This document shows positions 1 to 64,000 of a stretch of 64,000 nucleotides of DNA, one piece after another. Origin of the DNA: Robiginitalea aestuariiviva (GTDB lineage: Bacteria; Bacteroidota; Bacteroidia; Flavobacteriales; Flavobacteriaceae); assembly GCF_029537735.1 (NCBI RefSeq), contig NZ_JARPUQ010000002.1, positions 798,240-862,239 of the forward strand, in the 5' to 3' direction. The translations under genes were made by a program, and so were the position numbers. The notes beneath the pieces were generated by a model, which ran no database searches, had not been told where the DNA came from, and saw only the letters and a list, made by a program, of their open reading frames with translations. How positions within the stretch are numbered: the stretch's first letter is position 1; each line of letters begins with the position of its first letter.

Positions 1-969
1 ATCCAGTACACCCGGAACATGGTTACCGGGGCTTCCACGGCCAATGCGGCCATTATCCTGGTGGATGCCCGCCACGGGGTGATCGAACAGACCAAACGGC
101 ATGCCTTTATCGCTTCCCTGCTGCACATCCCCCATGTGATTGTCTGTGTAAACAAGATGGACCTGGTGGATTTCAGTGAACAGGTATTCCAGGAGATCGT
201 CGAACAATTTGAAGGGTTTGCCTCTAAAATGCTGATCCCGGATATCCGGTTTATCCCGATCAGTGCCTTAAAAGGTGACAATGTGGTGAACCGTTCCAAA
301 AACATGGAATGGTACCAGGGTGCCCCCTTGTTGCATACCCTGGAAACCATGCACATCAGCAGCGACATCAATAAGGTTGACGCACGATTTCCGGTACAAA
401 CTGTGCTGCGTCCGCAGAGCGAGGAATTTATCGATTACCGGGGGTATGCGGGTCGCGTGGCCAGCGGTGTTTTTCGGATCGGTGACACGGTAAGCGTGCT
501 CCCTTCCGGGTTTACCAGCCGCATTAAGGGTATCGACGGGCCGGATGGCCCGCTGCAGGAGGCCTTTGCCCCCCAGTCCGTTTCCCTTACCCTCGAGGAC
601 GATATTGACATCAGCCGGGGTGATATGATCGTTCGCGCCAACAACCAGCCGGAAGCCACCCAGGACCTGGAGGTAATGCTGTGCTGGCTGAACGACAAAC
701 CCGCCCGCCCGCGGGCCAAGTATACGCTCATGCATACCACCAACCAGCAAAAAGCCATGATCAGGGAGGTGGTTTATAAAATCGATATCCATACCCTGAG
801 CCGCAATAAGGAAGATGCTGAAATTGGGATGAACGACATCTGCAAGGTGAAATTGCGGACCACCCGCCCGATTATGGTAGACGATTACCGCGAGAACCGT
901 ACCACCGGGAGCCTGATTCTGGTAGACGACACCACTAACGAGACGGTGGCGGCCGCCATGGTGGTCTGA
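1..969 (+). CDS. cysN: Sulfate adenylyltransferase subunit 1 (CysN), 5'-truncated by window edge
   Basis: GTPase subunit of ATP sulfurylase, which with CysD makes adenosine phosphosulfate from ATP and sulfate in the cytoplasm. The frame is open from base 1, and its first visible residues (QYTRNM followed by TGAST) are the stretch just after the G3 DTPGHE motif in CysN, so the P-loop and roughly the first 100 residues lie upstream. Visible are the G4 motif NKMD, the G5-like ISALKGDNV, and then two EF-Tu-like beta-barrel domains. The protein ends after the second barrel, so it is not a CysN-CysC fusion. cysD is expected just upstream. Family assignment is strong; the internal ATG at 19 is not the true start. 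Confidence 0.94.
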   Translation: MQYTRNMVTGASTANAAIILVDARHGVIEQTKRHAFIASLLHIPHVIVCVNKMDLVDFSEQVFQEIVEQFEGFASKMLIPDIRFIPISALKGDNVVNRSKNMEWYQGAPLLHTLETMHISSDINKVDARFPVQTVLRPQSEEFIDYRGYAGRVASGVFRIGDTVSVLPSGFTSRIKGIDGPDGPLQEAFAPQSVSLTLEDDIDISRGDMIVRANNQPEATQDLEVMLCWLNDKPARPRAKYTLMHTTNQQKAMIREVVYKIDIHTLSRNKEDAEIGMNDICKVKLRTTRPIMVDDYRENRTTGSLILVDDTTNETVAAAMVV

Positions 970-1044
970 GGGGGCTATCCGGGCCTGAAGGTCGATTAAT
1001 CCGGGCACTTACCGGAAGAATTAGTTCTGGCTAGAAGGGAGGCG

Positions 1045-1052
1045 TACCTTTG
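1045..1052 (+). promoter_or_regulatory. Bacteroidota -7 box (TACCTTTG) for the OmpA-family gene
   Basis: Exact match to the TAnnTTTG -7 consensus of the primary sigma factor in Bacteroidota, 21 bases before the ATG at 1074. No clear -33 TTG is seen. The in-frame TTG at 1050 is part of this box, which argues against it being a start codon. Confidence 0.6.
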
Positions 1053-1073
1053 GTATTCCCAATCTTTATTGCC

Positions 1074-2246
1074 ATGAAAGCGCGCGCCTCCCTTCCGTTT
1101 TTCATCATTTTAATTTCCCTTCAATGGCTCTATGGGCAGGAACCTTCCCTGGCCCTGCAACCCTCGGACAGCCTGGTGCAATCCTACTGGCTGGCCGGCC
1201 TGGGCTGGAATGCCGTGGACGATAGCTGGAAGGCCCGGGCCGATTTCCCCACCACAGATATGGTACACCTGCAGCCGTATCCGTCCCGGGTAAGCCTGGG
1301 CCGGTATTTTCGCAGCGGACTGGGCCTGGAAGTCATCGGCTCTGCCAACCGTTACCGGGAGGGCAAGGTGGTGGATGGGGCCGTACTTGCCGAATCCAGC
1401 AGCTATTGGGCGGTAGATACCCGCCTGAGTTATGACCTGAACCGCCTGGTGGGCCCCACTGGCTTTTTGGACCCCTATGTAGGGGTGGGTGCCGGGGTTA
1501 CCAATGCCAACAGCACCTCCCGCAGTACGCTCAATGGGGTGGTAGGGACGCGTATCTGGTTTTCCGACCGCTGGGGGCTGGACCTGAACAGCACCGGCAA
1601 ATGGGCCCTTAAACAAGGCGCCACCAACCACCTGCAGCATGCAGCCGGGGTTGTATACCGTTTCCGGATGGAAGAGGGGCTCACCCGGAAAGGGGAGGCC
1701 AAAAAAGCCCTGCTCGAAGCTCAGGCGGCTGAAGCGGCCCGGGAGCGGGATTCCCTGGCAGCGGCACGGCAGGCCGAAGAAGAGGCTTTACAACGCGTAG
1801 CCGAGGAGCTGGCCCGCAAGGAAGAGGCGGCGCGCCAGGCCCTGGCCGAAGCTGCCCGAAAGGAAGCGGAACAATGGCAGGAACTGCAAGCCCGCCTGGC
1901 CGCCCTGGGCACCATCCGCTTTGCCTTTAATTCCTCCTACTTAAGTCCGGAAGGCAAGGAGGCGGTTGCCGCCCTGGCGGCATTTATGCAAAGCCACCCC
2001 AATATAAACTTCGAAATAACCGGGCATACCGATGCCCGGGGCACGGACCCCTACAACCTCTGGTTATCTGAACGCCGGGCCAGCAGGGTAGCCGAAGCCC
2101 TTGTGGCAAGGGGAATTGCGGCATCCCGGATTTCCATTGTGGCCCGGGGCGAGTCCGAGCTCCGGAACCATTGTGCAGACGGGGTTTCCTGTACCGCGCC
2201 CGAGCATGCCGAAAACCGGCGCGTGGAAGTGCGGATGCGGGATTAG
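1074..2246 (+). CDS. OmpA-family outer membrane protein with beta-barrel, coiled linker and peptidoglycan-binding domain
   Basis: Envelope protein of 390 residues from the ATG at 1074. A signal peptide ends near the YGQ at about residue 22. Residues of about 25-210 look like an eight-stranded OmpA-type barrel (alternating hydrophobics, many Tyr/Gly). Residues of about 215-280 are an Ala/Glu/Arg-rich heptad-like stretch, probably a coiled coil spanning periplasm. The C-terminal OmpA domain has the peptidoglycan-binding motifs GHTDARG and NRRVEV, and carries a pair of cysteines (C-x5-C) just before the last motif. The longer frame starting at TTG 1050 was rejected because that codon sits in the -7 box. 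Likely role: anchoring the outer membrane to peptidoglycan. It stands alone between cysN and the polysaccharide locus. Confidence 0.88.
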   Translation: MKARASLPFFIILISLQWLYGQEPSLALQPSDSLVQSYWLAGLGWNAVDDSWKARADFPTTDMVHLQPYPSRVSLGRYFRSGLGLEVIGSANRYREGKVVDGAVLAESSSYWAVDTRLSYDLNRLVGPTGFLDPYVGVGAGVTNANSTSRSTLNGVVGTRIWFSDRWGLDLNSTGKWALKQGATNHLQHAAGVVYRFRMEEGLTRKGEAKKALLEAQAAEAARERDSLAAARQAEEEALQRVAEELARKEEAARQALAEAARKEAEQWQELQARLAALGTIRFAFNSSYLSPEGKEAVAALAAFMQSHPNINFEITGHTDARGTDPYNLWLSERRASRVAEALVARGIAASRISIVARGESELRNHCADGVSCTAPEHAENRRVEVRMRD

Positions 2247-2318
2247 GCCCAAAGGTCCATTACACCAGTAGCTTCGCTGGTTATTCTGTCGGAAAATTGG
2301 GTATTTTGCGGAAGAATT

Positions 2319-2350
2319 CCCGTAAAAAACGGGCCGTTCCCGTACCTTTA
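2319..2350 (+). promoter_or_regulatory. Small inverted repeat and weak -7-like box before the carbamoyltransferase
   Basis: CCCGT-AAAAA-ACGGG (2319-2333) is a perfect inverted repeat with a 5-base loop. TACCTTTA (2343-2350) differs from the TAnnTTTG box only in the last base. Together they are the best candidate promoter region for the 2416-6558 operon. No T-tract follows, so a terminator is unlikely. Confidence 0.3.
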
Positions 2351-2415
2351 AGGTTCGTTCCCCCGGAAAGTATTGCAAACCGACAACAGAGACACGCAAG
2401 AAGAAGTAAAGACTT

Positions 2416-4158
2416 ATGGTAATTCTGGGACTCAACTACTATTTCCACGATTCCACCGCCTGTATCGTGGTAGACGGCCAGTTAGTAGCGGCCATTGAAG
2501 AAGAACGCCTGAACCGGGACAAGCACACCCGGGTTTTCCCGCAAAAGGCCATAGACCGCTGCCTGAAGATTGCCGGGATAGGCTATGGGGATATCGATCA
2601 TATTGCCATTTCCATTAAACCCACCCACAACCTCGGCAAGAAGCTGGGGTACCTGGCCAGCCGGCTGGGCATCTTCAAGACTTTTGTGAACCACGAGTTC
2701 GTGCATGCCTACAACAAGCAAAAGGCTTTCTGGGGGTGGTATAAATACCACTACCAAAAGAAAGGCAACGGCCCCGAGGTACACCTGATCCCGCACCACT
2801 ACAGCCATGCCCCGGGGTCCTTTTACGTGTCCCCGTACCGGGAGGCCGCCCTGCTGGGCATTGACGGCTCCGGGGAATGGGCCACCACCTGGTTGGGGTA
2901 CGGGAAGGAAAATGAAATCAAATGCCTGGGGGAAACCTTTTTCCCGCATTCCCTGGGCTCGTTTTACGAAGCGGTAACCCAATTCTGCGGATTTCGGACC
3001 AGTTACGACGAGGGAAAAACCATGGGCCTGGCCCCCATGGGGAATGCCTCCACGTTTTATGAACAGGTGAGTGACATGGTGCGGGTAGACGCCAACGGCC
3101 GCCTGCATTTTGACCTGAGCTACTTCAACTTCCAAAACATGCACTGGCAGCGGCTCTCCCCCAAATTCTACGAGACCTTTGGCCCGGCCCGCAAACACGG
3201 GGAGGACTTTCAGCAGCACCACAAGGACATGGCGGCTGCCTTCCAGCGGGTGCTGGAAGACCGGGTGCTGGAAATCTGCGACATCCTTCATGCTAAAACC
3301 CAGGCCGAGTACCTGGTCATTTCCGGGGGGGTGTCCCTGAACAGTGTCATGAATGGTCGCATTGTGCGCGAAAGCAAGTTCAGGGATGTCTATGTGATGC
3401 CCGCCGCCGGAGATAATGGAACGGCTATCGGGGCCGCCTACTACCTCTATAATGGCATTTTCGGGAAGCCACGGAATTTTGTCCACATGGACCCCTATGT
3501 GGGCACCGCCTACACCAATGAGGAGATCGAAAAAGTCCTTAAAGGCGCCAAGTTGCAATATACCCACCACGACGACATCTGCGGGGCCGCAGCAGAATTG
3601 CTGGAACGGGGCAAGATAATCGGTTGGTTCCAGGGCAAGATGGAAATCGGGCCGCGGGCCCTGGGCAGCCGGAGTATCCTGGCCAACCCGGCTTTCCCGG
3701 ACATGAAGGACAAGATCAATGCCGAGGTGAAATTCCGCGAAGCCTACCGCCCTTTTGCCCCTTCTGCCATTGTGGAGGCCAAGGACGAATTTTTTGACCT
3801 GGCGGTGGAAGCCCCTTTTATGCTGAAGGTTTGCAATGTGCTACCGGACAAGATTGACGTGATTCCCGCGGTAACCCACGTAGACGGCAGCGCCCGCCTG
3901 CAGACGGTGCGTAAGGAGCTGCATCCCCGCTATTACGAAGTCATCCAGAAGCTCGGGAAGAAAACCGGGGTGCCCGTGGTACTCAATACCAGCTTTAATA
4001 TCCAGGGAGAACCCGTGGTGGAATCCCCACAGGATGCCGTCCGCTGCTTTTATTCTACAGGCCTGGACGCCCTGGTGATCGGCAATTTCCTGCTGGCCAA
4101 GGCTTCTGCCGGCCTGGAACCCCAGGCACTAACCAAACAGGAAGCGGATGCTGTTTAA
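2416..4158 (+). CDS. Carbamoyltransferase, NodU/CmcH family
   Basis: 580-residue enzyme predicted to transfer a carbamoyl group from carbamoyl phosphate (through carbamoyl-adenylate) to a hydroxyl of a sugar. The N-terminal Kae1-like ATPase domain begins with the usual glycine-rich LGLNYYFHDS segment and contains the metal-binding HHYSHA motif at residues 127-132 and LLGIDGSGEW near 147. The C-terminal YrdC-like/NodU domain has EIGPRALGSRS, RPFAPS and VVLNTSFN. Full family length. It overlaps the next gene by 11 bases, and the three genes 2416-6558 read as one operon. In a polysaccharide locus it most likely O-carbamoylates a glycan residue; the acceptor cannot be deduced. Confidence 0.93.
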   Translation: MVILGLNYYFHDSTACIVVDGQLVAAIEEERLNRDKHTRVFPQKAIDRCLKIAGIGYGDIDHIAISIKPTHNLGKKLGYLASRLGIFKTFVNHEFVHAYNKQKAFWGWYKYHYQKKGNGPEVHLIPHHYSHAPGSFYVSPYREAALLGIDGSGEWATTWLGYGKENEIKCLGETFFPHSLGSFYEAVTQFCGFRTSYDEGKTMGLAPMGNASTFYEQVSDMVRVDANGRLHFDLSYFNFQNMHWQRLSPKFYETFGPARKHGEDFQQHHKDMAAAFQRVLEDRVLEICDILHAKTQAEYLVISGGVSLNSVMNGRIVRESKFRDVYVMPAAGDNGTAIGAAYYLYNGIFGKPRNFVHMDPYVGTAYTNEEIEKVLKGAKLQYTHHDDICGAAAELLERGKIIGWFQGKMEIGPRALGSRSILANPAFPDMKDKINAEVKFREAYRPFAPSAIVEAKDEFFDLAVEAPFMLKVCNVLPDKIDVIPAVTHVDGSARLQTVRKELHPRYYEVIQKLGKKTGVPVVLNTSFNIQGEPVVESPQDAVRCFYSTGLDALVIGNFLLAKASAGLEPQALTKQEADAV

Positions 4159-5599
4159 CTCTTTCGAGTTTTTCGCATTCCTTCCCCTGGTTTTCCTGCT
4201 GTACTGGGGGCTTGGGGTTTCCCGCCTCCGCAGCCAGAACATCCTGCTGCTGGTAGCCAGCTATATTTTTTACGGCTGGTGGGACTGGCGCTTTTTGTCC
4301 CTGATCCTTTTTTCTACCCTGGTGGATTATACGGTGGGCTTGCTCTTGGGTCGCACCCAGGCCCCCGGCCGCCGCAAAGTGTTGCTCTGGTGCAGCATTG
4401 CAGTGAACCTGGGATTGCTGGGATTCTTCAAGTATTACAATTTCTTTGTGGATTCCTTTGCAGACGCCTTTTCCTTCTTCGGGTATCCGCTGGGGGAGAC
4501 CTGGACGCTTAATATTATCCTGCCCGTCGGGATTTCCTTCTACACCTTCCAGACCCTGTCCTATACCATAGACGTTTACCGCCGGCAATTGGAGCCCACC
4601 CGGGATTTTATCGCCTTTGCCGCCTTTGTGTCCTTTTTTCCCCAGCTGGTGGCCGGGCCCATAGAGCGGGCCTCCCAGCTGCTGCCCCAGATTGCCAGCC
4701 CCCGGAAACTCCGGTATGGGCAATGGGTAGACGGGTTGCTGCTGATCCTCTGGGGCCTGTTTAAAAAAGTAGCCATTGCGGATTCCCTGGGGATGATCGT
4801 AGACGACATTTTTGCCCACCATACCGAACAGGGCGGCCTGGTACTGCTCATGGGCGCCGTGTTGTTCGGTTTCCAGATCTACGGGGATTTCAGCGGGTAT
4901 TCGGACATTGCCATCGGGACGGCCAAGCTCTTTGGCATTGAACTGATGTCCAACTTCCGCTTCCCCTACTTTTCCCGCAACATCTCCGAATTCTGGCACC
5001 GTTGGCACATATCGCTCTCCACCTGGTTCCGGGATTACCTGTACATCCCCCTGGGCGGGTCGCGGCTGGGGAAAGGAAAGGCCCTGCGCAACATTTTTAT
5101 CATCTTCCTGGTAAGCGGGTTCTGGCACGGGGCCAACTGGACGTTCCTGATTTGGGGCGGCATCCATGCCTGTTTGTATGTGCCCCTGTTTATCGGCGGG
5201 CAGAACCGCAGTTTTGTGGGCTCGGTGATCGGGGAGCGCAACGGCTGGCCCACGCTTCGTGAAGTCGGGCAGACCCTGCTGACCTTCCTGCTGGTGAGCC
5301 TGGCCTGGATCTATTTCCGGGCGCCATCCCTGGCCGAAGCCAATGCCTACCTGGGCGGGATCTTTTCGCGCTGGGAATGGACGCCCTACCACCACCCTAT
5401 GGGCTACCGCATGTGGGATTACGCCGTGTTGCTGCTGTTTTTTGTGGCCTATGAATACGGGATCCGGCGGGACGAACGCAGGCCCATTCCCTTCCGGAGT
5501 CGCCTGCTGCGCTGGAGCGTAGCCATTGTACTGCTCTTTGGGCTGTTGTTGTTTTACCAGAGCGGTACGGACCGTTCCTTTATCTATTTCCAGTTCTGA
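4148..5599 (+). CDS. MBOAT-family membrane O-acyltransferase (AlgI-like)
   Basis: 483-residue integral membrane protein with about ten hydrophobic segments. It carries the MBOAT signature: the SEFWHRWHISLS loop, then the catalytic-type histidines in SGFWHGANW (His327) and GGIHA (His340). AlgI-type members pass acetyl groups across the inner membrane for O-acetylation of exopolysaccharide. It starts 11 bases inside the carbamoyltransferase gene and shares the bases TGATG with the SGNH gene after it, so the three are translationally coupled. The pairing with an SGNH protein mirrors AlgI with AlgJ/AlgX, which supports glycan O-acetylation as the role. Confidence 0.93.
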   Translation: MLFNSFEFFAFLPLVFLLYWGLGVSRLRSQNILLLVASYIFYGWWDWRFLSLILFSTLVDYTVGLLLGRTQAPGRRKVLLWCSIAVNLGLLGFFKYYNFFVDSFADAFSFFGYPLGETWTLNIILPVGISFYTFQTLSYTIDVYRRQLEPTRDFIAFAAFVSFFPQLVAGPIERASQLLPQIASPRKLRYGQWVDGLLLILWGLFKKVAIADSLGMIVDDIFAHHTEQGGLVLLMGAVLFGFQIYGDFSGYSDIAIGTAKLFGIELMSNFRFPYFSRNISEFWHRWHISLSTWFRDYLYIPLGGSRLGKGKALRNIFIIFLVSGFWHGANWTFLIWGGIHACLYVPLFIGGQNRSFVGSVIGERNGWPTLREVGQTLLTFLLVSLAWIYFRAPSLAEANAYLGGIFSRWEWTPYHHPMGYRMWDYAVLLLFFVAYEYGIRRDERRPIPFRSRLLRWSVAIVLLFGLLLFYQSGTDRSFIYFQF

Positions 5600-6558
5600 T
5601 GCGACCCCTGCTACACCTTGCCAAAAAACTCATCCTCTTTACCGCAGTAACCCTGCTGGTGTTGGAGGCCCTGGTGCGCATCTTCCATTTGTACAAGGAT
5701 ACCCCGGCCCGTTTTGTAGATGCCCGGGAGGTGGAAAAATGGCGCCCCGGCCAGCACGGGTATGCCGTAACCGGGAACCGGCGGCAGAATTTCTCGGAAT
5801 ACCGTATCAATGCCAGCGGCTACAACTCCGCCCGGGAATACACCCCGGATGCAGACACGCTGGAAATCGCCCTGGTGGGCGACAGTTTTATCGAAGGCTT
5901 CCACCAGGATTACCAGGCGTCCATTGGCCGGAAGATGGAGGCCCGCCTGCCCGGGGTGCAGGTTTACGAATATGGGTATGCCGGGTACGACCTGGCCGAT
6001 GAGCTCCACCTGCTGCAGGCCTATAGGGAGGACTTCCAAAACATCGATTACACCCTGATTTACCTGAAATTCCCGGACGATCTCCAGCGCAGCACCTACC
6101 AGGTTTCCTATGACCGGTTACGGCTGGAAACGGGCCCGTATCGGCTGCTGAAGATGAGTAAACTGGTAGTCTACCTCCAGAACATTGGCCTGATGAGCGC
6201 CGCCCGCAATGCCGTATCCCAGGGGATGGCTGCCCTAAGGCCCACCCCGCCCCCTGCCGGCCCGGCCCCGGCCCCGGAGGCCCAAAAGGCCCGCTACCTG
6301 GAAAACCTGCAGGCCTTGCTGGAGCAGTACCCTGTAGACACCACTAAGACGGCCTTCCTGCTCGATAGCCGGAACGCCCCGGAGGAAGTCTTACACATCC
6401 TTGGTCAACAAGGCATTGCTTACCTGGACTACGGCCCAGCCCTGGCCGGCTCCGCAACCCCGGTAACCCTCATTTACGACCAGCACTGGAACGATCACGG
6501 ACGGGAAATACTGGCAGACACCCTAAGCGCCTGGGTAGCCCTGCGCCTGAGGCGGTAA
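5599..6558 (+). CDS. SGNH/GDSL-like hydrolase or acetyltransferase partner of the MBOAT protein
   Basis: 319 residues with an N-terminal hydrophobic anchor (about residues 8-28) and a periplasmic SGNH fold. Block I is GDSFIEG with the nucleophile Ser96; block V is DQHWN with Asp294 and His296, giving the complete Ser-His-Asp set. Such proteins (AlgJ/AlgX/PatB-like) act as acetyl-transferring or acetylesterase partners of MBOAT pumps in the periplasm. It overlaps the MBOAT gene by one base. Sequence similarity to any named member is not obvious beyond the motifs, so whether it transfers or removes the acyl group is inferred only from context. Confidence 0.85.
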   Translation: MRPLLHLAKKLILFTAVTLLVLEALVRIFHLYKDTPARFVDAREVEKWRPGQHGYAVTGNRRQNFSEYRINASGYNSAREYTPDADTLEIALVGDSFIEGFHQDYQASIGRKMEARLPGVQVYEYGYAGYDLADELHLLQAYREDFQNIDYTLIYLKFPDDLQRSTYQVSYDRLRLETGPYRLLKMSKLVVYLQNIGLMSAARNAVSQGMAALRPTPPPAGPAPAPEAQKARYLENLQALLEQYPVDTTKTAFLLDSRNAPEEVLHILGQQGIAYLDYGPALAGSATPVTLIYDQHWNDHGREILADTLSAWVALRLRR

Positions 6559-6587
6559 ATCAGAATTCAGAATTTAATCGAAAGGTT

Positions 6588-7601
6588 TCAGGGCCGCCGG
6601 TACAGGGGGAAGTAATCCGTGTGGGGGTCCATGCCCTGGGTAAGTTCCCCGTACACTTCCGGCAAAGCGATGTACTGCCAAACCCGAAAGGGCTTCCGAA
6701 GCTGGGAAAAATGGGATTTAAATTGGTACAGGCCATCCTTGCGGCCACCCAAACCGCCTCCCAGGTTTAGCAGGTGCTGGCCTTCTTTTTTGGCCAGGCG
6801 CCACATGTGGTCAATCAGCAGACGGGAAGGGGAGAGGGCCAGTCCGGCTTCCCGGGTCCCGGATAAATGATAATGCGCATAGGGGTGCTTTCGCAACAAA
6901 ATGGCAGCTCCTATAGCCTCGCCGGTATCCCGGGTTTCGGCAAACAGGAAATCAGCCCTAAAATCCCGAGCCGCCAGTAACTGACGGTAGTATTCGAGGG
7001 GGAAAAAATATTCCCGTCGGGCCCCTACGCGGGCCATGGTTTCGTCGTAGATTTCCTTGAACAGGGCCGGGGCTTCGGCATCCGTACGATGCACCACCCT
7101 ACTGAGTTTTCGATAGTGGTTAATCTGGGAACGGTTGCGGGCCTGGAACTGCCCCCGGATCTCGGCCTCCCTGGCCTGCAGGTCCAGGTAGACTACTTCC
7201 CCTTTATTCCGGATCTCGCCCAGGCCTGCCAGCAGGGTTTCCTGGGCGGGCAGAAAGGGGTGGAGCCTGGCAAAGATGCTCACTGCCCTAAACTCTTGCA
7301 TAAAGGCTGCCAGGACTTGCTGAAAACCCCGGTCCGGACATGGCTGCCCGATGGCCAGGGGGCCTCCATATCCGTAAACGGTGCGCGCATCCCAATAGGT
7401 GGATTTCGGGATGGGCTGCAACACCAGGGGTAGGGCCACTTCGCCCCGGGCATGGGCATAATGCAATAGCACCGGCCGGTCTCCCGGGCGGGTATTGGCC
7501 TGGTGGTACGCCACGCAATGGTAGGTATCCGCCTGGGGGAACCTTTTCAGGGTTTCCCTCCATTGGCCGGGATCTTCAATATGGCGGAGTTTTTCGTTCA
7601 A
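6588..7601 (-). CDS. FemAB/GNAT-like acyltransferase, paralogue of the C-terminal half of its neighbour
   Basis: 337 residues resembling the FemAB-like branch of the GNAT superfamily (proteins that use aminoacyl-tRNA or acyl-CoA). Recognisable marks are the YGYGGPL segment early in the protein, the QARNRSQINHYRK segment in the middle and the late LGGGLGGRKDGLYQFK segment. Those first and last marks recur as YGYSGPL and LGGGRHNDDGLYRHK in the C-terminal domain of the next gene upstream (7646-10303), so the two are paralogues. It is the last gene of the - strand run that begins at 12205. It may add an amino acid or acyl group to the glycan or its lipid carrier; the substrate is unknown. Confidence 0.75.
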   Translation of the reverse strand: MNEKLRHIEDPGQWRETLKRFPQADTYHCVAYHQANTRPGDRPVLLHYAHARGEVALPLVLQPIPKSTYWDARTVYGYGGPLAIGQPCPDRGFQQVLAAFMQEFRAVSIFARLHPFLPAQETLLAGLGEIRNKGEVVYLDLQAREAEIRGQFQARNRSQINHYRKLSRVVHRTDAEAPALFKEIYDETMARVGARREYFFPLEYYRQLLAARDFRADFLFAETRDTGEAIGAAILLRKHPYAHYHLSGTREAGLALSPSRLLIDHMWRLAKKEGQHLLNLGGGLGGRKDGLYQFKSHFSQLRKPFRVWQYIALPEVYGELTQGMDPHTDYFPLYRRP

Positions 7602-7645
7602 AGGCGTTTGTTCCGGGGGTTAGGGCAACCAAAGTTTTACAAAAG

Positions 7646-10303
7646 TCATACCCGGTATCTCGGGAAATAATTGGCATCCAGGGCTTCAAATTCCACCTCC
7701 AGCTCCTGAATATGGATTTGGGTCAGTTCCCGGTATATATCGTGCATCAGGATTTTCCGCCCCGTATAGAACATTACATCCGGGTCCCGGGGGAACATGG
7801 ATTTTTTGTGGCGGTACAGGCCGTCGTCATTGTGCCGGCCACCACCCAGCACATAGTGCTGGAAGCCGGCCGCGGAAGCCCATTTCAGCAGTTCCACCCG
7901 CAGGAAATCGTTGGGGCGGTACTGGAAATAATCGCTGTAGGTCCCGCCCAGGAAGGCATGTACATTTTGGTTTTGCAGGATTAGTAATTCCATGGAACAC
8001 GTAAAGCCATCCTTTTCCACCCAGGCAATGGCAAATTTTTCCGGGCGGTAATACACCAGGTGTTTAAAGAACGCCAGGGAAAAGAAATACATGGTAGAGG
8101 CGTGGTTCCGGTCCATGGTATCCGTATACAGGTTGTGGAAGGTTCGGATCAGGCCTTCCCCGATTTCGGCCCCTTGTGCGATGTGGAAGGTAAGTCCGGC
8201 CTGCTGCGCCTTTCGGTAATTGTTGCGCACCTTGGGTACAAAATGCTCCCACTGTTCTTCCTGGTCCGGGAGGATTTTCCCGTATATATTCTTCAGGGTG
8301 GGCTTCAGGCTGCCCGAGTATTGCCGGTGGTTGCCGTACAGGTTAAACCGGATGAATTCCGAGACCACGCCCTGTTGCCGGTACCAGTGATCTACCCGCT
8401 GCCAGAATGCCGCAACCAGGTAATCCGGGGCCCCCTCCCGGATGAGCGGCCCGCTGTAGCCGTAAGGGGAAATGGCATCAAACCAGGGTCCGCCTTCAGC
8501 CGCCTCAAGGATGGGCCGGATGATCATGGGCATCATCACCTGGGTTTGCCCGCCCCTGTCCAGGAATTGGAAGGCCACCAACCGGTTCTGGTCCTGGTGG
8601 TGGTGGAACATATAGGGTAAACAGGCATAGGGGTTGGCATCCCAATGCGCATCCAGCAATTGGGTGTAGGTTTCCCGGGCTTCTTCTTCGGTGCCGATTT
8701 CAAGTACCTCCAGGCTCAGGGATTCCAGGGTATCCCGGTGCGCCCAGGGTTCTGCCAAAACTTGGGCCAGCATCCCGGACAGCCAGATAATCCGGCCGCA
8801 ATGCTCTACGTGCCATACCGCGTTGCCCTGAATAACGTTACCCCCCAGCAACGGGCCCACCACATGAAGGTTGGGCGAGGTCTCCAGGCGGTCGTTTACC
8901 TCAAAGCCAATACGGGAGGCGTTCGGTACGGCCAGTTCCTGATCCATAAGGTTGTGCACCAGTTCCGGCGCCTCCCGGGAGTACAGGTCCATGGCCCCGG
9001 CACAATTAATAACCAGGGTCACAGGCCGATCCAGCATCTTGTCATTCCCGGAAGGGGTATCAGTGTAATGCAGGTGCCACTGCCCGGTTTCCGGGTCCCG
9101 TACCATATCCTGAAAACGCCCGGCAATATGCTCCAGGCGGTTTTCGGCCTGCAGGGCCTCCAGGGTTTCTACGTAATGCTCCCCGGCGCAGCGTTGGCGG
9201 CGGCCAATTTCATTGCCGTAGCGGCAGGCAAATTCAGCAAGTTCCAGTTCGTCCAGCCTGCCCAGTAGTTCGCCCACGGCCTGGGAGACCACCCCAACGG
9301 TGCTGCGGGCCCCCAGGTCTATGGCTGCGGCCCGGTCCAGGTCCTGGTTGGCCGCCTGGTAGATCTCCCTTGCCGAGATTTTGGCTTTGGCTTTCAGGCG
9401 CTCCAGGTTGACCGTCTTATAGGACTTGAGTTTTTCCTGGTCCGGGCGGGCATCCGGCAACAGCCCATAGGTGGAGAGGATGTAAAAATGGCCATAGCAG
9501 TCCCGCAGGCCTTCCATGTCGTTCAGGCGGTAGATCACCTCCAGGGCACTGGCATTGGCCCCGATCACGGCAATGTTCAAAGGGGAGCCTTTGGTTTTGG
9601 CAAAGGCGGCCACCTGCTCCAGGGCTGCTCCCAGGCCTTTGTAATACAGGTCGTTCAGGAAGAGCAACCCGGATTTTTCTTCCCACCGGTGCTGCCCCCA
9701 GAGCAGGCGGTTGGGCATGGACCCGATCCCCAGGACCACCTGGTCTGCGGTATACCCGATGCCTTCGGTGGTGGCCAGGGCCCAGGTATCGCCCTGTCGG
9801 GAGAGCCGGTTAACTTCCCCCTGCACAAAACGCACCGTGGCTGTGCCCTGGGTTTTGGCTCGTTCCAACTGGCTTTCCAGTTGCGCCTTTAGGTACTGCC
9901 CAAAAAACATGCGGGGCAGGAAAATATCTTCCCACTGGTTCGCATCAATCTCCTCCTGGTGTTTTTCCAGCCAGTTCCGGGAACGTGTGCCCCCTTCCTT
10001 TCGGAACTGTTCCAGCAGGGGCGCTTTGTTTTCGGATAGCCAGGCGGTAAAGCGGCTGCGTTCAGGTTCGGGCAGGAAATCCCGCAGGCTGGTTATAAGC
10101 AGGACAGCGGCGCCGGAACGCTCGCCATAGGGGATGCCGGTAATGAATTCCGGGTATTGGTCCAGCACCAGGATTCCCATGGGAAGCCCGGTAGGTTGCC
10201 CTTCCAGTTTTTGCAGGAGTTGGAGGAGGGTAAAAGAACTGGAGATACCCGACCCTATAAAAGCCAGGTGATACTGTTGGTTTGGTGTTGGTTTATTCCC
10301 CAT
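7646..10303 (-). CDS. Two-domain protein: FAD/NAD(P)-binding oxidoreductase fused to a FemAB-like acyltransferase
   Basis: 885 residues. The first 530 or so form a Rossmann FAD/NAD(P)-binding domain (GSGISS at 17-22, a second nucleotide-binding segment AVIGANASALEV around 240-250, and a late VINCAGAMD segment), resembling the NAD_binding_9 type. Residues of about 555-885 are a FemAB/GNAT-like domain with YGYSGPL and LGGGRHNDDGLYRHK, shared with the separate gene downstream. No frameshift or stop lies between the domains, so this is a true fusion. It overlaps the NeuD-like gene before it by 11 bases and therefore belongs to the same transcript. I infer oxidation of a small group, possibly an amino acid, that the second domain then transfers; that is a hypothesis. 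Confidence 0.8.
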   Translation of the reverse strand: MGNKPTPNQQYHLAFIGSGISSSFTLLQLLQKLEGQPTGLPMGILVLDQYPEFITGIPYGERSGAAVLLITSLRDFLPEPERSRFTAWLSENKAPLLEQFRKEGGTRSRNWLEKHQEEIDANQWEDIFLPRMFFGQYLKAQLESQLERAKTQGTATVRFVQGEVNRLSRQGDTWALATTEGIGYTADQVVLGIGSMPNRLLWGQHRWEEKSGLLFLNDLYYKGLGAALEQVAAFAKTKGSPLNIAVIGANASALEVIYRLNDMEGLRDCYGHFYILSTYGLLPDARPDQEKLKSYKTVNLERLKAKAKISAREIYQAANQDLDRAAAIDLGARSTVGVVSQAVGELLGRLDELELAEFACRYGNEIGRRQRCAGEHYVETLEALQAENRLEHIAGRFQDMVRDPETGQWHLHYTDTPSGNDKMLDRPVTLVINCAGAMDLYSREAPELVHNLMDQELAVPNASRIGFEVNDRLETSPNLHVVGPLLGGNVIQGNAVWHVEHCGRIIWLSGMLAQVLAEPWAHRDTLESLSLEVLEIGTEEEARETYTQLLDAHWDANPYACLPYMFHHHQDQNRLVAFQFLDRGGQTQVMMPMIIRPILEAAEGGPWFDAISPYGYSGPLIREGAPDYLVAAFWQRVDHWYRQQGVVSEFIRFNLYGNHRQYSGSLKPTLKNIYGKILPDQEEQWEHFVPKVRNNYRKAQQAGLTFHIAQGAEIGEGLIRTFHNLYTDTMDRNHASTMYFFSLAFFKHLVYYRPEKFAIAWVEKDGFTCSMELLILQNQNVHAFLGGTYSDYFQYRPNDFLRVELLKWASAAGFQHYVLGGGRHNDDGLYRHKKSMFPRDPDVMFYTGRKILMHDIYRELTQIHIQELEVEFEALDANYFPRYRV

Positions 10304-10931
10304 TTTGATATCGAATTATTTTCCCCGGGTTGCCTACCACTACGGCGTAGTCCGGCACATCTTTCAAAACCACGGTACCTGCCCCGATCACACACCATTT
10401 GCCGATGCGCACCTTGGGCAGCACAAGGGCTGCGGCCCCAACGTGGGTGCCTTCGCCCACTTCCACATGGCCGGTCAGGGCGGCTCCGGGGGAGATGTGG
10501 ACATAATCCCCGATCCTATTATCATGGTCTACGCTGGCGCCGGTATTGATGATCACATGGCGCCCCAGGCGGGTATTGGGCTGGATTTTACCCCCGGCGT
10601 AAACTACAGTGCCTTCCCCGATATGGGCGGTAGGGCTCACCACGGCTCCGGGGTGGATCAGGGTGGCATAATGGCCGCGGATCAGGCGGGACAATTCTGC
10701 CCGGATGGCATTGTCGCCCACCCCGATGATGATCTCGTCCCCGGCGTGCGGGAAGGCCTCGGGCTCCAGGCGGATGCCCGGGCGTACCTGCCCCTCGGAC
10801 GGATGGGCTACCCCGGGGTCGTCGTCAAAGTAGACGGTAATGGTATACCCCAGCAGGGCGGCCACATCCTGGATAACGCGGGAGTGCCCCCCGGCCCCGT
10901 ATACCCTCAAATTTTTATCCGTTTTTCCCAA
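10293..10931 (-). CDS. NeuD/PglD-family sugar O/N-acetyltransferase (copy 1)
   Basis: 212 residues: an N-terminal Rossmann-like nucleotide-sugar-binding domain starting at RVYGAGGHSR, then a left-handed beta-helix of hexapeptide repeats with the catalytic-type His in ASVDHDN, ending in VVGNPGKII. PglD-type enzymes acetylate the 4-amino group of UDP-4-amino-4,6-dideoxy-GlcNAc using acetyl-CoA. The start codon is TTG at 10931; another in-frame TTG at 10910 would give a start aligned with the paralogue, and there is no ATG near. It lies 10 bases after copy 2, from which it evidently arose by duplication. Works in the cytoplasm on nucleotide sugars together with the PglF- and PglE-like genes at 35-38 kb. 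Confidence 0.86.
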   Translation of the reverse strand: MGKTDKNLRVYGAGGHSRVIQDVAALLGYTITVYFDDDPGVAHPSEGQVRPGIRLEPEAFPHAGDEIIIGVGDNAIRAELSRLIRGHYATLIHPGAVVSPTAHIGEGTVVYAGGKIQPNTRLGRHVIINTGASVDHDNRIGDYVHISPGAALTGHVEVGEGTHVGAAALVLPKVRIGKWCVIGAGTVVLKDVPDYAVVVGNPGKIIRYQNGE

Positions 10932-10941
10932 AATATATTAC

Positions 10942-11577
10942 CTAATCGGTAGGTTTTTCGGTTTTGATAATCCGCCCCGGGTTGCCTACTACGGTACTGT
11001 AATCCGGCACGTCGCGGATTATGACGGCCCCGGCCCCGATTTTACACCACTTGCCGATCTTCACCTTGGGGATCACCACGGCCCCCACACCCACATGGCT
11101 GCCTTCGCCTACTTCCACATGCCCGCACAGGGCTGCCTTGGGGGAAATATGGGCGTAATCCCCGATGATATTGTCGTGGTCCACACTCGCCCCCGTATTG
11201 ATGATCACATGTCGGCCAATGCGGGAATTGGGTTGTACAATAGCCCCGGCAAACACCACGGTCCCTTCGCCAATCTGGGCGCTAGCGGCAATGATGGCGG
11301 TCGGGTGTACGGCCAGGGCAAATTCGCTTTGCAGCACCGCGGCAATTTCGGCCCGCTCCGCATTGTTGCCAATGGCGATAATGACCGGGTCCCCGCTGTG
11401 GGGAAAATCTGCCAGGCGCTCCCGCACCCCACCGGCAATGGCGGATTCGGAGTAGGCATGGTGTGCGCCCTGGGGCTTGTCGTCGAAGGTTTCGGAGACC
11501 ACCATCCCCTGGAGTTCCAACACCTGCCGGATCACCTGGGAGTGCCCTCCGGCACCGTAAATACGTATCTTTTTCAT
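10942..11577 (-). CDS. NeuD/PglD-family sugar O/N-acetyltransferase (copy 2)
   Basis: 211 residues, begins IRIYGAGGHSQVI and has the same two-domain plan as copy 1: Rossmann-like N-terminus, hexapeptide left-handed helix with ASVDHDN, terminal VVGNPGRII. The two copies are similar throughout and sit head to tail with a 10-base gap, so they are a tandem duplication that has diverged mostly in the N-terminal substrate domain (residues of about 20-95). Both keep the catalytic-type histidine. They may therefore acetylate two different amino sugars or hydroxyls. The gene follows the phosphoglycosyl transferase at 11594 by 16 bases, the PglC-PglD arrangement known from bacillosamine loci. Confidence 0.86.
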   Translation of the reverse strand: MKKIRIYGAGGHSQVIRQVLELQGMVVSETFDDKPQGAHHAYSESAIAGGVRERLADFPHSGDPVIIAIGNNAERAEIAAVLQSEFALAVHPTAIIAASAQIGEGTVVFAGAIVQPNSRIGRHVIINTGASVDHDNIIGDYAHISPKAALCGHVEVGEGSHVGVGAVVIPKVKIGKWCKIGAGAVIIRDVPDYSTVVGNPGRIIKTEKPTD

Positions 11578-11593
11578 GTTCTAATGGGGGAAT

Positions 11594-12205
11594 TTAATCG
11601 GTGGGGTTGCCCTGCCATACCGGCATAATGGTGTTCCCGCTCTGGTTCACGTCTTCCTTGCGGAAGACCTTGATGAAGGTCCTGATTAATATCTTCAAAT
11701 CCAATAAAAAGCCCAGGTTTTCCACGTACCAGACGTCGTAGGCAAACTTCTCCTCCCAGCTGATCGCGTTGCGCCCGTTTACCTGGGCCCAACCTGTGAT
11801 TCCGGGGCGCACCCGGTGGCGTTTTTCCTGGGTGGAATTGTACAGGGGCAGGTATTCGGGCAGTAAGGGCCGAGGGCCCACCAGGCTCATATCGCCTTTC
11901 AGGACATTGACCAGTTGCAGGAGTTCATCCAGGGAATATCTGCGCACAAAAGCGCCTACGGGGGTAATGCGGTTGGGGCTGTGTACATCCGTATCCCGAT
12001 GGGGATCAAAATCCCGCATGGTTTTGAATTTCAGGATGCGGAACAGTCGGCCGTGTTTCCCGGGGCGTTCCTGGGTAAAAAACGGCGTACCCCCATTGGC
12101 CATGGTGAGGAGCAGCCCCACCACCAACAGGAGGGGGGAGAGCAGGACCAACCCGGCCAGGGCGGCCAGCAGGTCCAGGATTCGCTTCAGGAAATGTCGG
12201 TACAT
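11594..12205 (-). CDS. Small phosphoglycosyl transferase (PglC-like), copy 1
   Basis: 203-residue monotopic membrane enzyme that moves a sugar-1-phosphate from a UDP-sugar to undecaprenyl phosphate, the first step of repeat-unit assembly at the inner membrane. One N-terminal reentrant hydrophobic segment (residues of about 10-35) is followed by the FKTM motif near 60-63, the catalytic Asp93-Glu94 pair in SLDE, KGDMSLVGPRPLL, and RPGITGWAQVNGRN. Length and layout match PglC. It heads the - strand transcript 12205-6588, with a good promoter at 12233-12265. Two paralogues lie at 12935 and 13678. Confidence 0.93.
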   Translation of the reverse strand: MYRHFLKRILDLLAALAGLVLLSPLLLVVGLLLTMANGGTPFFTQERPGKHGRLFRILKFKTMRDFDPHRDTDVHSPNRITPVGAFVRRYSLDELLQLVNVLKGDMSLVGPRPLLPEYLPLYNSTQEKRHRVRPGITGWAQVNGRNAISWEEKFAYDVWYVENLGFLLDLKILIRTFIKVFRKEDVNQSGNTIMPVWQGNPTD

Positions 12206-12232
12206 GGGGCTAACCGGGGTTGCTTCTTACCT

Positions 12233-12265
12233 CAAAAATAAAGCGGGGTAAGGGGAATCCCGCAA
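12233..12265 (-). promoter_or_regulatory. Promoter TTG-N22-TATTTTTG for the 12205-6588 transcript
   Basis: On the - strand the -33 TTG (12263-12265) and -7 TATTTTTG (12233-12240) are 22 bases apart, inside the Bacteroidota range. The box ends 28 bases before the ATG at 12205. It lies in the gap after the formyltransferase gene, so the PglC-PglD-PglD-fusion-FemAB set probably has its own transcript. Confidence 0.65.
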
Positions 12266-12294
12266 AATTTAGGCAAACGGGCCAAATCTCCGGT

Positions 12295-12960
12295 TCAGGC
12301 CGCGAGCAATAGAGCCAGGAGCCCGGATTTTTCGGCCAGGGCCTGCAGGAAGCGCCCGGGAATGTGGTGGTTGGCCACCTCCCTGAAGGTGTCGCATAGG
12401 ATTTTTTTGCCCGTTTGCAGGAACCTGGGGTAGACGGATTCCACAGTATCTCCCGGTTCCAGGCGAATAGGCTCCTGACAGAGGATCACGCCACGGTCAA
12501 TTTCCGCATCGATAATGTGGGTAGTGATCCCGGAAACGCGTACCCCCATGTCCAGGGCTTCCTGTATGGCTTTGGAGGTGTTGCGGAAGGCCGGCAACAA
12601 GGAAGGGTGCACATTCAAAATGCGATTGGGGAAGGCCTGGAGCATGGCATCCCGGATGCGGTATTTGTAGGCCAGCATAAAGACGTAATCCACTTCCAGG
12701 GCCTGAAGCTTTCCTATCAGGTCCTGCTGGTAGGCTTCTATGGAAGGAAAAGCCCGGGCAGAGGTGTTAAATACCGTGATCCCCATTTCCCGGCACCGGG
12801 CCTCCAGGGGCGTCTGCTGCCCGTCGGTCACCAGGGCGGCAATCTGGTGTTGCCCCAGGCGGCCGGCTTCCTGCAGGTCCAGGCAGGCCTGGGCAGAGTT
12901 GCCATAACCGCTGCACAAAAAAGCCCATTTGATTTTAACTTCTGTATTCATCGAGGTCAA
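12295..12960 (-). CDS. PurN-like formyltransferase, probably a sugar N-formyltransferase
   Basis: 221 residues with the formyltransferase fold: an N-terminal FLCSGYGNS segment, then ILNVHPSLLPAF holding the catalytic-type Asn116 and His118, and EIDRGVILCQ with Asp155, the triad of the PurN/Fmt family that uses 10-formyl-tetrahydrofolate. It is longer than PurN and lacks the C-terminal domain of Fmt. Placement between two phosphoglycosyl transferase genes suggests it formylates an amino sugar rather than a purine precursor; this is inferred from context. Its start overlaps the upstream gene by 26 bases from ATG 12960, or 17 bases from ATG 12951. Confidence 0.82.
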   Translation of the reverse strand: MTSMNTEVKIKWAFLCSGYGNSAQACLDLQEAGRLGQHQIAALVTDGQQTPLEARCREMGITVFNTSARAFPSIEAYQQDLIGKLQALEVDYVFMLAYKYRIRDAMLQAFPNRILNVHPSLLPAFRNTSKAIQEALDMGVRVSGITTHIIDAEIDRGVILCQEPIRLEPGDTVESVYPRFLQTGKKILCDTFREVANHHIPGRFLQALAEKSGLLALLLAA

Positions 12961-13543
12961 TCATTTGTGTGGTTGGGAGGATAACAATATCGGAACGCTT
13001 CAACACCTTCAGGATGGTGCGGGCAACAACCCGCAGGTCCATCCCCAGGGAAAGGCCCTCCACGTATTCCATATCTTTCTGCAGGCGCGCATCCCACCCC
13101 AGGGTGTTGCGGCCGGAAACCTGGGCCAGGCCCGTAATCCCCGGGCGCACGCTGTGGCGGATTCGTTCCTGCTCCGTATAAAACGGCAGGTAGCGGATGA
13201 GCAGGGGCCGCGGCCCGATAAAACTCATATCCCCTTTCAGCACATTGTACAGTTGCGGAATCTCGTCCAGGGAGGTTTTGCGGATAAAGGCCCCGGTGCG
13301 GGTGAGTCGCTCTGCATCCGGCAACAATGCACCGGTGGCATCTGTACGGCTGTTCATGGTCTTGAGTTTATACAGCCTGAAAATCTTTTCGTGCAGGCCG
13401 GGGCGACGCTGGGAAAAGATGGGGTTTTCCCGGGTTTCCAGATAAATAAGCCCGCACAGGATAAGCAGCAAGGGAAAAGCGAGGATAAGCCCCAGCAAGG
13501 CAAAGATCAGATCGAAGCTCCTTTTAAAAACCTGTTGATACAT
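12935..13543 (-). CDS. Small phosphoglycosyl transferase (PglC-like), copy 2
   Basis: 202 residues from the ATG at 13543 (an upstream in-frame TTG at 13564 would add seven residues not aligned with the paralogues). It has the N-terminal membrane hairpin, LKTM, Asp93-Glu94 in [16 protein letters not shown] and [14 protein letters not shown]. It is the most divergent of the three copies, especially after residue 150, where it lacks the FALDVWYVE-type segment of the other two and has KDMEYVE instead. That fits a different sugar-phosphate donor. It overlaps the formyltransferase gene, so these two are likely coupled. Confidence 0.92.
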
Positions 13544-13613
13544 ACATAAATAGATGCGTCCCAATTCCGAAGGTATTTCCTCCTACCCAAAAAATAGGAA
13601 TTTTTTGGATAAA

Positions 13614-13635
13614 GGGCGCGGTTTCGCCGCCGCCC
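13614..13635 (-). terminator. Possible terminator after phosphoglycosyl transferase copy 3
   Basis: On the - strand, GGGCGGCGG-cgaaa-CCGCGCCC forms a GC-rich stem with one bulge, followed only by TTTATCC. The hairpin is clear, the T-tract is weak. It lies about 45 bases past the stop of the gene ending at 13678. Confidence 0.4.
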
Positions 13636-13677
13636 GTAAACCCTGGTGGCGGAAAAGGAAATGGTTTGTTACGAGAA

Positions 13678-14289
13678 TTATTCGTCCCCCGTGCCCATAA
13701 ATTCAGGCATATTCAGGTTCTCCGCACTGTTTACCCCTTCGCGGATCAGGACCTTCCGGGCGGTGCGGAAAAGGATTTTCAGGTCCAGCAGAAAAGACTG
13801 GTACTCTACATACCAGACGTCCAGGGCAAATTTCTCGCTCCAGGTAATGGCATTGCGCCCATTGACCTGTGCCCAGCCGGTAATCCCGGGTTTTACCTCG
13901 TGCCGCCTGCGCTGGAAGTCGTCATAGCGCTCCAGGTACACCGTTAACAGGGGGCGGGGGCCCACCAGGCTCATATCGCCTTTCAGGACATTGATCAGCT
14001 GGGGGATCTCATCCAGGGAAAACTTGCGGATAAAGGCCCCAACCGGGGTAATCCGCTGTTCATACGGCAGTAATTCCCCCTGCGCATCCGTGCGGTCGTT
14101 CATGGTCTTGAACTTAAAGATGCGGAAGATTTTTTCGTCTTTCCCGGGGCGGGGTTGCAGGAAGAAGGGCTTTCCCCGGTTGGCGACCAGCAGCAACAGG
14201 GTCAGGATAAGCAGGATGGGTAAAAACACCAGCAATCCCAACAGGGCGAACCCGAAATCCATCAGCCGTTTCAAATGGCGGTACTCCAT
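13678..14289 (-). CDS. Small phosphoglycosyl transferase (PglC-like), copy 3
   Basis: 203 residues, closest to copy 1: shared TPVGAFIRK, Asp93-Glu94 in SLDE, KGDMSLVGPRPLL, KPGITGWAQVNGRN and a LDVWYVE segment. One N-terminal hydrophobic hairpin anchors it in the inner membrane. The gene starts two bases after the end of the PLP aminotransferase gene at 14292, so the two are co-transcribed. Likely transfers a sugar-1-phosphate to undecaprenyl phosphate. Three such genes within 2.7 kb is unusual, because one repeat unit needs only one initiating enzyme. Confidence 0.92.
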   Translation of the reverse strand: MEYRHLKRLMDFGFALLGLLVFLPILLILTLLLLVANRGKPFFLQPRPGKDEKIFRIFKFKTMNDRTDAQGELLPYEQRITPVGAFIRKFSLDEIPQLINVLKGDMSLVGPRPLLTVYLERYDDFQRRRHEVKPGITGWAQVNGRNAITWSEKFALDVWYVEYQSFLLDLKILFRTARKVLIREGVNSAENLNMPEFMGTGDE

Positions 14290-14291
14290 GC

Positions 14292-15353
14292 TCAGGGGTT
14301 GTTCCGGTTCCAGGTGTTCAGGGTTTCGGCAATGTGCTCCAGGTGCTGCTGCCCGTAACGGAAGTCAATATGGAGGTTCAGGAAATATTGCCACTCCCGG
14401 TTATCCGGCCATAAATTGGAGGGATAAATTTCCCGTTCAATCAGGAAGGATCGGAAGGACGTATAGGCCGCTGCATCCTCAAAGAGGAGCATGAGACCAA
14501 AGGAAGGATGTCCTTGCCTTTGGATGATCCGGTAATGCCTGCTGGGTGTTAAATGCCCAAAAAGGAACGCCAGGTGCTGCTCCTTGATGCCCAGTACATC
14601 TACCTCCATCCATCGGCGTACGTAATCCTGGTCTCCAGGCCGCATACGTACGGGTACATGACTCACATCCAGCGCTTCTTCCACTTCGGCAATCTGCCCC
14701 AGGTAGAGGCTTTTCTCTACCTGTTCGGTGCCGGTCAGGTAGGCGGTTTTATGTTGCATGGCGGTGGCCATCAGGTCCCAGGCGGCGTACAGGGCAGGGT
14801 CTTCTTCCAGCGGGTCTACCGGCAGGGTGCCCCCCGGTTTCCAGCAAATGCCCCCCAGGGGGATGGGCAGGGACTTACGCAGGGAAACGAAGCAATAATC
14901 GGCCTGGCTATGCAGGCTTTGCCGGCTCAGCCAGGCATGGGAGTGGTCTTCAATGATCACGGGCCGCTCTCCAGCCTCAAAAATGGGCATTTCGGAAACC
15001 CCCCAATAGTTATTCACCACCAGGATATCCGTAGCCGCTATCCCCGGGGGCAGGGTAATGGGTTGGGCAGGGTTAAATGGATGGGAGGGGTAATACGCCA
15101 GATTGGGGTAGTTGTGCTGCATCCAACGATTTACATGCTGGCAGTAGTATTCCGGCATCCAGATGGTGAGCACCTCCCGCTGCTGCTGGATGTGCGAAAT
15201 CAGAAACTTCAGGGCGTGCCGCCCGGAGTAGAACATCCGGTAGGCTTCCGGGAAATCCACCGGAAACTGTTGCTGTAGTCTTTGCTGTATTTCCGGAGTA
15301 ATACAATGAAAATAAGATCCGTTTTCCCTTTTGGTAAGCTGTTTCCAGGGCAT
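14292..15353 (-). CDS. Divergent DegT-like PLP-dependent aminotransferase
   Basis: 353 residues that do not match the standard DegT pattern closely but keep its landmarks: FYSGRHALKF near 41-50 (phosphate-binding region), IWMPEYYCQHV near 64-74, an aspartate in EDHSHAW (Asp136) positioned to contact the pyridine nitrogen, and VSLRKSLPIPLGG in which Lys160 would hold the cofactor. The usual glycine-rich GEGG loop is PLGG here. I expect a sugar or small-molecule aminotransferase in the cytoplasm. It is immediately upstream of phosphoglycosyl transferase copy 3 on the same strand. Confidence 0.7.
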   Translation of the reverse strand: MPWKQLTKRENGSYFHCITPEIQQRLQQQFPVDFPEAYRMFYSGRHALKFLISHIQQQREVLTIWMPEYYCQHVNRWMQHNYPNLAYYPSHPFNPAQPITLPPGIAATDILVVNNYWGVSEMPIFEAGERPVIIEDHSHAWLSRQSLHSQADYCFVSLRKSLPIPLGGICWKPGGTLPVDPLEEDPALYAAWDLMATAMQHKTAYLTGTEQVEKSLYLGQIAEVEEALDVSHVPVRMRPGDQDYVRRWMEVDVLGIKEQHLAFLFGHLTPSRHYRIIQRQGHPSFGLMLLFEDAAAYTSFRSFLIEREIYPSNLWPDNREWQYFLNLHIDFRYGQQHLEHIAETLNTWNRNNP

Positions 15354-15441
15354 GGGCTAGGGTGTAGGCATTACACTACAAATGAACGGTTTTAAATCCA
15401 GAATCCGAAGCCATTCCGGGTAAGAAGTAAAAAGAATGGTT

Positions 15442-15464
15442 AAAAAAACAAATGGCAGATTTGT
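15442..15464 (-). terminator. Weak terminator after the 15504 glycosyltransferase
   Basis: On the - strand, ACAAAT-ctgcc-ATTTGT is followed by six further T residues. The stem is short and AT-rich, so strength is doubtful, but position (40 bases past the stop) is right. Confidence 0.35.
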
Positions 15465-15503
15465 ACCGGTAAGACGGCCTAAGGAAACCGCTATATAACC
15501 GGG

Positions 15504-16667
15504 TTAATTCCGGGATTCCCGCTCCAGCCGGCGATACTCCTGCAGGATGCAATCCCAGACAAAGCGGCGCTCATACCGGTCCCCGATCAGCTGGCGGTAG
15601 GTTGCCGGATTTCCTGCCGGGGGGTCGGTTAATACCCGCTTCATTTCGGTGTACAGGGCATCCGCGTCCTTGGGGGGTACCAGGGTACCGTTTTCCCCTT
15701 CCCGGATAATCTCGTTACAACCGTTAATATTAGATGCGATACTATAAAGTCCCATGGCCCCGGCCTGCATCACCACGTTGGGAAACCCCTCCCGGTAGCT
15801 CGGAAAAACAAAACTGTGGGAGAGGGCCATAAACGGGCGGATGTCCGATTGCCACCCCAGCTCCAGGATGGCATCGGTGTCCTGTATGGCCTGGTAGGCC
15901 CAGGGCTCCAGGGGGTCCAGCTCGTTTTCGTACGGGCCGATAAGCAGCAGGCGGGTCTCTGGGAAATCGGCATGGACCCTCAGGAAGGCCTCCAGCAATT
16001 CGTGGATGCCCTTGTCCCGCACCAGGCGGCCCACATAGCAGTAAACATACTGGCCGGGTTCCAGACCCAGGGATTTCCGTAGGGCCTCCCGGGCTTCGCC
16101 AGACACCTGTGCCGGGTCAAAAAAGTCGGTGTCGATCCCGTTGGAACTGCCCTGCCCGAGTACCTGCAATTTGCGGGCCGATGCAAACCGGTGCTCCAGG
16201 GCAATCTGCCGCAAGCCTTCGGAATTGGGGTAGACCCGGGTAGCGCAGCGGTAAGTAAACCATTCCACGGCGTTCAGCAATGTTCGTTTCGCGCCCCGGG
16301 CTTCCACCAGGGGCATGCCGGCAATGGTATGCAGGCGGTGGGGTACGCGGGCCAGCCAGGCCGCAAACATCCCCAGGGTGCCTGCCTTGGGGGTATGGGA
16401 GTGTACCATATAAGGGCGTTCCCGCCGGAAGATGCGGTAGAGCTGCCAGAGCGCCCTTAGGTCCTGAAAGGGCGTTATTTTCCGGGTCATGGTTACCGGG
16501 ATCACCCGAATGCCCTCCTGTTGGGCCACCCGCTCCAGGCCCGGGCCCGGGGAGGAGATCCCCACCACTTCATAATGCTGGCTCATAAATCGGGACTGCC
16601 CCTGGAGTAATCCCCCCAGGGAGATGGGAACGGTGGTGATGCGGATGAGTTTCCGGGGTGTTTCCAT
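15504..16667 (-). CDS. Glycosyltransferase, GT4/GT1 family
   Basis: 387 residues with two Rossmann-like halves (GT-B). Visible are the glycine-rich ISLGGLLQG loop near the start, HSHTPKAGTLG, a VGRLVRDKGI segment that begins the C-terminal donor domain, and SYREGFPNVVMQAGAMG followed by SNINGCNEII. In the E-x7-E position the second glutamate is a glutamine. Predicted to extend the lipid-linked repeat unit at the cytoplasmic face. It has its own leader with a -7 box (16717-16724) and stands opposite the beta-helix lipoprotein gene. Confidence 0.9.
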   Translation of the reverse strand: METPRKLIRITTVPISLGGLLQGQSRFMSQHYEVVGISSPGPGLERVAQQEGIRVIPVTMTRKITPFQDLRALWQLYRIFRRERPYMVHSHTPKAGTLGMFAAWLARVPHRLHTIAGMPLVEARGAKRTLLNAVEWFTYRCATRVYPNSEGLRQIALEHRFASARKLQVLGQGSSNGIDTDFFDPAQVSGEAREALRKSLGLEPGQYVYCYVGRLVRDKGIHELLEAFLRVHADFPETRLLLIGPYENELDPLEPWAYQAIQDTDAILELGWQSDIRPFMALSHSFVFPSYREGFPNVVMQAGAMGLYSIASNINGCNEIIREGENGTLVPPKDADALYTEMKRVLTDPPAGNPATYRQLIGDRYERRFVWDCILQEYRRLERESRN

Positions 16668-16716
16668 AGGTTGTCAGGAAGACTGCTGCGGGGCGGGACC
16701 CCCGTGATTCATAACT

Positions 16717-16724
16717 CAAAAATA
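16717..16724 (-). promoter_or_regulatory. Bacteroidota -7 box (TATTTTTG) for the 15504 glycosyltransferase
   Basis: On the - strand TATTTTTG matches TAnnTTTG exactly, 49 bases before the ATG at 16667. No convincing -33 TTG at the expected distance. Confidence 0.5.
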
Positions 16725-16863
16725 AGCCGCAAAAAAAGACTTTTCCCACAAGCCGCGGCAATTAATCTGCAAAACCCGGATTAAACTCGACCAGGGGAAA
16801 TCCGCGGGGGATTCTACAGGCTTTGTGGCCAGATATTTGGGGCCGAATGGAAGGCCAGGATGC

Positions 16864-16947
16864 AGTTCATCGATTTTTTTGTTAAAAAATGCCAAGGCGA
16901 CATCTGCATTTTATCGATAAAACGTACCTGTGAGTGTAGTTCATCGA
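16864..16947 (+). promoter_or_regulatory. Candidate operator cluster: two AGTTCATCGA repeats flanking the palindrome TTTTATCGATAAAA
   Basis: The 347-base gap 16668-17014 separates divergent genes. It contains AGTTCATCGA at 16864-16873 and again at 16938-16947 (74 bases apart), each followed by an A- or T-rich run, and between them a perfect 14-base palindrome TTTTATCGATAAAA at 16909-16922. TTATCGATAAAAC from this palindrome recurs upstream of the lipoprotein gene at 52028. No regulator is encoded nearby. I expect a transcription-factor binding region controlling the beta-helix gene; no exact -7 box is seen for it. Confidence 0.45.
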
Positions 16948-17014
16948 AAAAATTATACTAAACAACGAGTTTGCTGCCTTATATAGTAAATTCACGCACC
17001 CCAAATTTTTTATC

Positions 17015-19069
17015 ATGCTGAAGAGCACCCCCAAGCAACTGATTTTCATGGCCACCTTCCTGGCCCTGGGCACGGTTTTTTCATCCTGCGCGGACGAAGA
17101 CCTGATGTCTGAATTGTTTGAACAGCAACAACAAAATACGCCGGAAGAACCCGGTTCCGAAAACCCGGATACCCCGGAAACCCCTCAGGGTTCCAACCAG
17201 GATCCGGGAGACCCCGTAACCTTCGAAAGCCAGCTGGAGATTAACAGCACCCCCTGCGATTTTGGCCTGGATACCCTGCAGGCCAACGGCACCCTGGCTT
17301 TGGAATGCAGCCTGGACCTGGGCGGGCAAACCGTTACCCTGCCAGCCGGGGTTACCCTGGAGTATGCCGGGGGGCAGATCATCAATGGAACGCTGGTGTT
17401 TAATGGGGGGTATATTGACGGGAAACTCATGAACAAGGATCTGACCCTGGAAGGTAGTGTTTCCCTGACTTCGGATACCTTCCAACTCTTTCCGGAGCGG
17501 TGGGAGTTGGTGCAGGGGCAGACTACATCGGAAATTGCACAAAGGAACAATGATGTGCTAGAAGGGTTGATGTTTTACACCAAAGAGTTGGGTGCAAGGA
17601 CCTTCGTTATTGATGAGTTTGATGCTTATTTTGAAATCTCCAAAGTAACAAGTACCACTACTAATCAAAATTTTTATAATACCATTGAGTCTATTAATGT
17701 GCCCGGAAATTTCAATCTTGAAATGTCAGAAAGAACCTTTCTAAGAGTATTTCCAAACGATCGAGAAAATGGTGGAACCTTGCTTGCTGCTAGGGAGGTT
17801 TCCAATGTTGTTATTCGTGGTGGTAATCTTGTGGGTGATAGGGATGAGCATGATTATTCCAAGTCAAATCCAGGTGAAGGTGGGAATCATTTGTTCTGGG
17901 CCCATGGTGCATCTAATGTACTTGTTGAAGGTGTAAACATGTCTATGGGTTCTGCTGGGGCTTTAGTCATTAACTCAATTAACTTCACCTTCCAGGACAA
18001 TTATATTCCGTCAAATGGAATTACAGTTCGAAATTGTGTCTTTAAGGACAATAGAAGGATGTCGACTGCCATTACAGACGGGTTTAATCTTGTTATTGAG
18101 GATAACACCTATATTGACACAGGACTTGACCGGCAAAATTCTGATGGTGGGGTTGTTGGATATGCAATAAACGTGGAAGCGGTGAGAGCTAGAGATGCAT
18201 CCGGCAACTTCATTTATTACGAACGAGCTTATGATATCTTAATTCGGAATAATTTCGAAAGAGGTAGTCGAATTGGGGCAATTACTGTTAGTGTTGGTGA
18301 AAATGTAACAATTGAAAACAATGACCTTGAAAACAAAATTACCTATTCACTTACTTCAGGAACCAAAATCTTAAATAATAGATTGGTTGCTTCAACTGAA
18401 TCAGCTAAAACCCCAGCCATTCTTGCAGCAGGAAATGGTGAAACTGTTTTCAATAATCAAATATCCGGAAACTATATTGAGGGTTATGGAATTGGTATAG
18501 CAGCTTATCATGGGGAGTTAATAATTAGCAATAATACATTGGTAAATAATGGAAATGGTATACAACTTAAAGAATTGAATAATACAGATATTTATAACAA
18601 TTCAATCTCAAGTTCGCAATCCGCAAGCCGCGGTATTTCCTTTCAAATTTCACATGGGAATGATGTTAGGATTTTTAATAATGATTTTAATGTTATAGCA
18701 AATCATTTATATTTTGTTCAGGTTAATCAGGAGATAGATTTTATAAACAACCTGATTCAGATTTATGATAATCGGCTTAATTCTAGTGCGACTTCAATTT
18801 TTTCTGTAACAAATGGAATAATATTTGAGCGCAATAGTTCATTTGGCCGTGTCCAAATTTCCAATTCTTCTTCCGTAAGACTTATTGAAAACATTATTGA
18901 TTCGGCGAATTCTCACGGTGTTAATTTGACAGGAATAAATCGAAATATTGAATTAAATTCCAATACAATTGAATATCCTGCAAACACCAATTTTCAGTGT
19001 ATATATATTGATAACGCAACTTCTCCTACGGAAGTTTTATTGGATAATAATGAGTGTATAGGAAGCTAA
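17015..19069 (+). CDS. Right-handed parallel beta-helix lipoprotein with chimeric composition
   Basis: 684 residues. A lipoprotein signal ends at VFSSC (Cys25). An acidic, Pro/Glu-rich linker (about 40-70) leads to a conserved start of beta-helix around residues 80-150 (FGLDTLQANGTL, then repeated short strands with NG turns). From about residue 175 the body is many Asn/Ile-rich coils such as NNTL and ENNDLENK, typical of pectate-lyase-like helices that bind or cut acidic polysaccharides. The first 525 bases are GC-rich like the surrounding core, while everything after about 17540 is strongly AT-rich, so the gene is a composite. Probably a surface or periplasmic lyase, epimerase or binding protein for the polymer made here; no catalytic residues could be assigned. 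Confidence 0.82.
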   Translation: MLKSTPKQLIFMATFLALGTVFSSCADEDLMSELFEQQQQNTPEEPGSENPDTPETPQGSNQDPGDPVTFESQLEINSTPCDFGLDTLQANGTLALECSLDLGGQTVTLPAGVTLEYAGGQIINGTLVFNGGYIDGKLMNKDLTLEGSVSLTSDTFQLFPERWELVQGQTTSEIAQRNNDVLEGLMFYTKELGARTFVIDEFDAYFEISKVTSTTTNQNFYNTIESINVPGNFNLEMSERTFLRVFPNDRENGGTLLAAREVSNVVIRGGNLVGDRDEHDYSKSNPGEGGNHLFWAHGASNVLVEGVNMSMGSAGALVINSINFTFQDNYIPSNGITVRNCVFKDNRRMSTAITDGFNLVIEDNTYIDTGLDRQNSDGGVVGYAINVEAVRARDASGNFIYYERAYDILIRNNFERGSRIGAITVSVGENVTIENNDLENKITYSLTSGTKILNNRLVASTESAKTPAILAAGNGETVFNNQISGNYIEGYGIGIAAYHGELIISNNTLVNNGNGIQLKELNNTDIYNNSISSSQSASRGISFQISHGNDVRIFNNDFNVIANHLYFVQVNQEIDFINNLIQIYDNRLNSSATSIFSVTNGIIFERNSSFGRVQISNSSSVRLIENIIDSANSHGVNLTGINRNIELNSNTIEYPANTNFQCIYIDNATSPTEVLLDNNECIGS

Positions 19070-19083
19070 ATTGCTACTGATCC

Positions 19084-20457
19084 TTATTTTAAAAAGTGGT
19101 GAATATTGTTTTTAACAAGGCGATATTTGCCACTTTTTTCTACTGGTATATGGTCTACCCTTTTAAATTTAATCTCCATCTTAGTTCCAACCCTTTCCGT
19201 TAGGTTTTCGATAAATTTTTGTTGATCCGAATCGTCAAAAATATTCTCGTCAACAACGGCATTTACGTGTATGGCTTGTACCTCATTTTGCATTATCTGG
19301 AATTGTAAAACGCCCTTAACTCCTTTAAGACAATTGGAAATGTTGCCAAGATTGATTTTACCAACCTCTTCCGAATAGATATAGTCATTTATTCTTCCTG
19401 AGATTTCCTCAACTAGAGGATTGGCATTTCCACAGTCACATACCTTGTCGGATAAAGTGATGGTATCTCCAATGTCATAACGGATCAGTGGAGTACCATA
19501 AGTGGTAAAAGAAGTTACGACAAGCCTTCCACTTTTGGAGGCTTGATTATTCTCATCCAGCACTTCAAATACACCGCTGCGTAATTCCAAATGCAAATTG
19601 CGTTTTGAGCATTCGAATATAAAAGGAGCGCCTTCGGATGATGCATATTGATCATACATCCGGGTTTTAAAATAGGCTTCTATCTCTGCTCTAATCTCGC
19701 TGGTGACCGTTTCTGCGGTTGGAAAAATAGCTTTAATGGTATTTTTGGGGAAGTCCAAATTGTTTAACCTGCCAAATTTTGCTATTTCGTACATGGTTGA
19801 AGGAAACCCTACCATGTATTCTGGTTTGTATTCGATCAGATTGGCGATGTAAGCAGTCAGGTTTTTCGGGTGAATATGGAAGGTTGAATAGTATCTAACT
19901 TTATATATCCAATCCGTTTTCCAAAATTTATATTTATTCAAATCTCCGGGCGTAAGCAAAGTTTTACCACTAAACCAGGCGGTTCTTTTTCCCAACTTGT
20001 AGCCATGTGCTTTACGAAAGTTATCCAAAATAGCAAACCGCTCTTCTACATCTACAGGACGATAAAGCACTTCAAGAGATTTGCCCGTAGTTCCCCCAGT
20101 TTTTGAAAGGACCCCCTTTTTTTTAGCTATAGTATAGACCTCAGTAAGGTTCTGTCTTATTTGTTCTTTGTTTACAATAGGTAGTAAGCCGATTTGTTCA
20201 ATAGATATACCGGAGACATCTTGTGGAAAAAGCCTTTGGTAGAATGGGGAATGTTTTGCGGCATACTGAACCAAATCCTTGAATTTGCGTTCCTGGATCT
20301 CTTCTATGGCCTTAATCGGATGTTGAATGCTATATTCTTTTAGGAGTCTTCTGTAGTTTTTACCATATCGGATATTGTAAGCCTTAATATTATAAAGGGA
20401 TATCATCAACTCCTGAAGAAAATTAGGACTATTCCTGTATATTTTGTCTAATATCAT
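19084..20457 (-). CDS. CapK/PaaK-like adenylate-forming enzyme
   Basis: 457 residues related to phenylacetate-CoA ligase and the capsule protein CapK. It shows the ATP-binding loop TGGTTGKSLE near 120-130, the YASSEGAPF segment, and RYDIGDT, the usual order of the family, plus a C-terminal small domain. Such enzymes activate a carboxylic acid as an acyl-adenylate. In capsule loci the substrate is generally unknown, and they may supply an acyl or amino-acid group for glycan decoration. AT-rich like its neighbours; ends 14 bases from the convergent beta-helix gene and starts 7 bases after the glycosyltransferase at 20465. Confidence 0.85.
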   Translation of the reverse strand: MILDKIYRNSPNFLQELMISLYNIKAYNIRYGKNYRRLLKEYSIQHPIKAIEEIQERKFKDLVQYAAKHSPFYQRLFPQDVSGISIEQIGLLPIVNKEQIRQNLTEVYTIAKKKGVLSKTGGTTGKSLEVLYRPVDVEERFAILDNFRKAHGYKLGKRTAWFSGKTLLTPGDLNKYKFWKTDWIYKVRYYSTFHIHPKNLTAYIANLIEYKPEYMVGFPSTMYEIAKFGRLNNLDFPKNTIKAIFPTAETVTSEIRAEIEAYFKTRMYDQYASSEGAPFIFECSKRNLHLELRSGVFEVLDENNQASKSGRLVVTSFTTYGTPLIRYDIGDTITLSDKVCDCGNANPLVEEISGRINDYIYSEEVGKINLGNISNCLKGVKGVLQFQIMQNEVQAIHVNAVVDENIFDDSDQQKFIENLTERVGTKMEIKFKRVDHIPVEKSGKYRLVKNNIHHFLK

Positions 20458-20464
20458 AGCTAGC

Positions 20465-21523
20465 CTACGCGATATCGTGATATATTTCTAAATGTTTATT
20501 TACAGTTCGGGTAATATCATACTGCAATGACTTTTCGGCACACCTATTAGCTACCTCTTTATAAAGCTCAGGATCATTTATTAATCGCAATATTTGAGAG
20601 GCCAATTCTTGTTCATTTTCATCTTCAAATAATAATCCTACATCCCGGTTTATCTCCTTTAGGCCATTTACATTGCTTGTAATCAATGGCTTGCCGCTTG
20701 CCAGGCATTCGAGTGAAGAAATAGAAAGGCCTTCAGAGTGAGAAGAAATCAGACAGATATCACTACTTTTTAGGAGTTCCGGGATATCCTTTCGTAATCC
20801 CAGAAAATGAACTCGCTTATTTAGGCCAAGCTCTATTGCCAATTTCTCACATGACTCGCGAAGATGGCCATCTCCAACCAAGAGCAGGTGGATATGATCT
20901 GGTAAATGAAGCAGGGATTTAATAGCTGTTGGCTGGTCCTTAGTAGGATTAAACCTCCCAACCATTATTACTTTTACCGTTTTATCGGTAATACCTTCAA
21001 TCTGTTTTGGTTTGGCGTCGCGAAACCTTGCCAAGTCTATTCCATTTTCTATTACCACGTATTTCGAATTTCTGAGCTTTAACCATGAGGAAAGTGTTTC
21101 TTTGGCTTTTTCGCTTATGGTTATCACCTTCCGATAACGCATGTAAGTAAGTTGCTCTATGGGCCAAAAAAGCAAATTGGATCTACGCTTGTTATAGGTG
21201 CAGTGTTCGGTAACTACAGTCGGTTTGGAAGAAAAGGATAGGGAGAGCCAGTATTGGCTTGGGAAGAGATGGGCATGCACTATATCGAACGCCTTAATCA
21301 TTTTTCGAATAAAAAAAATATTGAGGGGCGAATAAATAGGATATGGACTATATGTAATACTAATGTTGTCATCCAACAACTTTTGTAAAAACATATCTTG
21401 ATTTTTACTCAAAACAAGGAGTTCTACGTGAATACCCTTATTTCGGATAATCGAGGCCATGTCCGCAACAAGTTTCTCGGCTCCTCCAGCTCCCAGGGAA
21501 TTAATAATAAGCAGCAATCGCAT
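20465..21523 (-). CDS. Glycosyltransferase family 4
   Basis: 352 residues, GT-B fold. The N-terminus has the INSLGAGGAEK glycine-rich loop, the middle has VGRFNPTKDQ at the start of the donor-binding half, and SSHSEGLSISSLECLASGKP gives the E-x7-E pair that contacts the nucleotide sugar. The gene overlaps the CapA-like gene by one base (start at 21523), within a tightly packed AT-rich operon. Adds one sugar to the lipid-linked repeat unit; donor not predictable. Confidence 0.93.
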   Translation of the reverse strand: MRLLLIINSLGAGGAEKLVADMASIIRNKGIHVELLVLSKNQDMFLQKLLDDNISITYSPYPIYSPLNIFFIRKMIKAFDIVHAHLFPSQYWLSLSFSSKPTVVTEHCTYNKRRSNLLFWPIEQLTYMRYRKVITISEKAKETLSSWLKLRNSKYVVIENGIDLARFRDAKPKQIEGITDKTVKVIMVGRFNPTKDQPTAIKSLLHLPDHIHLLLVGDGHLRESCEKLAIELGLNKRVHFLGLRKDIPELLKSSDICLISSHSEGLSISSLECLASGKPLITSNVNGLKEINRDVGLLFEDENEQELASQILRLINDPELYKEVANRCAEKSLQYDITRTVNKHLEIYHDIA

Positions 21524-22653
21524 TAGTAAAGATCTTTATCTAAAACTGCTGTGAAAATTTCATGATGGGTCTCACACTTAAAAAGGTTTAAAAGCAAGGT
21601 GTCATGACTCTTCTGCAGGTTCAGTGGTTGTGGGAGAAGCCCCATGGAAATCAATTTCCTTAAATATTTGTTTTTTACTCGCAAAAGGTTTCGGTAACCT
21701 TTACTCTGAGTTTTAATATAATTGCGCCATTGTGCCTCAAATAGATCATCGGTGGTGATAATCCTATTCAACTCTTTAATTCTACTATCAAATTGTTCTT
21801 TTTGCTCGGGCAATAAAACCTTTAACCTAGGGTCTTCCTGCCTGCCCTGATAAAAAGGAATAAGGGCAAAATTTGTATTACCATCGCTTAAGGATAAGCG
21901 CAGGGCCGCCCCTTTGGTCCATTCGCCTTTTTGATATTTCCTTTTAAAGTCAAAAATAAAATTTCCCAAACTGTAGAATATCGGTCGGCCTCTATGAATC
22001 TCATAACCGCTAAAGCAATGTGGGTGATGGGCTACAACAACATCGGCACCTACCTCAATAAAAAACCTGAAAGTATTCCGAACACGTGGTGTAGGTAATT
22101 GATAGTGCTCTCTACCGCCATGATATATAACTATAACAAAATCAGAGGTTTTCCTGGCATCAATAATCTGCTGATAATTTTGAATGAGGTCCAATGGATT
22201 GGCACCTGCCAAAGAATCGGTTGCTGTGCAGAATTCATTCTCTGCAATGTTGATAACGGCCAACTTCTTACCTTCTATGGTCGTTAGAAAAGGTTTTTGG
22301 GCCTCAGTTTTATTTAGATTAGCACCAACAGTTTGAATACCCGATTCTTCACAGACTCGTAAGGTATCTTCCAAGCCTTCGAGGCCAAAATCCATTATGT
22401 GATTGTTTGCCAGCGTTACAAGTTTGAACCCTGCCTCCTTCAAGAAATTTATTGCTGATTCAGGTGCTTTTATGCATGGGCCGGTCTTAACTATTTTAGA
22501 GTTAGAGGAAGTCAGGGGGCATTCCAAATTAGTAATAGCTAAATCAGCCTTATTAATTTCGGGCAAAAGTTCACCAAAAATTTCATTAGGGGTTTCTATA
22601 TAGTTTAGAGTACGATTGATAGGGCAGAAGTCCCCTGTTATAAGTATCTCCAT
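21523..22653 (-). CDS. CapA-family protein (poly-gamma-glutamate synthesis type metallophosphatase)
   Basis: 376 residues with the calcineurin-like metallophosphatase pattern of CapA/PgsA: ITGDFCP at the start, NLECPLT, LANNHIMDFG, and VAHHPHC followed by FYSLGNFIFD. Metal-binding Asp, Asn and His residues are all present. No signal peptide or membrane anchor is seen, unlike B. subtilis CapA, so it may act in the cytoplasm. Members in glycan loci occur without other pgs genes, as here, and their role there is unproven. It lies between two glycosyltransferases in the AT-rich operon and overlaps the next gene by one base. Confidence 0.88.
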   Translation of the reverse strand: MEILITGDFCPINRTLNYIETPNEIFGELLPEINKADLAITNLECPLTSSNSKIVKTGPCIKAPESAINFLKEAGFKLVTLANNHIMDFGLEGLEDTLRVCEESGIQTVGANLNKTEAQKPFLTTIEGKKLAVINIAENEFCTATDSLAGANPLDLIQNYQQIIDARKTSDFVIVIYHGGREHYQLPTPRVRNTFRFFIEVGADVVVAHHPHCFSGYEIHRGRPIFYSLGNFIFDFKRKYQKGEWTKGAALRLSLSDGNTNFALIPFYQGRQEDPRLKVLLPEQKEQFDSRIKELNRIITTDDLFEAQWRNYIKTQSKGYRNLLRVKNKYLRKLISMGLLPQPLNLQKSHDTLLLNLFKCETHHEIFTAVLDKDLY

Positions 22654-22659
22654 TGAAAT

Positions 22660-23565
22660 CTATTTAAGGCCATTAGTTTTAGCCAATATGTAAAAGAATA
22701 GTAGTATTCCTGGGAATAGTGCCAAATAAGTAAGTCCAAGGTTTGGCGATTTATAAAAAAAACTGAAGTCTTTTATCTGAAGTTTGCTGGCCACATAATG
22801 AACAGCATTCTTAAAGCGTTGTTTTAGGGTCCATCCATATTTAATAGCCACTTCTCTGGAATATATAAAACCGCGTGGATGCCTTCTATATTGCTTGAAA
22901 ATATTTAAAGAAGATCCATCTGGCAAATATTCTACAATGCAAACCACTTCATTAAGAATAAACAGTTTATAATCCTGATCTATTTGCAAATAAAGTGACC
23001 CAAGTGGTACGAATCGTTCACCTGAAAAAATTGGATAGGGCTCATATTTTTTAACAACCTCTGTCCTGTAGATAAGTTTCTTGTCGCCTGTTATTTTGAA
23101 TTCATGATACAATTCATTTAACGCTGCTTCTTTAAGCTCGGCTGGCATTTTTGTTCCAATAATCTCTCCATCCTTATTAGCATCCAGGGCAACAATGCCT
23201 GCCAAATGATCCTGGCCCTGTATTTCTTTCCAGGCAAGCGCTATCTTTTCAACCGCATCAGAAGGCATAAAATCATCAGAATCAATACATACATTTAATT
23301 CCGTGTTTATCAGGGCATATGCCGAATTATGCGCCCCATGCATGCCTTGATTTTTTTGATAATGGTAGCGGATGTTTACCTTCTTCTCTTCTATCCAACC
23401 AGCTACCAATTCCCGGGTATTGTCGGTTGAGCCATCGTCAATGATGAGCCATATAAAATCTTTACGAGTTTGGCGGACAAGACTATTATAGCATTGCCCC
23501 AGGCAATATGCCCTATTATAAGTTGGTGTAAAAACCGTTAAGAAAGACATAGAATTATCCTGCAT
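22660..23565 (-). CDS. Glycosyltransferase family 2
   Basis: 301 residues, GT-A fold: VFTPTYNRAYCLGQCYNSL at the start, LIIDDGSTDNTREL for nucleotide binding, and CIDSDDFM carrying the metal-binding DxD-type acid pair. The last 20 residues are hydrophobic and may associate with the membrane. It overlaps the EpsG-like gene by 11 bases, so the two are translationally coupled, a common pairing of polymerase and transferase. Start could also be the second Met, five codons in. Transfers a sugar in repeat-unit assembly; donor unknown. Confidence 0.93.
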   Translation of the reverse strand: MQDNSMSFLTVFTPTYNRAYCLGQCYNSLVRQTRKDFIWLIIDDGSTDNTRELVAGWIEEKKVNIRYHYQKNQGMHGAHNSAYALINTELNVCIDSDDFMPSDAVEKIALAWKEIQGQDHLAGIVALDANKDGEIIGTKMPAELKEAALNELYHEFKITGDKKLIYRTEVVKKYEPYPIFSGERFVPLGSLYLQIDQDYKLFILNEVVCIVEYLPDGSSLNIFKQYRRHPRGFIYSREVAIKYGWTLKQRFKNAVHYVASKLQIKDFSFFYKSPNLGLTYLALFPGILLFFYILAKTNGLK

Positions 23566-24655
23566 AGTAGATGTAATACATTAAGTAGGTAAACGCAAAA
23601 TACGCGGCTATGATGTTGGACATGATTAGCCCTTGATTCTTAAAAAAGCTTCCTTTGAGGATTGGATATATAATGATAATGGCCATCATAAACCAGGACA
23701 GGTAGGCAAACCGGTTAGAATAATTGGCTTGTATAACAAGAATCCAAAACGCATTGCATATCAAATAGGTATTTAATAATCTATTATAAAATGGGTCTTT
23801 GAACTTCTTCTTAATCACAAAAAACCACCCTGCAAAAACAGCGAAAGCAGAATGAAATAAGAAGTCCCAGCGAAATCCAATGTTCGAAGAAGTGCCCTCC
23901 AGACCATCTTCCAGGAGATAGGTCGATGCCCTGTCATCAGCAAACCCCAAACCTGAAAAGAATGCAATCCAAAAACCGCCGGCTATCAAAGAAAGAGGAA
24001 TAGCAATTAACCAACCTTTGAAATATATACTTGGCTTATTAAAAATAAATGTGACGGCATAGGCCAAGCAAGGCAACAATAGTGTTTTGTGGATAGAGAT
24101 GGCGATTAGGAAGAGAAGAGTGTTTATCAAAATGTGCTTTCTGAAGCATACCCCTAATAGAAATAAAGATGTTGCAACGCCATTGCGGACCCCATTAACG
24201 CCATAAGTCCAAAAGGAGAAGGACACCACAAACATGATGAATGCATAGAACCAAAACTTCTGAAAGAGTTTCTTTGATATAAAGAACATTGGTACTATGT
24301 ACAGCGTACTACAAAACGTTAAAAACGTATTAAAGCCAAAGTATTTTGAAAAAAATTTCATCAGGTAATACCAACCCATATCTGGCAATTTATCGGGATA
24401 GGTGCCATGTTGAAAATTCAAATACGCCCGATAATAATTGATAGTGTCACCGAAGTAAACACCACTTATTGGACGTTGTCCTATATAAAAAATCAAAAAG
24501 ACCAGTAATAAATATCCTGAAGTATTAATGAATATCAGGTTTCTTTGATCTGAGGCAGGAATGACAAGTGTGTGGAAATAGGAAAATAGAACCAGGAATA
24601 AACACAGGTTTATATAAATAGGATAATAAGCCTCTAACGAGATAAAATCGAACAC
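23555..24655 (-). CDS. EpsG/Wzy-like polysaccharide polymerase, integral membrane
   Basis: 366 residues with about ten hydrophobic spans, an early YIGQRPISGVYFGDTINYY loop and a VNGVRNGVATSLF segment that resemble the EpsG family. It is the only candidate polymerase in the locus, and one is needed in a Wzx/Wzy-type pathway with the flippase at 29764 and the Wza/Wzc exporter. It would join flipped repeat units at the periplasmic face of the inner membrane. Strongly AT-rich, as polymerase genes of variable polysaccharide loci usually are. Follows the acetyltransferase gene by 11 bases. Confidence 0.85.
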   Translation of the reverse strand: MFDFISLEAYYPIYINLCLFLVLFSYFHTLVIPASDQRNLIFINTSGYLLLVFLIFYIGQRPISGVYFGDTINYYRAYLNFQHGTYPDKLPDMGWYYLMKFFSKYFGFNTFLTFCSTLYIVPMFFISKKLFQKFWFYAFIMFVVSFSFWTYGVNGVRNGVATSLFLLGVCFRKHILINTLLFLIAISIHKTLLLPCLAYAVTFIFNKPSIYFKGWLIAIPLSLIAGGFWIAFFSGLGFADDRASTYLLEDGLEGTSSNIGFRWDFLFHSAFAVFAGWFFVIKKKFKDPFYNRLLNTYLICNAFWILVIQANYSNRFAYLSWFMMAIIIIYPILKGSFFKNQGLIMSNIIAAYFAFTYLMYYIYYAG

Positions 24656-24666
24656 TTATTAATTTT

Positions 24667-25239
24667 TTAAGACTTAACTCCTTTAGGAATAATCCTGGCA
24701 GGATTACCAACCACAGTAGAATTAGGTGGAACGTCCTTCACCACCACCGCCCCGGCGCCAACCTGTACATGGTTTCCGATAGTAATCCCTCCGATAATGA
24801 TTGCCCCGCTATAGACGGAGACATTGTCCCCAATCACTGGCCTTTTTCCGTCCACTTCTCCAATGGTCACCAATTGGTTTACATAGAAATTGGCGCCTAT
24901 GGACTCTGCATTCAGGATGGTGGCATACGGGTGGGCACTGATGAGGCCACCCGCAATCTTGGTGCGGGGGTCAATGATAAAGTATTTCTCGCGCGGGCAG
25001 TAGATCCGCAACAGGCGGGACCAGGCTATCCCTCGTGTGCGGTAATAAAATATATTTCGAAAGTCCCTTGAAAAGGTCAGGAAATGCAGCAAACGCCGCC
25101 CAGGTGATCCTGTGATTCCATGCCGCTTCCCCCACCGTTCCAGGTCCTGCAGGATGTGTTCCCGGTTTGGGGAAACCCTCAGCAGCAAGAGGTGTGGCAG
25201 CAAAAATGGCGCATAGAGCAAGGCAAAAAGTCTGAACAT
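24667..25239 (-). CDS. Hexapeptide-repeat acetyltransferase, serine-acetyltransferase-like
   Basis: 190 residues. An N-terminal helical part rich in Arg/Leu is followed by a left-handed beta-helix with hexapeptide repeats (GDNVSVYSGAII, GNHVQVGAGAVVVKDVP) ending in VVGNPARII. This is the compact CysE-like type often found in capsule loci, where it O-acetylates a glycan or its precursor. Most of the gene is moderately GC-rich, but about the last 25 codons are AT-rich, marking the second edge of the AT-rich cassette. It shares one base with the preceding glycosyltransferase gene. Confidence 0.88.
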   Translation of the reverse strand: MFRLFALLYAPFLLPHLLLLRVSPNREHILQDLERWGKRHGITGSPGRRLLHFLTFSRDFRNIFYYRTRGIAWSRLLRIYCPREKYFIIDPRTKIAGGLISAHPYATILNAESIGANFYVNQLVTIGEVDGKRPVIGDNVSVYSGAIIIGGITIGNHVQVGAGAVVVKDVPPNSTVVGNPARIIPKGVKS

Positions 25240-26363
25240 CAGCTTTTTTGAACTAATTTATGAAACATAGCCGTCCATAGGGGCATTACTTCGGCCACCT
25301 TGAACTTTTTTACGTTATCCCGTGCCGCTTTTCCCATAGCTTTTAGAATATCTGCAGCCCGTATAAGTTCCAGGGCTTTGTCGGCAAATTCCGCCTGCTG
25401 GTCCATGGGGATCAGGATTCCGCTTTCAGGGGTCAGGATGTTTCGCGGGCCATGGGGGCAGTCATAGGATACCACCGGCAGGCCACAGGCCTGGGCCTCC
25501 AGCAACACCAGGGGAAAACACTCATTCCGGGAAGTCATAAAATACAGGCTGGCCTTCGCCATTTTATCTTTGACGCGGTTGGTTTTTCCCTTGAAGATTT
25601 TTTCAGGGTTTAAGCCCAGGTCCCGGGCTAGTTGCTTTAGGGTATCCACATAACCCGCTTCCCCATCCCCGTAAATATGGAGCTCCCATTCCGGTGCTTG
25701 CGGACGTATCAGGGCCCAGATGTGTAAGAGGTCTTCGAAGCCCTTTACCGGGGCAATACGCCCGGCAGCCATTGCAAGGGGTTTACGGCTCTGCGGAAGG
25801 GTTTCAGGGAAAAACGTGGTCGGGTTGGGAATCACCTCCACATTGTCCGAGAAGAAATAGGTGGCTTCTTCCGGGTTCAGGACCACCAGACGGCTGTATT
25901 TCTTTTGTACGTAGTCCCCGAACTGCAAAAAGGCTTTTTTCTTCCAACTGCCCGGGTTTTCCCGTGCTGCTTTTTCAATCCATTTGGAAAAATGGAATTC
26001 CTTAACTGTAGGGGTCTTTCGTAATACCAGGGGAACGAAAAAGGTATCCGTACTATGGCTGCAGACCACCAGGACATCGGGTTTCATGCGGCGGACATGA
26101 TTCTTGAGCCTCAAGGTATGGGCAGGAACTTTCAGCAGGTTGGCCGGATGGAAATAGGAGCGATGGCGATGGTAATTAATACCGAGATCGGTAAACTGTA
26201 TGCGGTCGTCAAAGGAAAAGCACGGTTCCTGGTCCTTTTGTTCGGATGTCAGGATGCTGACCCGGTAACCCGACTGGGCCGCCAGGTAATTGGCCTTGAT
26301 GGATAATACCCGTTCAATCCCGCCATGCAGGTATACCTGGTCAATAAGGAACAGGATATGCAT
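25239..26363 (-). CDS. Glycosyltransferase family 4 (paralogue of the gene at 26363)
   Basis: 374 residues from the ATG at 26363, which shares its A with the TGA of the gene before it (TGATG coupling). An in-frame extension upstream to 26411 lies within that gene and was not used. GT-B landmarks: YLHGGIERVLS near the start, AGRIAPVKGF in the middle, and SRNECFPLVLLEAQACGLP with the E-x7-E pair, then YDCPHGPRNIL. The preceding gene has the same unusual DCP-x-GP segment, so the two are paralogues likely transferring similar sugars in succession. Confidence 0.92.
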   Translation of the reverse strand: MHILFLIDQVYLHGGIERVLSIKANYLAAQSGYRVSILTSEQKDQEPCFSFDDRIQFTDLGINYHRHRSYFHPANLLKVPAHTLRLKNHVRRMKPDVLVVCSHSTDTFFVPLVLRKTPTVKEFHFSKWIEKAARENPGSWKKKAFLQFGDYVQKKYSRLVVLNPEEATYFFSDNVEVIPNPTTFFPETLPQSRKPLAMAAGRIAPVKGFEDLLHIWALIRPQAPEWELHIYGDGEAGYVDTLKQLARDLGLNPEKIFKGKTNRVKDKMAKASLYFMTSRNECFPLVLLEAQACGLPVVSYDCPHGPRNILTPESGILIPMDQQAEFADKALELIRAADILKAMGKAARDNVKKFKVAEVMPLWTAMFHKLVQKS

Positions 26364-27493
26364 CAGGCTTCCTGGGTTTCGTTTAGTAATTCCCTGAAAA
26401 GGGCATCCCATTTGGTTCCAATCCTGCCCACCGTATAGGCTTCCACATCCTTTCGGGCCTGCGCACCAAATGCCTTTCGTTTTTCAGGGTTCGCCATTAG
26501 GGATTCCAAGGCATTGGCCAGACCCTCAATATCTCCATTAGGGACCAGCAGGCCATTCGCGCCATCAGTTATAATATCAGATGGCCCGTAGGGGCAGTCA
26601 AAAGAAACACAGGGTACCCCATAAGACATGGCCTCAGTGAGTACCATCCCGAAGCCTTCATAGCGGGAAGACATCACATACAGGGATGATTCCTGGTATT
26701 TGCTGCCAATGTCCTTTACCGGCTTATGGAAATGCACGCAGGCATTCAGGCCCAGGGTAGCCCGTAATGATTCCAGTTTCATGGCCGTGGCATAGGAACC
26801 GTAGATGTGCAGGTGCCATTCGGGAAGCCGGGCGTGGACCTTGCCCCAGGCCTCTAACAATCGGTCATACCCTTTCTGAAAACTCTGTTTGCCCACGGCA
26901 ATGACCCTGGGCGCTTCAAGGGAGCTGAGTTCGGTTTCCGCCGGATAAAATGAAAGCGGGTTGGGGATCACTTCCAGGTTGGGCAGGTTCCATTCTTTCT
27001 TATTGCCCTCGGTAAGCACTACAAACCGGTCAAACCTGCGCCCGCCATAGTCCATAAGCCCAAATTTTACCGTGGTAGTCAGACGTCTGAACAACCCGGG
27101 GGTTTCGGTGCCTATTTCGGCATTTTTGGAAACGTGACGTTCGTAAATAACCGGACAGGGAGTATTGAATAAAACGGGAAACAACATCCCTTTCAAGCCG
27201 TCGTCACAGACCGATATCACATCGGGTTGGACCTGTTTTAACAAGCGGTTTACCCTGCGCCAATATTGGAAAGGATAGGCAGGAAGGGTTCTCGGGATAT
27301 CCGCGTAGTGCATCGAAATTTGGGTACCGAAATCATAAAAGGGTTCTTCATGCTCTCCAAAAAGGGAAGCCATATGTACGTCATACCCCAGGCGCTCTTG
27401 CAGATAACGGGCTTTGACAGACAGTACGCGTTCCAGGCCGCCGGGGCCGTGGATGGAATTCGTAATATAAAGAAGCCGGATGGGTTTAGACAT
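26363..27493 (-). CDS. Glycosyltransferase family 4 (paralogue of the gene at 25239)
   Basis: 376 residues, GT-B fold. It has GPGGLERVLSVKARYL near the N-terminus, VGKQSFQKGYDR at the start of the donor half, and SRYEGFGMVLTEAMSYGVP with the E-x7-E pair, followed by FDCPYGPSDII. The first 25 residues and the DCP-x-GP segment closely resemble the next gene. Overlaps the polysaccharide pyruvyl transferase family gene by 8 bases. Likely adds a sugar to the undecaprenyl-linked intermediate. Confidence 0.92.
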   Translation of the reverse strand: MSKPIRLLYITNSIHGPGGLERVLSVKARYLQERLGYDVHMASLFGEHEEPFYDFGTQISMHYADIPRTLPAYPFQYWRRVNRLLKQVQPDVISVCDDGLKGMLFPVLFNTPCPVIYERHVSKNAEIGTETPGLFRRLTTTVKFGLMDYGGRRFDRFVVLTEGNKKEWNLPNLEVIPNPLSFYPAETELSSLEAPRVIAVGKQSFQKGYDRLLEAWGKVHARLPEWHLHIYGSYATAMKLESLRATLGLNACVHFHKPVKDIGSKYQESSLYVMSSRYEGFGMVLTEAMSYGVPCVSFDCPYGPSDIITDGANGLLVPNGDIEGLANALESLMANPEKRKAFGAQARKDVEAYTVGRIGTKWDALFRELLNETQEA

Positions 27494-28463
27494 AGGTTTT
27501 TAGTGCTTCCCGAACTGTGTACTTCATGGCTTCTGCCAGCTCGTGGTGTTTTTCCAGGTTCTTAACCTCGGTGTTTGTGGTGATTTTACCCTCCCACTCA
27601 AAATTGGCCGAAAATTCGCCCGTCCTGCTATCTACATCCACACGGTTAAACAGTTCCAAAATACCGTCAAAGCGGCAGGAATCCACAAAACTATCGAAAC
27701 CGTTCACAAAAATTACCGGGGTACCCAGGGCCAGGCAGGGGAGGGCACAATGGATTCTGGAAGTGATCACTAATCTGGCCCGGGCATATTTGTGCAACAA
27801 GTCCTCTGCCATCTGGAATTTTTCTTCGTCCGTATAGGTGTTAGAAGGTGGTTCCTGGTTCACAATATGGGCCTTTTCGAAAAGCTCCGGTGCAATAAAT
27901 TTCCGGAGGTGCCTGTTCTTTTTGCCCAATTGGAACGCCTGCCCATTCAGGATGTTTTTGATGGTGAGCTTGAGGTTGTAGAACACCTTCTCCTTCCTGG
28001 GGTAACTGTAGAGGGGATCCACAATATAAATATCGTCCCCGCGATCCGAATCGTCCACCTTATAACTGTCCAGCGTAAGAGTCAGGCATCCGGTAAAATA
28101 GGCATCAATCCCTTTACCCCGTAAGGTCTCCGCAGTAAATTCATCCCTGCAGCCTATGGGCTCATGTGCTTTTAAGTACGCGATGCCCTTCTCGGAAAGC
28201 ATAAAGGGTGCCGCTGTATTGTTCATATGGAATGATACAAATACCGGTTTAATAGCATCACTGGGCACCCAATTATGAATATTGTGTGTAAACCAGCCAT
28301 TCATAATAAGCAGTAAGGGATCCCCAGAGTATTCGGCAAGCCTTTCCCGATTGACCAGGGTGTCTACCCTGGGCAGAAATTGTTTGGCCGCCAGGCTCTG
28401 GATGTTATCCCCAACATTGAAAAATCGCTTGTTCTCGTCGTATGTGAGTAGGCCGTATTTCAT
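27486..28463 (-). CDS. Polysaccharide pyruvyl transferase family protein
   Basis: 325 residues. The start YGLLTYDENKRFFNVGDNIQSLAA is the typical N-terminus of the family (a gene product that reports N-G-D-x-hydrophobic), and the later VITSRIHCALPCLALGTPVIFVNG is the family's donor-side SRIH segment. Members add ketal-linked pyruvate to hexoses, but some in variable loci act as glycosyltransferase-like enzymes, so the exact reaction is uncertain. It is followed by two GT4 genes and preceded by a QueC-like gene 14 bases away, within one compact operon. Confidence 0.85.
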   Translation of the reverse strand: MKYGLLTYDENKRFFNVGDNIQSLAAKQFLPRVDTLVNRERLAEYSGDPLLLIMNGWFTHNIHNWVPSDAIKPVFVSFHMNNTAAPFMLSEKGIAYLKAHEPIGCRDEFTAETLRGKGIDAYFTGCLTLTLDSYKVDDSDRGDDIYIVDPLYSYPRKEKVFYNLKLTIKNILNGQAFQLGKKNRHLRKFIAPELFEKAHIVNQEPPSNTYTDEEKFQMAEDLLHKYARARLVITSRIHCALPCLALGTPVIFVNGFDSFVDSCRFDGILELFNRVDVDSRTGEFSANFEWEGKITTNTEVKNLEKHHELAEAMKYTVREALKTYV

Positions 28464-28477
28464 TTTGTATTTCTATA

Positions 28478-29767
28478 CTATGATGTTCTTCCCCGAAGGG
28501 TCCTATATATTTTTCGAAGGAACGGAAATTTATTCCGGATTATAAAGCGTAACCGTCCAATCGGGTCGGTTTTCTTTCGTATCATATTGGCTTCGATCAT
28601 TTTGTCCAATTCCCCATTGCGTATGCGATCCACTTGTTTTTGTTCCAGCGTCTCGTTGTCAAAAACATAAATGCCACGCGACAGCTTTGCTTTTTCCATG
28701 AGCTCCCACCAGAAATACCGAACGCCTTTGCTGGCTCCCTGCTTGCCAACCATGTTAAAGATTCGATTGTAAATATCTGCAGTAACCTCAAAGCCATATT
28801 TATTTGGGTCTTCCCCATTCAGGATAATCCCCAAGATGCTCCTGAAACACTTCTCGCAATTACTGCAATTGAAGGAGGATCGCAGTTCGGAATAGCATAC
28901 ACGCAACCGGAATGCCTGCTCCTGCTCCCGGGCAAAGGCAACAATGCGGTCTACCTTTTCCTGCCGCCGAAGCTCGTAACCATCATGGTGCACCTGAACG
29001 CCTGCCCAGCGGATCAATTCGTCCGCGGTTGGGGTGGAACCCCACGAAATGTCAACTTCCTTCGTATAGGAGGAAGCAATATAAATATGACTGAATCCTT
29101 CTTTGACTGTAAGCGGTGCAAGAGCACCGATCAAGGACATGCCATGCTGCACTTTACCCCACCAGCCTATATCCCTGAGCAATAATTCAACCTGGTAGGT
29201 ATAAAAGTCTCGCACATTGGTCCGGATATAGAATTTTTCGTTCTCGGACAACAGATTCTCCCCTTCTATAAAATCGGTAAAATCGGTCCACTGTTGGATG
29301 TCGCCCAAGGCTATGTCTGCGCCATGCAAGGTGACCAGTGCCGGTTTCTTAGCGAAGAGGTGTATATAGGTTGCATAGGCATCCACCCCGCCACTAAACA
29401 GCATAGCCGTTTTGTTGCCCTTAATTTTGGGGGTGTCCGACAGATTTTCCGAAAGAAGATTACCGGAAAGGTTATATTCTGGGAATTGACGCTGGAATTC
29501 GGTTCGTAATTGTTTACAGGCCTCAAAAAACTCGGCATCGACTTCCTCTACCCGTAAATCAAACCCTGCGAACCAAGCAATGGGTAAGAAATTGCTGACA
29601 AACGGGATGGCCAGGATCCCCTTGTGAACATCCGAAACGTCATAAGGGTATTCCACAAAGAATTGGTCTTTCCCTGTAAAAAGCTTCTGTGCCTGGCCCG
29701 CTGCCTGGTACTCATAGGTCACCTTTTTATTGCCATTTGACATTTGTATGTCGGTCAATACTATCAT
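28478..29767 (-). CDS. QueC-like PP-loop protein of unknown function in the polysaccharide locus
   Basis: 429 residues. The PP-loop ATP-pyrophosphatase motif FSGGVD is at residues 124-129. Four cysteines at 291, 301, 304 and 307 (CYSELRSSFNCSNCEKC) reproduce the C-x(8-9)-CxxCxxC zinc site of QueC. The first 115 residues and the last 110 have no QueC counterpart that I recognise. QueC turns a carboxylate into an amide and then a nitrile with ATP and ammonia, so this protein may form an amide on a carboxylic acid; uronic acids are made by the tviB/tviC genes next door. That substrate is a guess. It overlaps the flippase gene by 4 bases. Confidence 0.72.
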   Translation of the reverse strand: MIVLTDIQMSNGNKKVTYEYQAAGQAQKLFTGKDQFFVEYPYDVSDVHKGILAIPFVSNFLPIAWFAGFDLRVEEVDAEFFEACKQLRTEFQRQFPEYNLSGNLLSENLSDTPKIKGNKTAMLFSGGVDAYATYIHLFAKKPALVTLHGADIALGDIQQWTDFTDFIEGENLLSENEKFYIRTNVRDFYTYQVELLLRDIGWWGKVQHGMSLIGALAPLTVKEGFSHIYIASSYTKEVDISWGSTPTADELIRWAGVQVHHDGYELRRQEKVDRIVAFAREQEQAFRLRVCYSELRSSFNCSNCEKCFRSILGIILNGEDPNKYGFEVTADIYNRIFNMVGKQGASKGVRYFWWELMEKAKLSRGIYVFDNETLEQKQVDRIRNGELDKMIEANMIRKKTDPIGRLRFIIRNKFPFLRKIYRTLRGRTS

Positions 29768-31284
29768 TTCGTTTTTCCAGATTTTAGAAGCCTTGCGGGG
29801 ATCACCTGCAAAATCAGGTTTCGTTCGAACGAGTTCAGGCCCCAGCGATACATGATTATGGCATAAACCCCTGAATACAGTATGGCTTTAAGGCCAAAGT
29901 TGATCCATCCGGACCCGGGAATCCACCATATGGCATAACCAATAAGTAGGATAATCAGGAACGATACCAGGGTCTTTTGAAGGAGTCCCAAAAAGAAGCG
30001 CGGAATGTTCAAATGGATTTTAAAGTGATAATAGAAATTCATAATGTTTTGCCCGATCATCCACCCGGTTACCGAGCCCAGAATCATGCCGATAGCACCA
30101 TAGCTGCGGGTCAGGTAAGCTCCTAACAATGTGCCGAGTATAAGGAAGGTAAGGTAAACAATGGCTTTGAACCTGAGTTTATTACAGGCTTCCAGTATGG
30201 AATTGCCAAAACCTTGAACCAAAGGCAGGGTGTAGGCAATCATAATGATAAGGGCAATCCACCAGGAATCGCCATAGGTTTCACCAACCCAGAGTAAGAT
30301 AAACTGCTGCCCATAAAGTAAAAAAGCCCCTAAAATATACATGAGGACAATAAAGGAAAGCCGCCCAACCTTTATCATCATATTGGTTAGTTCCTCCGCA
30401 CTGGCATTGCCTACCGTCATCTGTGTGGCTCTGGGAAGGAGTACCCCGGTTATCGCACTTGAAAAAGCCCCATAATAAGACCCTAGCATTACCCCGATGG
30501 CAAATATGGCCACTAGGGTGGTATTGGTCATAACCCCTAAAACCAACTGTCCCACTTTCCATTGGAACTGCCCGACCAATACAAAAATGAAAATCCATAC
30601 CGAGTAGCCAAAGATTTTAGCAAGTAATTCCCGATTCCAACTATAAAGGCGGATATGGACTTTGATCTTGCGAAAAACATAATACAGGATAACCCCGAAA
30701 AGAATGATGTTAAGTGTAACATCCAGGATCACCAGGGCTACAGCTTTGCCCCCGAGCAAAAGAAGGCCTATGACCAGGACTGACCTGACCAGATATCTAA
30801 TCAGTTTAGCAGCCTTGGGGTAGGCGAATCTTTCGTACCCAAAGCAGATGCCTTCAAAGGCATTGGCCGGAAGGCCAATGGCCAGGGCGAATACCAGGAT
30901 GGCAAACATAATCTTCGCCTTGCCTATTTCATCCGGGCTCAGGGAGTCCGCAAATATGGCCTCCAGATTCATGTAACATACCCCACCGATAAGCAATACA
31001 AGTATTGAAATAAAGCCGTAAATGATCAGGGTTGTCGCCAGGAAATTCGCTTCCCCTTTCTGGTCCTTCTCTGCCTGATACTTGGCTACAAAGCGGATAA
31101 TCGTATTGGACAGTCCAAAATCAAGGATAGAAATGTATCCGACAAACGCCCCGATCAGGTTGAAAAGTCCAAATTCCTCGTCACCCAGATATCGGATAAT
31201 AAAAGGGGTAATGAGCAAGCCAACCAAATTTGTAGTCAGGATGGTTGCATAATTCAGGATCGCCCCTTTCTTAATCTGGCTCAT
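29764..31284 (-). CDS. Wzx-type polysaccharide flippase
   Basis: 506-residue membrane protein with about 14 hydrophobic spans. The N-terminus (GAILNYATILTTNLVGLLITPFIIRYLG) is typical of the PST/MATE-like oligosaccharide flippases, and the FGLSNTIIRFVA and NAFEGICFGYERF segments fit the family. It would flip the undecaprenyl-linked repeat unit across the inner membrane for the EpsG-like polymerase. First gene of the - strand run that extends to 19084 with overlaps or gaps of at most a few bases. Composition is intermediate between the AT-rich cassette and the GC-rich core. Confidence 0.93.
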   Translation of the reverse strand: MSQIKKGAILNYATILTTNLVGLLITPFIIRYLGDEEFGLFNLIGAFVGYISILDFGLSNTIIRFVAKYQAEKDQKGEANFLATTLIIYGFISILVLLIGGVCYMNLEAIFADSLSPDEIGKAKIMFAILVFALAIGLPANAFEGICFGYERFAYPKAAKLIRYLVRSVLVIGLLLLGGKAVALVILDVTLNIILFGVILYYVFRKIKVHIRLYSWNRELLAKIFGYSVWIFIFVLVGQFQWKVGQLVLGVMTNTTLVAIFAIGVMLGSYYGAFSSAITGVLLPRATQMTVGNASAEELTNMMIKVGRLSFIVLMYILGAFLLYGQQFILLWVGETYGDSWWIALIIMIAYTLPLVQGFGNSILEACNKLRFKAIVYLTFLILGTLLGAYLTRSYGAIGMILGSVTGWMIGQNIMNFYYHFKIHLNIPRFFLGLLQKTLVSFLIILLIGYAIWWIPGSGWINFGLKAILYSGVYAIIMYRWGLNSFERNLILQVIPARLLKSGKTK

Positions 31285-31305
31285 GGAGGAGGAGGGTGTT
31301 GGTTT

Positions 31306-32583
31306 TTACAACCTACCGTGTACCGGCTCTTTCAGGATTCCTTTCACGTCGTACAGCACGCCCTCCGGTTGGCGCAAGCTGCGGAGGTCCAGGCCCTGGA
31401 AGGCCTTGTGGGCAACGGTTAGCACCACTGCATCAAACGGGCCCTGCGGGCACTCCTGTATGGTTTCCAGGCCGTATTCATGCTGCACTTCCGCAGGGTC
31501 TGCCCAGGGGTCGTACACGGTTACATTCGTACCGTAGTCCTGCAGGCTGCGGATCACGTCCACGGCCCGGGTATTGCGCACGTCCGGGCAGTTTTCCTTA
31601 AAGGTAATTCCCAGCACCAAAACGTTGGCACCCTTGATGTGCACATCGTTTTTCACCATCAGTTTGATGACCTCGGAAGCCACGTACCCGCCCATACTGT
31701 CGTTCAGGCGGCGCCCGGCCAGGATAATCTCCGGGTGGTAACCAAATTCCTGGGCGCGCTGGGCCAGGTAGTACGGGTCTACCCCAATGCAGTGGCCACC
31801 CACCAGCCCGGGTTTAAAGGGCAGAAAGTTCCATTTGGTGCCCGCGGCTTCCAGGACGGAATGGGTGTCTATGCCCATCAGGTTAAAGATCTTGGCCAGC
31901 TCGTTTACAAAGGCGATGTTGATGTCCCGCTGGGCATTTTCGATCACCTTGGCGGCTTCGGCTACCTTGATGGTGGGCGCCAGGTGGGTGCCGGCCGTGA
32001 TCACGGAGGCGTACAGGGCATCTACCTGCTTCCCGATTTCAGGGGTGGAACCGGAGGTGACCTTCAGGATTTTGTCCACCGTGTGTTCCTTGTCTCCGGG
32101 GTTGATGCGCTCCGGGGAGTACCCAGCGTAAAAATCGGTATTGAACGTTAGCCCGCTAACCCGTTCCAGCACGGGCACGCATTCCTCCTCGGTTACCCCA
32201 GGGTATACGGTAGATTCGTAGATTACGATATCTCCTTTTTTAAGCACCTGGCCCACCGTTTCGCTGGCGCGGTACAGGGGCGTCAGGTCCGGGCGGTTGT
32301 TCTTGTCTACGGGCGTGGGCACCGTAATGATAAAGACGTTGGCCTCCTTCAGGTCCTCCAGGGTGCTAGAGGGGTAGAGCCCATTTTTGCCCGTCCAGGA
32401 AGGCAGCAGCACCTCCTGCAGGAGGTGGTCTTCCACCTCCAGGGTGCTGTCCGTGCCCGAGGCGATTTCGGCCACGCGCTTCTGGTTGATGTCGAACCCG
32501 ATTACCGGGAAGCGGGTGGCAAATAGGCGGGCCAGGGGCAGCCCCACATATCCGAGGCCGATTACGGCGATGTTTTGGCTCAT
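31306..32583 (-). CDS. tviB: UDP-N-acetylglucosamine 6-dehydrogenase (TviB/WbpO family)
   Basis: 425 residues from ATG 32583; the frame continues upstream to 32712 but without family similarity. NAD-binding IGLGYVGLPLA lies near residues 8-18. The middle has YESTVYPGVTEEECVP, YSPERINPGD and KVAEAAKVIENAQRD, and the active-site cysteine is in LVGGHCIGVDPYYL. The segments match Salmonella TviB closely. It oxidises UDP-GlcNAc to UDP-GlcNAcA with two NAD+ in the cytoplasm. The next gene is its usual partner, the C4-epimerase, so the product is probably UDP-GalNAcA, the Vi-antigen building block. Confidence 0.94.
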   Translation of the reverse strand: MSQNIAVIGLGYVGLPLARLFATRFPVIGFDINQKRVAEIASGTDSTLEVEDHLLQEVLLPSWTGKNGLYPSSTLEDLKEANVFIITVPTPVDKNNRPDLTPLYRASETVGQVLKKGDIVIYESTVYPGVTEEECVPVLERVSGLTFNTDFYAGYSPERINPGDKEHTVDKILKVTSGSTPEIGKQVDALYASVITAGTHLAPTIKVAEAAKVIENAQRDINIAFVNELAKIFNLMGIDTHSVLEAAGTKWNFLPFKPGLVGGHCIGVDPYYLAQRAQEFGYHPEIILAGRRLNDSMGGYVASEVIKLMVKNDVHIKGANVLVLGITFKENCPDVRNTRAVDVIRSLQDYGTNVTVYDPWADPAEVQHEYGLETIQECPQGPFDAVVLTVAHKAFQGLDLRSLRQPEGVLYDVKGILKEPVHGRL

Positions 32584-32632
32584 ATGCGCGTTTGAATATT
32601 TTGTTTGTTTTAAAAGGCGTTTGGCAAGTAGC

Positions 32633-33640
32633 TTATATAGCAACCTGCAGGTTTTCCCAGTACCAGGATACGGCCTGCTGCAACCCGCGGTTGATGTCGA
32701 ATTCCGGGGCATAGCCCAAAAGGGACCGGGCCTTGTCTACCGAGGCCAGGGAGTGGGGGATATCACCCAGGCGCTCTGGCCCGTGCACGATTTCCACCTT
32801 CCCGATCTCGGGGTCAAAGGCGCTCAGGTATTTTTTCAGCAGTTCCGTCAGTTCGTTCAGGGAAGTCCGCTCCCCGTAGGCCACATTATAGACCTGGTTC
32901 ACCGCCTCAGGATTGGTGGTGGCCAGGCATAAGAGGTTGGCCTGGATCACGTTGTCGATATAGGTGAAATCCCGGGAGAAGGTGCCATCCCCGTTAATGG
33001 TGGGGGACTGGTGCTTCATGAGCTGAATCACGAATTTCGGGATCACCGCGGCATAGGCCCCGTTGGGGTCTTGTTTACGGCCAAAGACATTGAAATACCG
33101 CAGCCCGATGGTCTGCATGCCGTAGGTGCGGGAAAAGACCTCTGCGTACAGTTCGTTTACGTACTTGGTGATGGCGTAAGGGGAAAGGGGTTTCCCGATT
33201 TCATCTTCCACCTTGGGCAGTTTTTCCGAATCCCCGTAGGTAGAGGAACTTGCGGCATATACAAAGCGCTTAACCCCCTGGTCACGGGCCGCTACCAGCA
33301 TGTTCAGGAAGCCCCCCACGTTTACATCGTTACTGGTTACCGGGTCTTTGATGGACCGGGGCACGGAACCCAGGGCGGCCTGGTGCAGTACATAATCCAT
33401 GCCCCGGCAGGCCTGCTGGCAGGTTTCCGCGTTGCAGATATCCCCTTCTATAAAGGAGAATTTAGGGTGGTCGCGGAAGGCGTCCATGTTTTCCGGCTTG
33501 CCGGTGGCAAAGTTGTCCAGGCAGCGTACCGTATTGCCGTTTTGAAGCAGGGCTTCACAAAGGTTGGAACCGATAAAACCGGCACCGCCGGTCACTAAAA
33601 CAGAAGTGTTCGGGTCAAGGCCCGGGGAGGAAGGTTGCAT
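32633..33640 (-). CDS. tviC: UDP-GlcNAc/GlcNAcA C4-epimerase (TviC/WbpP family)
   Basis: 335 residues from ATG 33640 (a TTG at 33652 adds four residues). Extended [14 protein letters not shown] near the N-terminus, [23 protein letters not shown], and [14 protein letters not shown] with the catalytic Tyr-x3-Lys; then [16 protein letters not shown], closely matching TviC. It interconverts UDP-GlcNAc(A) and UDP-GalNAc(A) and acts after tviB, 49 bases away on the same strand. Being GC-rich, both belong to the conserved edge of the locus. Confidence 0.93.
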
Positions 33641-33732
33641 GAAAGTGATCAATTTACCCTCAAAGATGGGGTAAGCCCGGCACTAAACCCAACAAAACTG
33701 TATTAATGTTCGGTTATTCTCGATAAATGGGA

Positions 33733-34809
33733 CTACAGCCCTGAAGGATTTATCTGATAATAGTCCAGGTACCACTGTACAAACCGGTTTACCCCTTCGG
33801 TTACAGGGGTATTGGGGGCGTACCCGTAATCCCGGGCCAGGCCGGAAACGTCTGCCCAGGTTTTTTCCACATCCCCGGGCTGTATGGGCATCATTTCCTT
33901 AATGGCTTCCCGCCCGGTAGCAGCCTCAATGGCCTGGATAAAATCCATGAGCCTGACCGCGTTGTTGTTGCCGATATTATATAATTTGTACAGGTCGCCG
34001 GAGGCCAGGCGGGCTGCCGGGTCCTTTTCCAGGATGCGGCGCACCCCTTCCACAATATCGTCTATATAGGTGAAGTCCCGCTCCATTTTCCCGTAGTTAA
34101 AGACCTGTATGGGTTTGCCCTTCAGGATGGCATCGGTAAAGAGGAACAGGGCCATGTCCGGCCGGCCCCAGGGGCCGTAAACGGTAAAGAAGCGCAGCCC
34201 GGTGGTGGCAAAGCCGTACAGGTGGCTGTAGGTGTGGGCCATGAGTTCGTTCCCTTTTTTGGTGGCCGCATACAGGCTAATGGGGTGGTCTGTGCGGTCT
34301 TCCGTGGAAAAGGGGACCTTGGCATTGGTGCCGTATACGCTGGAGCTGCTGGCGTACACCAGGTGCTTAACCCCGTGGTGGCGGCAGCCCTCCAGGATGT
34401 TCAGGAAACCCACCAGGTTGCTCTGTACGTATTGTTCGGGCTGCTCCAGGCTGTAGCGTACCCCGGCCTGGGCGGCCAGGTGGCATACCCGATCGGGTTT
34501 GACCGTTGCAAACAGAGTTTGCATCCCTGCGGTATCCTCCAGGGCCAGGCGGATAAATTGAAACTCCGGGTAGCGACTGCTGGGCTGGAGTTGTCCCGCG
34601 GTTTCGCTTTGTGCCGGGGTAATCCCGAGTTCCTGCAGCCGGTCCTGCTTTAGCTTGGGGTCGTAATAGGTATTCAGGTTATCCAGCCCAACAACGGGGT
34701 ACCCCGCCTCCAATAAGTTACGGCAAAGGTGGAAGCCGATAAACCCGGCGGCTCCTGTAACCAGGACTTTGGGTTTGCGGGACGACAGGGTGTTCGGGTG
34801 CTGCTGCAA
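33733..34809 (-). CDS. UDP-glucuronate 4-epimerase family protein (CapI-like)
   Basis: 358 residues if translation starts at TTG 34809. The open frame reaches TTG 34890, but bases 34810-34890 are AT-rich and encode no family similarity, so they look like leader. Features: VLVTGAAGFIGFHL, SSSSVYGTNAKVPF, HPISLYAATKKGNELMAH with Tyr-x3-Lys, and RFFTVYGPWGRPDMA, the signature of CapI-type UDP-glucuronate/UDP-galacturonate epimerases. It would provide UDP-GalA. No UDP-glucose 6-dehydrogenase is seen in this window, so UDP-glucuronate must come from elsewhere or the enzyme uses another uronate. The start codon is uncertain. Confidence 0.88.
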   Translation of the reverse strand: MQQHPNTLSSRKPKVLVTGAAGFIGFHLCRNLLEAGYPVVGLDNLNTYYDPKLKQDRLQELGITPAQSETAGQLQPSSRYPEFQFIRLALEDTAGMQTLFATVKPDRVCHLAAQAGVRYSLEQPEQYVQSNLVGFLNILEGCRHHGVKHLVYASSSSVYGTNAKVPFSTEDRTDHPISLYAATKKGNELMAHTYSHLYGFATTGLRFFTVYGPWGRPDMALFLFTDAILKGKPIQVFNYGKMERDFTYIDDIVEGVRRILEKDPAARLASGDLYKLYNIGNNNAVRLMDFIQAIEAATGREAIKEMMPIQPGDVEKTWADVSGLARDYGYAPNTPVTEGVNRFVQWYLDYYQINPSGL

Positions 34810-35029
34810 GGCGATTACCTTATTTAGGGGGATCCGTGGACTTACAAGGCTTAAAATTAGGTAAAAAATCGTAACTTGTTTAGCCTTCAAACGGCCCTGA
34901 TCCCCGCAGGGCCTGTGTTTTAGGGCATTCTGGCAGCCGAGATGCCATACCGTACTTTACGCTCATCGTGTTTTTGTGCGTCTTGGGCGAATTCTGGTAA
35001 TGAACTGCCAAAGATAGCCTTGGAAGACA

Positions 35030-35037
35030 TACATTTG
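35030..35037 (+). promoter_or_regulatory. Bacteroidota -7 box (TACATTTG) for the 35068-41317 operon
   Basis: Exact TAnnTTTG match 30 bases before the GTG start at 35068. No TTG at the normal -33 distance. This would drive the conserved aminotransferase-dehydratase-Wza-Wzc operon. Confidence 0.55.
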
Positions 35038-35067
35038 TGAGAGCCGACCTACAAGAAAACCTAACCC

Positions 35068-36201
35068 GTGAACACCCAGATTCAAGAGCGCATTTGGCTT
35101 TCCTCCCCCCACATGGGGCCTGAGGAATTGTCCTATGTTTTAGAGGCCTTCGAGACCAACTGGATTGCCCCCCTGGGGCCGAACCTGACGGCCTTTGAGG
35201 CCGCCATTGGGGATTACCTGGGCGGCGGGGTACAGGTAGCCGGGCTGAGTTCCGGCACGGCAGCCCTGCACCTGGGCCTGGAACTCCTGGGCGTGGGCCG
35301 CGGGGATACGGTGCTGTGCCAGAGCTTTACCTTTGCCGCCTCGGCCAACCCCATTGTGTACCTGGGGGCCGAACCCGTATTTGTAGACAGTGAGTCCGAT
35401 ACCTGGAACATGGATCCCCACCTGCTGGAAGCTGCCATAGAAGCCGGGATAAAATCCGGAAAAAAACCCAAGGCCATTGTGCCGGTGCACCTGTATGGCA
35501 TGCCTTATAAGCATGACCAGATCCGCGAAATCGCCCGGCATTACGATATTCCCGTTTTGGAAGACAGCGCCGAAGCCCTGGGCAGCACCTATAAGGGGCA
35601 GGCCTGTGGCACCCTGGGGGATATTGCCATTCTCTCCTTTAATGGAAATAAGATCATTACGACCTCCGGCGGGGGCGCCCTGGTAACCCGGAACCCGGAG
35701 ATCAAAGAGCGGGCCGTATTCCTGGCTACCCAGGCCCGGGATAACGCTCCGCACTACCAGCATTCCGCCATCGGTTACAATTACCGCATGAGCAATGTGC
35801 TGGCCGGCATTGGGCGCGGGCAGATGCAGGTGTTGTCGGAGCGCGTAAAGGCCCGGCAGGGCAATTATAAGGTTTACCGGGAGGCCCTGGAAGACTGCTC
35901 CCAGGTAACCTTCCTGGAAGCGCCCGAGGGACTGGTCTCCAACCGCTGGCTCACCACCATCCTGCTGCCGGACCTGGAAACCCGCGAGGCCGTTCGCCTC
36001 GCCCTGTGGGAAGAAAACATTGAATCCCGGCCCCTGTGGAAACCCATGCACCTGCAACCGGTATTTTCAGGCGCCCCTGCCTTTGCGAACGGCACCTCCG
36101 AAACCCTCTTTGCCCGCGGGCTTTGCCTGCCCAGCGGGTCTAACCTGACTGCGGAAGACCTGGGCCGCACCCTGGAAACCCTTAAAAAATCCTTGAAATG
36201 A
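35068..36201 (+). CDS. DegT/DnrJ/EryC1/StrS aminotransferase (PglE/EpsN-like)
   Basis: 377 residues, GTG start. Standard DegT pattern: LSSGTAALHLGL (cofactor phosphate binding), SFTFAASANPIVYLGAEPVFVD, EDSAEALGSTYKG with the pyridine-nitrogen aspartate, and SFNGNKIITTSGGGALV with the PLP lysine; C-terminal RPLWKPMHLQP. This spacing is that of UDP-4-keto sugar aminotransferases such as PglE. It overlaps the PglF/CapD-like dehydratase by 4 bases, so it would aminate the 4-keto product of that enzyme to UDP-4-amino-4,6-dideoxy-GlcNAc, the substrate of the NeuD/PglD-like enzymes at 10.3-11.6 kb. Confidence 0.93.
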   Translation: MNTQIQERIWLSSPHMGPEELSYVLEAFETNWIAPLGPNLTAFEAAIGDYLGGGVQVAGLSSGTAALHLGLELLGVGRGDTVLCQSFTFAASANPIVYLGAEPVFVDSESDTWNMDPHLLEAAIEAGIKSGKKPKAIVPVHLYGMPYKHDQIREIARHYDIPVLEDSAEALGSTYKGQACGTLGDIAILSFNGNKIITTSGGGALVTRNPEIKERAVFLATQARDNAPHYQHSAIGYNYRMSNVLAGIGRGQMQVLSERVKARQGNYKVYREALEDCSQVTFLEAPEGLVSNRWLTTILLPDLETREAVRLALWEENIESRPLWKPMHLQPVFSGAPAFANGTSETLFARGLCLPSGSNLTAEDLGRTLETLKKSLK

Positions 36202-38147
36202 TTCAAAGCTACCTTGCCAACTCTGCTTCCCGTTATGCATCCAAATGGCTGGTGCTGGCCATAGACCTGCTAACGGTGGGGGTGTCCTTTGTACTTTCTT
36301 ACCTGATTCGCTTTAACCTGACCCTGGATTTTGAGGTAAACCAGCTGTTGCTGCAGCTGCCGGTGATTATGGGGGTTTCCATGATGGCCTTCCTGGTAAC
36401 GGGTGCCCATAAAGGGGTGATCCGGCATACAGGGGTGCGGGACGTTTACAACATTTTTAACGCCATCTGCCTTTCCAGTATCCTGACCATCCTCTTTGTG
36501 ATCGTGAACCGGAAAATGGGCATCCTACAGGATTTCACCATCCCGCTTTCTATTATCATTATCCACAGCCTGATCGCCTTTATTGCCCTGGTGGCTTCCC
36601 GCTATGTCTTTAAGGTGCTGTATTCCTATGTGGTGTCTCACGACCTGGGGGGCGAGAAAAACATTATGATTTACGGGGCAGGGGAATCCGGCATCCTTAC
36701 CCACAACGCCCTGACCTCCCATTCCCGGAACCGGGTACGCGTATTGGGCTATATAGACGACGACCCCCAGAAAAAGGGCAAGGTCATTAACGGGGTGCGG
36801 GTTTTTGCCCGCAGCCAGGTGGATGAATTGTTTCTTTACAAAAAGCATGTTTCCGAGGTAGTCTTCTCCATCCATAATATTGAGCAGCGCAAATTGCGCG
36901 CCCAGGTGGAGAGCATGGTAGACTATGCCGTAAAAGTGAAGATTGTGCCCCCGGTGGAAGACTGGATCAATGGCGAACTGAAACTTTCCCAGATCAAGGC
37001 CGTTCAAATCGAGGACCTACTGGACCGGCCGCCCATCAATATTCGCAATACCAAGGTCTCCCGGGAAGTGGAGGGAAAATCCATTATGGTAACCGGCGGG
37101 GCCGGCTCTATTGGGAGTGAGATTGTGCGGCAGCTCTGCCATTACAACTACAAATCCCTGGTCGTGATTGACCAGGCGGAATCCGACCTCTACGACCTGC
37201 AGCAGGAGTTGCGGCAGAACGGCTTCCACAACTTTATCCCGATCGTAGGGGATATCCGCGACAAATACCGCATGACCAACCTCTTCCAGGAGCACCAGCC
37301 GGAGGTGATCTTCCACGCCGCGGCGTACAAGCATGTGCCCCTGATGGAATACAACGCTTACGAAGCCATCAAGATCAATGTGGCGGGCACCAAGGTGCTG
37401 GTAGACCTGGCCCACCAGTACAAGGCGAAGAAGTTTGTCTTTATCTCTACGGACAAGGCGGTAAACCCCACCAACGTGATGGGGGCCACCAAACGCATTG
37501 CCGAGATGTACGTGAGCTGCGTGCAGCAGGAATCTTCCACCAAATTCATCACCACCCGCTTCGGGAACGTGCTGGGCTCCAACGGTTCGGTAATCCCGCT
37601 CTTCAAAAAACAACTGGACAACGGGGGACCGCTTACGGTAACCCACCGGGATGTGACCCGTTTCTTTATGACCATCCCAGAGGCCAGCCAGCTGGTATTG
37701 GAGGCCGCCACCATGGGTTCGGGGGGCGAAATCTTTATTTTTGACATGGGCGAGTCCGTTAAAATCTTTGACCTGGCCAAAAACATGATTAAATTGTCCG
37801 GCCTGCGGTACCCGGAAGACATCGATATCCGGATTACCGGGCTGCGGCCGGGGGAAAAGCTCTACGAGGAGCTGCTGGCCAATGGGGAAAACACCCAGCC
37901 TACCTATCATAAGAAGATCATGATCAGCAAGGTGAGGGACCTGGACTATGTGGAGGTGCGTTCGCGCATTACCGAGCTTTGCATCAATAACATGTTCCAG
38001 AACGTGAATCCGGTAAAACTCATGAAGGAGATTGTACCGGAATTCATCTCGAACAACTCCGAATACTGCCACCTGGACCGGCAGGCGGAACCCTCCGCTG
38101 CCCAACAGGGGGAAGAACACCCGAAAATGGAAAAAGAGAACATATGA
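36198..38147 (+). CDS. Membrane-bound nucleotide-sugar 4,6-dehydratase (PglF/CapD/WbpM family)
   Basis: 649 residues. Four hydrophobic spans fill about residues 15-130, followed by a Rossmann segment (IYGAGESGILTHNAL) and then the dehydratase domain with VTGGAGSIGSEIVRQL, HAAAYKHVPLMEYN, and FISTDKAVNPTNVMGATKRIAE. As in PglF/WbpM, the usual Tyr of the SDR triad is replaced (TDKAVNPTNVMGATK). It converts UDP-GlcNAc to UDP-4-keto-6-deoxy-GlcNAc. Coupled by 4-base overlaps to the aminotransferase before it and the Wza gene after it. Confidence 0.94.
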   Translation: MIQSYLANSASRYASKWLVLAIDLLTVGVSFVLSYLIRFNLTLDFEVNQLLLQLPVIMGVSMMAFLVTGAHKGVIRHTGVRDVYNIFNAICLSSILTILFVIVNRKMGILQDFTIPLSIIIIHSLIAFIALVASRYVFKVLYSYVVSHDLGGEKNIMIYGAGESGILTHNALTSHSRNRVRVLGYIDDDPQKKGKVINGVRVFARSQVDELFLYKKHVSEVVFSIHNIEQRKLRAQVESMVDYAVKVKIVPPVEDWINGELKLSQIKAVQIEDLLDRPPINIRNTKVSREVEGKSIMVTGGAGSIGSEIVRQLCHYNYKSLVVIDQAESDLYDLQQELRQNGFHNFIPIVGDIRDKYRMTNLFQEHQPEVIFHAAAYKHVPLMEYNAYEAIKINVAGTKVLVDLAHQYKAKKFVFISTDKAVNPTNVMGATKRIAEMYVSCVQQESSTKFITTRFGNVLGSNGSVIPLFKKQLDNGGPLTVTHRDVTRFFMTIPEASQLVLEAATMGSGGEIFIFDMGESVKIFDLAKNMIKLSGLRYPEDIDIRITGLRPGEKLYEELLANGENTQPTYHKKIMISKVRDLDYVEVRSRITELCINNMFQNVNPVKLMKEIVPEFISNNSEYCHLDRQAEPSAAQQGEEHPKMEKENI

Positions 38148-38917
38148 AAAATACTTGGATTCGCCGGGCCGGCCTGCTGGCCATCCTGGCGGGGCTATGC
38201 CTCTCCTGCGCCTCCCGCAGGGATGTGGTATACCTGCAGGACGTAAGCCACCTCGAAACCATTGTTTCCAAGGAGTCCTTTGTACCCCGCTTTAAGGTGG
38301 ACGATGTGATTGGCATCTATGTGTCTACCCTGAACCCGGAGGCAAGCGCCCCCTTTAACCTCACCATTGGTGTGGCCGGGGGGGAAGGCACCCAGAGCCA
38401 GAGCGTGGATTACCTGGTAGACCGCAACGGGGAAATCGATTTCCCGGTGCTGGGCAAAATCAAGGTGGCCGGCCTTTCGCCGGATGAATTGCGCAGTTTC
38501 CTGCGCAGCCAGCTCACCGAGACAGGGTACCTCAAAGATCCCATCATCAACATCCGCCTGCGGAATTTCAGCATAGCCGTTTTGGGCGAAGTGCGCAACC
38601 CGGGCTCTTACCCGGTAAACGGGGAGCAAATCAACATCCTGGAGGCCATCTCCCTGGCTGGCGACCTGACCATCAAGGGCATGCGGGACAACGTGCTGGT
38701 GATCCGGGATTTCCAGGGCACCCGGGCCTACTACCGCCTGGACCTGACCAGTAAAAGGGTAGTGGACTCCCCGGCCTTTTACCTGACTCAGAACGACGTG
38801 GTTTATGTGGAACCCAACAGCTCTGCGGTAAGCGGGGCCACCCAGGATAACCGCGCCACCCTGGCCATTTCGATCCTCTCCCTGATTATTACCAGTACCC
38901 TGATCCTCACCCGATAA
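38144..38917 (+). CDS. Wza-like polysaccharide export lipoprotein
   Basis: 257 residues. Lipobox LCLSC gives a lipid anchor at Cys22. Residues of about 45-145 form the polysaccharide export (Poly_export) domain with VDYLVDRNGEIDFPVLGKI, and a following SLBB domain has VLGEVRNPGSYPV. The C-terminus ends in a hydrophobic helix of about 20 residues (LAISILSLIITSTLIL), probably the outer-membrane pore helix of Bacteroidota Wza proteins. Works with the Wzc kinase gene 15 bases downstream to carry polymer through the outer membrane. Confidence 0.93.
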   Translation: MKNTWIRRAGLLAILAGLCLSCASRRDVVYLQDVSHLETIVSKESFVPRFKVDDVIGIYVSTLNPEASAPFNLTIGVAGGEGTQSQSVDYLVDRNGEIDFPVLGKIKVAGLSPDELRSFLRSQLTETGYLKDPIINIRLRNFSIAVLGEVRNPGSYPVNGEQINILEAISLAGDLTIKGMRDNVLVIRDFQGTRAYYRLDLTSKRVVDSPAFYLTQNDVVYVEPNSSAVSGATQDNRATLAISILSLIITSTLILTR

Positions 38918-38932
38918 TCCCATTACGCCCCT

Positions 38933-41317
38933 ATGGCCCTGGACTCGAACGAGCGCTTTTCGCTCCGTCAGATTAACCTGCACCAATTATTAAGCCCCTA
39001 TAAAAAAGGGTGGTACTGGTTTGTACTTTGTGTTTTTGTTTTTGGCATACTGGCCTACGTCTATAACCGCTATACCACCCCCAGTTACGGGGTACAGGCC
39101 TCCATCCGCCTGCAATTGGATGAGGGTACGGGTTCTGAACTCGGGGCTTTCCAGGACCTGCAGATCATGCAGGACCGCAATGACCCTATACAGGATGAGA
39201 TCCAGATCATCAAGTCCCGATCCAACTTTATTGAGCTGGTGCAGACGCTGAACCTGAACACCCAGATTTTCCTGCTCGGAAACATCATGGATTCCGAAAT
39301 TTACGGCCGCCAGCCCTTTTCCATCAACTATGTGGATTCACTGCCCGGGCCGGTTTCTGCCGGGTTTTCGTTTTATATCACCCCAACCACTACCAGCTCC
39401 TTTGCCTATTCGGCCCAGGAGGACGCCCCGGGCCAGCCCATGACCTTTGGCTCCCGCATTGCCACCCCCATGGGGAATATGATCCTGATCCCGGATGCGG
39501 CCATCCTGGAAAATTACCTGGGCCGCCGGTTTAAAGTGGTGGTTAGCCCTGTAGTAGCCATGGCTGAGCATTATCGCAGGGAAGTGCAGGTGGTGCCCTG
39601 GGACAGTAAATCCTCCAACTTCCTGAACCTCTATTTACAGGACCCCGTAACCCAGAAGGCCAAGGACATCCTCAATACCCTTATTCGCATCTACAACAAG
39701 AATGCGGCAGAGGAAAAGCGGCAGATTGCAGATAAGACCGCCAGCTTTATCGATGCCCGGATTTCCGAAATCTACGAGAACCTGTATTCGGTAGATACCA
39801 CGGCCGAGGCCTTTAAAACCCAACGCGGCCGCATTGACATTGGCGCGGAATCCAACCTGAACCTGAGCGCCGGGGTGGAAAACCGCCAGCAGCTGGAAAA
39901 TGCCAACATCCAGCTGAGCATTGCGGCGGCCATCCGGGACGACATCCAGTCCCAGGATGGGTATACCACTTTATCTGCCCCTGTGGGCATTTCAGACCCA
40001 TCCATTGCCGAGGCGACGGCCCGGTACAATTCCCTGGTGGCCCAGCGGCGCAGCCTGCTGGAGAGTTCCGGGGAACGCAACCCGGTGGTGGAAGAGCTGG
40101 ACCGGGAACTGAACGCCCTGAAGGGGACGCTGCTCTCCGGCCTGGAGAGCACGGTAAATAACCTGAACCTCACCCTGAACAGCCTGAACAAACAACAATC
40201 CCGCATCAATGCGCGTATCTATTCTGCGCCCGGGGACGAACGCCGGCTGCGGGACATTGCCCGGAAGCAACAGACCACGGAGTCCCTCTACCTGTACCTG
40301 CTGGAAAAGCGGGAAGAGGCCCAGATTGCCTTTGCCAGCACGGCCCCCAGGTCCGTAGTGGTGGATGCTGCTTATGCCCTGAGCAATACGCCGGTACACC
40401 CGCAAAAGATGCGCAATTATTTGCTGGCCATAATGCTGGGCCTGGCTATTCCCTTTGCCTTTCTGTACGTGCAGGACCTGCTGGACACCAAGGTGAAAAG
40501 CAAAATGGATCTGGAGCAGACCGTGGGGGACCTCCCGGTGCTGGCCGAATTGCCCCGCCTGGGCCCTAAACAGGCTAAACTGGTAACCAAGGAGGACCGA
40601 TCCGTGTTGGCCGAAGCCATGCGGATCCTGCGTAGTAACCTGGATTTTGTGATCCAGTCCAAGGCCGGAAAATCCGGCATCAAGAAAATTCTGGTCACCT
40701 CCGGGGTGCCCGGGGAGGGCAAGACCCTTACGGCCGTGAACCTGTCCCTGATCCTGGCTTTTGCCCGGAAGAAAGTACTCCTGATTGGGGCAGATATCCG
40801 CAACCCCCGCATCAAGGATTACCTGAAGGCGGCCAAACCCACGGCCCCCCAGCGGGATGTGGCCATGACCGGCCTGACGGATTACCTCTATGATCCCCAA
40901 TTGAAAGAAGGGGAGATCGTGCAGCCCTATGCAGTTACCGGGGGTACGGTAGATATTATCTACTCCGGGAAAATCCCGCCTAACCCGGCAGAGCTTCTGA
41001 TGAACGACCGCATCGGGGCCCTGATGTCCTGGGCCGAAGCCCAGGGGTATGAGTATGTGGTGATGGATTCCGCCCCCATGATGGTGGTAAGCGACACCCA
41101 GGTACTCGGCCGCTATGTAGACCAGACCCTCTATGTGGTTAAGGCCGGCTTTACGGACAAACGCGTACTGGATTACCCGGTAAAGCTGGCGGCCGAGAAA
41201 AAGGTGGAGAACCTCTCCTTTGTGGTGAATGCCGTGGTGGATTCCAACCTGGGCTATGGGGGGAAATACGGTTATGGCTATGGCCGGGCCCCCAAGAAAT
41301 GGTGGCAATTCGGCTAA
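38933..41317 (+). CDS. Wzc-like polysaccharide co-polymerase with bacterial tyrosine kinase domain
   Basis: 794 residues. Two membrane spans (about residues 28-48 and 500-520) flank a long periplasmic region with coiled coils around 300-420. The cytoplasmic BY-kinase has Walker A (SGVPGEGKT, near 588-597), Walker A' (IGADIRNPR, near 617-625) and VMDSAPMMVVSD as Walker B. The C-terminal tail is a tyrosine cluster (GYGGKYGYGYG), the autophosphorylation sites. It controls chain length and export with Wza. The CpsB/CapC phosphatase that would reverse the phosphorylation is convergent, 15 bases away. Confidence 0.95.
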   Translation: MALDSNERFSLRQINLHQLLSPYKKGWYWFVLCVFVFGILAYVYNRYTTPSYGVQASIRLQLDEGTGSELGAFQDLQIMQDRNDPIQDEIQIIKSRSNFIELVQTLNLNTQIFLLGNIMDSEIYGRQPFSINYVDSLPGPVSAGFSFYITPTTTSSFAYSAQEDAPGQPMTFGSRIATPMGNMILIPDAAILENYLGRRFKVVVSPVVAMAEHYRREVQVVPWDSKSSNFLNLYLQDPVTQKAKDILNTLIRIYNKNAAEEKRQIADKTASFIDARISEIYENLYSVDTTAEAFKTQRGRIDIGAESNLNLSAGVENRQQLENANIQLSIAAAIRDDIQSQDGYTTLSAPVGISDPSIAEATARYNSLVAQRRSLLESSGERNPVVEELDRELNALKGTLLSGLESTVNNLNLTLNSLNKQQSRINARIYSAPGDERRLRDIARKQQTTESLYLYLLEKREEAQIAFASTAPRSVVVDAAYALSNTPVHPQKMRNYLLAIMLGLAIPFAFLYVQDLLDTKVKSKMDLEQTVGDLPVLAELPRLGPKQAKLVTKEDRSVLAEAMRILRSNLDFVIQSKAGKSGIKKILVTSGVPGEGKTLTAVNLSLILAFARKKVLLIGADIRNPRIKDYLKAAKPTAPQRDVAMTGLTDYLYDPQLKEGEIVQPYAVTGGTVDIIYSGKIPPNPAELLMNDRIGALMSWAEAQGYEYVVMDSAPMMVVSDTQVLGRYVDQTLYVVKAGFTDKRVLDYPVKLAAEKKVENLSFVVNAVVDSNLGYGGKYGYGYGRAPKKWWQFG

Positions 41318-41332
41318 GGCTTCTAAAAATTC

Positions 41333-42073
41333 CTAGTAAAAATCTTCGATGGTGCGGGTGATCACCGGAAACAACCCGTCCAGGGTCTTCTTGCTCAGCC
41401 GGATTTCCCGGATGGCGGCCAGGTGCTGCATATGGTGGGCATCCGAGGCCAGGTAATCGATCATCCCTTCTTCCAGTAGTTTCAGGGCCCGTTTGGTAAC
41501 CGTTGCGCCGTAATGGCCCGAGAGGGAGAGCATATTCAGCTGGAAGCGTATCCCCTGTGCCCGGTACTGCTCGTATTTGCGGGAGTGGGCGTAGATGTAA
41601 TGATAGCGTTCCGGATGCGCCAGGATGGGGATGTACCGCCGCGTATTGGCCAGGATAATGGCTTCCCCGAAGTTCATAGGCGCCTGCAGGGTGGAGGTTT
41701 CCAGCAGCAGGAAGTTGCCCTTTAAAGGAACAATTTGTTCTTCCTTAAATAAGGCCTGCAGGTTTTCATCGATCATGATTTCCGATCCCGCCTCAATCGT
41801 GATGTGCCCCATTTGCTTCATCAACAGGGCTTCCTGCAACTCGGCCAGGGCCTGCCCGATGCTTTCCGGGGTGTTGGGGTAGAGGTCCGAGAGGATATGG
41901 GGGGTGGCGATAAAACGGTGCACCCCTAGACCTTCAAAAGCGTGCAGCATCTCCAGGGCATCCACGGCGGTTTTGGCCCCGTCGTCTATCCCGGGCAGCA
42001 GGTGGTTGTGCATGTCTACCATCCCTTCCAGGTAGTCTGCCAGGTAGATGTGTTTCTTGAATATCTGCCACAT
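41333..42073 (-). CDS. PHP-family tyrosine-protein phosphatase (CpsB/CapC/YwqE-like)
   Basis: 246 residues from ATG 42073. PHP-domain metal ligands: DMHNHLLPGIDDGAKT near residue 20, ATPHILSDLYPN, AHPERYHYI, and SDAHHMQHL near the C-terminus. Enzymes of this type dephosphorylate the tyrosine tail of BY-kinases such as the Wzc protein encoded next to it on the opposite strand. The ATG lies directly after the T-tract of the ppdK terminator, and a promoter box lies inside that terminator's hairpin, so its leader is very short. A TTG at 42094 extends the frame but falls in the hairpin and is not used. Confidence 0.92.
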   Translation of the reverse strand: MWQIFKKHIYLADYLEGMVDMHNHLLPGIDDGAKTAVDALEMLHAFEGLGVHRFIATPHILSDLYPNTPESIGQALAELQEALLMKQMGHITIEAGSEIMIDENLQALFKEEQIVPLKGNFLLLETSTLQAPMNFGEAIILANTRRYIPILAHPERYHYIYAHSRKYEQYRAQGIRFQLNMLSLSGHYGATVTKRALKLLEEGMIDYLASDAHHMQHLAAIREIRLSKKTLDGLFPVITRTIEDFY

Positions 42074-42122
42074 AAAAAAACAGGATCGCCACAAAGGTAA
42101 ACTTTCTTTGTTAGCGATCCTG
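42074..42122 (-). terminator. ppdK terminator hairpin
   Basis: On the - strand, CAGGATCGC and GCGATCCTG (9-base perfect arms, 42114-42122 and 42081-42089) enclose a second inner pair ACAAAG/CTTTGT, and seven T follow directly (42074-42080). Classic intrinsic terminator 36 bases after the ppdK stop. It ends at the ATG of the phosphatase gene. Confidence 0.85.
42092..42099 (-). promoter_or_regulatory. -7 box (TACCTTTG) inside the ppdK terminator, for the phosphatase gene
   Basis: Exact TAnnTTTG on the - strand, lying in the downstream half of the hairpin, 19 bases before the ATG at 42073. Transcription would begin within the second stem arm, so the new transcript cannot form the terminator hairpin. 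Confidence 0.5.
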
Positions 42123-42157
42123 CTTTCACACCCCGTTCCCGGGGTAGTTCAGTGGGT

Positions 42158-44887
42158 TCAGGCTTCGGCGGCCAGGGCGGCCTGTGCGGCCGCTACCCGT
42201 GCAATCGGTACGCGGTAGGGGGAACAGCTCACGTAATCCATCCCTACCTGCTCGCAGAAGGCGATGGACTGGGGTTCGCCCCCGTGTTCGCCGCAGATCC
42301 CGACTTTCAGGCCCGGATGGGCTTCCCGTCCTTTCTCGGTGCCCAGCTGTACCAGCTGGCCAACGCCCTCGGCATCCAGCACTTCAAAGGGGTCGTGCTT
42401 CAGGATGCCTTTCTCCAGGTAAACCGGCAGGAATTTACCCGCATCGTCCCGGGAGTATCCAAAGGTCATCTGGGTGAGGTCATTGGTGCCAAAGGAGAAG
42501 AAGTCTGCTTCCCGGGCAATGGCGCCGGCCACCAGGGTAGCCCTGGGGGTTTCGATCATGGTGCCCACGGAGTATTCCACCCGGTCTTTCCGCTGGCGGA
42601 ACAGGGCTTCGGCCGTATGGTCAATGATGCGGCGCTGTTCCCGGAATTCGGCCACGGTGCCCACCAGGGGAACCATGATTTCCGGTTTCGCTTCAATCCC
42701 TTCCTGTTTCACATTCAGGGCCGCTTCCAGGATGGCGCGGGCCTGCATCTCGGTGATTTCCGGATAGGTGTTACCCAGGCGGCAGCCCCGGTGCCCCAGC
42801 ATGGGGTTGAATTCCTCCAGTTCAGACACCTTGGACTTTACAGCCGAAAGGGAAATGTGGAGGTCTTCGGCCAGCTCTTTCTGGGTGGCCAGCTGGTGGG
42901 GCACAAATTCGTGCAGGGGCGGGTCCAGCAACCGCACGGTTACCGGGAAGCCTTCCATGGCCCGGAAAATACCTTCAAAGTCGCTGCGCTGCATGGGCAG
43001 GAGCTCTTTCAGGGCCTGGCGGCGGCCTTTTACGGTATCTGCCAGGATCATTTCCCGCATGGCTTTAATCCGGTCCACTTCAAAGAACATGTGCTCGGTG
43101 CGGGTCAGGCCAATACCCAAGGCGCCAAAGCTGCGTGCAATCTCGGCATCCTTGGGGGTATCCGCATTGGTGCGCACTTTCAGGCGGGCGTATTTGTCTG
43201 TCAGGGTCATCAGCTCTGCAAATTCCCCGCTCAGTTCGGGTTCTTTGGTACCCACCTTGCCGTCCAGGATGTTCCCGGTAGAGCCGTTGATGGAAATCCA
43301 GTCGCCTTCGTGGTACAGGTGGTCTCCCACCTTCATGGTACGGTTCTTATAATCGATCTTCAGGGCGCCGGCGCCGGAAACGCAGCACTTGCCCATCCCG
43401 CGGGCCACCACGGCGGCGTGGGAGGTCATCCCGCCCCGGGCGGTTACGATACCGCGGGCCACGTTCATGCCTTCCACATCTTCGGGCGAGGTTTCCACCC
43501 GCACCAGGATGCTGTTTTTGTATTTGGTGGCTTCGTCTGCAAAGAACACGATCTGCCCTGTAGCCGCGCCCGGGGAGGCCGGCAGGCCCTGGGCTACCAC
43601 TTCGGCTTCCTTCAGGGCTTTGGGGTCAAAGATGGGGTGCAGCAACTCGTCCAGTTTAATGGGCTCGATGCGGTTCAGGGCGGTTTTCTCGTCAATCAGC
43701 CCTTCTTCCAGCAGGTCCATGGCAATTTTCACCATGGCCGCGCCGGTGCGTTTCCCGTTCCGGGTTTGAAGGATCCAGAGCTTGCCCTGTTGGATGGTGA
43801 ATTCCATATCCTGCATATCCTGGTAGTGGGTTTCCAGCATGTTCTGGTACTGGAAGAGTTCCTGGTAGATCTCCGGCATGAGTTCCTCCAGGGAAGGGTA
43901 GAGCTCCTTGCGCTGCTCTTCCTCGATCTGTGCCAGTTCGGCCCAGCGTTTGGACCCGAGCAGGGTGATCTGCTGGGGGGTACGCACCCCGGCTACCACG
44001 TCTTCGCCCTGGGCGTCAATCAGGTATTCCCCGTTGAATTTGTTTTCGCCTGTACCGGCATCGCGGGTAAAGCAAACCCCGGTCCCGGAATCGGACCCCA
44101 TGTTCCCGAAGACCATGGCCTGTACGTTAACGGCGGTACCCCAGTCTTCCGGGTAGCCGTGCATTTTACGGTAGTAGATGGCCCGGTCTCCGTTCCAGCT
44201 GTCAAATACAGCCAGGATGGCACCCCAAAGCTGGTCCCAGGGGTTGGTGGGGAAGGGTTTCCCGGTGCGTTTGCGCACGATTTCCTTAAAATCGAACACC
44301 AGGTCCTGCAGGTCCTGTACGGTAAACTGGGTATCCTGCTCTATCCGGCGTTTTTCCTTCAGGTTATCGATAATTTCCTCGAACGGGTCCAGGTCTTCCT
44401 TGGATTCGGGCTTCAGCCCCATCACCACGCTGCTGTACATCTGGATAAAGCGGCGGTAGGAATCCCATGCAAAACGATCGTTCCCGGTCATTTTGATAAC
44501 GCCCTCAATGGATTCGTCATTCAGTCCCAGGTTCAGGACGGTATCCATCATCCCGGGCATGGAGACCCGGGCCCCGGAACGCACGGAAATCAAAAGGGGG
44601 TTGTTGTCGTCCCCGAAAACAGCCCCCATGGTTTCTTCGATACTGTGAATGGCCTGACGGACTTCTTCCTCAATATGACTTATGACAGCTTCCGCTCCTT
44701 TTTCGGTGTAAAGGGTACACATTTCAGTGGTGATGGTGAATCCCGGCGGTACGGGGATTCCAATGCGGCTCATTTCGGCCAGGTTGGCGCCTTTGCCGCC
44801 CAAAAGGTTCTTCATTTCGCGGCTTCCGTCGGCTTTCTTGTTCCCGAAGGTATAGACGCTCATCTTTTTTTCCGTGATCGTTTTCAT
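42158..44887 (-). CDS. ppdK: Pyruvate, phosphate dikinase
   Basis: 909 residues, full family length. Converts pyruvate, ATP and phosphate to PEP, AMP and pyrophosphate (reversible). N-terminal nucleotide-binding domain starts NLLGGKGANLAEM; the central swivelling domain has the phosphorylated histidine in GGMTSHAAVVARG; the C-terminal PEP/pyruvate domain has GLTRTEHMFF, GTNDLTQMTFGYSRDD, and the catalytic cysteine in GICGEHGGEP. Start ATG 44887. A single-gene unit with a strong terminator. The - strand leader has only a near match (TACTTTTA) to the -7 box, about 55 bases upstream. Confidence 0.97.
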   Translation of the reverse strand: MKTITEKKMSVYTFGNKKADGSREMKNLLGGKGANLAEMSRIGIPVPPGFTITTEMCTLYTEKGAEAVISHIEEEVRQAIHSIEETMGAVFGDDNNPLLISVRSGARVSMPGMMDTVLNLGLNDESIEGVIKMTGNDRFAWDSYRRFIQMYSSVVMGLKPESKEDLDPFEEIIDNLKEKRRIEQDTQFTVQDLQDLVFDFKEIVRKRTGKPFPTNPWDQLWGAILAVFDSWNGDRAIYYRKMHGYPEDWGTAVNVQAMVFGNMGSDSGTGVCFTRDAGTGENKFNGEYLIDAQGEDVVAGVRTPQQITLLGSKRWAELAQIEEEQRKELYPSLEELMPEIYQELFQYQNMLETHYQDMQDMEFTIQQGKLWILQTRNGKRTGAAMVKIAMDLLEEGLIDEKTALNRIEPIKLDELLHPIFDPKALKEAEVVAQGLPASPGAATGQIVFFADEATKYKNSILVRVETSPEDVEGMNVARGIVTARGGMTSHAAVVARGMGKCCVSGAGALKIDYKNRTMKVGDHLYHEGDWISINGSTGNILDGKVGTKEPELSGEFAELMTLTDKYARLKVRTNADTPKDAEIARSFGALGIGLTRTEHMFFEVDRIKAMREMILADTVKGRRQALKELLPMQRSDFEGIFRAMEGFPVTVRLLDPPLHEFVPHQLATQKELAEDLHISLSAVKSKVSELEEFNPMLGHRGCRLGNTYPEITEMQARAILEAALNVKQEGIEAKPEIMVPLVGTVAEFREQRRIIDHTAEALFRQRKDRVEYSVGTMIETPRATLVAGAIAREADFFSFGTNDLTQMTFGYSRDDAGKFLPVYLEKGILKHDPFEVLDAEGVGQLVQLGTEKGREAHPGLKVGICGEHGGEPQSIAFCEQVGMDYVSCSPYRVPIARVAAAQAALAAEA

Positions 44888-45116
44888 AGGATTGGACTTA
44901 AGAAAAGTGGGTACGAATTCATTTCGTTCGATAAAAGTATGGGCTTCTCCCTGCGGGGAATATGATAAAAATCAGGAATGCCCTTTTCCGCGACCGGCCG
45001 CAGGAGCCATTGGAGGCTAATAAGGGACAAGGTCTGTTTCCTACGCGCGTATCCTTAATGCGCCGGCATGCAGGGGCTTTATCGCCCGCTGAATTTAAAA
45101 TTCTAAAAAAATTTTA

Positions 45117-45170
45117 GTAACCTATGTTACACAATATCAGGTAAATAGGTGTTTTACTGATATTTATCAG
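45117..45170 (+). promoter_or_regulatory. Two inverted repeats upstream of the YceI operon (candidate operators)
   Basis: The 334-base gap 44888-45221 between ppdK (-) and the YceI operon (+) holds GTAAC-CTAT-GTTAC (45117-45130) and CTGATA-TT-TATCAG (45157-45170). The first has the 5-4-5 spacing typical of Crp/Fnr-family sites; the second is a tight dyad. They precede the near -7 box CAACTTTG (45193-45200) by 62 and 22 bases. Nothing else was recognised in the gap, which otherwise drops to high AT near 45100. Confidence 0.4.
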
Positions 45171-45221
45171 CTTTTCCGATGTTTTCCGTACGCAACTTTG
45201 TCCTGTAAAATCAAAGCAATC

Positions 45222-45827
45222 ATGAAATCTCTGAATACCATCGTACCCACCGTTTCGAAAACCCTCTGGCTCCTGGCCGGTTGCCTGCTGCTCCAAACCG
45301 CAGGCTGGGGGCAGCAGTACCGGATACAGAACCAGAAAGAAGACCTCCTGGTAACGGGCACCTCCACCCTCCACGATTGGGAGATCACGGCCGAGAGCAA
45401 GACCGGTACCCTGCAGCTGGACGCCACCGGGGAATTGCCCGCCATCACTAAACTGGACCTTAGCGTGGAGGCCGAAAGCCTGAAAAGCGGGAAGGAAAGT
45501 ATGGACAACAATACGTACAAGGCGTTAAACACCAAGTCCTACAAGCAAATCCGCTTCCAGCTGGACCGCATGTCCAAAATCGAGATCGTGGCCGCTTCCG
45601 GCAACCGGTATAAAGCCACCCTGCACGGCAAACTCACCATTGCGGGCAAAACCCGGGACATTGACCTGGAATGCCAGCTTACCCTTACCGACAGCCAAAT
45701 TGTGCTGAAAGGTGCCAAACCCCTGCTAATGACCGATTTCGGGATCGACCCCCCGAAAGCCCTCTTAGGAACCATAAAAACCGGCGATCAGATCGAAATC
45801 CTGTTCAACACGGTCTGGACCCGATAA
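45222..45827 (+). CDS. YceI-family periplasmic protein (first of two)
   Basis: 201 residues from ATG 45222; the in-frame TTG at 45198 lies in the promoter-like sequence and was rejected. Signal peptide ends near GWGQQ (about residue 30). The mature part is a YceI-like lipocalin barrel: VTGTSTLHDWEI at the start, KSYKQIRFQLD, HGKLTIAGKTRDIDLE, and a C-terminal MTDFGIDPPKALLGTIKTGDQIEI. YceI proteins bind isoprenoid or similar hydrophobic molecules in the periplasm. It leads an operon with a porin (27-base gap) and a second YceI gene. Confidence 0.92.
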   Translation: MKSLNTIVPTVSKTLWLLAGCLLLQTAGWGQQYRIQNQKEDLLVTGTSTLHDWEITAESKTGTLQLDATGELPAITKLDLSVEAESLKSGKESMDNNTYKALNTKSYKQIRFQLDRMSKIEIVAASGNRYKATLHGKLTIAGKTRDIDLECQLTLTDSQIVLKGAKPLLMTDFGIDPPKALLGTIKTGDQIEILFNTVWTR

Positions 45828-45854
45828 CTTTAATACTCATCTTTAAAACCATTC

Positions 45855-47123
45855 ATGATGAAAACGTTCGCTCAATTTTCGCTCTATGTCTTCGCCCTAT
45901 TATTCGGCTTATCCGCGTGGGGGCAGAACAGAAACCTCGATAACTTCAGGTCTCCGGATAAAGACGGTATCAATGTCTTCGAGGCCCCTAAAGACAGCAT
46001 GCTGACCTTTGACGGTGTCAAAGTACGCGTGGGGGGATCGTCCACCCTGCAATTCCAGGGCCTCAACCACGAAAACTCCGGTGCTGTGGAATTAATCGAG
46101 ATCGGGGACAACTTTAACCTGGCAACCGCCAACCTGGACCTGGATGTAGCCCTGGCCAAAGGCGTTCGTATGCACCTGCGTACCTACCTGTCTTCCCGCC
46201 ACCACCCGGAACCCTATGTAAAGGGCGGGTACTTCCAAATTGACAACCTGGACTTTATCAGCCCCGGGTTTATGGAAGAAGCCATGAAACACCTGACCAT
46301 TAAGGTGGGTCATATGGAGAATAACTACGGGGATGCCCACTTCCGCCGCAGCGACAACTCCCAGACCATGTACAACCCCTTTGTAGGCAACCTGATTATG
46401 GACGGCTTTACCACGGAAGTAGGTGCCGAGCTCTATTACCGCGGCAATACTGGCTTCTTTACCATGTTCGGTCTTTCCAACGGGAAACTGAACCAGGCCG
46501 TAAGCAGCCCGGGCGAAACCGGAGCCTCCATCCTGGCCAAACTCGGGTATGATAAGCAGATTTCAGACGACTTCCGCTTCCGCCTGACCGGTTCCATGTA
46601 CAGCACAGGAAATGCAGCCCGCGTGTACCTGTACACTGCAGACCGCACCGGTTCCCGCTACTACCTGGTGATGGAAGACACCGATGCACGCGCCTCCAGC
46701 CAATTCCGGTCTGGTCGTTACGACCCGGGCTTCCGCAATGAGATCACTGCCTTTATGATCAACCCGTTCTTTAAATACCGCGGCCTGGAGTTCTTTGGAA
46801 CCATAGAAGCCGTTAAGGGTAAGGCCGATGCTGAAACCAGCAAGCGTTCTGCCACCCAGATTGCGGGAGAACTGATCTACCGCTTTGGCAACAATGAGAA
46901 TTTCTACATCGGAACCCGCTACAATACCGTTAGCAATGAGGAAGCCTCCGGTGACGACATTACCATAGACCGCTTCCAGCTGGGTGCAGGAGCCTTCCTG
47001 ACCAAGAACATCCTCACCAAAATTGAGTATGTGAACCAGCAGTACGACGGATTTGACGCTGCCAGCATCTTTAACGAAGGTGCCTTTAAGGGTGTCATGC
47101 TCGAAGCTGTGATTAGTTTCTAA
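45855..47123 (+). CDS. Outer-membrane porin-like protein
   Basis: 422 residues with a signal peptide (cut near SAWGQN, about residue 25) and a long series of amphipathic beta strands rich in Tyr, Phe and Gly, ending in the aromatic C-terminal VMLEAVISF that marks outer-membrane barrels. It resembles phosphate-selective porin O/P-type proteins in length and strand pattern, but I see no substrate-defining motif. Start may be either of two adjacent ATGs. Sandwiched between two YceI genes, which suggests a shared role in taking up or storing a small hydrophobic compound. Confidence 0.82.
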   Translation: MMKTFAQFSLYVFALLFGLSAWGQNRNLDNFRSPDKDGINVFEAPKDSMLTFDGVKVRVGGSSTLQFQGLNHENSGAVELIEIGDNFNLATANLDLDVALAKGVRMHLRTYLSSRHHPEPYVKGGYFQIDNLDFISPGFMEEAMKHLTIKVGHMENNYGDAHFRRSDNSQTMYNPFVGNLIMDGFTTEVGAELYYRGNTGFFTMFGLSNGKLNQAVSSPGETGASILAKLGYDKQISDDFRFRLTGSMYSTGNAARVYLYTADRTGSRYYLVMEDTDARASSQFRSGRYDPGFRNEITAFMINPFFKYRGLEFFGTIEAVKGKADAETSKRSATQIAGELIYRFGNNENFYIGTRYNTVSNEEASGDDITIDRFQLGAGAFLTKNILTKIEYVNQQYDGFDAASIFNEGAFKGVMLEAVISF

Positions 47124-47140
47124 TTGTTTATCTTCAACTT

Positions 47141-47173
47141 CCCCGGGGTTGTCTTCCGCAACCCCGGGGTTTT
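47141..47173 (+). terminator. Strong hairpin between porin and second YceI gene
   Basis: CCCCGGGGTTG-tcttccg-CAACCCCGGGG is an 11-base perfect stem, followed by TTTTG. It lies 18 bases after the porin stop and 18 bases before the next ATG. The short T-tract suggests partial termination or mRNA 3'-end protection within the operon. Confidence 0.65.
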
Positions 47174-47190
47174 GAAATTCAGGGAGTACC

Positions 47191-47838
47191 ATGTTTACCA
47201 CCGCTCAAATAGCCCGAATGTTTATCCTGCTCCTGATAGCGGGATTGCCTTTTTCCCTCCGCAAGGCGGACCGGGAAATCCGCGTTCAGGTCTTGCCCGA
47301 AAGCCGGGTGGTGATCCATGGGACCTCTAACCTTACCGGGTTTTCCTGCAGCTATATGCCCGAGAAAATCGCCACGGCCCTGCCGGTGCGATACAGTGAA
47401 ACCGAATCCCGTTATGTGTTTGAACACGCCCGCCTGAAATTGCGCAACGACTGTTTTGATTGCGGGGGGCGCATGATCAACCGGGATTTCAGGGAAATGC
47501 TGCTTACGGAAGACTACCCGCACGTGCAACTGGACCTCCGCTATGTGGATGCGGATGCCGCGGGTTCCGGGCAGGTACGCGCCGGGATTGGGGTAACCCT
47601 GGCCGGCAAGACCCGCACCTACGATATTATCCTGAAATGCGACCAGACAGATCAATGGTGTATTAGCGGGGAATTGCCCATGAAGCTTAGTGATTTTGGC
47701 CTGGAGCCGCCCCGCAAGGTGCTGGGCATGATTCGCGTGGACGACCAGATTCGCGTAAATCTGAACATCCTTTTGCAGTTTTCTGCCGCCACCAGTTTAC
47801 TTTCCGATACAGAAGTTGGCGAAAATATTACCGAGTAA
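47191..47838 (+). CDS. YceI-family protein (second of two)
   Basis: 215 residues with an N-terminal hydrophobic segment (MFILLLIAGLPFSL) and a YceI-like body: VVIHGTSNLTGFSC, MINRDFREMLL, HVQLDLRYVD, GVTLAGKTRTYDI, and MKLSDFGLEPPRKVLGMIRVDDQI, which parallels the end of the first YceI protein. It contains four cysteines in the first half, absent from the first copy. An AGGGAG ribosome-binding site precedes ATG 47191. Its last 42 bases overlap the 3' end of mnmE on the opposite strand. Confidence 0.85.
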   Translation: MFTTAQIARMFILLLIAGLPFSLRKADREIRVQVLPESRVVIHGTSNLTGFSCSYMPEKIATALPVRYSETESRYVFEHARLKLRNDCFDCGGRMINRDFREMLLTEDYPHVQLDLRYVDADAAGSGQVRAGIGVTLAGKTRTYDIILKCDQTDQWCISGELPMKLSDFGLEPPRKVLGMIRVDDQIRVNLNILLQFSAATSLLSDTEVGENITE

Positions 47839-49188
47839 ATCGTCTGTGGTAATCTCTCCAGTTATGGCCCCCAGGTGGAAGAGGGCCTCATTGATATCTA
47901 CGGAAACCAGGTCCGACGGCACGCCTGCGGCCATCCCTTCCTTAATGTGGTCCACGGCCTGTAACGCCTGGCCGAGCGCCTGGTAATGGCGGGAATTACT
48001 GACTACCGGATCATTGGCCTGCAGGGCCCCGGTACTGACCAGCCCCAGTAACCGTTCCTTTAACGCTTCCACGCCTTCCCCGTCCCGGGCCGAGAGGAAG
48101 TGGGCCTCGGGCAAAGTGGCCGTGATTTGTTCCCGCTGCGCTTTTGTTAGCTGGTCTGCCTTGTTCGCCAGCACCAGCACCGGCTTTTCCGGGTATTGTG
48201 CCAGCAGGGCGTCCGCCTCCTTCCGGGCTGCCTCAAGGGCCGAACCTTCCAGCAGGGTTCCATCGGTCATATAGGCAATAATGCGGGCCTGCCCCAGCTT
48301 CTCATAGGTCTTGCGGATTCCGATGCTTTCAATCTGGTCTTCCGTCTGGCGGATGCCCGCTGTATCGATAAAACGGAACCCGATGCCCCCCAGCACCATA
48401 TCGTCCTCAATGGCGTCGCGGGTGGTACCGGCGATGTCGCTCACAATGGCCCGTTCCTCCTCCAGGAGGGTGTTCAGCAGGGTGCTCTTGCCTACGTTGG
48501 GTTGCCCGGCAATGGCTACGGGGATCCCCTTTTTGATTGCATTGCCCGTGGCAAAGGAGTCGATGAGTTTTTTCAGCAGGTCCGAGATCTCATCCAGCAG
48601 GGCCGTAAAGGCACCTCGGTCTGCAAATTCCACATCCTCCCCGGAAAAATCCAACTCCAGGGTAATGAGGGAGGCAAAGTGGATCAGTTGGTCCCGCAGT
48701 TCCTTGATGCGGGAACTGTAGCCCCCGCGCATCTGCTGCAGGGCAATCTGGTGGCTGGCCTGGTTTTCAGAGGCGATCAGGTCGGCCACGGCCTCGGCCT
48801 GGCTCAGGTCCATCTTCCCGTGCAAAAAAGCCCGCAGGGTGAATTCCCCGGCCTGGGCCATCCGGCACCCTGCATCCAGGAACCCGTTCAATACGGCCTG
48901 CTGGATAAAGGGCGAGCCGTGGCAGGAGATTTCCACCACATCCTCCCCGGTATAGGATCTGGGGCCCCGGAACACGGTGGCCAGCACTTCGTCCAGCATA
49001 CGCTCTCCGAAATACAGGTGCCCCAGGTGTACCGTATGCCCAGGGCAGGACTCCAGGGGTTTTCCGCTGGCCGCCCGAAAATGGGACGCTGCCAGGGCAA
49101 TAGCTCCGGGCCCGGAAAGGCGCATGACGGCTATGGCCCCGGTTCCCGGGGGCGTGGCAAGGGCAATGATGGTATCGTTCTCCAGCAT
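47797..49188 (-). CDS. mnmE: tRNA modification GTPase MnmE
   Basis: 463 residues from ATG 49188, the usual family length; an open frame continues to 49506 but has no similarity. N-terminal formyl-THF-binding domain begins DTIIALATPPGTGAIAVMRLSG. The GTPase domain inserted in a helical domain has AIAGQPNVGKSTLLN (P-loop), IAGTTRD (switch), DTAGIR and NKAD. It ends in the invariant FCIGK, whose cysteine is needed for function. With MnmG it makes the 5-carboxymethylaminomethyl group on U34 of certain tRNAs. The -7 box at 49223-49230 gives a leader of about 30 bases. Confidence 0.97.
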   Translation of the reverse strand: MLENDTIIALATPPGTGAIAVMRLSGPGAIALAASHFRAASGKPLESCPGHTVHLGHLYFGERMLDEVLATVFRGPRSYTGEDVVEISCHGSPFIQQAVLNGFLDAGCRMAQAGEFTLRAFLHGKMDLSQAEAVADLIASENQASHQIALQQMRGGYSSRIKELRDQLIHFASLITLELDFSGEDVEFADRGAFTALLDEISDLLKKLIDSFATGNAIKKGIPVAIAGQPNVGKSTLLNTLLEEERAIVSDIAGTTRDAIEDDMVLGGIGFRFIDTAGIRQTEDQIESIGIRKTYEKLGQARIIAYMTDGTLLEGSALEAARKEADALLAQYPEKPVLVLANKADQLTKAQREQITATLPEAHFLSARDGEGVEALKERLLGLVSTGALQANDPVVSNSRHYQALGQALQAVDHIKEGMAAGVPSDLVSVDINEALFHLGAITGEITTDDLLGNIFANFCIGK

Positions 49189-49222
49189 GGGCGTGGGAAG
49201 GTCCGAAATGCAGCCTTCGCTG

Positions 49223-49230
49223 CAAAAGTA
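49223..49230 (-). promoter_or_regulatory. -7 box (TACTTTTG) for mnmE
   Basis: Exact TAnnTTTG on the - strand, 34 bases before ATG 49188. It falls inside the longer open frame, which supports the shorter start. No clear -33 TTG. Confidence 0.55.
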
Positions 49231-49320
49231 CGACGAATCCCAGAATACGGGGGTTCCTGCCGCGTGTAACAAAAGGGATGGTCTGGCGACCAATGAGGTG
49301 CAACTAAAACCGATACTGCT

Positions 49321-49683
49321 ATGGAAGTGATCTCTAAACCCGCCCTTCGCCAGGACCGGCCTTTTCTGACCCTGACCCACCTGAGCCAGCTGCTCTCCTA
49401 TGTGATCGGCTTCGGGGGCCTTATTGTGCCCCTGGTGATCTGGCTTTCCGCCCGCCATCGCGTGGAGGATCTGGACGAACACGGCAAGGCCATCATCAGC
49501 CTGCAACTGAGTCTCCTGGTCTATGTGTTCCTGAGTATCCCGGCCATCCTCCTGCTGGGCCTGGGTATCCTTACCCTGATTGGCACGGGTATCCTGGGCT
49601 TTGTACTGCCCATTGTGAATGCGGTACGTGCCAGTAACGGGGAAGCCCCAAGTTATTTTATGACCATTCCGTTCCTCAAGTAG
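49321..49683 (+). CDS. DUF4870 (Tic20-like) membrane protein
   Basis: 120 residues. Begins with a short soluble part, then LTHLSQLLSYVIGFGGLIVPLVIWL, a loop with the DEHGKAIISLQLSLLVY segment, and two further hydrophobic spans ending near IVNAVRASNGE. This order (three spans, a conserved Asn/His-Gly-Lys loop) is the DUF4870 pattern. Small inner-membrane protein of unknown function. Stands divergent from mnmE and ends 15 bases from the convergent FemAB/CelD-like gene. Confidence 0.88.
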   Translation: MEVISKPALRQDRPFLTLTHLSQLLSYVIGFGGLIVPLVIWLSARHRVEDLDEHGKAIISLQLSLLVYVFLSIPAILLLGLGILTLIGTGILGFVLPIVNAVRASNGEAPSYFMTIPFLK

Positions 49684-49698
49684 GAGCCCGGCGATACC

Positions 49699-50943
49699 TC
49701 AGGCTTTAAATTGGACCCGGCAGGTAGCCTGCCGGCCGTCAATATAGTATTCCGGTTTTGCACCCTCCGTTTTATACAGGGAGAGGCCTGATACAGGCTG
49801 CTGATAGTGGTAGGCATACTGGAATAATGCAGGGCGCAGTTTCCGGATTTCTTTCTCGGACAAGTCCGGGCTTGCGGACCCTGACAGTTCCTGTGCCAGC
49901 AACTGCAGCCGGGGGGGTGGCTGCTCTTTTCCGGGGGAACCAATCCCTTTAAACCGGTGGTACCAGGTGTTTATTCCCCACTGCCGCAGTTTCCCGTAAA
50001 CCCGGAATGCCAGGTGCAGGGCCCCGCCCAGCGCGGTAGCCCGTACAGACCTGGGGTCATACCAGACATGGTACTGGAAAGCGTATTTCCGCGTGGCCCA
50101 GCGCGCTTTGTAGTCGTAATGGCCTTTGGAAAAGTCCAGGGCCTCCAAACCCTGGCTGTAAGACCACTCCAAAGCCCACTGGGTGAGTACATGCCCGGGG
50201 TTGAACAGGGCGTAATCCGGGTCGAAGGCGGGAATGGCTGAAACCAGGCGCCTGCCGTGGAGGTAGAATAACCCTATAGCTGCAGGTTCCCCGTTGGCCT
50301 CCACCACCATCAGTACGGCTTTCCCCTCCTGGATCATTTCGGGTACGGCCTCCCGGATTACCCGGAAGTTGTCTGCATCCAAAAAGGGGTGGGAGGAGGA
50401 ATGCCCCTGGGCGCGTTTTTGCAACAGAAGCTGCAGGTCTTCCAGGGTTTGATCTATGTCTTTTTGGGTTTCGGCCTGGCCAAAGCGTACCCGGTAGTCC
50501 ACGTCAAAGGCTATTTCCAGGCGTTTCCGGGCGCGCGTAATCCCCCGGCGGCTTTTAGGCCGGATAACCTTCCGCATAAAGGTTTCCGCATCGGCATACC
50601 CCCCCAATTCGGCGATATAGCCCGGGTAGGGGGTACTTACCCTGCACCGCAGCGGGAAGCCTTTGGGGGGAGCAGGACGTTCCCATTCCGGGACGTCAAA
50701 AACCAGGAGTACTTTTTTGCGGAGGGTCCGGTCTGCCGGGGCGTGTGCCAGGGTGTAGGAGTTGCCTGCCGTTAGTCTGTTGCCCGTACTGAGGAAAAGG
50801 GGGCCCAGCCTACGGTAAAAGGAAATCCCCTGAAAGCCCCTGAAGAGTACAGCCTTTCCCTGCGGCCGGAAGTTTCTGAGCCAGGCCTCCCGATAGGCCG
50901 GATGTAAAAAGGGGTTGTGTTCCGATGATGGTGCCTCAGCCAT
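49699..50943 (-). CDS. FemAB/CelD-like GNAT-superfamily acyltransferase
   Basis: 414 residues from ATG 50943, which overlaps the stop of the gene before it by 8 bases; the frame is open further to 51153 but there it shadows that gene. It has a central stretch like the BcsL/CelD acetyltransferase group: AVLMVVEANGEPAAIGLFYLHGRRLVSAI, FNPGHVLTQWALEWSYSQGLEALDFSKGHYDYKARWA, a near match to the pattern in the next gene (YSPGRLMFLYQLEWCYAHKYRLIDTG). So the two are paralogues. The role is unknown, but such proteins acylate extracellular glycans or lipids. Confidence 0.78.
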   Translation of the reverse strand: MAEAPSSEHNPFLHPAYREAWLRNFRPQGKAVLFRGFQGISFYRRLGPLFLSTGNRLTAGNSYTLAHAPADRTLRKKVLLVFDVPEWERPAPPKGFPLRCRVSTPYPGYIAELGGYADAETFMRKVIRPKSRRGITRARKRLEIAFDVDYRVRFGQAETQKDIDQTLEDLQLLLQKRAQGHSSSHPFLDADNFRVIREAVPEMIQEGKAVLMVVEANGEPAAIGLFYLHGRRLVSAIPAFDPDYALFNPGHVLTQWALEWSYSQGLEALDFSKGHYDYKARWATRKYAFQYHVWYDPRSVRATALGGALHLAFRVYGKLRQWGINTWYHRFKGIGSPGKEQPPPRLQLLAQELSGSASPDLSEKEIRKLRPALFQYAYHYQQPVSGLSLYKTEGAKPEYYIDGRQATCRVQFKA

Positions 50944-51910
50944 GTGTCCCAGAGGTTTGCAGTTCCTGTTGTACGCTTTCCCCATCCAGCCAACGGCCCT
51001 GATAGGCCTTTTCCGGCGGGGTAAGGCGGCGATCGCGCAACATGACCAGGTAATATTTAAGCCGCATAAGCTGCAGCGCCCCCCAGGCCAGGATGGCCAG
51101 CAAAATGTTGCCTTTGGGATACAGGGCATGGGTCTGGTACCGGTAAACCGCATTGGCGAATTTGATCTTGTATTCCAGGCTGCCCCATCCGGTGTCGATC
51201 AGGCGATACTTATGGGCGTAGCACCATTCCAGCTGGTAGAGGAACATCAGCCTGCCCGGGCTATACCGCGCATAGGCGGCATCGAAGGAGATGATGGCTG
51301 CATTGAAAATCCGGGGCTCCAGATGGTAGTTCAGGGCAATGGCAATAGGGGCGGCCCCGCTGGAAAGCACAAACAGGGAGGCCCGCCCTGCCAGGATATC
51401 CGTGTAGACCGAAGCCTCATATTCTGTCCAACGATTCAGTGCCACATGTTTGCCTTCCCGCCCCCGAAAGCGCTGGCGGATAAATCCCCGGAGCTTGTCT
51501 AACAAGTTCCTGCAGGATACCGGATCGATGGTATGACGATATACCTCAAAAGTAATTTGATGGTCCCTTTCCAGCCGTTGCCGGTCCTGCCGGAGGTTCT
51601 TATACGGTTTTTTGCCAAGCTGTTGCCTCAGGAATTCCCTTGCGGAAGCGGCCATGGAGAGGTCCATGGCAAACCCCAGGCGGTAATCGGCCCGGAAACA
51701 CCCCATGCTGGGGTGCAGGTGCCGCTGGTCAATCCCGAGATACGGGGGCAGGCAATTCACCAGTTGCAGGTGTGGCTGGGCCTTTTTCCCGCAATTGGGG
51801 TCTAACATAGCCCTGACAGGGCCTATCACCCCTGTATAGGCACAGGGTATGCGGCGCTTTTCAAAGCATTCAAAATGAAAATTGGTTTTCTCGATTTTCA
51901 ACAGTGCCAT
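50936..51910 (-). CDS. FemAB/CelD-like GNAT-superfamily acyltransferase (paralogue of 49699)
   Basis: 324 residues from ATG 51910 (in-frame upstream codons to 51967 lie in the terminator-adjacent leader). Features: LFVLSSGAAPIAIALNYHL, IISFDAAYARYSPGRLMFLYQLEWCYAH and LIDTGWGSLEYKIKFAN, the arrangement seen in CelD/BcsL-type acetyltransferases. The N-terminal quarter has three cysteines (residues 15, 23, 40) of unclear role. Coupled to the next gene by an 8-base overlap. With the pair at 6.6-10.3 kb, four FemAB-like proteins are encoded in this window. Confidence 0.76.
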   Translation of the reverse strand: MALLKIEKTNFHFECFEKRRIPCAYTGVIGPVRAMLDPNCGKKAQPHLQLVNCLPPYLGIDQRHLHPSMGCFRADYRLGFAMDLSMAASAREFLRQQLGKKPYKNLRQDRQRLERDHQITFEVYRHTIDPVSCRNLLDKLRGFIRQRFRGREGKHVALNRWTEYEASVYTDILAGRASLFVLSSGAAPIAIALNYHLEPRIFNAAIISFDAAYARYSPGRLMFLYQLEWCYAHKYRLIDTGWGSLEYKIKFANAVYRYQTHALYPKGNILLAILAWGALQLMRLKYYLVMLRDRRLTPPEKAYQGRWLDGESVQQELQTSGTHG

Positions 51911-51965
51911 GATACATCCGTTGAGGAAAGTTCGGAAAATCCGCCGGCTTCTGAAATACAAGCAC

Positions 51966-51995
51966 AAAAAAAGGGTGAAAACCTTTCACCCTTTT
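51966..51995. terminator. Bidirectional-looking terminator after the 52028 lipoprotein gene
   Basis: GGGTGAAA-acc-TTTCACCC is a perfect 8-base stem, with seven A on the left (T on the - strand) and four T on the right. It lies 33 bases past the stop of the - strand gene at 52028 and ends before the leader of the gene at 51910. Confidence 0.85.
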
Positions 51996-52027
51996 CCTGT
52001 GCGGACTTTTCAGCCCGGATATTTTTT

Positions 52028-53104
52028 TTAGTCGTTTCCGTCGTCGAACTGGAAGTACATGGCCCAGCTGTTTCCAGGGAAGTCGCATCCCTCGGCCCAG
52101 GCAGTTTCTTCACAGTCGGAGCACTCGATCGGAACGGGTACCAGCAGGGGCTGTACGTTCTCGTTCGGGATCAGGGCTACGCCTACCAGGTCACCACAGC
52201 CGGGGGTAAAGCCTTCGCCGTTGGCGGTGGCCATGGCCACCAGTTCCTGTACGCGGCCGGCGTCAAAAGCGCCAAGGCTGTATCCTGAACCATCGGCATT
52301 TTCTACATCGTCAATCAGGTACCAGATGGCAAATTGCAGGTCGCCATACGTGTAGGTGCCCAACCCGTTAGGGCTATCCGTGCCAACAATGCCCTGGTTC
52401 AGGAGGTAGTTCACCAGGTCAAAGTTTTCGGGGTATTCAAAAAGCCCTTCGGGCAGTTCCTCCGTAGAGGCGTAAACTGCTGCTCCTTCATGACAGCTAT
52501 TCAGGGTGATGGACTTGTCATTGTCAATACACCAGGCTCCGTAATCTCCGGTAAGCAAGCCACCATCTACGGAAATGTTCAGGTAGGCGGTCGGGCCCTG
52601 GGCAGAAGTACAGAAATCAACGGTTTCAGGCAGGGCGGCAACAAATTCCTCAGGCGTGCTGGGGGCGCCGCAGTCTACCACCGCATGGGCGGCAAACCAT
52701 GTGCCTTCACTGGCAGGTACCTGTACAGTTACGCTGGTAGCGCCATCTTCCTCTCCGTAGAATTCAAAATTTCCAATTTTGGGGTTCCCGGACTGGTTGT
52801 GCGGGAAATCCTGCGGGTCTTCTTCTACCTGCAGGTGCCATTCCACAATAGCCCAGTCACCTTCGGTAATTTCATAGGTCACGGTATACATCCCGGCTTC
52901 CTCGGATACGGAAACCGTACCTACTACCGTATTTTGTCCGGCAATCAGGTTAAAGGACTCCCCGGAGCAACCGTCGTAGGACCACTGCAGTTCTACGCTT
53001 GCCTGGGCATTTACACCGTTGATGGATTCGTCTGCCGTTTCCTGTTTGTCGCAGGAGTAGAACGCCATTGATCCGAGCATCAACACAAAGAATAATTTTT
53101 TCAT
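52028..53104 (-). CDS. Putative lipoprotein, cysteine-rich, unknown function
   Basis: 358 residues. Lipobox AFYSC gives a lipid anchor at Cys18. The mature protein is acidic and has about eleven further cysteines, suggesting disulfide bonds. Residues of about 40-170 look like beta-sandwich (ELQWSYDGCSGES, VTYEITEGDWAIVEW, SVTVQVPASEGTWFAAHA). The C-terminus is VPIECSDCEETAWAEG followed by GNSWAMYF, reminiscent of a segment common in secreted Bacteroidota proteins. No family was recognised with certainty. It has a -7 box at 53153-53160 and an upstream TTATCGATAAAAC motif shared with the beta-helix lipoprotein region. Confidence 0.8.
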   Translation of the reverse strand: MKKLFFVLMLGSMAFYSCDKQETADESINGVNAQASVELQWSYDGCSGESFNLIAGQNTVVGTVSVSEEAGMYTVTYEITEGDWAIVEWHLQVEEDPQDFPHNQSGNPKIGNFEFYGEEDGATSVTVQVPASEGTWFAAHAVVDCGAPSTPEEFVAALPETVDFCTSAQGPTAYLNISVDGGLLTGDYGAWCIDNDKSITLNSCHEGAAVYASTEELPEGLFEYPENFDLVNYLLNQGIVGTDSPNGLGTYTYGDLQFAIWYLIDDVENADGSGYSLGAFDAGRVQELVAMATANGEGFTPGCGDLVGVALIPNENVQPLLVPVPIECSDCEETAWAEGCDFPGNSWAMYFQFDDGND

Positions 53105-53152
53105 TTTTAAAGATTTAGTGTTTCGTAATGGGTGGGGAACCTCATTTCAAAC

Positions 53153-53160
53153 CAAATGTA
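53153..53160 (-). promoter_or_regulatory. -7 box (TACATTTG) for the 52028 lipoprotein gene
   Basis: Exact TAnnTTTG on the - strand, 48 bases before the ATG at 53104; no TTG at -33. The TTATCGATAA palindrome (53188-53197) ends 27 bases upstream of it, a position suited to an activator site. Confidence 0.55.
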
Positions 53161-53187
53161 CAGAGAAACCTTATCGCAGTATTGGTT

Positions 53188-53197
53188 TTATCGATAA
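53188..53197 (-). promoter_or_regulatory. TTATCGATAA palindrome (candidate operator)
   Basis: On the - strand, TTATCGATAAAAC matches 13 of 13 bases of the motif at 16911-16923 before the beta-helix lipoprotein gene. Both genes encode exported lipoproteins, so a shared regulator is plausible. The binding protein is unknown. Confidence 0.4.
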
Positions 53198-53227
53198 GCG
53201 TCTCATTCCATCGGTGAGCCGCAGCAA

Positions 53228-53251
53228 ACGATCCGTGAATGGCAGGATCGT
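53228..53251. other. Inverted repeat after dnaN
   Basis: ACGATCC-gtgaatggca-GGATCGT, 7-base perfect arms, between the lipoprotein gene leader and the dnaN 3' end. No T-tract in either direction, so probably not a terminator; may be a protein-binding site. Function unknown. Confidence 0.3.
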
Positions 53252-53292
53252 GTCGGCAGGCGGGGTTTTGTAAAGCCCTAACCCGCCGGTTT

Positions 53293-54411
53293 TCAGTTGT
53301 TCAGCATGACGGGCATCACCAGCATGGTGATGCTCTCACCTTCCTCCAGGCCGTCGGCCGGGGTCAGGATCCCGGCGCGGTTCGGGAGGCTCATTTCCAG
53401 CGATACTTCGTCGCTGCCCAGGTTGCCGAGCATCTCGATCAGGAAGCGGGAATTAAACCCGATCTGCATATCGTCCCCCTGATACGAACAGGTCAGGCGT
53501 TCTTCCGCCTTGTTGCTGTAATCCACGTCCTCCGCCGAAATATTCAACTCTGCGCCGGCAACTTTCAGGCGGATCTGGTGGGTAGTCTTATTGGAGAAGA
53601 TGGAGACCCGGCGTACGGAGCTCAGGAACTGCCCGCGGCCAATCACCATCCGGTTTGGGTTCTCACGAGGGATCACGGCCTCGTAATTCGGGTATTTGCC
53701 GTCTATCAGGCGGCATACCAGCACAGTATTGTCAAAACTGAATTTGGCATTATTGTCGTTGTAGGAAACGGTAATTTCATCTTCGTACCCGCCCAGGATG
53801 CCCTTCAGCAGGTTCAGGGGCTTCTTGGGCATGATGAATTCCGCCACTTCGGAGGCGTGTACGTCCGTCCGCTGGTACTTTACCAGTTTATGGGCGTCGG
53901 TGGCCACAAAGGTCAGGCTCTCCGGGCTGAACTGGAAAAAGACCCCGCTCATGACCGGGCGCAGGTCGTCGTTGCCGGCGGCAAACAGGGTTTTTTCAAT
54001 GGCCGAAGCGAGGATATCCCCCTGGATCTTGGTGGTGCTGGGGTCCGGCAGGTCTACCGATTTCGGGAATTCGGCCCCGTCCGCGTACGCCAGGGCGTAT
54101 TTTCCGTGGCTGGAGCTGATCTCTACCGTGTTGTTGTCCTCCACCACAAAGGTGAGCGGCTGTTCGGGGAAGGTCTTCAGCGTATCCAGCAGCAGGCGGG
54201 CAGGCACGGCAATGGTGCCCTGGTCCGTGGAATCCACTTCCAGCACGGTGCTCATGGTAGTTTCCAGATCGGAGGCGGAGACGGTCAGTTTCCCCGCGTC
54301 CAGCGCGAAGAGGAAATTATCCAGGATGGGAAGGGTATTGCTATTGCTGATCACGCCCCCAAGAACCTGGAGTTGCTTCAGTAAGTAGGTGCTGGAAACG
54401 ATAAATTTCAT
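53293..54411 (-). CDS. dnaN: DNA polymerase III beta subunit (sliding clamp)
   Basis: 372 residues, the usual length. Three repeated clamp domains can be followed: the N-terminal part with SNTLPILDNFLFAL and SDLETTMSTVLEV, the middle with DGKYPNYEAVIPRENPNRMV (the linker to domain 3), and the C-terminal MLVMPVMLNN, which resembles the MPM(R/V)L clamp ending that contacts clients. The ring dimer tethers polymerase III to DNA. Downstream of a double -7 box region. dnaA is not adjacent, as is normal in Bacteroidota. Confidence 0.97.
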   Translation of the reverse strand: MKFIVSSTYLLKQLQVLGGVISNSNTLPILDNFLFALDAGKLTVSASDLETTMSTVLEVDSTDQGTIAVPARLLLDTLKTFPEQPLTFVVEDNNTVEISSSHGKYALAYADGAEFPKSVDLPDPSTTKIQGDILASAIEKTLFAAGNDDLRPVMSGVFFQFSPESLTFVATDAHKLVKYQRTDVHASEVAEFIMPKKPLNLLKGILGGYEDEITVSYNDNNAKFSFDNTVLVCRLIDGKYPNYEAVIPRENPNRMVIGRGQFLSSVRRVSIFSNKTTHQIRLKVAGAELNISAEDVDYSNKAEERLTCSYQGDDMQIGFNSRFLIEMLGNLGSDEVSLEMSLPNRAGILTPADGLEEGESITMLVMPVMLNN

Positions 54412-54464
54412 ACGGTGTATGCTTTAGCGAAATATGGCTTTTACAGGCCTTTTAAGCCTTCTTA

Positions 54465-54510
54465 CAAATATATCCCAAATGTACCATGGAGGAAAACAAA
54501 CTTATCAACA
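54465..54510 (-). promoter_or_regulatory. dnaN promoter region: TTG-N22-TACATTTG plus a second -7 box and a DnaA-box-like 9-mer
   Basis: On the - strand, TTG (54506-54508) and TACATTTG (54476-54483) are spaced 22 bases; a second exact -7 box TATATTTG lies at 54465-54472. The + strand 9-mer TTATCAACA (54502-54510) overlaps the -33 element and differs from the DnaA box TTATCCACA at one position. Confidence 0.55.
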
Positions 54511-54514
54511 GGAA

Positions 54515-56185
54515 TTACCCGCCATAGTGGCGTTTGCGCCAAAAATGGGCCCCCGCTCCACCCAGGAAAACGAGCAGGAGGGGTACCCCCAGGTTCAGCC
54601 ACTGCCAACCGCTCCGACCGGCGGCCGTGCGGGCCGGGTCCAGCATGGGGATGGCCACCTGTTTGTTGCGGATGTTGATAAGTCCGGTATCCTCCAGGAG
54701 GTAGTTCATGGCATTGACCAGAAAATCCCGGTTGCCGTAAAAATTGTTGGTCCAGGGGTCGTACCCCAATTCAAGGGGCCGGCCTTCGCGTATGGCATTG
54801 GAGGCCAGGTCCCCGTCCGCCACCACGATCATTTTGTTTTCGGGCCCCTGCTCGGTAAACGCACCGGCATCTGCCGGGAGCACCCGGTTCCGGTAAGCGG
54901 ACTGGAAAGCCCCTTCCACCAAAACAGCCAGGGGGAGGTTCCCGGGCTGGAAAGCCTCGGGGTTGGGCTCCTGCCGGATGATATCCAGGGAAATCAGGCG
55001 GGGGGCACCCTCCGGGCGGGATCGGGGGGAGGACCGGTACAGGATGGTTTTCCGGTACGCGTTTTCCAGGGTATCCAGACTGCTGGCAAACTGCATGCGC
55101 AGGGCCTCGGTGTTGGTATTCAGGGGGTGGTCTTCCCGGGAAATCACCATGGGGTTGTACACCCAGGGCAGGGGGTCGTACTGGGCTTCTGTGCCGCTGC
55201 CGGTAGCCAGGACAATCTGGGTGCAGAACAGGTCGGCCACCAAGTCCCGGTTCAGGCGCACCCCGTAGCGGAACAAAAGGTCGTCCAGGTTCAGGTCGCG
55301 CGGCAGGGCCGCACTCTGTCCGTCCCGGTTGCGCAGGCTGTCCATCTCCATGGCCACAGGGTCTATAAGCCATAGGGTCCTGCCCCCCCGCACCATAAAC
55401 TGGTCAAGCACCAGCTTTTCGGCATCGGTAAAGCCCTCCGTGGGCTTGGCAATCAGGGCGGCGTCAAACGTTTCCAGGGCCTCCAGGGTGCCTTTCGGGT
55501 TCTGGTCCACAGAATCCAGGGTAAAGGGGGCAATGCGGTAATAGGCCCCCAGTTGGCCCAGGTAATCGGCCAGGTAGCGGTCTTCCACCTCCCCGTTCCC
55601 TTTCAGCACGGCTATTTTCTTGGGGTCGGTGATTCCGAGTTTGGTAAAGGCATCCGCAAAGGCGTATTCCAGGTTCTGGATGGAGCGGTTAACCCGGGCT
55701 TCGGTGTCTGCGCCCAAAAGGTTGCGCAGCAGGGGTACTACCTCGCTGCGGTCCCCGTGGTTTACCACCGCCCAGGGGAAAACAACCTCCTGGGAAACCC
55801 GCCCGCCTTCCTCGGTGGTCACGCTGGCGGCTTTCATCCCCATAGCCTGGAGCTGGTCCAGGATGCCGGGCGTGGTTTCCGCCTCGGTCACCGGGTCCAG
55901 GAATTCGAAGTGGAGCTGGGGATGCGATTCGGAAAACTGCTCCAGGAGCAGCACGGTTTCCCGCTGCAGTCGGGCAAATTCCGGGGGCAGGTCGCCGTCC
56001 AAAAGGAGGTCTACCACAATGGGGCCGTCCAGACGCTGCAGGGCCTTCACACTGGGCGTAGCCAGGGTAAACCGGCCGTCTTCGGTCAGGTCCCAGCGGG
56101 CGTAGGCCCATTGGGCCGCGAGGTTCACCAGGACCAGGGCCCCAGCGGCAAGCAAGTACGGACGTAGGCGATGAAGTATTTTCAT
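54515..56185 (-). CDS. gldG: Gliding motility ABC transporter substrate-binding-like protein GldG
   Basis: 556 residues. A membrane anchor at the N-terminus (LLAAGALVLVNLAAQWAY) precedes RWDLTEDGRFTLATPSVKAL, the typical start of GldG, then a large periplasmic domain with DGDLPPEFARLQRET and VLKGNGEVEDRYLADYL. The C-terminus has a second anchor (LNLGVPLLLVFLGGAGAHFW) and a basic tail. Together with GldF, and GldA encoded elsewhere, it forms the ABC transporter needed for flavobacterial gliding. It overlaps gldF by 4 bases. Confidence 0.94.
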   Translation of the reverse strand: MKILHRLRPYLLAAGALVLVNLAAQWAYARWDLTEDGRFTLATPSVKALQRLDGPIVVDLLLDGDLPPEFARLQRETVLLLEQFSESHPQLHFEFLDPVTEAETTPGILDQLQAMGMKAASVTTEEGGRVSQEVVFPWAVVNHGDRSEVVPLLRNLLGADTEARVNRSIQNLEYAFADAFTKLGITDPKKIAVLKGNGEVEDRYLADYLGQLGAYYRIAPFTLDSVDQNPKGTLEALETFDAALIAKPTEGFTDAEKLVLDQFMVRGGRTLWLIDPVAMEMDSLRNRDGQSAALPRDLNLDDLLFRYGVRLNRDLVADLFCTQIVLATGSGTEAQYDPLPWVYNPMVISREDHPLNTNTEALRMQFASSLDTLENAYRKTILYRSSPRSRPEGAPRLISLDIIRQEPNPEAFQPGNLPLAVLVEGAFQSAYRNRVLPADAGAFTEQGPENKMIVVADGDLASNAIREGRPLELGYDPWTNNFYGNRDFLVNAMNYLLEDTGLINIRNKQVAIPMLDPARTAAGRSGWQWLNLGVPLLLVFLGGAGAHFWRKRHYGG

Positions 56186-56913
56186 TGGCGCAGGCGGTTA
56201 ATGCGGATCGCGGTAAGCCAGAGGAAAAAGGCCGTCAGGCTCAGGAAATACACCATGTCGCGGCTATCCAGCACGCCCTGGCTGATATTCTCATAATGGG
56301 CTTTCATGCCCAGGTCTGCCACCCAAAGGGCGCTGCCGCCATCGGCAAACAGGCCGGCAAGGCTTTCAAACCCGATGTAGGCACCAAAGCACAGCAGCAG
56401 CCCCAGCAGGAAAGCCACAATCTGGTTGTCCGTAAGGCTGGAGGCAAACAGCCCCATGGCCGTGTAGGCTGCCATCAGCAGGAAGAGCCCCAGGTAAGAA
56501 CCCCACACCAGGCCCATATCCAGGTTGCCGGGTTCCATCCCCAGCTGGTAAACGGTGTAAACGTAGAGCAGGGTGGGAACCACGCTCAGGAAGACCAGTA
56601 CAAAGACACCCAGGAATTTTCCCAGCAACAGGCCGGGCAGGCTCAGGGGCTTGCTCAACAGCAGCTCCAGGGTGCCCAGTTTGCGTTCTTCGGACACGGC
56701 CCGCATGCTCAGGGCCGGGATCAGCAGCAAAAAGGCCCAGGGGGCCAGCAGGAAAAACAAGCTCAGGTCCGCAAACCCGTAATCCAACAGGTTAAAAGGG
56801 CCTTTAAAAACGAACAGAAACAAGCCTGTAAGCACCAGGAAGGACCCGGTAACCAGGTACCCCACCGGGCTGCTGAAAAATGAGGCTATCTCTTTTCTGA
56901 ATACCGCAATCAT
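56182..56913 (-). CDS. gldF: Gliding motility ABC transporter permease GldF
   Basis: 243 residues with six hydrophobic spans, an ABC-2-type permease. It begins VFRKEIASFFSSPVGYLVTGSFLVL, includes LRAVSEERKLGTLELLLSKPLS-like cytoplasmic loop residues (MRAVSEERKLGTLELL), and ends with a positively charged RINRLRQ. Pairs with gldG, which it overlaps by 4 bases. No gldA is in the window. Expected in the inner membrane of gliding Flavobacteriia. Confidence 0.94.
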   Translation of the reverse strand: MIAVFRKEIASFFSSPVGYLVTGSFLVLTGLFLFVFKGPFNLLDYGFADLSLFFLLAPWAFLLLIPALSMRAVSEERKLGTLELLLSKPLSLPGLLLGKFLGVFVLVFLSVVPTLLYVYTVYQLGMEPGNLDMGLVWGSYLGLFLLMAAYTAMGLFASSLTDNQIVAFLLGLLLCFGAYIGFESLAGLFADGGSALWVADLGMKAHYENISQGVLDSRDMVYFLSLTAFFLWLTAIRINRLRQ

Positions 56914-57215
56914 AGTGTCTCGCTTGCCGGGTTAACGGCCTCCAGGCTCCAGGCTTCTGCGCGTTGGGCAAAAAGTGCCCTGGTGCGCCCCCAGACCTCC
57001 CGGAAGAATTCGGATTCCCGGTAGTGCTCCAGATCTGCTTCGGAGTCCCAGAGGCTGTAGGTAAAGTACACCTCCGGAGCCTTCAGGTCCCGGTGCAACC
57101 TTACCAGGCGGCAGCCCGGGAACGCTTCGATCGAAGGCCGGGACGTCTCGAAAATCCGCTCAAAACTAGGAATATTTTCCGGTTTGAAGGTCATTTTTAC
57201 AATTCGGGTCAGCAT
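56910..57215 (-). CDS. Antibiotic biosynthesis monooxygenase (ABM)-domain protein
   Basis: 101 residues forming one ferredoxin-like ABM domain: IVKMTFKPENIPSFERIF at the start, PGCRLVRLHRDL, and YSLWDSEADLEHYRESEFF. Members act as quinol monooxygenases or heme-degrading enzymes, but no catalytic residues identify this one. It overlaps gldF by 4 bases and shares one base with the SAM hydroxide adenosyltransferase gene, an arrangement that suggests one transcript rather than a shared pathway. Confidence 0.88.
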   Translation of the reverse strand: MLTRIVKMTFKPENIPSFERIFETSRPSIEAFPGCRLVRLHRDLKAPEVYFTYSLWDSEADLEHYRESEFFREVWGRTRALFAQRAEAWSLEAVNPASETL

Positions 57216-58045
57216 CAGGAGAAGTTAATGATTACGGTGTCCCGGTAAGTGAGCCCGAGCAGGGTTGAAGCTCCGCCCACGCTCTTCGGGTTGCTCTTGT
57301 AGATAGCCAGTTCCACGTAGCCCGAGGCATTGATCAGGGCAAGCAGGTCTCCCGGGCCCCGCCGCTGGGAGGGTTCCAGGTCGTAGTTGATCAGCCCGCT
57401 GTACTGTTCGTGGATTTCTGTGAGTTTTCGGTTCCGTGCCTCCAGGGTAAATTTCCGGCCTTTGCGGTAGGCCTCAAACAGGCTTTTGTGGATATTGGTC
57501 ACTACATTCCCGTAATTGTCGATATAGATCACACTGCCTGTAATGGTATCGCCGTCATTGGAAATGCGGGGTACGAATTCCTTCAGAGTACGGAGGGTTT
57601 TCAGGGGTTTTCCGATCACTTCCAGGGTGCCGCCCCGCGCCAGGTGGCAGGCCGCTTTCACAAACACCTCCAGAGTAGGGAAGGAGCTGTCCTGGGTATT
57701 TGGCAGGTCGATATCGAAGATTTTTTCCGGCCGTACCGATTCGGCGATTAAACTCAATACCCCGTTGTCTGCACCGATAAAGTAATGATTGTCTGCCTTT
57801 ACGGCCAGGTGGCGGGTTTCCGGGGTGCGTTCTGCGTCCACGCCCACAATATGGATGGAGCCTTCCGGAAAGGAGCGGTAAGCATTCTTGAGGAGGTAGG
57901 CGCATTCCTGGATGTGGAAGGGGGTAACCTCATGGGAGATGTCGACCACCACGGCATCTTTCAGCTCGCTGTAAATGGTTCCTTTAATGACGCCCACGGA
58001 GTGGTCTTTAAGTCCAAAATCCGTGGTCAGGGTGATGATCGGCAT
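57215..58045 (-). CDS. S-adenosyl-L-methionine hydroxide adenosyltransferase family protein
   Basis: 276 residues of the DUF62/SAM_HAT family: ITLTTDFGLKDHSVGVIKG at the N-terminus with the conserved TTDFG, VVDISHEVTPFHI, VGVDAERTPE, YFIGADNGVLS, and ARGGTLEVIGKPL. These trimers hydrolyse SAM to adenosine and methionine in the cytoplasm. First gene of the run to gldG. It diverges from the PhoH-family gene across a 123-base gap; its own -7 candidate, TAAATTTC, has one mismatch. Confidence 0.94.
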   Translation of the reverse strand: MPIITLTTDFGLKDHSVGVIKGTIYSELKDAVVVDISHEVTPFHIQECAYLLKNAYRSFPEGSIHIVGVDAERTPETRHLAVKADNHYFIGADNGVLSLIAESVRPEKIFDIDLPNTQDSSFPTLEVFVKAACHLARGGTLEVIGKPLKTLRTLKEFVPRISNDGDTITGSVIYIDNYGNVVTNIHKSLFEAYRKGRKFTLEARNRKLTEIHEQYSGLINYDLEPSQRRGPGDLLALINASGYVELAIYKSNPKSVGGASTLLGLTYRDTVIINFS

Positions 58046-58090
58046 CCTGCGCTGTTGATATTTTTTTAGGGCTCCCTACTGAAATTTACG

Positions 58091-58098
58091 TAAGTTTG
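58091..58098 (+). promoter_or_regulatory. -7 box (TAAGTTTG) for the PhoH-family gene
   Basis: Exact TAnnTTTG on the + strand in the divergent gap, 71 bases before TTG 58169. No -33 TTG at the normal distance. Confidence 0.5.
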
Positions 58099-58168
58099 TT
58101 AGACAAAATTAAGCAAAAAACAGCGGAGCTTTACAGCGCCTACTTCCACAATTTCAAACCGCCGATTT

Positions 58169-59122
58169 TTGAACGAAATCACACTAGAACTCATCGATAT
58201 CAGCCCCCGGGATTTTTTCGGGGAAGGGAATATCAACATCAACCTGCTCAAGAAGTCTTACCCCAAACTGAAGATCGTGGCGCGGGGCAGCCGCATCAAG
58301 GTCTATGGGGACCCGCCCTTGCTGGAGGAATTCCGGCAGCGCTTCGAGATGCTGACCACCCATTTTTCCAAATACAACAAGCTGGATGAAAATGCCATAG
58401 AGCGCATCCTGAGCAGCACCGGGAGGGAGGAGTACGCCTCTTCTGAAAAAAGCGGGAACGTGCTGGTACATGGGGTAAACGGGCGCCTGGTAAAGGCCCA
58501 GACCGCCAACCAGCGCCGCCTGGTGGATGCTGTGGAGAAAAATGACATGGTGTTTGCCATTGGCCCGGCCGGTACAGGAAAGACCTACACCGGGGTGGCC
58601 CTGGCGGTACGCGCCCTGAAGGAGAAACAGGTCAAGCGGATCATCCTGACCCGCCCTGCCGTGGAAGCCGGGGAAAACCTCGGGTTTTTACCGGGGGACC
58701 TCAAGGAAAAGCTGGACCCTTACATGCAGCCCCTCTATGATGCGCTGCGGGATATGATCCCGGCCGAGCGACTCGCCAAGTTCATCGAGGACGGCACCAT
58801 CCAGATTGCCCCCATGGCCTTTATGCGCGGGCGCACCCTGGACCACGCCTTTGTGATCCTGGATGAAGCCCAGAACACCACCCACGCCCAGATGAAGATG
58901 TTCCTGACGCGAATGGGAAAGAACGCCAAATTCCTGCTCACGGGCGACCCCGGGCAGATCGACCTGCCCCGCCGGGTGATTTCCGGCCTGAAGGAAGCCC
59001 TGCTGATCCTGAAAAACGTGCAGGGGATTTCCTTTATCCACCTGGACGATAAGGACGTGATCCGCCACAAGCTGGTCAAGGAAGTCATCGAAGCGTATAA
59101 AAACATCGAACACCAGAACTGA
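58169..59122 (+). CDS. PhoH-family ATPase
   Basis: 317 residues, TTG start (the next codons [17 protein letters not shown] match the usual flavobacterial N-terminus, so the TTG is likely genuine). An N-terminal KH-like region precedes the ATPase domain with Walker [11 protein letters not shown] (about residues 130-140), [18 protein letters not shown], Walker [15 protein letters not shown] and [10 protein letters not shown]. PhoH-family proteins (YbeZ/PhoL types) are associated with RNA processing and stress. Followed one base later by purC. Confidence 0.95.
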
Positions 59123-59123
59123 T

Positions 59124-60077
59124 ATGGCCGGCACACTTACAGATACCAATTTTCAGTTCCCCGGGCAGCTGGGGGTATACAAAGGCAAGGTAAGGGAGGT
59201 TTATTCGCTGGAGGGCGACCTGCTGGTGATGGTAGCCACGGACCGGCTTTCCGCTTTCGACGTCGTCATGCCCAGGGGCATTCCCTACAAGGGGCAGATC
59301 CTGAACCAGATTGCCACCCGCATGATGCGGGATACCGAAGACCTGGTGCCCAACTGGCTGCTGGCCACGCCGGATCCGAATGTGGCCGTAGGCGCGCGAT
59401 GCGAACCCTTTAAAGTAGAAATGGTGATCCGCGGCTACCTGGCCGGGCATGCCGCCCGTCAATATAAAGCAGGCCATCGGGAACTTTGCGGGGTGCCGCT
59501 ACCAGAGGGATTGAAAGAAAACGACCGCTTCCCGGAGCCCATTATCACCCCGGCCACCAAGGCCGAAAAGGGGGACCACGATGAGGACATCTCCCGGGAG
59601 GAAATCCTAAACCGGGGGCTGGTGAGCGAGGCGGATTACGAGGTTCTTGAAAAATACACCCGGGCCCTGTTTACCCGAGGCAGCCAGCTGGCTGCCGAAA
59701 AAGGCCTGATCCTGGTGGATACCAAATACGAATTCGGGCGGAAGGCCGATGGCACCATTGTGCTCATTGATGAAATCCACACTCCGGACTCGTCCAGGTA
59801 TTTCTATGCCGACGGCTACCAGGAGCGGCAGGACAAGGGCGAACCCCAGAAGCAACTCTCCAAGGAATTTGTAAGGCAGTGGCTCATTGCCAACGGCTTC
59901 CAGGGGCTGGAGGGGCAGACCCTCCCGGAGATGTCCGACGCCTACATTGAGACGGTTTCCCAGCGCTACATTGAACTCTATGAGCAGATCCTGGGCGAGC
60001 CCTTCCAGAAGGCAGACACCTCCCAAATGGAGGACCGCATCCGCCGCAATGTACTTGAATACCTGGGCACGCTTTAG
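59124..60077 (+). CDS. purC: Phosphoribosylaminoimidazolesuccinocarboxamide synthase
   Basis: 317 residues, the long form of SAICAR synthetase used in Bacteroidota. Substrate-binding pattern: [47 protein letters not shown], and [30 protein letters not shown]. It joins CAIR and aspartate with ATP, a step of purine synthesis. Starts one base after the PhoH-family gene, so probably co-transcribed. Confidence 0.97.
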
Positions 60078-60079
60078 GC

Positions 60080-60742
60080 TTATCCCCGTAACCCCCCTAA
60101 TTTCAGAAGCTGTGCCGTATCCCGGACCCCCTTGGACTTCAGGGCTTCCAGGATATGCAGTAAGGCGTATGCCGTAATCTGGGCGTCCCCCAGGGCGGTA
60201 TGCCGGTCCTTGCAGGAGATGCCGTACCGGGAGGCCAGGTCGTCCAGGGTGTAACGTTCTTTCCGCCTCAGCAGCCGGCTTTTGATCAGGGTATGCCGGT
60301 AGAGGGCCTCGGTATCCACGAAGGGCTGGTCCGGGGGAGGGAGCTCCCACCGGGCATATGCCGCCTGCAACATGGCCCGGTCAAAGGCTACATGGTGACC
60401 CACCACAATAGTACCTTCCAGGCGTTCCCGGAGCCCTTCCAGGACCTCCCGCTCGGGCAGGCGTGCATTGGGCCCCTCCCTCAGGATGCCGTGGATGGGT
60501 ACGGATTCCCCATCGAAGACCTCCTGGGCCAGGAACCATTCCCGGCACTCCCGCACCCGGATGCGGGCATCCCGAACCGGCACAATACCCAGGCTCAGGA
60601 TGCGGTCCCGCTGTGGGTTCAGCCCCGTGGTTTCGGTATCCAATACCACAAAAGGCTGGTTCGCCAGGGGCAGTGCCCTGTGCCCATGAGCACCCCCATT
60701 CCCAAAGCGTGTCCGGATGAAGTGTTGCCAGCGCTTAAGCAT
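60080..60742 (-). CDS. DnaQ-like 3'-5' exonuclease
   Basis: 220 residues with the three exonuclease motifs: ExoI VLDTETTGLNPQRD, ExoII VGHHVAFDRAML, and ExoIII DRHTALGDAQITAY, all metal-binding acidic residues present. Lacks the extra domains of the polymerase III epsilon subunit. It shares one base with the CBS/nucleotidyltransferase gene upstream, and that coupling is common in this family of genomes, so the two may work together. Possibly repair or nucleotide-related signalling. Confidence 0.93.
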   Translation of the reverse strand: MLKRWQHFIRTRFGNGGAHGHRALPLANQPFVVLDTETTGLNPQRDRILSLGIVPVRDARIRVRECREWFLAQEVFDGESVPIHGILREGPNARLPEREVLEGLRERLEGTIVVGHHVAFDRAMLQAAYARWELPPPDQPFVDTEALYRHTLIKSRLLRRKERYTLDDLASRYGISCKDRHTALGDAQITAYALLHILEALKSKGVRDTAQLLKLGGLRG

Positions 60743-62655
60743 CAGAGAACGGACTTGAGTTGGAAGCGAACCGCTATCAGTTCCTGCAGTCCTTTAAGGG
60801 CCTTAAAGCAGCGCTTCAGTTTCATTTTTTCTTCCTTACTCAGTTGTTCCAGGGCAATAAAGCGGCCGGAATCCCCGTGCAGTAACCCCTGCCGCGCCCT
60901 GAATTTCAAAAGGGCCTTGGTGGCGTAGCTGCAGGAGAGGAAAAGTTCCCGGTTGGCCGGGTCCGCCTCCGCCAGTTTTTCAAAGCGCGCGGCCGTATTG
61001 TTAATACCCGGGATGCGGTGGGCCAGGGTTAGTACCCGGGCTGCATCGGTCAGGGGAAGCAGGGCGCGGTGTTTCAGGTCGAAAAAGTCCTTGTGGGCCC
61101 CGTCCTGTTCCAGCAGGAACTGCCGGAAAAACCCGGTAGGAGAAGGGCTTTGCAAGGCGCCCCGGGCCAGGTGCTGCAGGAATATGGGGTGGCTTTCCAC
61201 CCGCTCGAATATAAAATCGGTCAGTTCCCGTACCAGGCGTTCGGCCCCGTAGGTGTAATTGAAATCAAAGAAAATGGACGAAAGCAGGACTTCTTCCGAT
61301 CCCGTATTGCGCATCCACTGCGTGATGCGCTTTTTCCACTGGTCCAGCGGCAGGCACCAGTCCGGGTTGGAGGCCATCATTTCTGCCGGGCAGTAGGGGT
61401 ACCCGATCTTGAGCAACCCCTTGTTGATCCGGCCGGCGAGTTTCAGGAAATAGGCCTGTGTCTCTTCCTGTTTCCCGGCTTCCACGGCCGCATAGACCAG
61501 GGCGTTGTCCTGGTCCGTGAGCAGCAATTGCTCGCCCCGGCCCTGGCTGCCCAGGGATATCCAGGCAAAAGGCACAGGCGGGGGCGGTTCCTTCTGCAGG
61601 GCCAGCAAAATGACCTGTTTGATGCAGGCGTCGTTCAGTTCGCTGATGATCTTCATGGTCAGGGACATGGGGACGTTGTGCTGCAGGTAGCGCTGCAGCA
61701 GGCGGGTGATCCGGTTGCGGACGGCCCGGATTTCCTTGATACGGGTACTGCGCCCTACGGCCCGCATCAATACTTCCGGGTTTTGCCCCATGGCCAGCAA
61801 CAGGTCGTGTTTGGAGAGTATACCCACTGCAGGACTGCCCGGGGTACCGTCTTCGGTCAGGCAGAGGTGGCCAATCTGGTTCTTCATCATGCCCAGCTGG
61901 GCCTGGGTCACGGTAAGGCCTTTGGGGTAGGTAATAACAGGTGTGGTCATCACGGCCCGTGCGGGAGCATCAATCGGGTGGTTCCCACTCACTACCTGGG
62001 TACGCAGGTCCCGGTCCGTAATAATACCTACGGGCAGGCCCGCTTCCAAAACCAAAACGGATCCCACCTTTTTCACAGTCATGCGGGCGGCCACGTCCTT
62101 CACAGGGGTATCCGGGGTACAGGTCACCAGTTTTTTGGGGGCTTTCAGGGGCAGCAGGGCAGGGGGGCTTCCCGGGATGGCCGCTTCCGAACCAAAGCCG
62201 GTACCCACCAGGGTGCCGCTGTGCTGGCGGGCATAGGGGTTGCGGGTATTGGAGGCGAAGCTTTCGATCAGGAAATTACCCACTTCCTCGTAGGTGGTCA
62301 CCAGGGGGCGGAATTGGGCAATGGGTATGGCATACAGGATGCTTTCCTCCTGGGTGCGTGCCTCCAGTTTGTAGCTTTCCCCGGCCATAAGCGGGCGCAA
62401 CCCAAAGATGTCGCCCTCGTCGCAAATATCCATGATTTCCCCGCTGCTGCTGCGTCGCAACTCCACGGCCCCCCGGTGCACCACATAAAAGAAGGCATGG
62501 GCGGGGTCTTCTTCCCGGAAGATGTACCGGTGTTTTTCCCGATACAGGATGTCCACCCCACCGGCCAGGGCCAGCAGGTCTTTTTCGGTGAGTTCGCTAA
62601 AGGGGGGGTAACGCCCCAGAAAATCGGCGACCCGTTCGGCAATGCGGTTATTCAT
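60742..62655 (-). CDS. Cyclic-nucleotide-binding/CBS-domain protein with DUF294 nucleotidyltransferase-like domain
   Basis: 637 residues. Domain order: N-terminal cNMP-binding-like barrel (about 20-135), two CBS motifs (about 180-300, with MTVKKVGSVLVLE and GIITDRDLR), DUF294 putative nucleotidyltransferase (ISLGSQGRGEQLLLTDQDNALVY, with the Gly-Ser and Asp-x-Asp pattern of polymerase-beta-like enzymes), and a C-terminal helical domain. Looks like a sensor that responds to nucleotide level. Its stop overlaps the exonuclease start. The gap to the divergent SDR gene includes a perfect TTTTACGTAAAA palindrome at 62665-62676. Confidence 0.9.
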   Translation of the reverse strand: MNNRIAERVADFLGRYPPFSELTEKDLLALAGGVDILYREKHRYIFREEDPAHAFFYVVHRGAVELRRSSSGEIMDICDEGDIFGLRPLMAGESYKLEARTQEESILYAIPIAQFRPLVTTYEEVGNFLIESFASNTRNPYARQHSGTLVGTGFGSEAAIPGSPPALLPLKAPKKLVTCTPDTPVKDVAARMTVKKVGSVLVLEAGLPVGIITDRDLRTQVVSGNHPIDAPARAVMTTPVITYPKGLTVTQAQLGMMKNQIGHLCLTEDGTPGSPAVGILSKHDLLLAMGQNPEVLMRAVGRSTRIKEIRAVRNRITRLLQRYLQHNVPMSLTMKIISELNDACIKQVILLALQKEPPPPVPFAWISLGSQGRGEQLLLTDQDNALVYAAVEAGKQEETQAYFLKLAGRINKGLLKIGYPYCPAEMMASNPDWCLPLDQWKKRITQWMRNTGSEEVLLSSIFFDFNYTYGAERLVRELTDFIFERVESHPIFLQHLARGALQSPSPTGFFRQFLLEQDGAHKDFFDLKHRALLPLTDAARVLTLAHRIPGINNTAARFEKLAEADPANRELFLSCSYATKALLKFRARQGLLHGDSGRFIALEQLSKEEKMKLKRCFKALKGLQELIAVRFQLKSVL

Positions 62656-62779
62656 GGGTGCGGTTTTACGTAAAATTACGATATCTTGTGGGGATGTAGC
62701 CGGAAATGAACCGGAGCCTTTCTCATGTTGCGGTAAGGTTCAAAATGATCTTATCAGAAACATATTAATATCCTATGCC

Positions 62780-63544
62780 ATGCAAACCGATTTCAAGAAT
62801 AAAGTAGCCCTGGTTACCGGGGCCACCAGCGGGATGGGCAAGGCGGTGGCCGAGGCCTTTGCCCGGGCCGGGGCCGCCGTAGTCTTCGCAGGCCGGAATG
62901 CGGAGCGGGGCGGGGCCTTGCAAAACGCCCTGCAGGCCGAAGGGGCAAAGGTTTGTTTCGTGCCCGGCGACTTGAGCCAGATGGCCAATAACCAGCACCT
63001 GGTGGATGAAGCCGTTGCCCGCTTCGGGAAGATAGACCTCGTTTCCTGCAATGCCGGTATCCTGGGGCTGGGTTCGGTTACCGAGGTTTCCGAGGCGGTC
63101 TGGGAGCAGACCCTGGCCACCAACCTGAGCGCGGTATTTTACCTGGCCAAGGCCGCTATCCCGGAATTGCAGAAACAACCCGGGGCCAGCTTTACCATAA
63201 ATGCCTCTATTGCAGCTTTCAAGAGTTTCCCGAACCACCCGGCTTATTGTGCCTCTAAGGCCGGGGTTGTGGCCCTGATGAAGCAGATGTCCCTGGATTA
63301 CGGGCCGGCCATTCGTGTAAATGCGGTCTGCCCCGGCCCGGTAGACACCCCGCTGTTATGGGATTCGGCCCGGGCCTTCCCGGACCCTGAAAAGGCCGTG
63401 GAGGCAGCTGCCAAAGCCACCTCCCTTAAACGCCTGGGCACCCCTGAGGACGTGGCCAACCTTACCCTCTTCCTGGCCTCGGACGCCGCTGCCTGGATGA
63501 CCGGTTCGGCGGTTACCATTGATGGGGGCATTTTAAATCGATAG
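62780..63544 (+). CDS. SDR-family oxidoreductase
   Basis: 254 residues from ATG 62780. Classical short-chain dehydrogenase: cofactor loop VTGATSGMGKAV (TGxxxGxG), CNAGIL, and the catalytic set with the Ser in INASIAAF and Tyr-x3-Lys in YCASKAGV. The C-terminal ending AAWMTGSAVTIDGG is the usual one. Substrate not predictable. The frame extends upstream to 62642 into a leader with no similarity. It ends just before a terminator shared with the tRNA. Confidence 0.93.
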   Translation: MQTDFKNKVALVTGATSGMGKAVAEAFARAGAAVVFAGRNAERGGALQNALQAEGAKVCFVPGDLSQMANNQHLVDEAVARFGKIDLVSCNAGILGLGSVTEVSEAVWEQTLATNLSAVFYLAKAAIPELQKQPGASFTINASIAAFKSFPNHPAYCASKAGVVALMKQMSLDYGPAIRVNAVCPGPVDTPLLWDSARAFPDPEKAVEAAAKATSLKRLGTPEDVANLTLFLASDAAAWMTGSAVTIDGGILNR

Positions 63545-63551
63545 CGCACAT

Positions 63552-63582
63552 AAAAAAACCGCTCCTTATGGAACGGTTTTTT
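63552..63582. terminator. Bidirectional terminator between the SDR gene and tRNA-Met
   Basis: AAAAAACCG...CGGTTTTTT forms a 9-base outer stem around a partly paired CTCC/GGAA loop region. The A- and T-runs serve both strands, so it can end the + strand SDR and - strand tRNA transcripts. Confidence 0.85.
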
Positions 63583-63585
63583 CTG

Positions 63586-63659
63586 TAGCGAGAGGGGGAC
63601 TTGAACCCCCGACCTCAGGGTTATGAATCCTGCGCTCTAACCACCTGAGCTACCTCGCC
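63586..63659 (-). tRNA. tRNA-Met (anticodon CAT)
   Basis: A 74-base cloverleaf on the - strand: acceptor arm GGCGAGG with TCTCGCT (including two G-U pairs), D-arm GCTC...GAGC, anticodon loop TTCATAA with CAT, T-arm GGGGGTTCAAGTCCCCC, and discriminator A. The anticodon stem ends in an A-C mismatch at 31-39. CCA is not encoded. CAT could also be the lysidine-modified Ile tRNA, but the sequence CAGGATTCATAACCCTG resembles Bacteroidota elongator Met tRNAs. Confidence 0.93.
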
Positions 63660-63679
63660 TGGTGTACTAAAAGCGGCTG

Positions 63680-63710
63680 CAAATATAATTTTTAATTCCG
63701 GCTTGGTCAA
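63680..63710 (-). promoter_or_regulatory. Promoter TTG-N20-TATATTTG for tRNA-Met
   Basis: The -33 TTG (63708-63710) and -7 TATATTTG (63680-63687) on the - strand are 20 bases apart and end 21 bases before the tRNA 5' end; a complete match to the Bacteroidota promoter layout. Confidence 0.7.
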
Positions 63711-63800
63711 CAGTTGCGGGCATAAAAGTTTTAGGGGAATTATTTTTTTTCCCTCTATAAAATGATATATTGCCCCGAACGCAAATCCGTCTGGCTTCCT

Positions 63801-64000
63801 ATGGAGGATAAGGTAAAATTCGAGCTCGAATTCGTCATTCAATCTTCACCCCAACTGTTGTATCAGTACCTCTCCACCCCCTCCGGGCTGTCGGAGTGGT
63901 TTGCAGACAACGTAAATTCCCGGGGAGAGCGTTTTATGTTTATCTGGGACGGGAGCGAAGAAGTGGCGGTGCTGCTCAAGCGCAAATCCGACGAGTTTGT
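63801..64000 (+). CDS. START-like (SRPBCC) domain protein, 3'-truncated by window edge
   Basis: Only the first 66 codons are inside the window; frame open from ATG 63801 to base 64000. The visible segment KFELEFVIQSSPQLLYQYL, then STPSGLSEWFADNV and FMFIWDG, is the N-terminal half of the short START-like domain proteins common in Flavobacteriia. They have a hydrophobic ligand cavity, but no ligand is known here. The leader carries only a near match to the -7 box (TATATTGC). Length and C-terminus cannot be judged. Confidence 0.85.
   Translation, partial: MEDKVKFELEFVIQSSPQLLYQYLSTPSGLSEWFADNVNSRGERFMFIWDGSEEVAVLLKRKSDEF

Follow-up and report, generated by a model that had tools for sequence, protein, structure and literature searches.

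BH, a beta-helix lipoprotein gene of the flavobacterium Robiginitalea aestuariiviva, joins two parts with different evolutionary histories. In the window, by which we mean the whole stretch of 64,000 nucleotides that was analysed, the base composition changes abruptly inside its single open frame; over the family, the protein falls into two blocks of covariation, the N-terminal anchor following rpoB and the C-terminal beta-helix body following the EpsG-family polymerase of the glycan cluster, and the gene is set in a nearly constant, reversed orientation beside that polymerase. We consider it probable that BH is a putative lyase or hydrolase of the cell's own polysaccharide, its anchor tracking the lineage while its body is exchanged along with the glycan cassette. 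We infer its location, its enzymatic activity and its substrate; the protein is probably surface-exposed. The idea of a preliminary description of this DNA, that a conserved anchor is joined to a body exchanged with the glycan genes, proved largely right and general. The features are collected in Table 1.

Table 1. Features of BH and of neighbouring genes, in positions of the window
Feature	Position	Strand	Remarks
BH, beta-helix lipoprotein gene, 684 aa	17015-19069	+	antiparallel to surrounding glycan genes; Pfam Beta_helix and NosD
BH signal peptide, last residue lipobox Cys25	17015-17089	+	such a Cys in 56/57 homologous ORFs (simple rule)
BH Pro/Glu/Asp-rich linker, residues 26-77	17090-17245	+	covaries with anchor, not body
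BH anchor-side beta module, residues 78-163	17246-17503	+	one stretch crAss001 gp22-like
BH junction zone, codons 170-207	17522-17635	+	composition change point, interdomain helix 172-191, covariation crossover
BH beta-helix body, residues 154-684	17474-19066	+	tailspike/AlgE/RbmB-like fold (predicted)
BH Arg276	17840-17842	+	identical in 57/57 aligned ORFs
BH Arg347	18053-18055	+	identical in 56/57 aligned ORFs
BH Glu388	18176-18178	+	identical in 57/57 aligned ORFs
AT-rich block, BH body and five glycan genes	about 17530-24660		GC composition
PaaK/FlxY-like ligase	19084-20457	-	model match below curated cut-offs
GT4 glycosyltransferase	20465-21523	-	profile match
PGA_cap capsule-synthesis-like protein	21523-22653	-	profile match
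GT2 glycosyltransferase (GT2_22660)	22660-23565	-	profile match
EpsG-family polymerase	23555-24655	-	profile match; gene best tracked by BH body
GT4 glycosyltransferase (GT4_15504), 5' side of BH	15504-16667	-	profile match
Polyprenyl sugar-phosphate transferase	13678-14289	-	TIGR03025 E 2.1e-73, below cut-off
TviB-like UDP-GlcNAc 6-dehydrogenase (HexNAcA precursor)	31306-32712	-	535.7 bits, cut-off 592
TviC-like UDP-GlcNAcA 4-epimerase	32633-33652	-	397 bits, cut-off 760

A composition step inside one open frame

The BH frame (17015-19069) is unbroken over its 684 codons, and its Beta_helix and NosD repeats score above the Pfam gathering cut-offs (35.6 vs 25.9 bits and 35.1 vs 23.6 bits). The best single change point of total GC between 16.5 and 20.2 kb lies at 17,532, that of GC3 within BH lies at codon 198 (17,606), where the value falls from 0.66 to 0.26, and the likelihood ratio of synonymous codons, contrasting core genes with the AT-rich glycan genes, peaks at codon 169 (17,522). 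Codons 1-197 are core-like, with a GC3 of 0.66 where 0.73 would be expected of core and 0.40 of island sequence, while the codons after 197 are not (0.26, against 0.70 and 0.37). The difference in GC3 between anchor and body is 0.405 in the window, compared to a mean of 0.036 (SD 0.070) for homologues in 41 other genomes, and the step is thus confirmed as real and beyond chance. The preliminary description had seen a GC-rich start giving way, in the same frame, to AT-rich sequence from about 17540, and had proposed an in-frame boundary between anchor and body at that point; the boundary was found there, 17540 falling within the change-point range of 17,522-17,606, and sliding GC and codon usage show a step near this position rather than none. 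The AT-rich composition also runs on into the glycan genes as described, through five of them, to about 24,655.

It is scarcely credible that the step is a local effect of codon usage and no trace of recombination. A small positive difference between anchor and body GC3 is indeed usual, as the mean of 0.036 indicates, and a few genomes (G143, G330 and G223) have larger ones, but the value in the window lies 5 SD above the mean, and an analysis confined to synonymous codons puts the step at nearly the same place.

The body, at a GC3 of 0.26, is more AT-rich than the five adjoining glycan genes (0.34-0.43), so that a common donor is not required. In the other genomes, body GC3 tracks rpoB GC3 more closely (rho 0.83) than anchor GC3 does (rho 0.68), and composition therefore does not flag the body as foreign there. 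A gross compositional step as a general rule for the family was accordingly rejected, since the window alone shows one; composition exposes the exchange clearly in this GC-rich genome only.

An optional, reversed gene in polymer-making clusters

The window comes from a genome of 3.2 Mb. BH had matches at E 0.001 in 35 of 249 family genomes, 33 of them strong (E < 1e-40) and the rest weak or partial, and in 53 of 397 genomes of a larger family set, where 44 were strong (E < 1e-40) and the 9 genomes with a weak or partial match only were left out of the count of BH genomes. A phylum-wide draw, whose out-of-family share is not given, yielded matches at E 1e-20 in 4 of 395 genomes, all from the same family. 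Within the genus, nine congeners were searched, one of them only 74% complete, and none matched at E 0.001 either full-length BH or residues 1-190, for which the best E was 0.024. Six 20-kb stretches around glycosyltransferase matches, from six of these nine, do hold relatives of glycosyltransferases or sugar transferases, and contained no match to BH or EpsG. The notion that BH is a core gene of the genus in which only the tail was swapped was thus rejected, neither part being matched in the nine congeners, and because none of them has either part, the strain's own exchange cannot be dated or polarised.

BH is located in a polymer-making gene cluster in the window and in most of the fetched loci; at a few loci (L061, L064 and L079) no other gene of the window was matched near it. 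Its geometry was counted only over ORFs with the partner gene in the fetched stretch (41, 39, 26, 39 and 13 of 57, depending on the partner). On this basis BH lies on the strand opposite to GT4_15504 in 41/41 ORFs and opposite to EpsG in 39/39, with GT4_15504 on its 5' side in 34/41 and EpsG on its 3' side in 38/39. Among the 249 genomes, 33 have BH and 36 have EpsG (E 1e-30), with 28 having both, 5 BH only, 8 EpsG only and 208 neither, so that the two genes co-occur (Fisher p = 7e-25). Seven of the eight EpsG genomes without BH were fetched, two of these on contigs too short to judge, and the five judgeable loci contained no reversed gene of at least 150 aa between EpsG and GT4_15504. These loci simply lack the reversed gene, so that BH is best regarded as an optional addition whose place varies little.

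Of the 33 BH genomes, at least 24 have a TviB-like gene no more than 25 kb from BH, two have one farther away (75 and 149 kb) and four have one on another contig, the remaining three not being among the matches listed. TviB-like genes are common, occurring in 193 of the 249 genomes. Together, the TviB-like and TviC-like genes of the window locus point to HexNAcA in the polymer.

Separate histories of anchor and body

Median identity is 0.50 for the anchor and 0.36 for the body. Of the 57 BH ORFs, those aligned over 85 or more anchor residues represent 46 genomes, of which 42 also supplied rpoB, and in Mantel tests on this set the anchor (residues 78-180) was correlated with rpoB (r = 0.54, p = 0.001, n = 42) and not with EpsG (r = 0.17, p = 0.053, n = 38), while the body showed the opposite pattern. 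For residues 200-450 the correlation was 0.57 with EpsG (p = 0.001, n = 38) and 0.14 with rpoB (p = 0.035), and for residues 451-620 it was 0.47 and 0.08, respectively. The correlation of the body with EpsG was 0.58 when rpoB was controlled, and with one genome per genus the values were 0.53 for anchor and rpoB, 0.58 for body and EpsG, and 0.20 for anchor and EpsG (p = 0.041). Among close EpsG sequences only, the correlation of body and EpsG was 0.17 (p = 0.011, n = 28), and in a set of 17 genomes having all genes EpsG gave 0.18 with residues 200-450 (p = 0.043) and a non-significant 0.07 with residues 451-620, suggesting that much of the signal linking body and polymerase is deep. Of the other candidate partners of the body, GT4_15504 gave r = 0.29 (p = 0.003) and Wzx r = 0.48 (p = 0.045, n = 9), and Mantel tests found no covariation with GT2_22660 (0.11), GT4_26363 (0.10) or the sugar transferase (-0.09).

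Trees were compared over the 34 genomes having all four genes. Body and EpsG had 8 of 31 splits in common (label-shuffle p = 0.001) and anchor and rpoB had 3 (p = 0.002), whereas anchor and EpsG (p = 0.16) and rpoB and EpsG (p = 0.18) had one each, and body and rpoB, like anchor and body, had none (p = 1 for both). The phylogenetic conflict between the two parts that the preliminary description had proposed to look for is therefore present, in that their trees lack any common split. In AU tests, however, each tree rejected every foreign topology, including that of rpoB for the anchor and that of EpsG for the body, indicating that neither strict vertical descent of the anchor nor strict linkage of the body to the polymerase holds. 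In the 554 cross-genus pairs, the top 5% overlapped in 8 cases for body and EpsG, 7 for anchor and rpoB, 6 for anchor and EpsG and 5 for body and rpoB, where about 1.5 would be expected for each, and these overlaps do not separate the two patterns.

In individual pairs, either part can be the more similar one. In ten congeneric pairs, a group that does not include the Allomuricauda pairs, anchor identity exceeded the background (0.61 vs 0.50, p = 0.0008), while body identity stayed at background (0.40 vs 0.36, p = 0.21; 0.28 vs 0.27, p = 0.56); relatives thus do not keep the whole protein conserved regardless of their glycan genes. Both parts were similar in one congeneric pair (g31) and in the Allomuricauda trio. 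Conversely, three cross-genus pairs have similar bodies on divergent anchors: G168/G221 (body 0.80, anchor 0.59, EpsG 0.69), G026/G217 (0.77, 0.44 and 0.73) and G143/G211 (0.71, 0.47 and 0.63), against a median EpsG identity of 0.54. The tandem BH copies of one genome (G359) are 0.84 identical in the body and 0.40 in the anchor. A second tandem pair (G134; body 0.94, anchor 0.56) was not used as evidence, because one copy lacks most of the anchor. For the window gene itself, the nearest relative by body is G223 (0.62) and by anchor G324 (0.63), the latter also among the nearest by rpoB (0.94); G324 has a similar EpsG (0.62) and a very different body (0.32), indicating that the body can move without the polymerase.

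These results qualify the earlier claims. The anchor is conserved in the sense that it follows the lineage (r = 0.54 with rpoB), but it is not core to the genus, being found in 0/9 congeners at E 0.001. Exchange of the body with the polymerase stands over the family (r = 0.57) but is weak among close polymerases (r = 0.17), and G324 differs in its body despite a similar EpsG. As for exchange with the transferases, it agrees with GT4_15504 (r = 0.29) and not with GT2_22660 or GT4_26363, which lack covariation.

The position of the junction was estimated from the coupling of successive stretches of the protein to the anchor and body cores, computed without selection of pairs. Between residues 150-184 and 198-232, the correlation with the anchor core drops from 0.59 to 0.22 and that with the body core climbs from 0.24 to 0.46; the signal and linker (residues 5-59) are coupled to the anchor (0.54-0.55) but not to the body (-0.02 and -0.10). 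The composition change at codons 169-198 coincides with this crossover and with helix 172-191 of the structure model. For single pairs, the change point fell within 150-215 in 11 of the 12 that share a body and in 32 of the 40 that share an anchor, although these pairs were picked by their contrast between anchor and body, which biases the break towards 180-200. When adjacent windows were scanned without selection, the values showed only a shallow dip at 165-195 (0.32-0.34), and fell equally low near 570 (0.31), so that the C-terminal region may have undergone further exchange.

The shallowness of that dip, equalled near 570, and the higher median identity of the anchor (0.50 vs 0.36) would also fit a history without intragenic recombination, in which genes are transferred entire and lineage-specific constraints on secretion slow the evolution of the anchor. 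Such a history is nevertheless very unlikely, since cross-genus pairs with bodies at 0.71-0.85 and anchors at 0.44-0.72 are the reverse of the supposed rate difference, since the G359 tandem copies share the body (0.84) and not the anchor (0.40), and since the composition step lies within the BH gene of the window.

Possible function of the exchanged body

The structure model of BH (pLDDT 73.8, four sequences; residues 1-75, which span the linker, below 50) matched the Sf6 tailspike (Z 29.3), the A-modules of AlgE6 (Z 29.0) and AlgE4 (Z 28.3), an alginate epimerase/lyase (Z 28.4) and RbmB (Z 27.3), most of these alignments beginning at residue ~153-155, and the Pam1 tailspike (Z 30.7) from residue 137 on. 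Residues 1-2 of the AlgE4 and AlgE6 A-modules align with the start of the body at 154-155. Of the 50 fold matches listed, the majority are proteins that cleave or epimerise glycans, the adhesin PfbA also sharing the fold of the body model. Foldseek gave E values down to 6.8e-8 with low TM-scores, with PL6 among the matches, and in PHROGs BH matched tail-spike (E 4.6e-21, best stretch 328-581). The anchor module alone had no clear fold match (best Z 3.7; best Foldseek E 2.3), one stretch of it being matched by the crAss001 tail fibre gp22 (E 3.4e-5), and no match of BH to the PelZ family was found in NCBIfam at E 0.01. AlgE mannuronan C-5 epimerases have a catalytic set of Tyr/Asp/His/Asp, and PL6 alginate lyases a catalytic Lys/Arg and a calcium site. 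In BH, Asn178 is identical in 57/57 aligned ORFs, as are Arg276 and Glu388, and none of these three or the near-invariant Arg347 could be placed in a site.

In Capnocytophaga canimorsus, the signal C-X-K-(D/E)2 is reported as the optimum for surface export of lipoproteins (PMC5080379). Exactly this motif is found in 12 of the 57 ORFs, while 41 others have a different acidic residue at +3 or +4, including the BH of the window, which reads C-A-D-E-D, and four have neither.

At one TviB/TviC locus (L102), a reverse-strand lipoprotein gene takes the place of BH; its product is related to PelZ (E 2.9e-20, below cut-off) and also matches VexL (PDB 6fi2, E 1.3e-5). VexL is the lyase of the Vi antigen and acts on a HexNAcA polymer. 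A relative of VexL and PelZ therefore sits reversed in a flavobacterial TviB/TviC locus as BH does in its own, although BH itself has no PelZ match. PelZ-like genes occur within 9 kb of a TviB-like gene in at least 18 of the 249 genomes, none of them a BH genome (P = 0.07, not significant), and among the matches listed they lie on the opposite strand to the TviB-like gene in only 7/18 and on the same strand in 11/18.

Two further systems bear on the function. WceF of Pantoea stewartii is encoded in its own exopolysaccharide cluster, has a tailspike-like beta-helix and acts on the cell's own polymer, and its knockouts are reported to have longer chains (PMC7949094). BH resembles it in its location in such a cluster and in its predicted tailspike-like beta-helix; what sets BH apart is that it is a predicted lipoprotein, lies on the opposite strand and has an anchor that follows the lineage. 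A mosaic history is proposed here for BH, whereas none is stated in the passages on WceF that were consulted (PMC7949094). RbmB of Vibrio cholerae is a beta-helix lyase of a biofilm gene cluster (PMC11637428), which the BH body resembles in its predicted fold (Z 27.3) and to which BH adds an anchor module and a lipobox. A tailspike-like protein encoded in an exopolysaccharide cluster is thus already known in kind (WceF, RbmB, VexL), while the split into anchor and body was not found described: among the matches listed, as judged from titles and the opening of abstracts, none published a beta-helix gene of the BH type in flavobacterial exopolysaccharide loci and none described an exchange of anchor and body in an enzyme encoded with an exopolysaccharide.

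The PelZ/VexL-like gene of L102, taken together with WceF and RbmB, makes a lyase or hydrolase of the cell's own polymer the likeliest role of the body, and a binder or an epimerase less so. A body with the same mosaic history might instead be a non-catalytic binder, specific for its polymer, by which the cell keeps its own exopolysaccharide tethered to the surface; the lipobox-like cysteine in 56/57 ORFs is as expected of a tether, the adhesin PfbA has the fold in common, and no catalytic residues were recognised in the body. We hold this to be unlikely, though worth weighing, as most of the 50 listed fold matches cleave or epimerise glycans, the invariant Arg276 and Glu388 and the near-invariant Arg347 suggest a conserved site in a body with a median identity of 36%, and the similarly built locus L102 carries a relative of a lyase. 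It is distinctly unlikely that the body, again with the same history, works as an AlgE-type epimerase and alters uronate residues after polymerisation: the A-modules of AlgE4 and AlgE6 begin where the body begins (Z 28-29), and the locus has TviB-like and TviC-like genes for HexNAcA precursors, but lyases and hydrolases match about equally well (Z 25-31).

Under the favoured reading, a self-polymer lyase or hydrolase, BH would be a lipid-anchored protein of two evolutionary units, one comprising the signal, linker and anchor, to about residue 185, and the other an exchangeable beta-helix body. Recombination at the interdomain helix would allow an incoming glycan cassette to supply a new body without displacing the resident anchor, and the BH 3' end facing the polymerase would let the cassette deliver this body. 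The body would most likely cleave, as a lyase or hydrolase, or otherwise modify the cell's own HexNAcA-containing exopolysaccharide, trimming chain length or releasing polymer, and since it would act on the cell's own polymer, it would have to match that polymer. The serotype-matched partner proposed earlier is in keeping with the predicted polymer-facing fold and with a body that follows EpsG over the family, catalysis being a putative part of this proposal.

In phage tailspikes and capsule depolymerases, the N-terminal attachment part is conserved and the enzymatic part is horizontally exchanged (PMC6872550). BH is like these proteins in that the anchor is kept and the body exchanged, and in its PHROG tail-spike match, and unlike them in that the layout is used by the cell itself, with a lipid anchor and probably towards its own polymer. 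A plausible reading, which we offer tentatively, is therefore that of an 'inverse tailspike', in which a lineage-bound anchor is kept and a polymer-matched body is exchanged with the polymerase through crossovers that recur at the domain boundary. Because BH is reversed, with its 3' end towards the polymerase, the body and the polymerase would sit together on a single transferable segment, so that the polysaccharide type could change while a matched remodeller is kept.

If this is true, body types would tend to go with polymerase types, providing a sequence-only pointer that matches a protein to its polymer, and proteins that specifically modify the cell's own polysaccharide could be chosen from genomes even where the sugar structure is not known. 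It would also become testable how cells that change their polysaccharide type avoid being left with a mismatched processing protein. The findings would further suggest that the cell applies to its own coat the modular logic of tailspikes, a fixed attachment with an exchanged enzymatic part.

Tandem copies of the beta-helix lipoprotein gene, and its distance from the TviB-like gene

The beta-helix lipoprotein gene (BH) occurs in tandem in six of the fetched loci (L093 in genome G359, L081, L083, L082, L079 and L096). In the second copies of genomes G134, G217, G026 and G347, most of the N-terminal anchor module is missing, and that of G134 is without a lipobox. BH was also found on one contig with, yet far from, a TviB-like (UDP-GlcNAc 6-dehydrogenase) gene, at 75 kb in L064 (G081) and 149 kb in L068 (G228), which may reflect relocation or a second glycan site.

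Stretches similar to the anchor module were also observed within long ORFs of L101 and L100, which, judged by eye only, look like phage tail proteins.

A lipoprotein gene at a TviB/TviC-type locus

Inside the TviB/TviC-type exopolysaccharide locus L102 lies a lipoprotein gene in reversed orientation, whose product is, by sequence, kin to the pectate lyase PelZ and to VexL. A PelZ/VexL-related gene lies within 9 kb of a TviB-like gene in at least 18 of the 249 family genomes.

Features discussed, with coordinates in the window or fetched locus
Feature	Sequence	Coordinates	Position
PaaK/FlxY-like adenylating ligase	window	19084-20457	end of AT-rich block
Intermediate-GC3 region	window	24667-31284	
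PelZ/VexL-related lipoprotein	L102	9666-11282	
BH tandem	L093	4185-10872	

The AT-rich block and its neighbouring region

Distant relatives of the PaaK/FlxY-like ligase were found again at other BH loci. The GC content at third codon positions in the intermediate region is 0.54-0.59, compared to 0.34-0.43 in the AT-rich block and 0.66-0.75 in core genes, as if this region were an older import.
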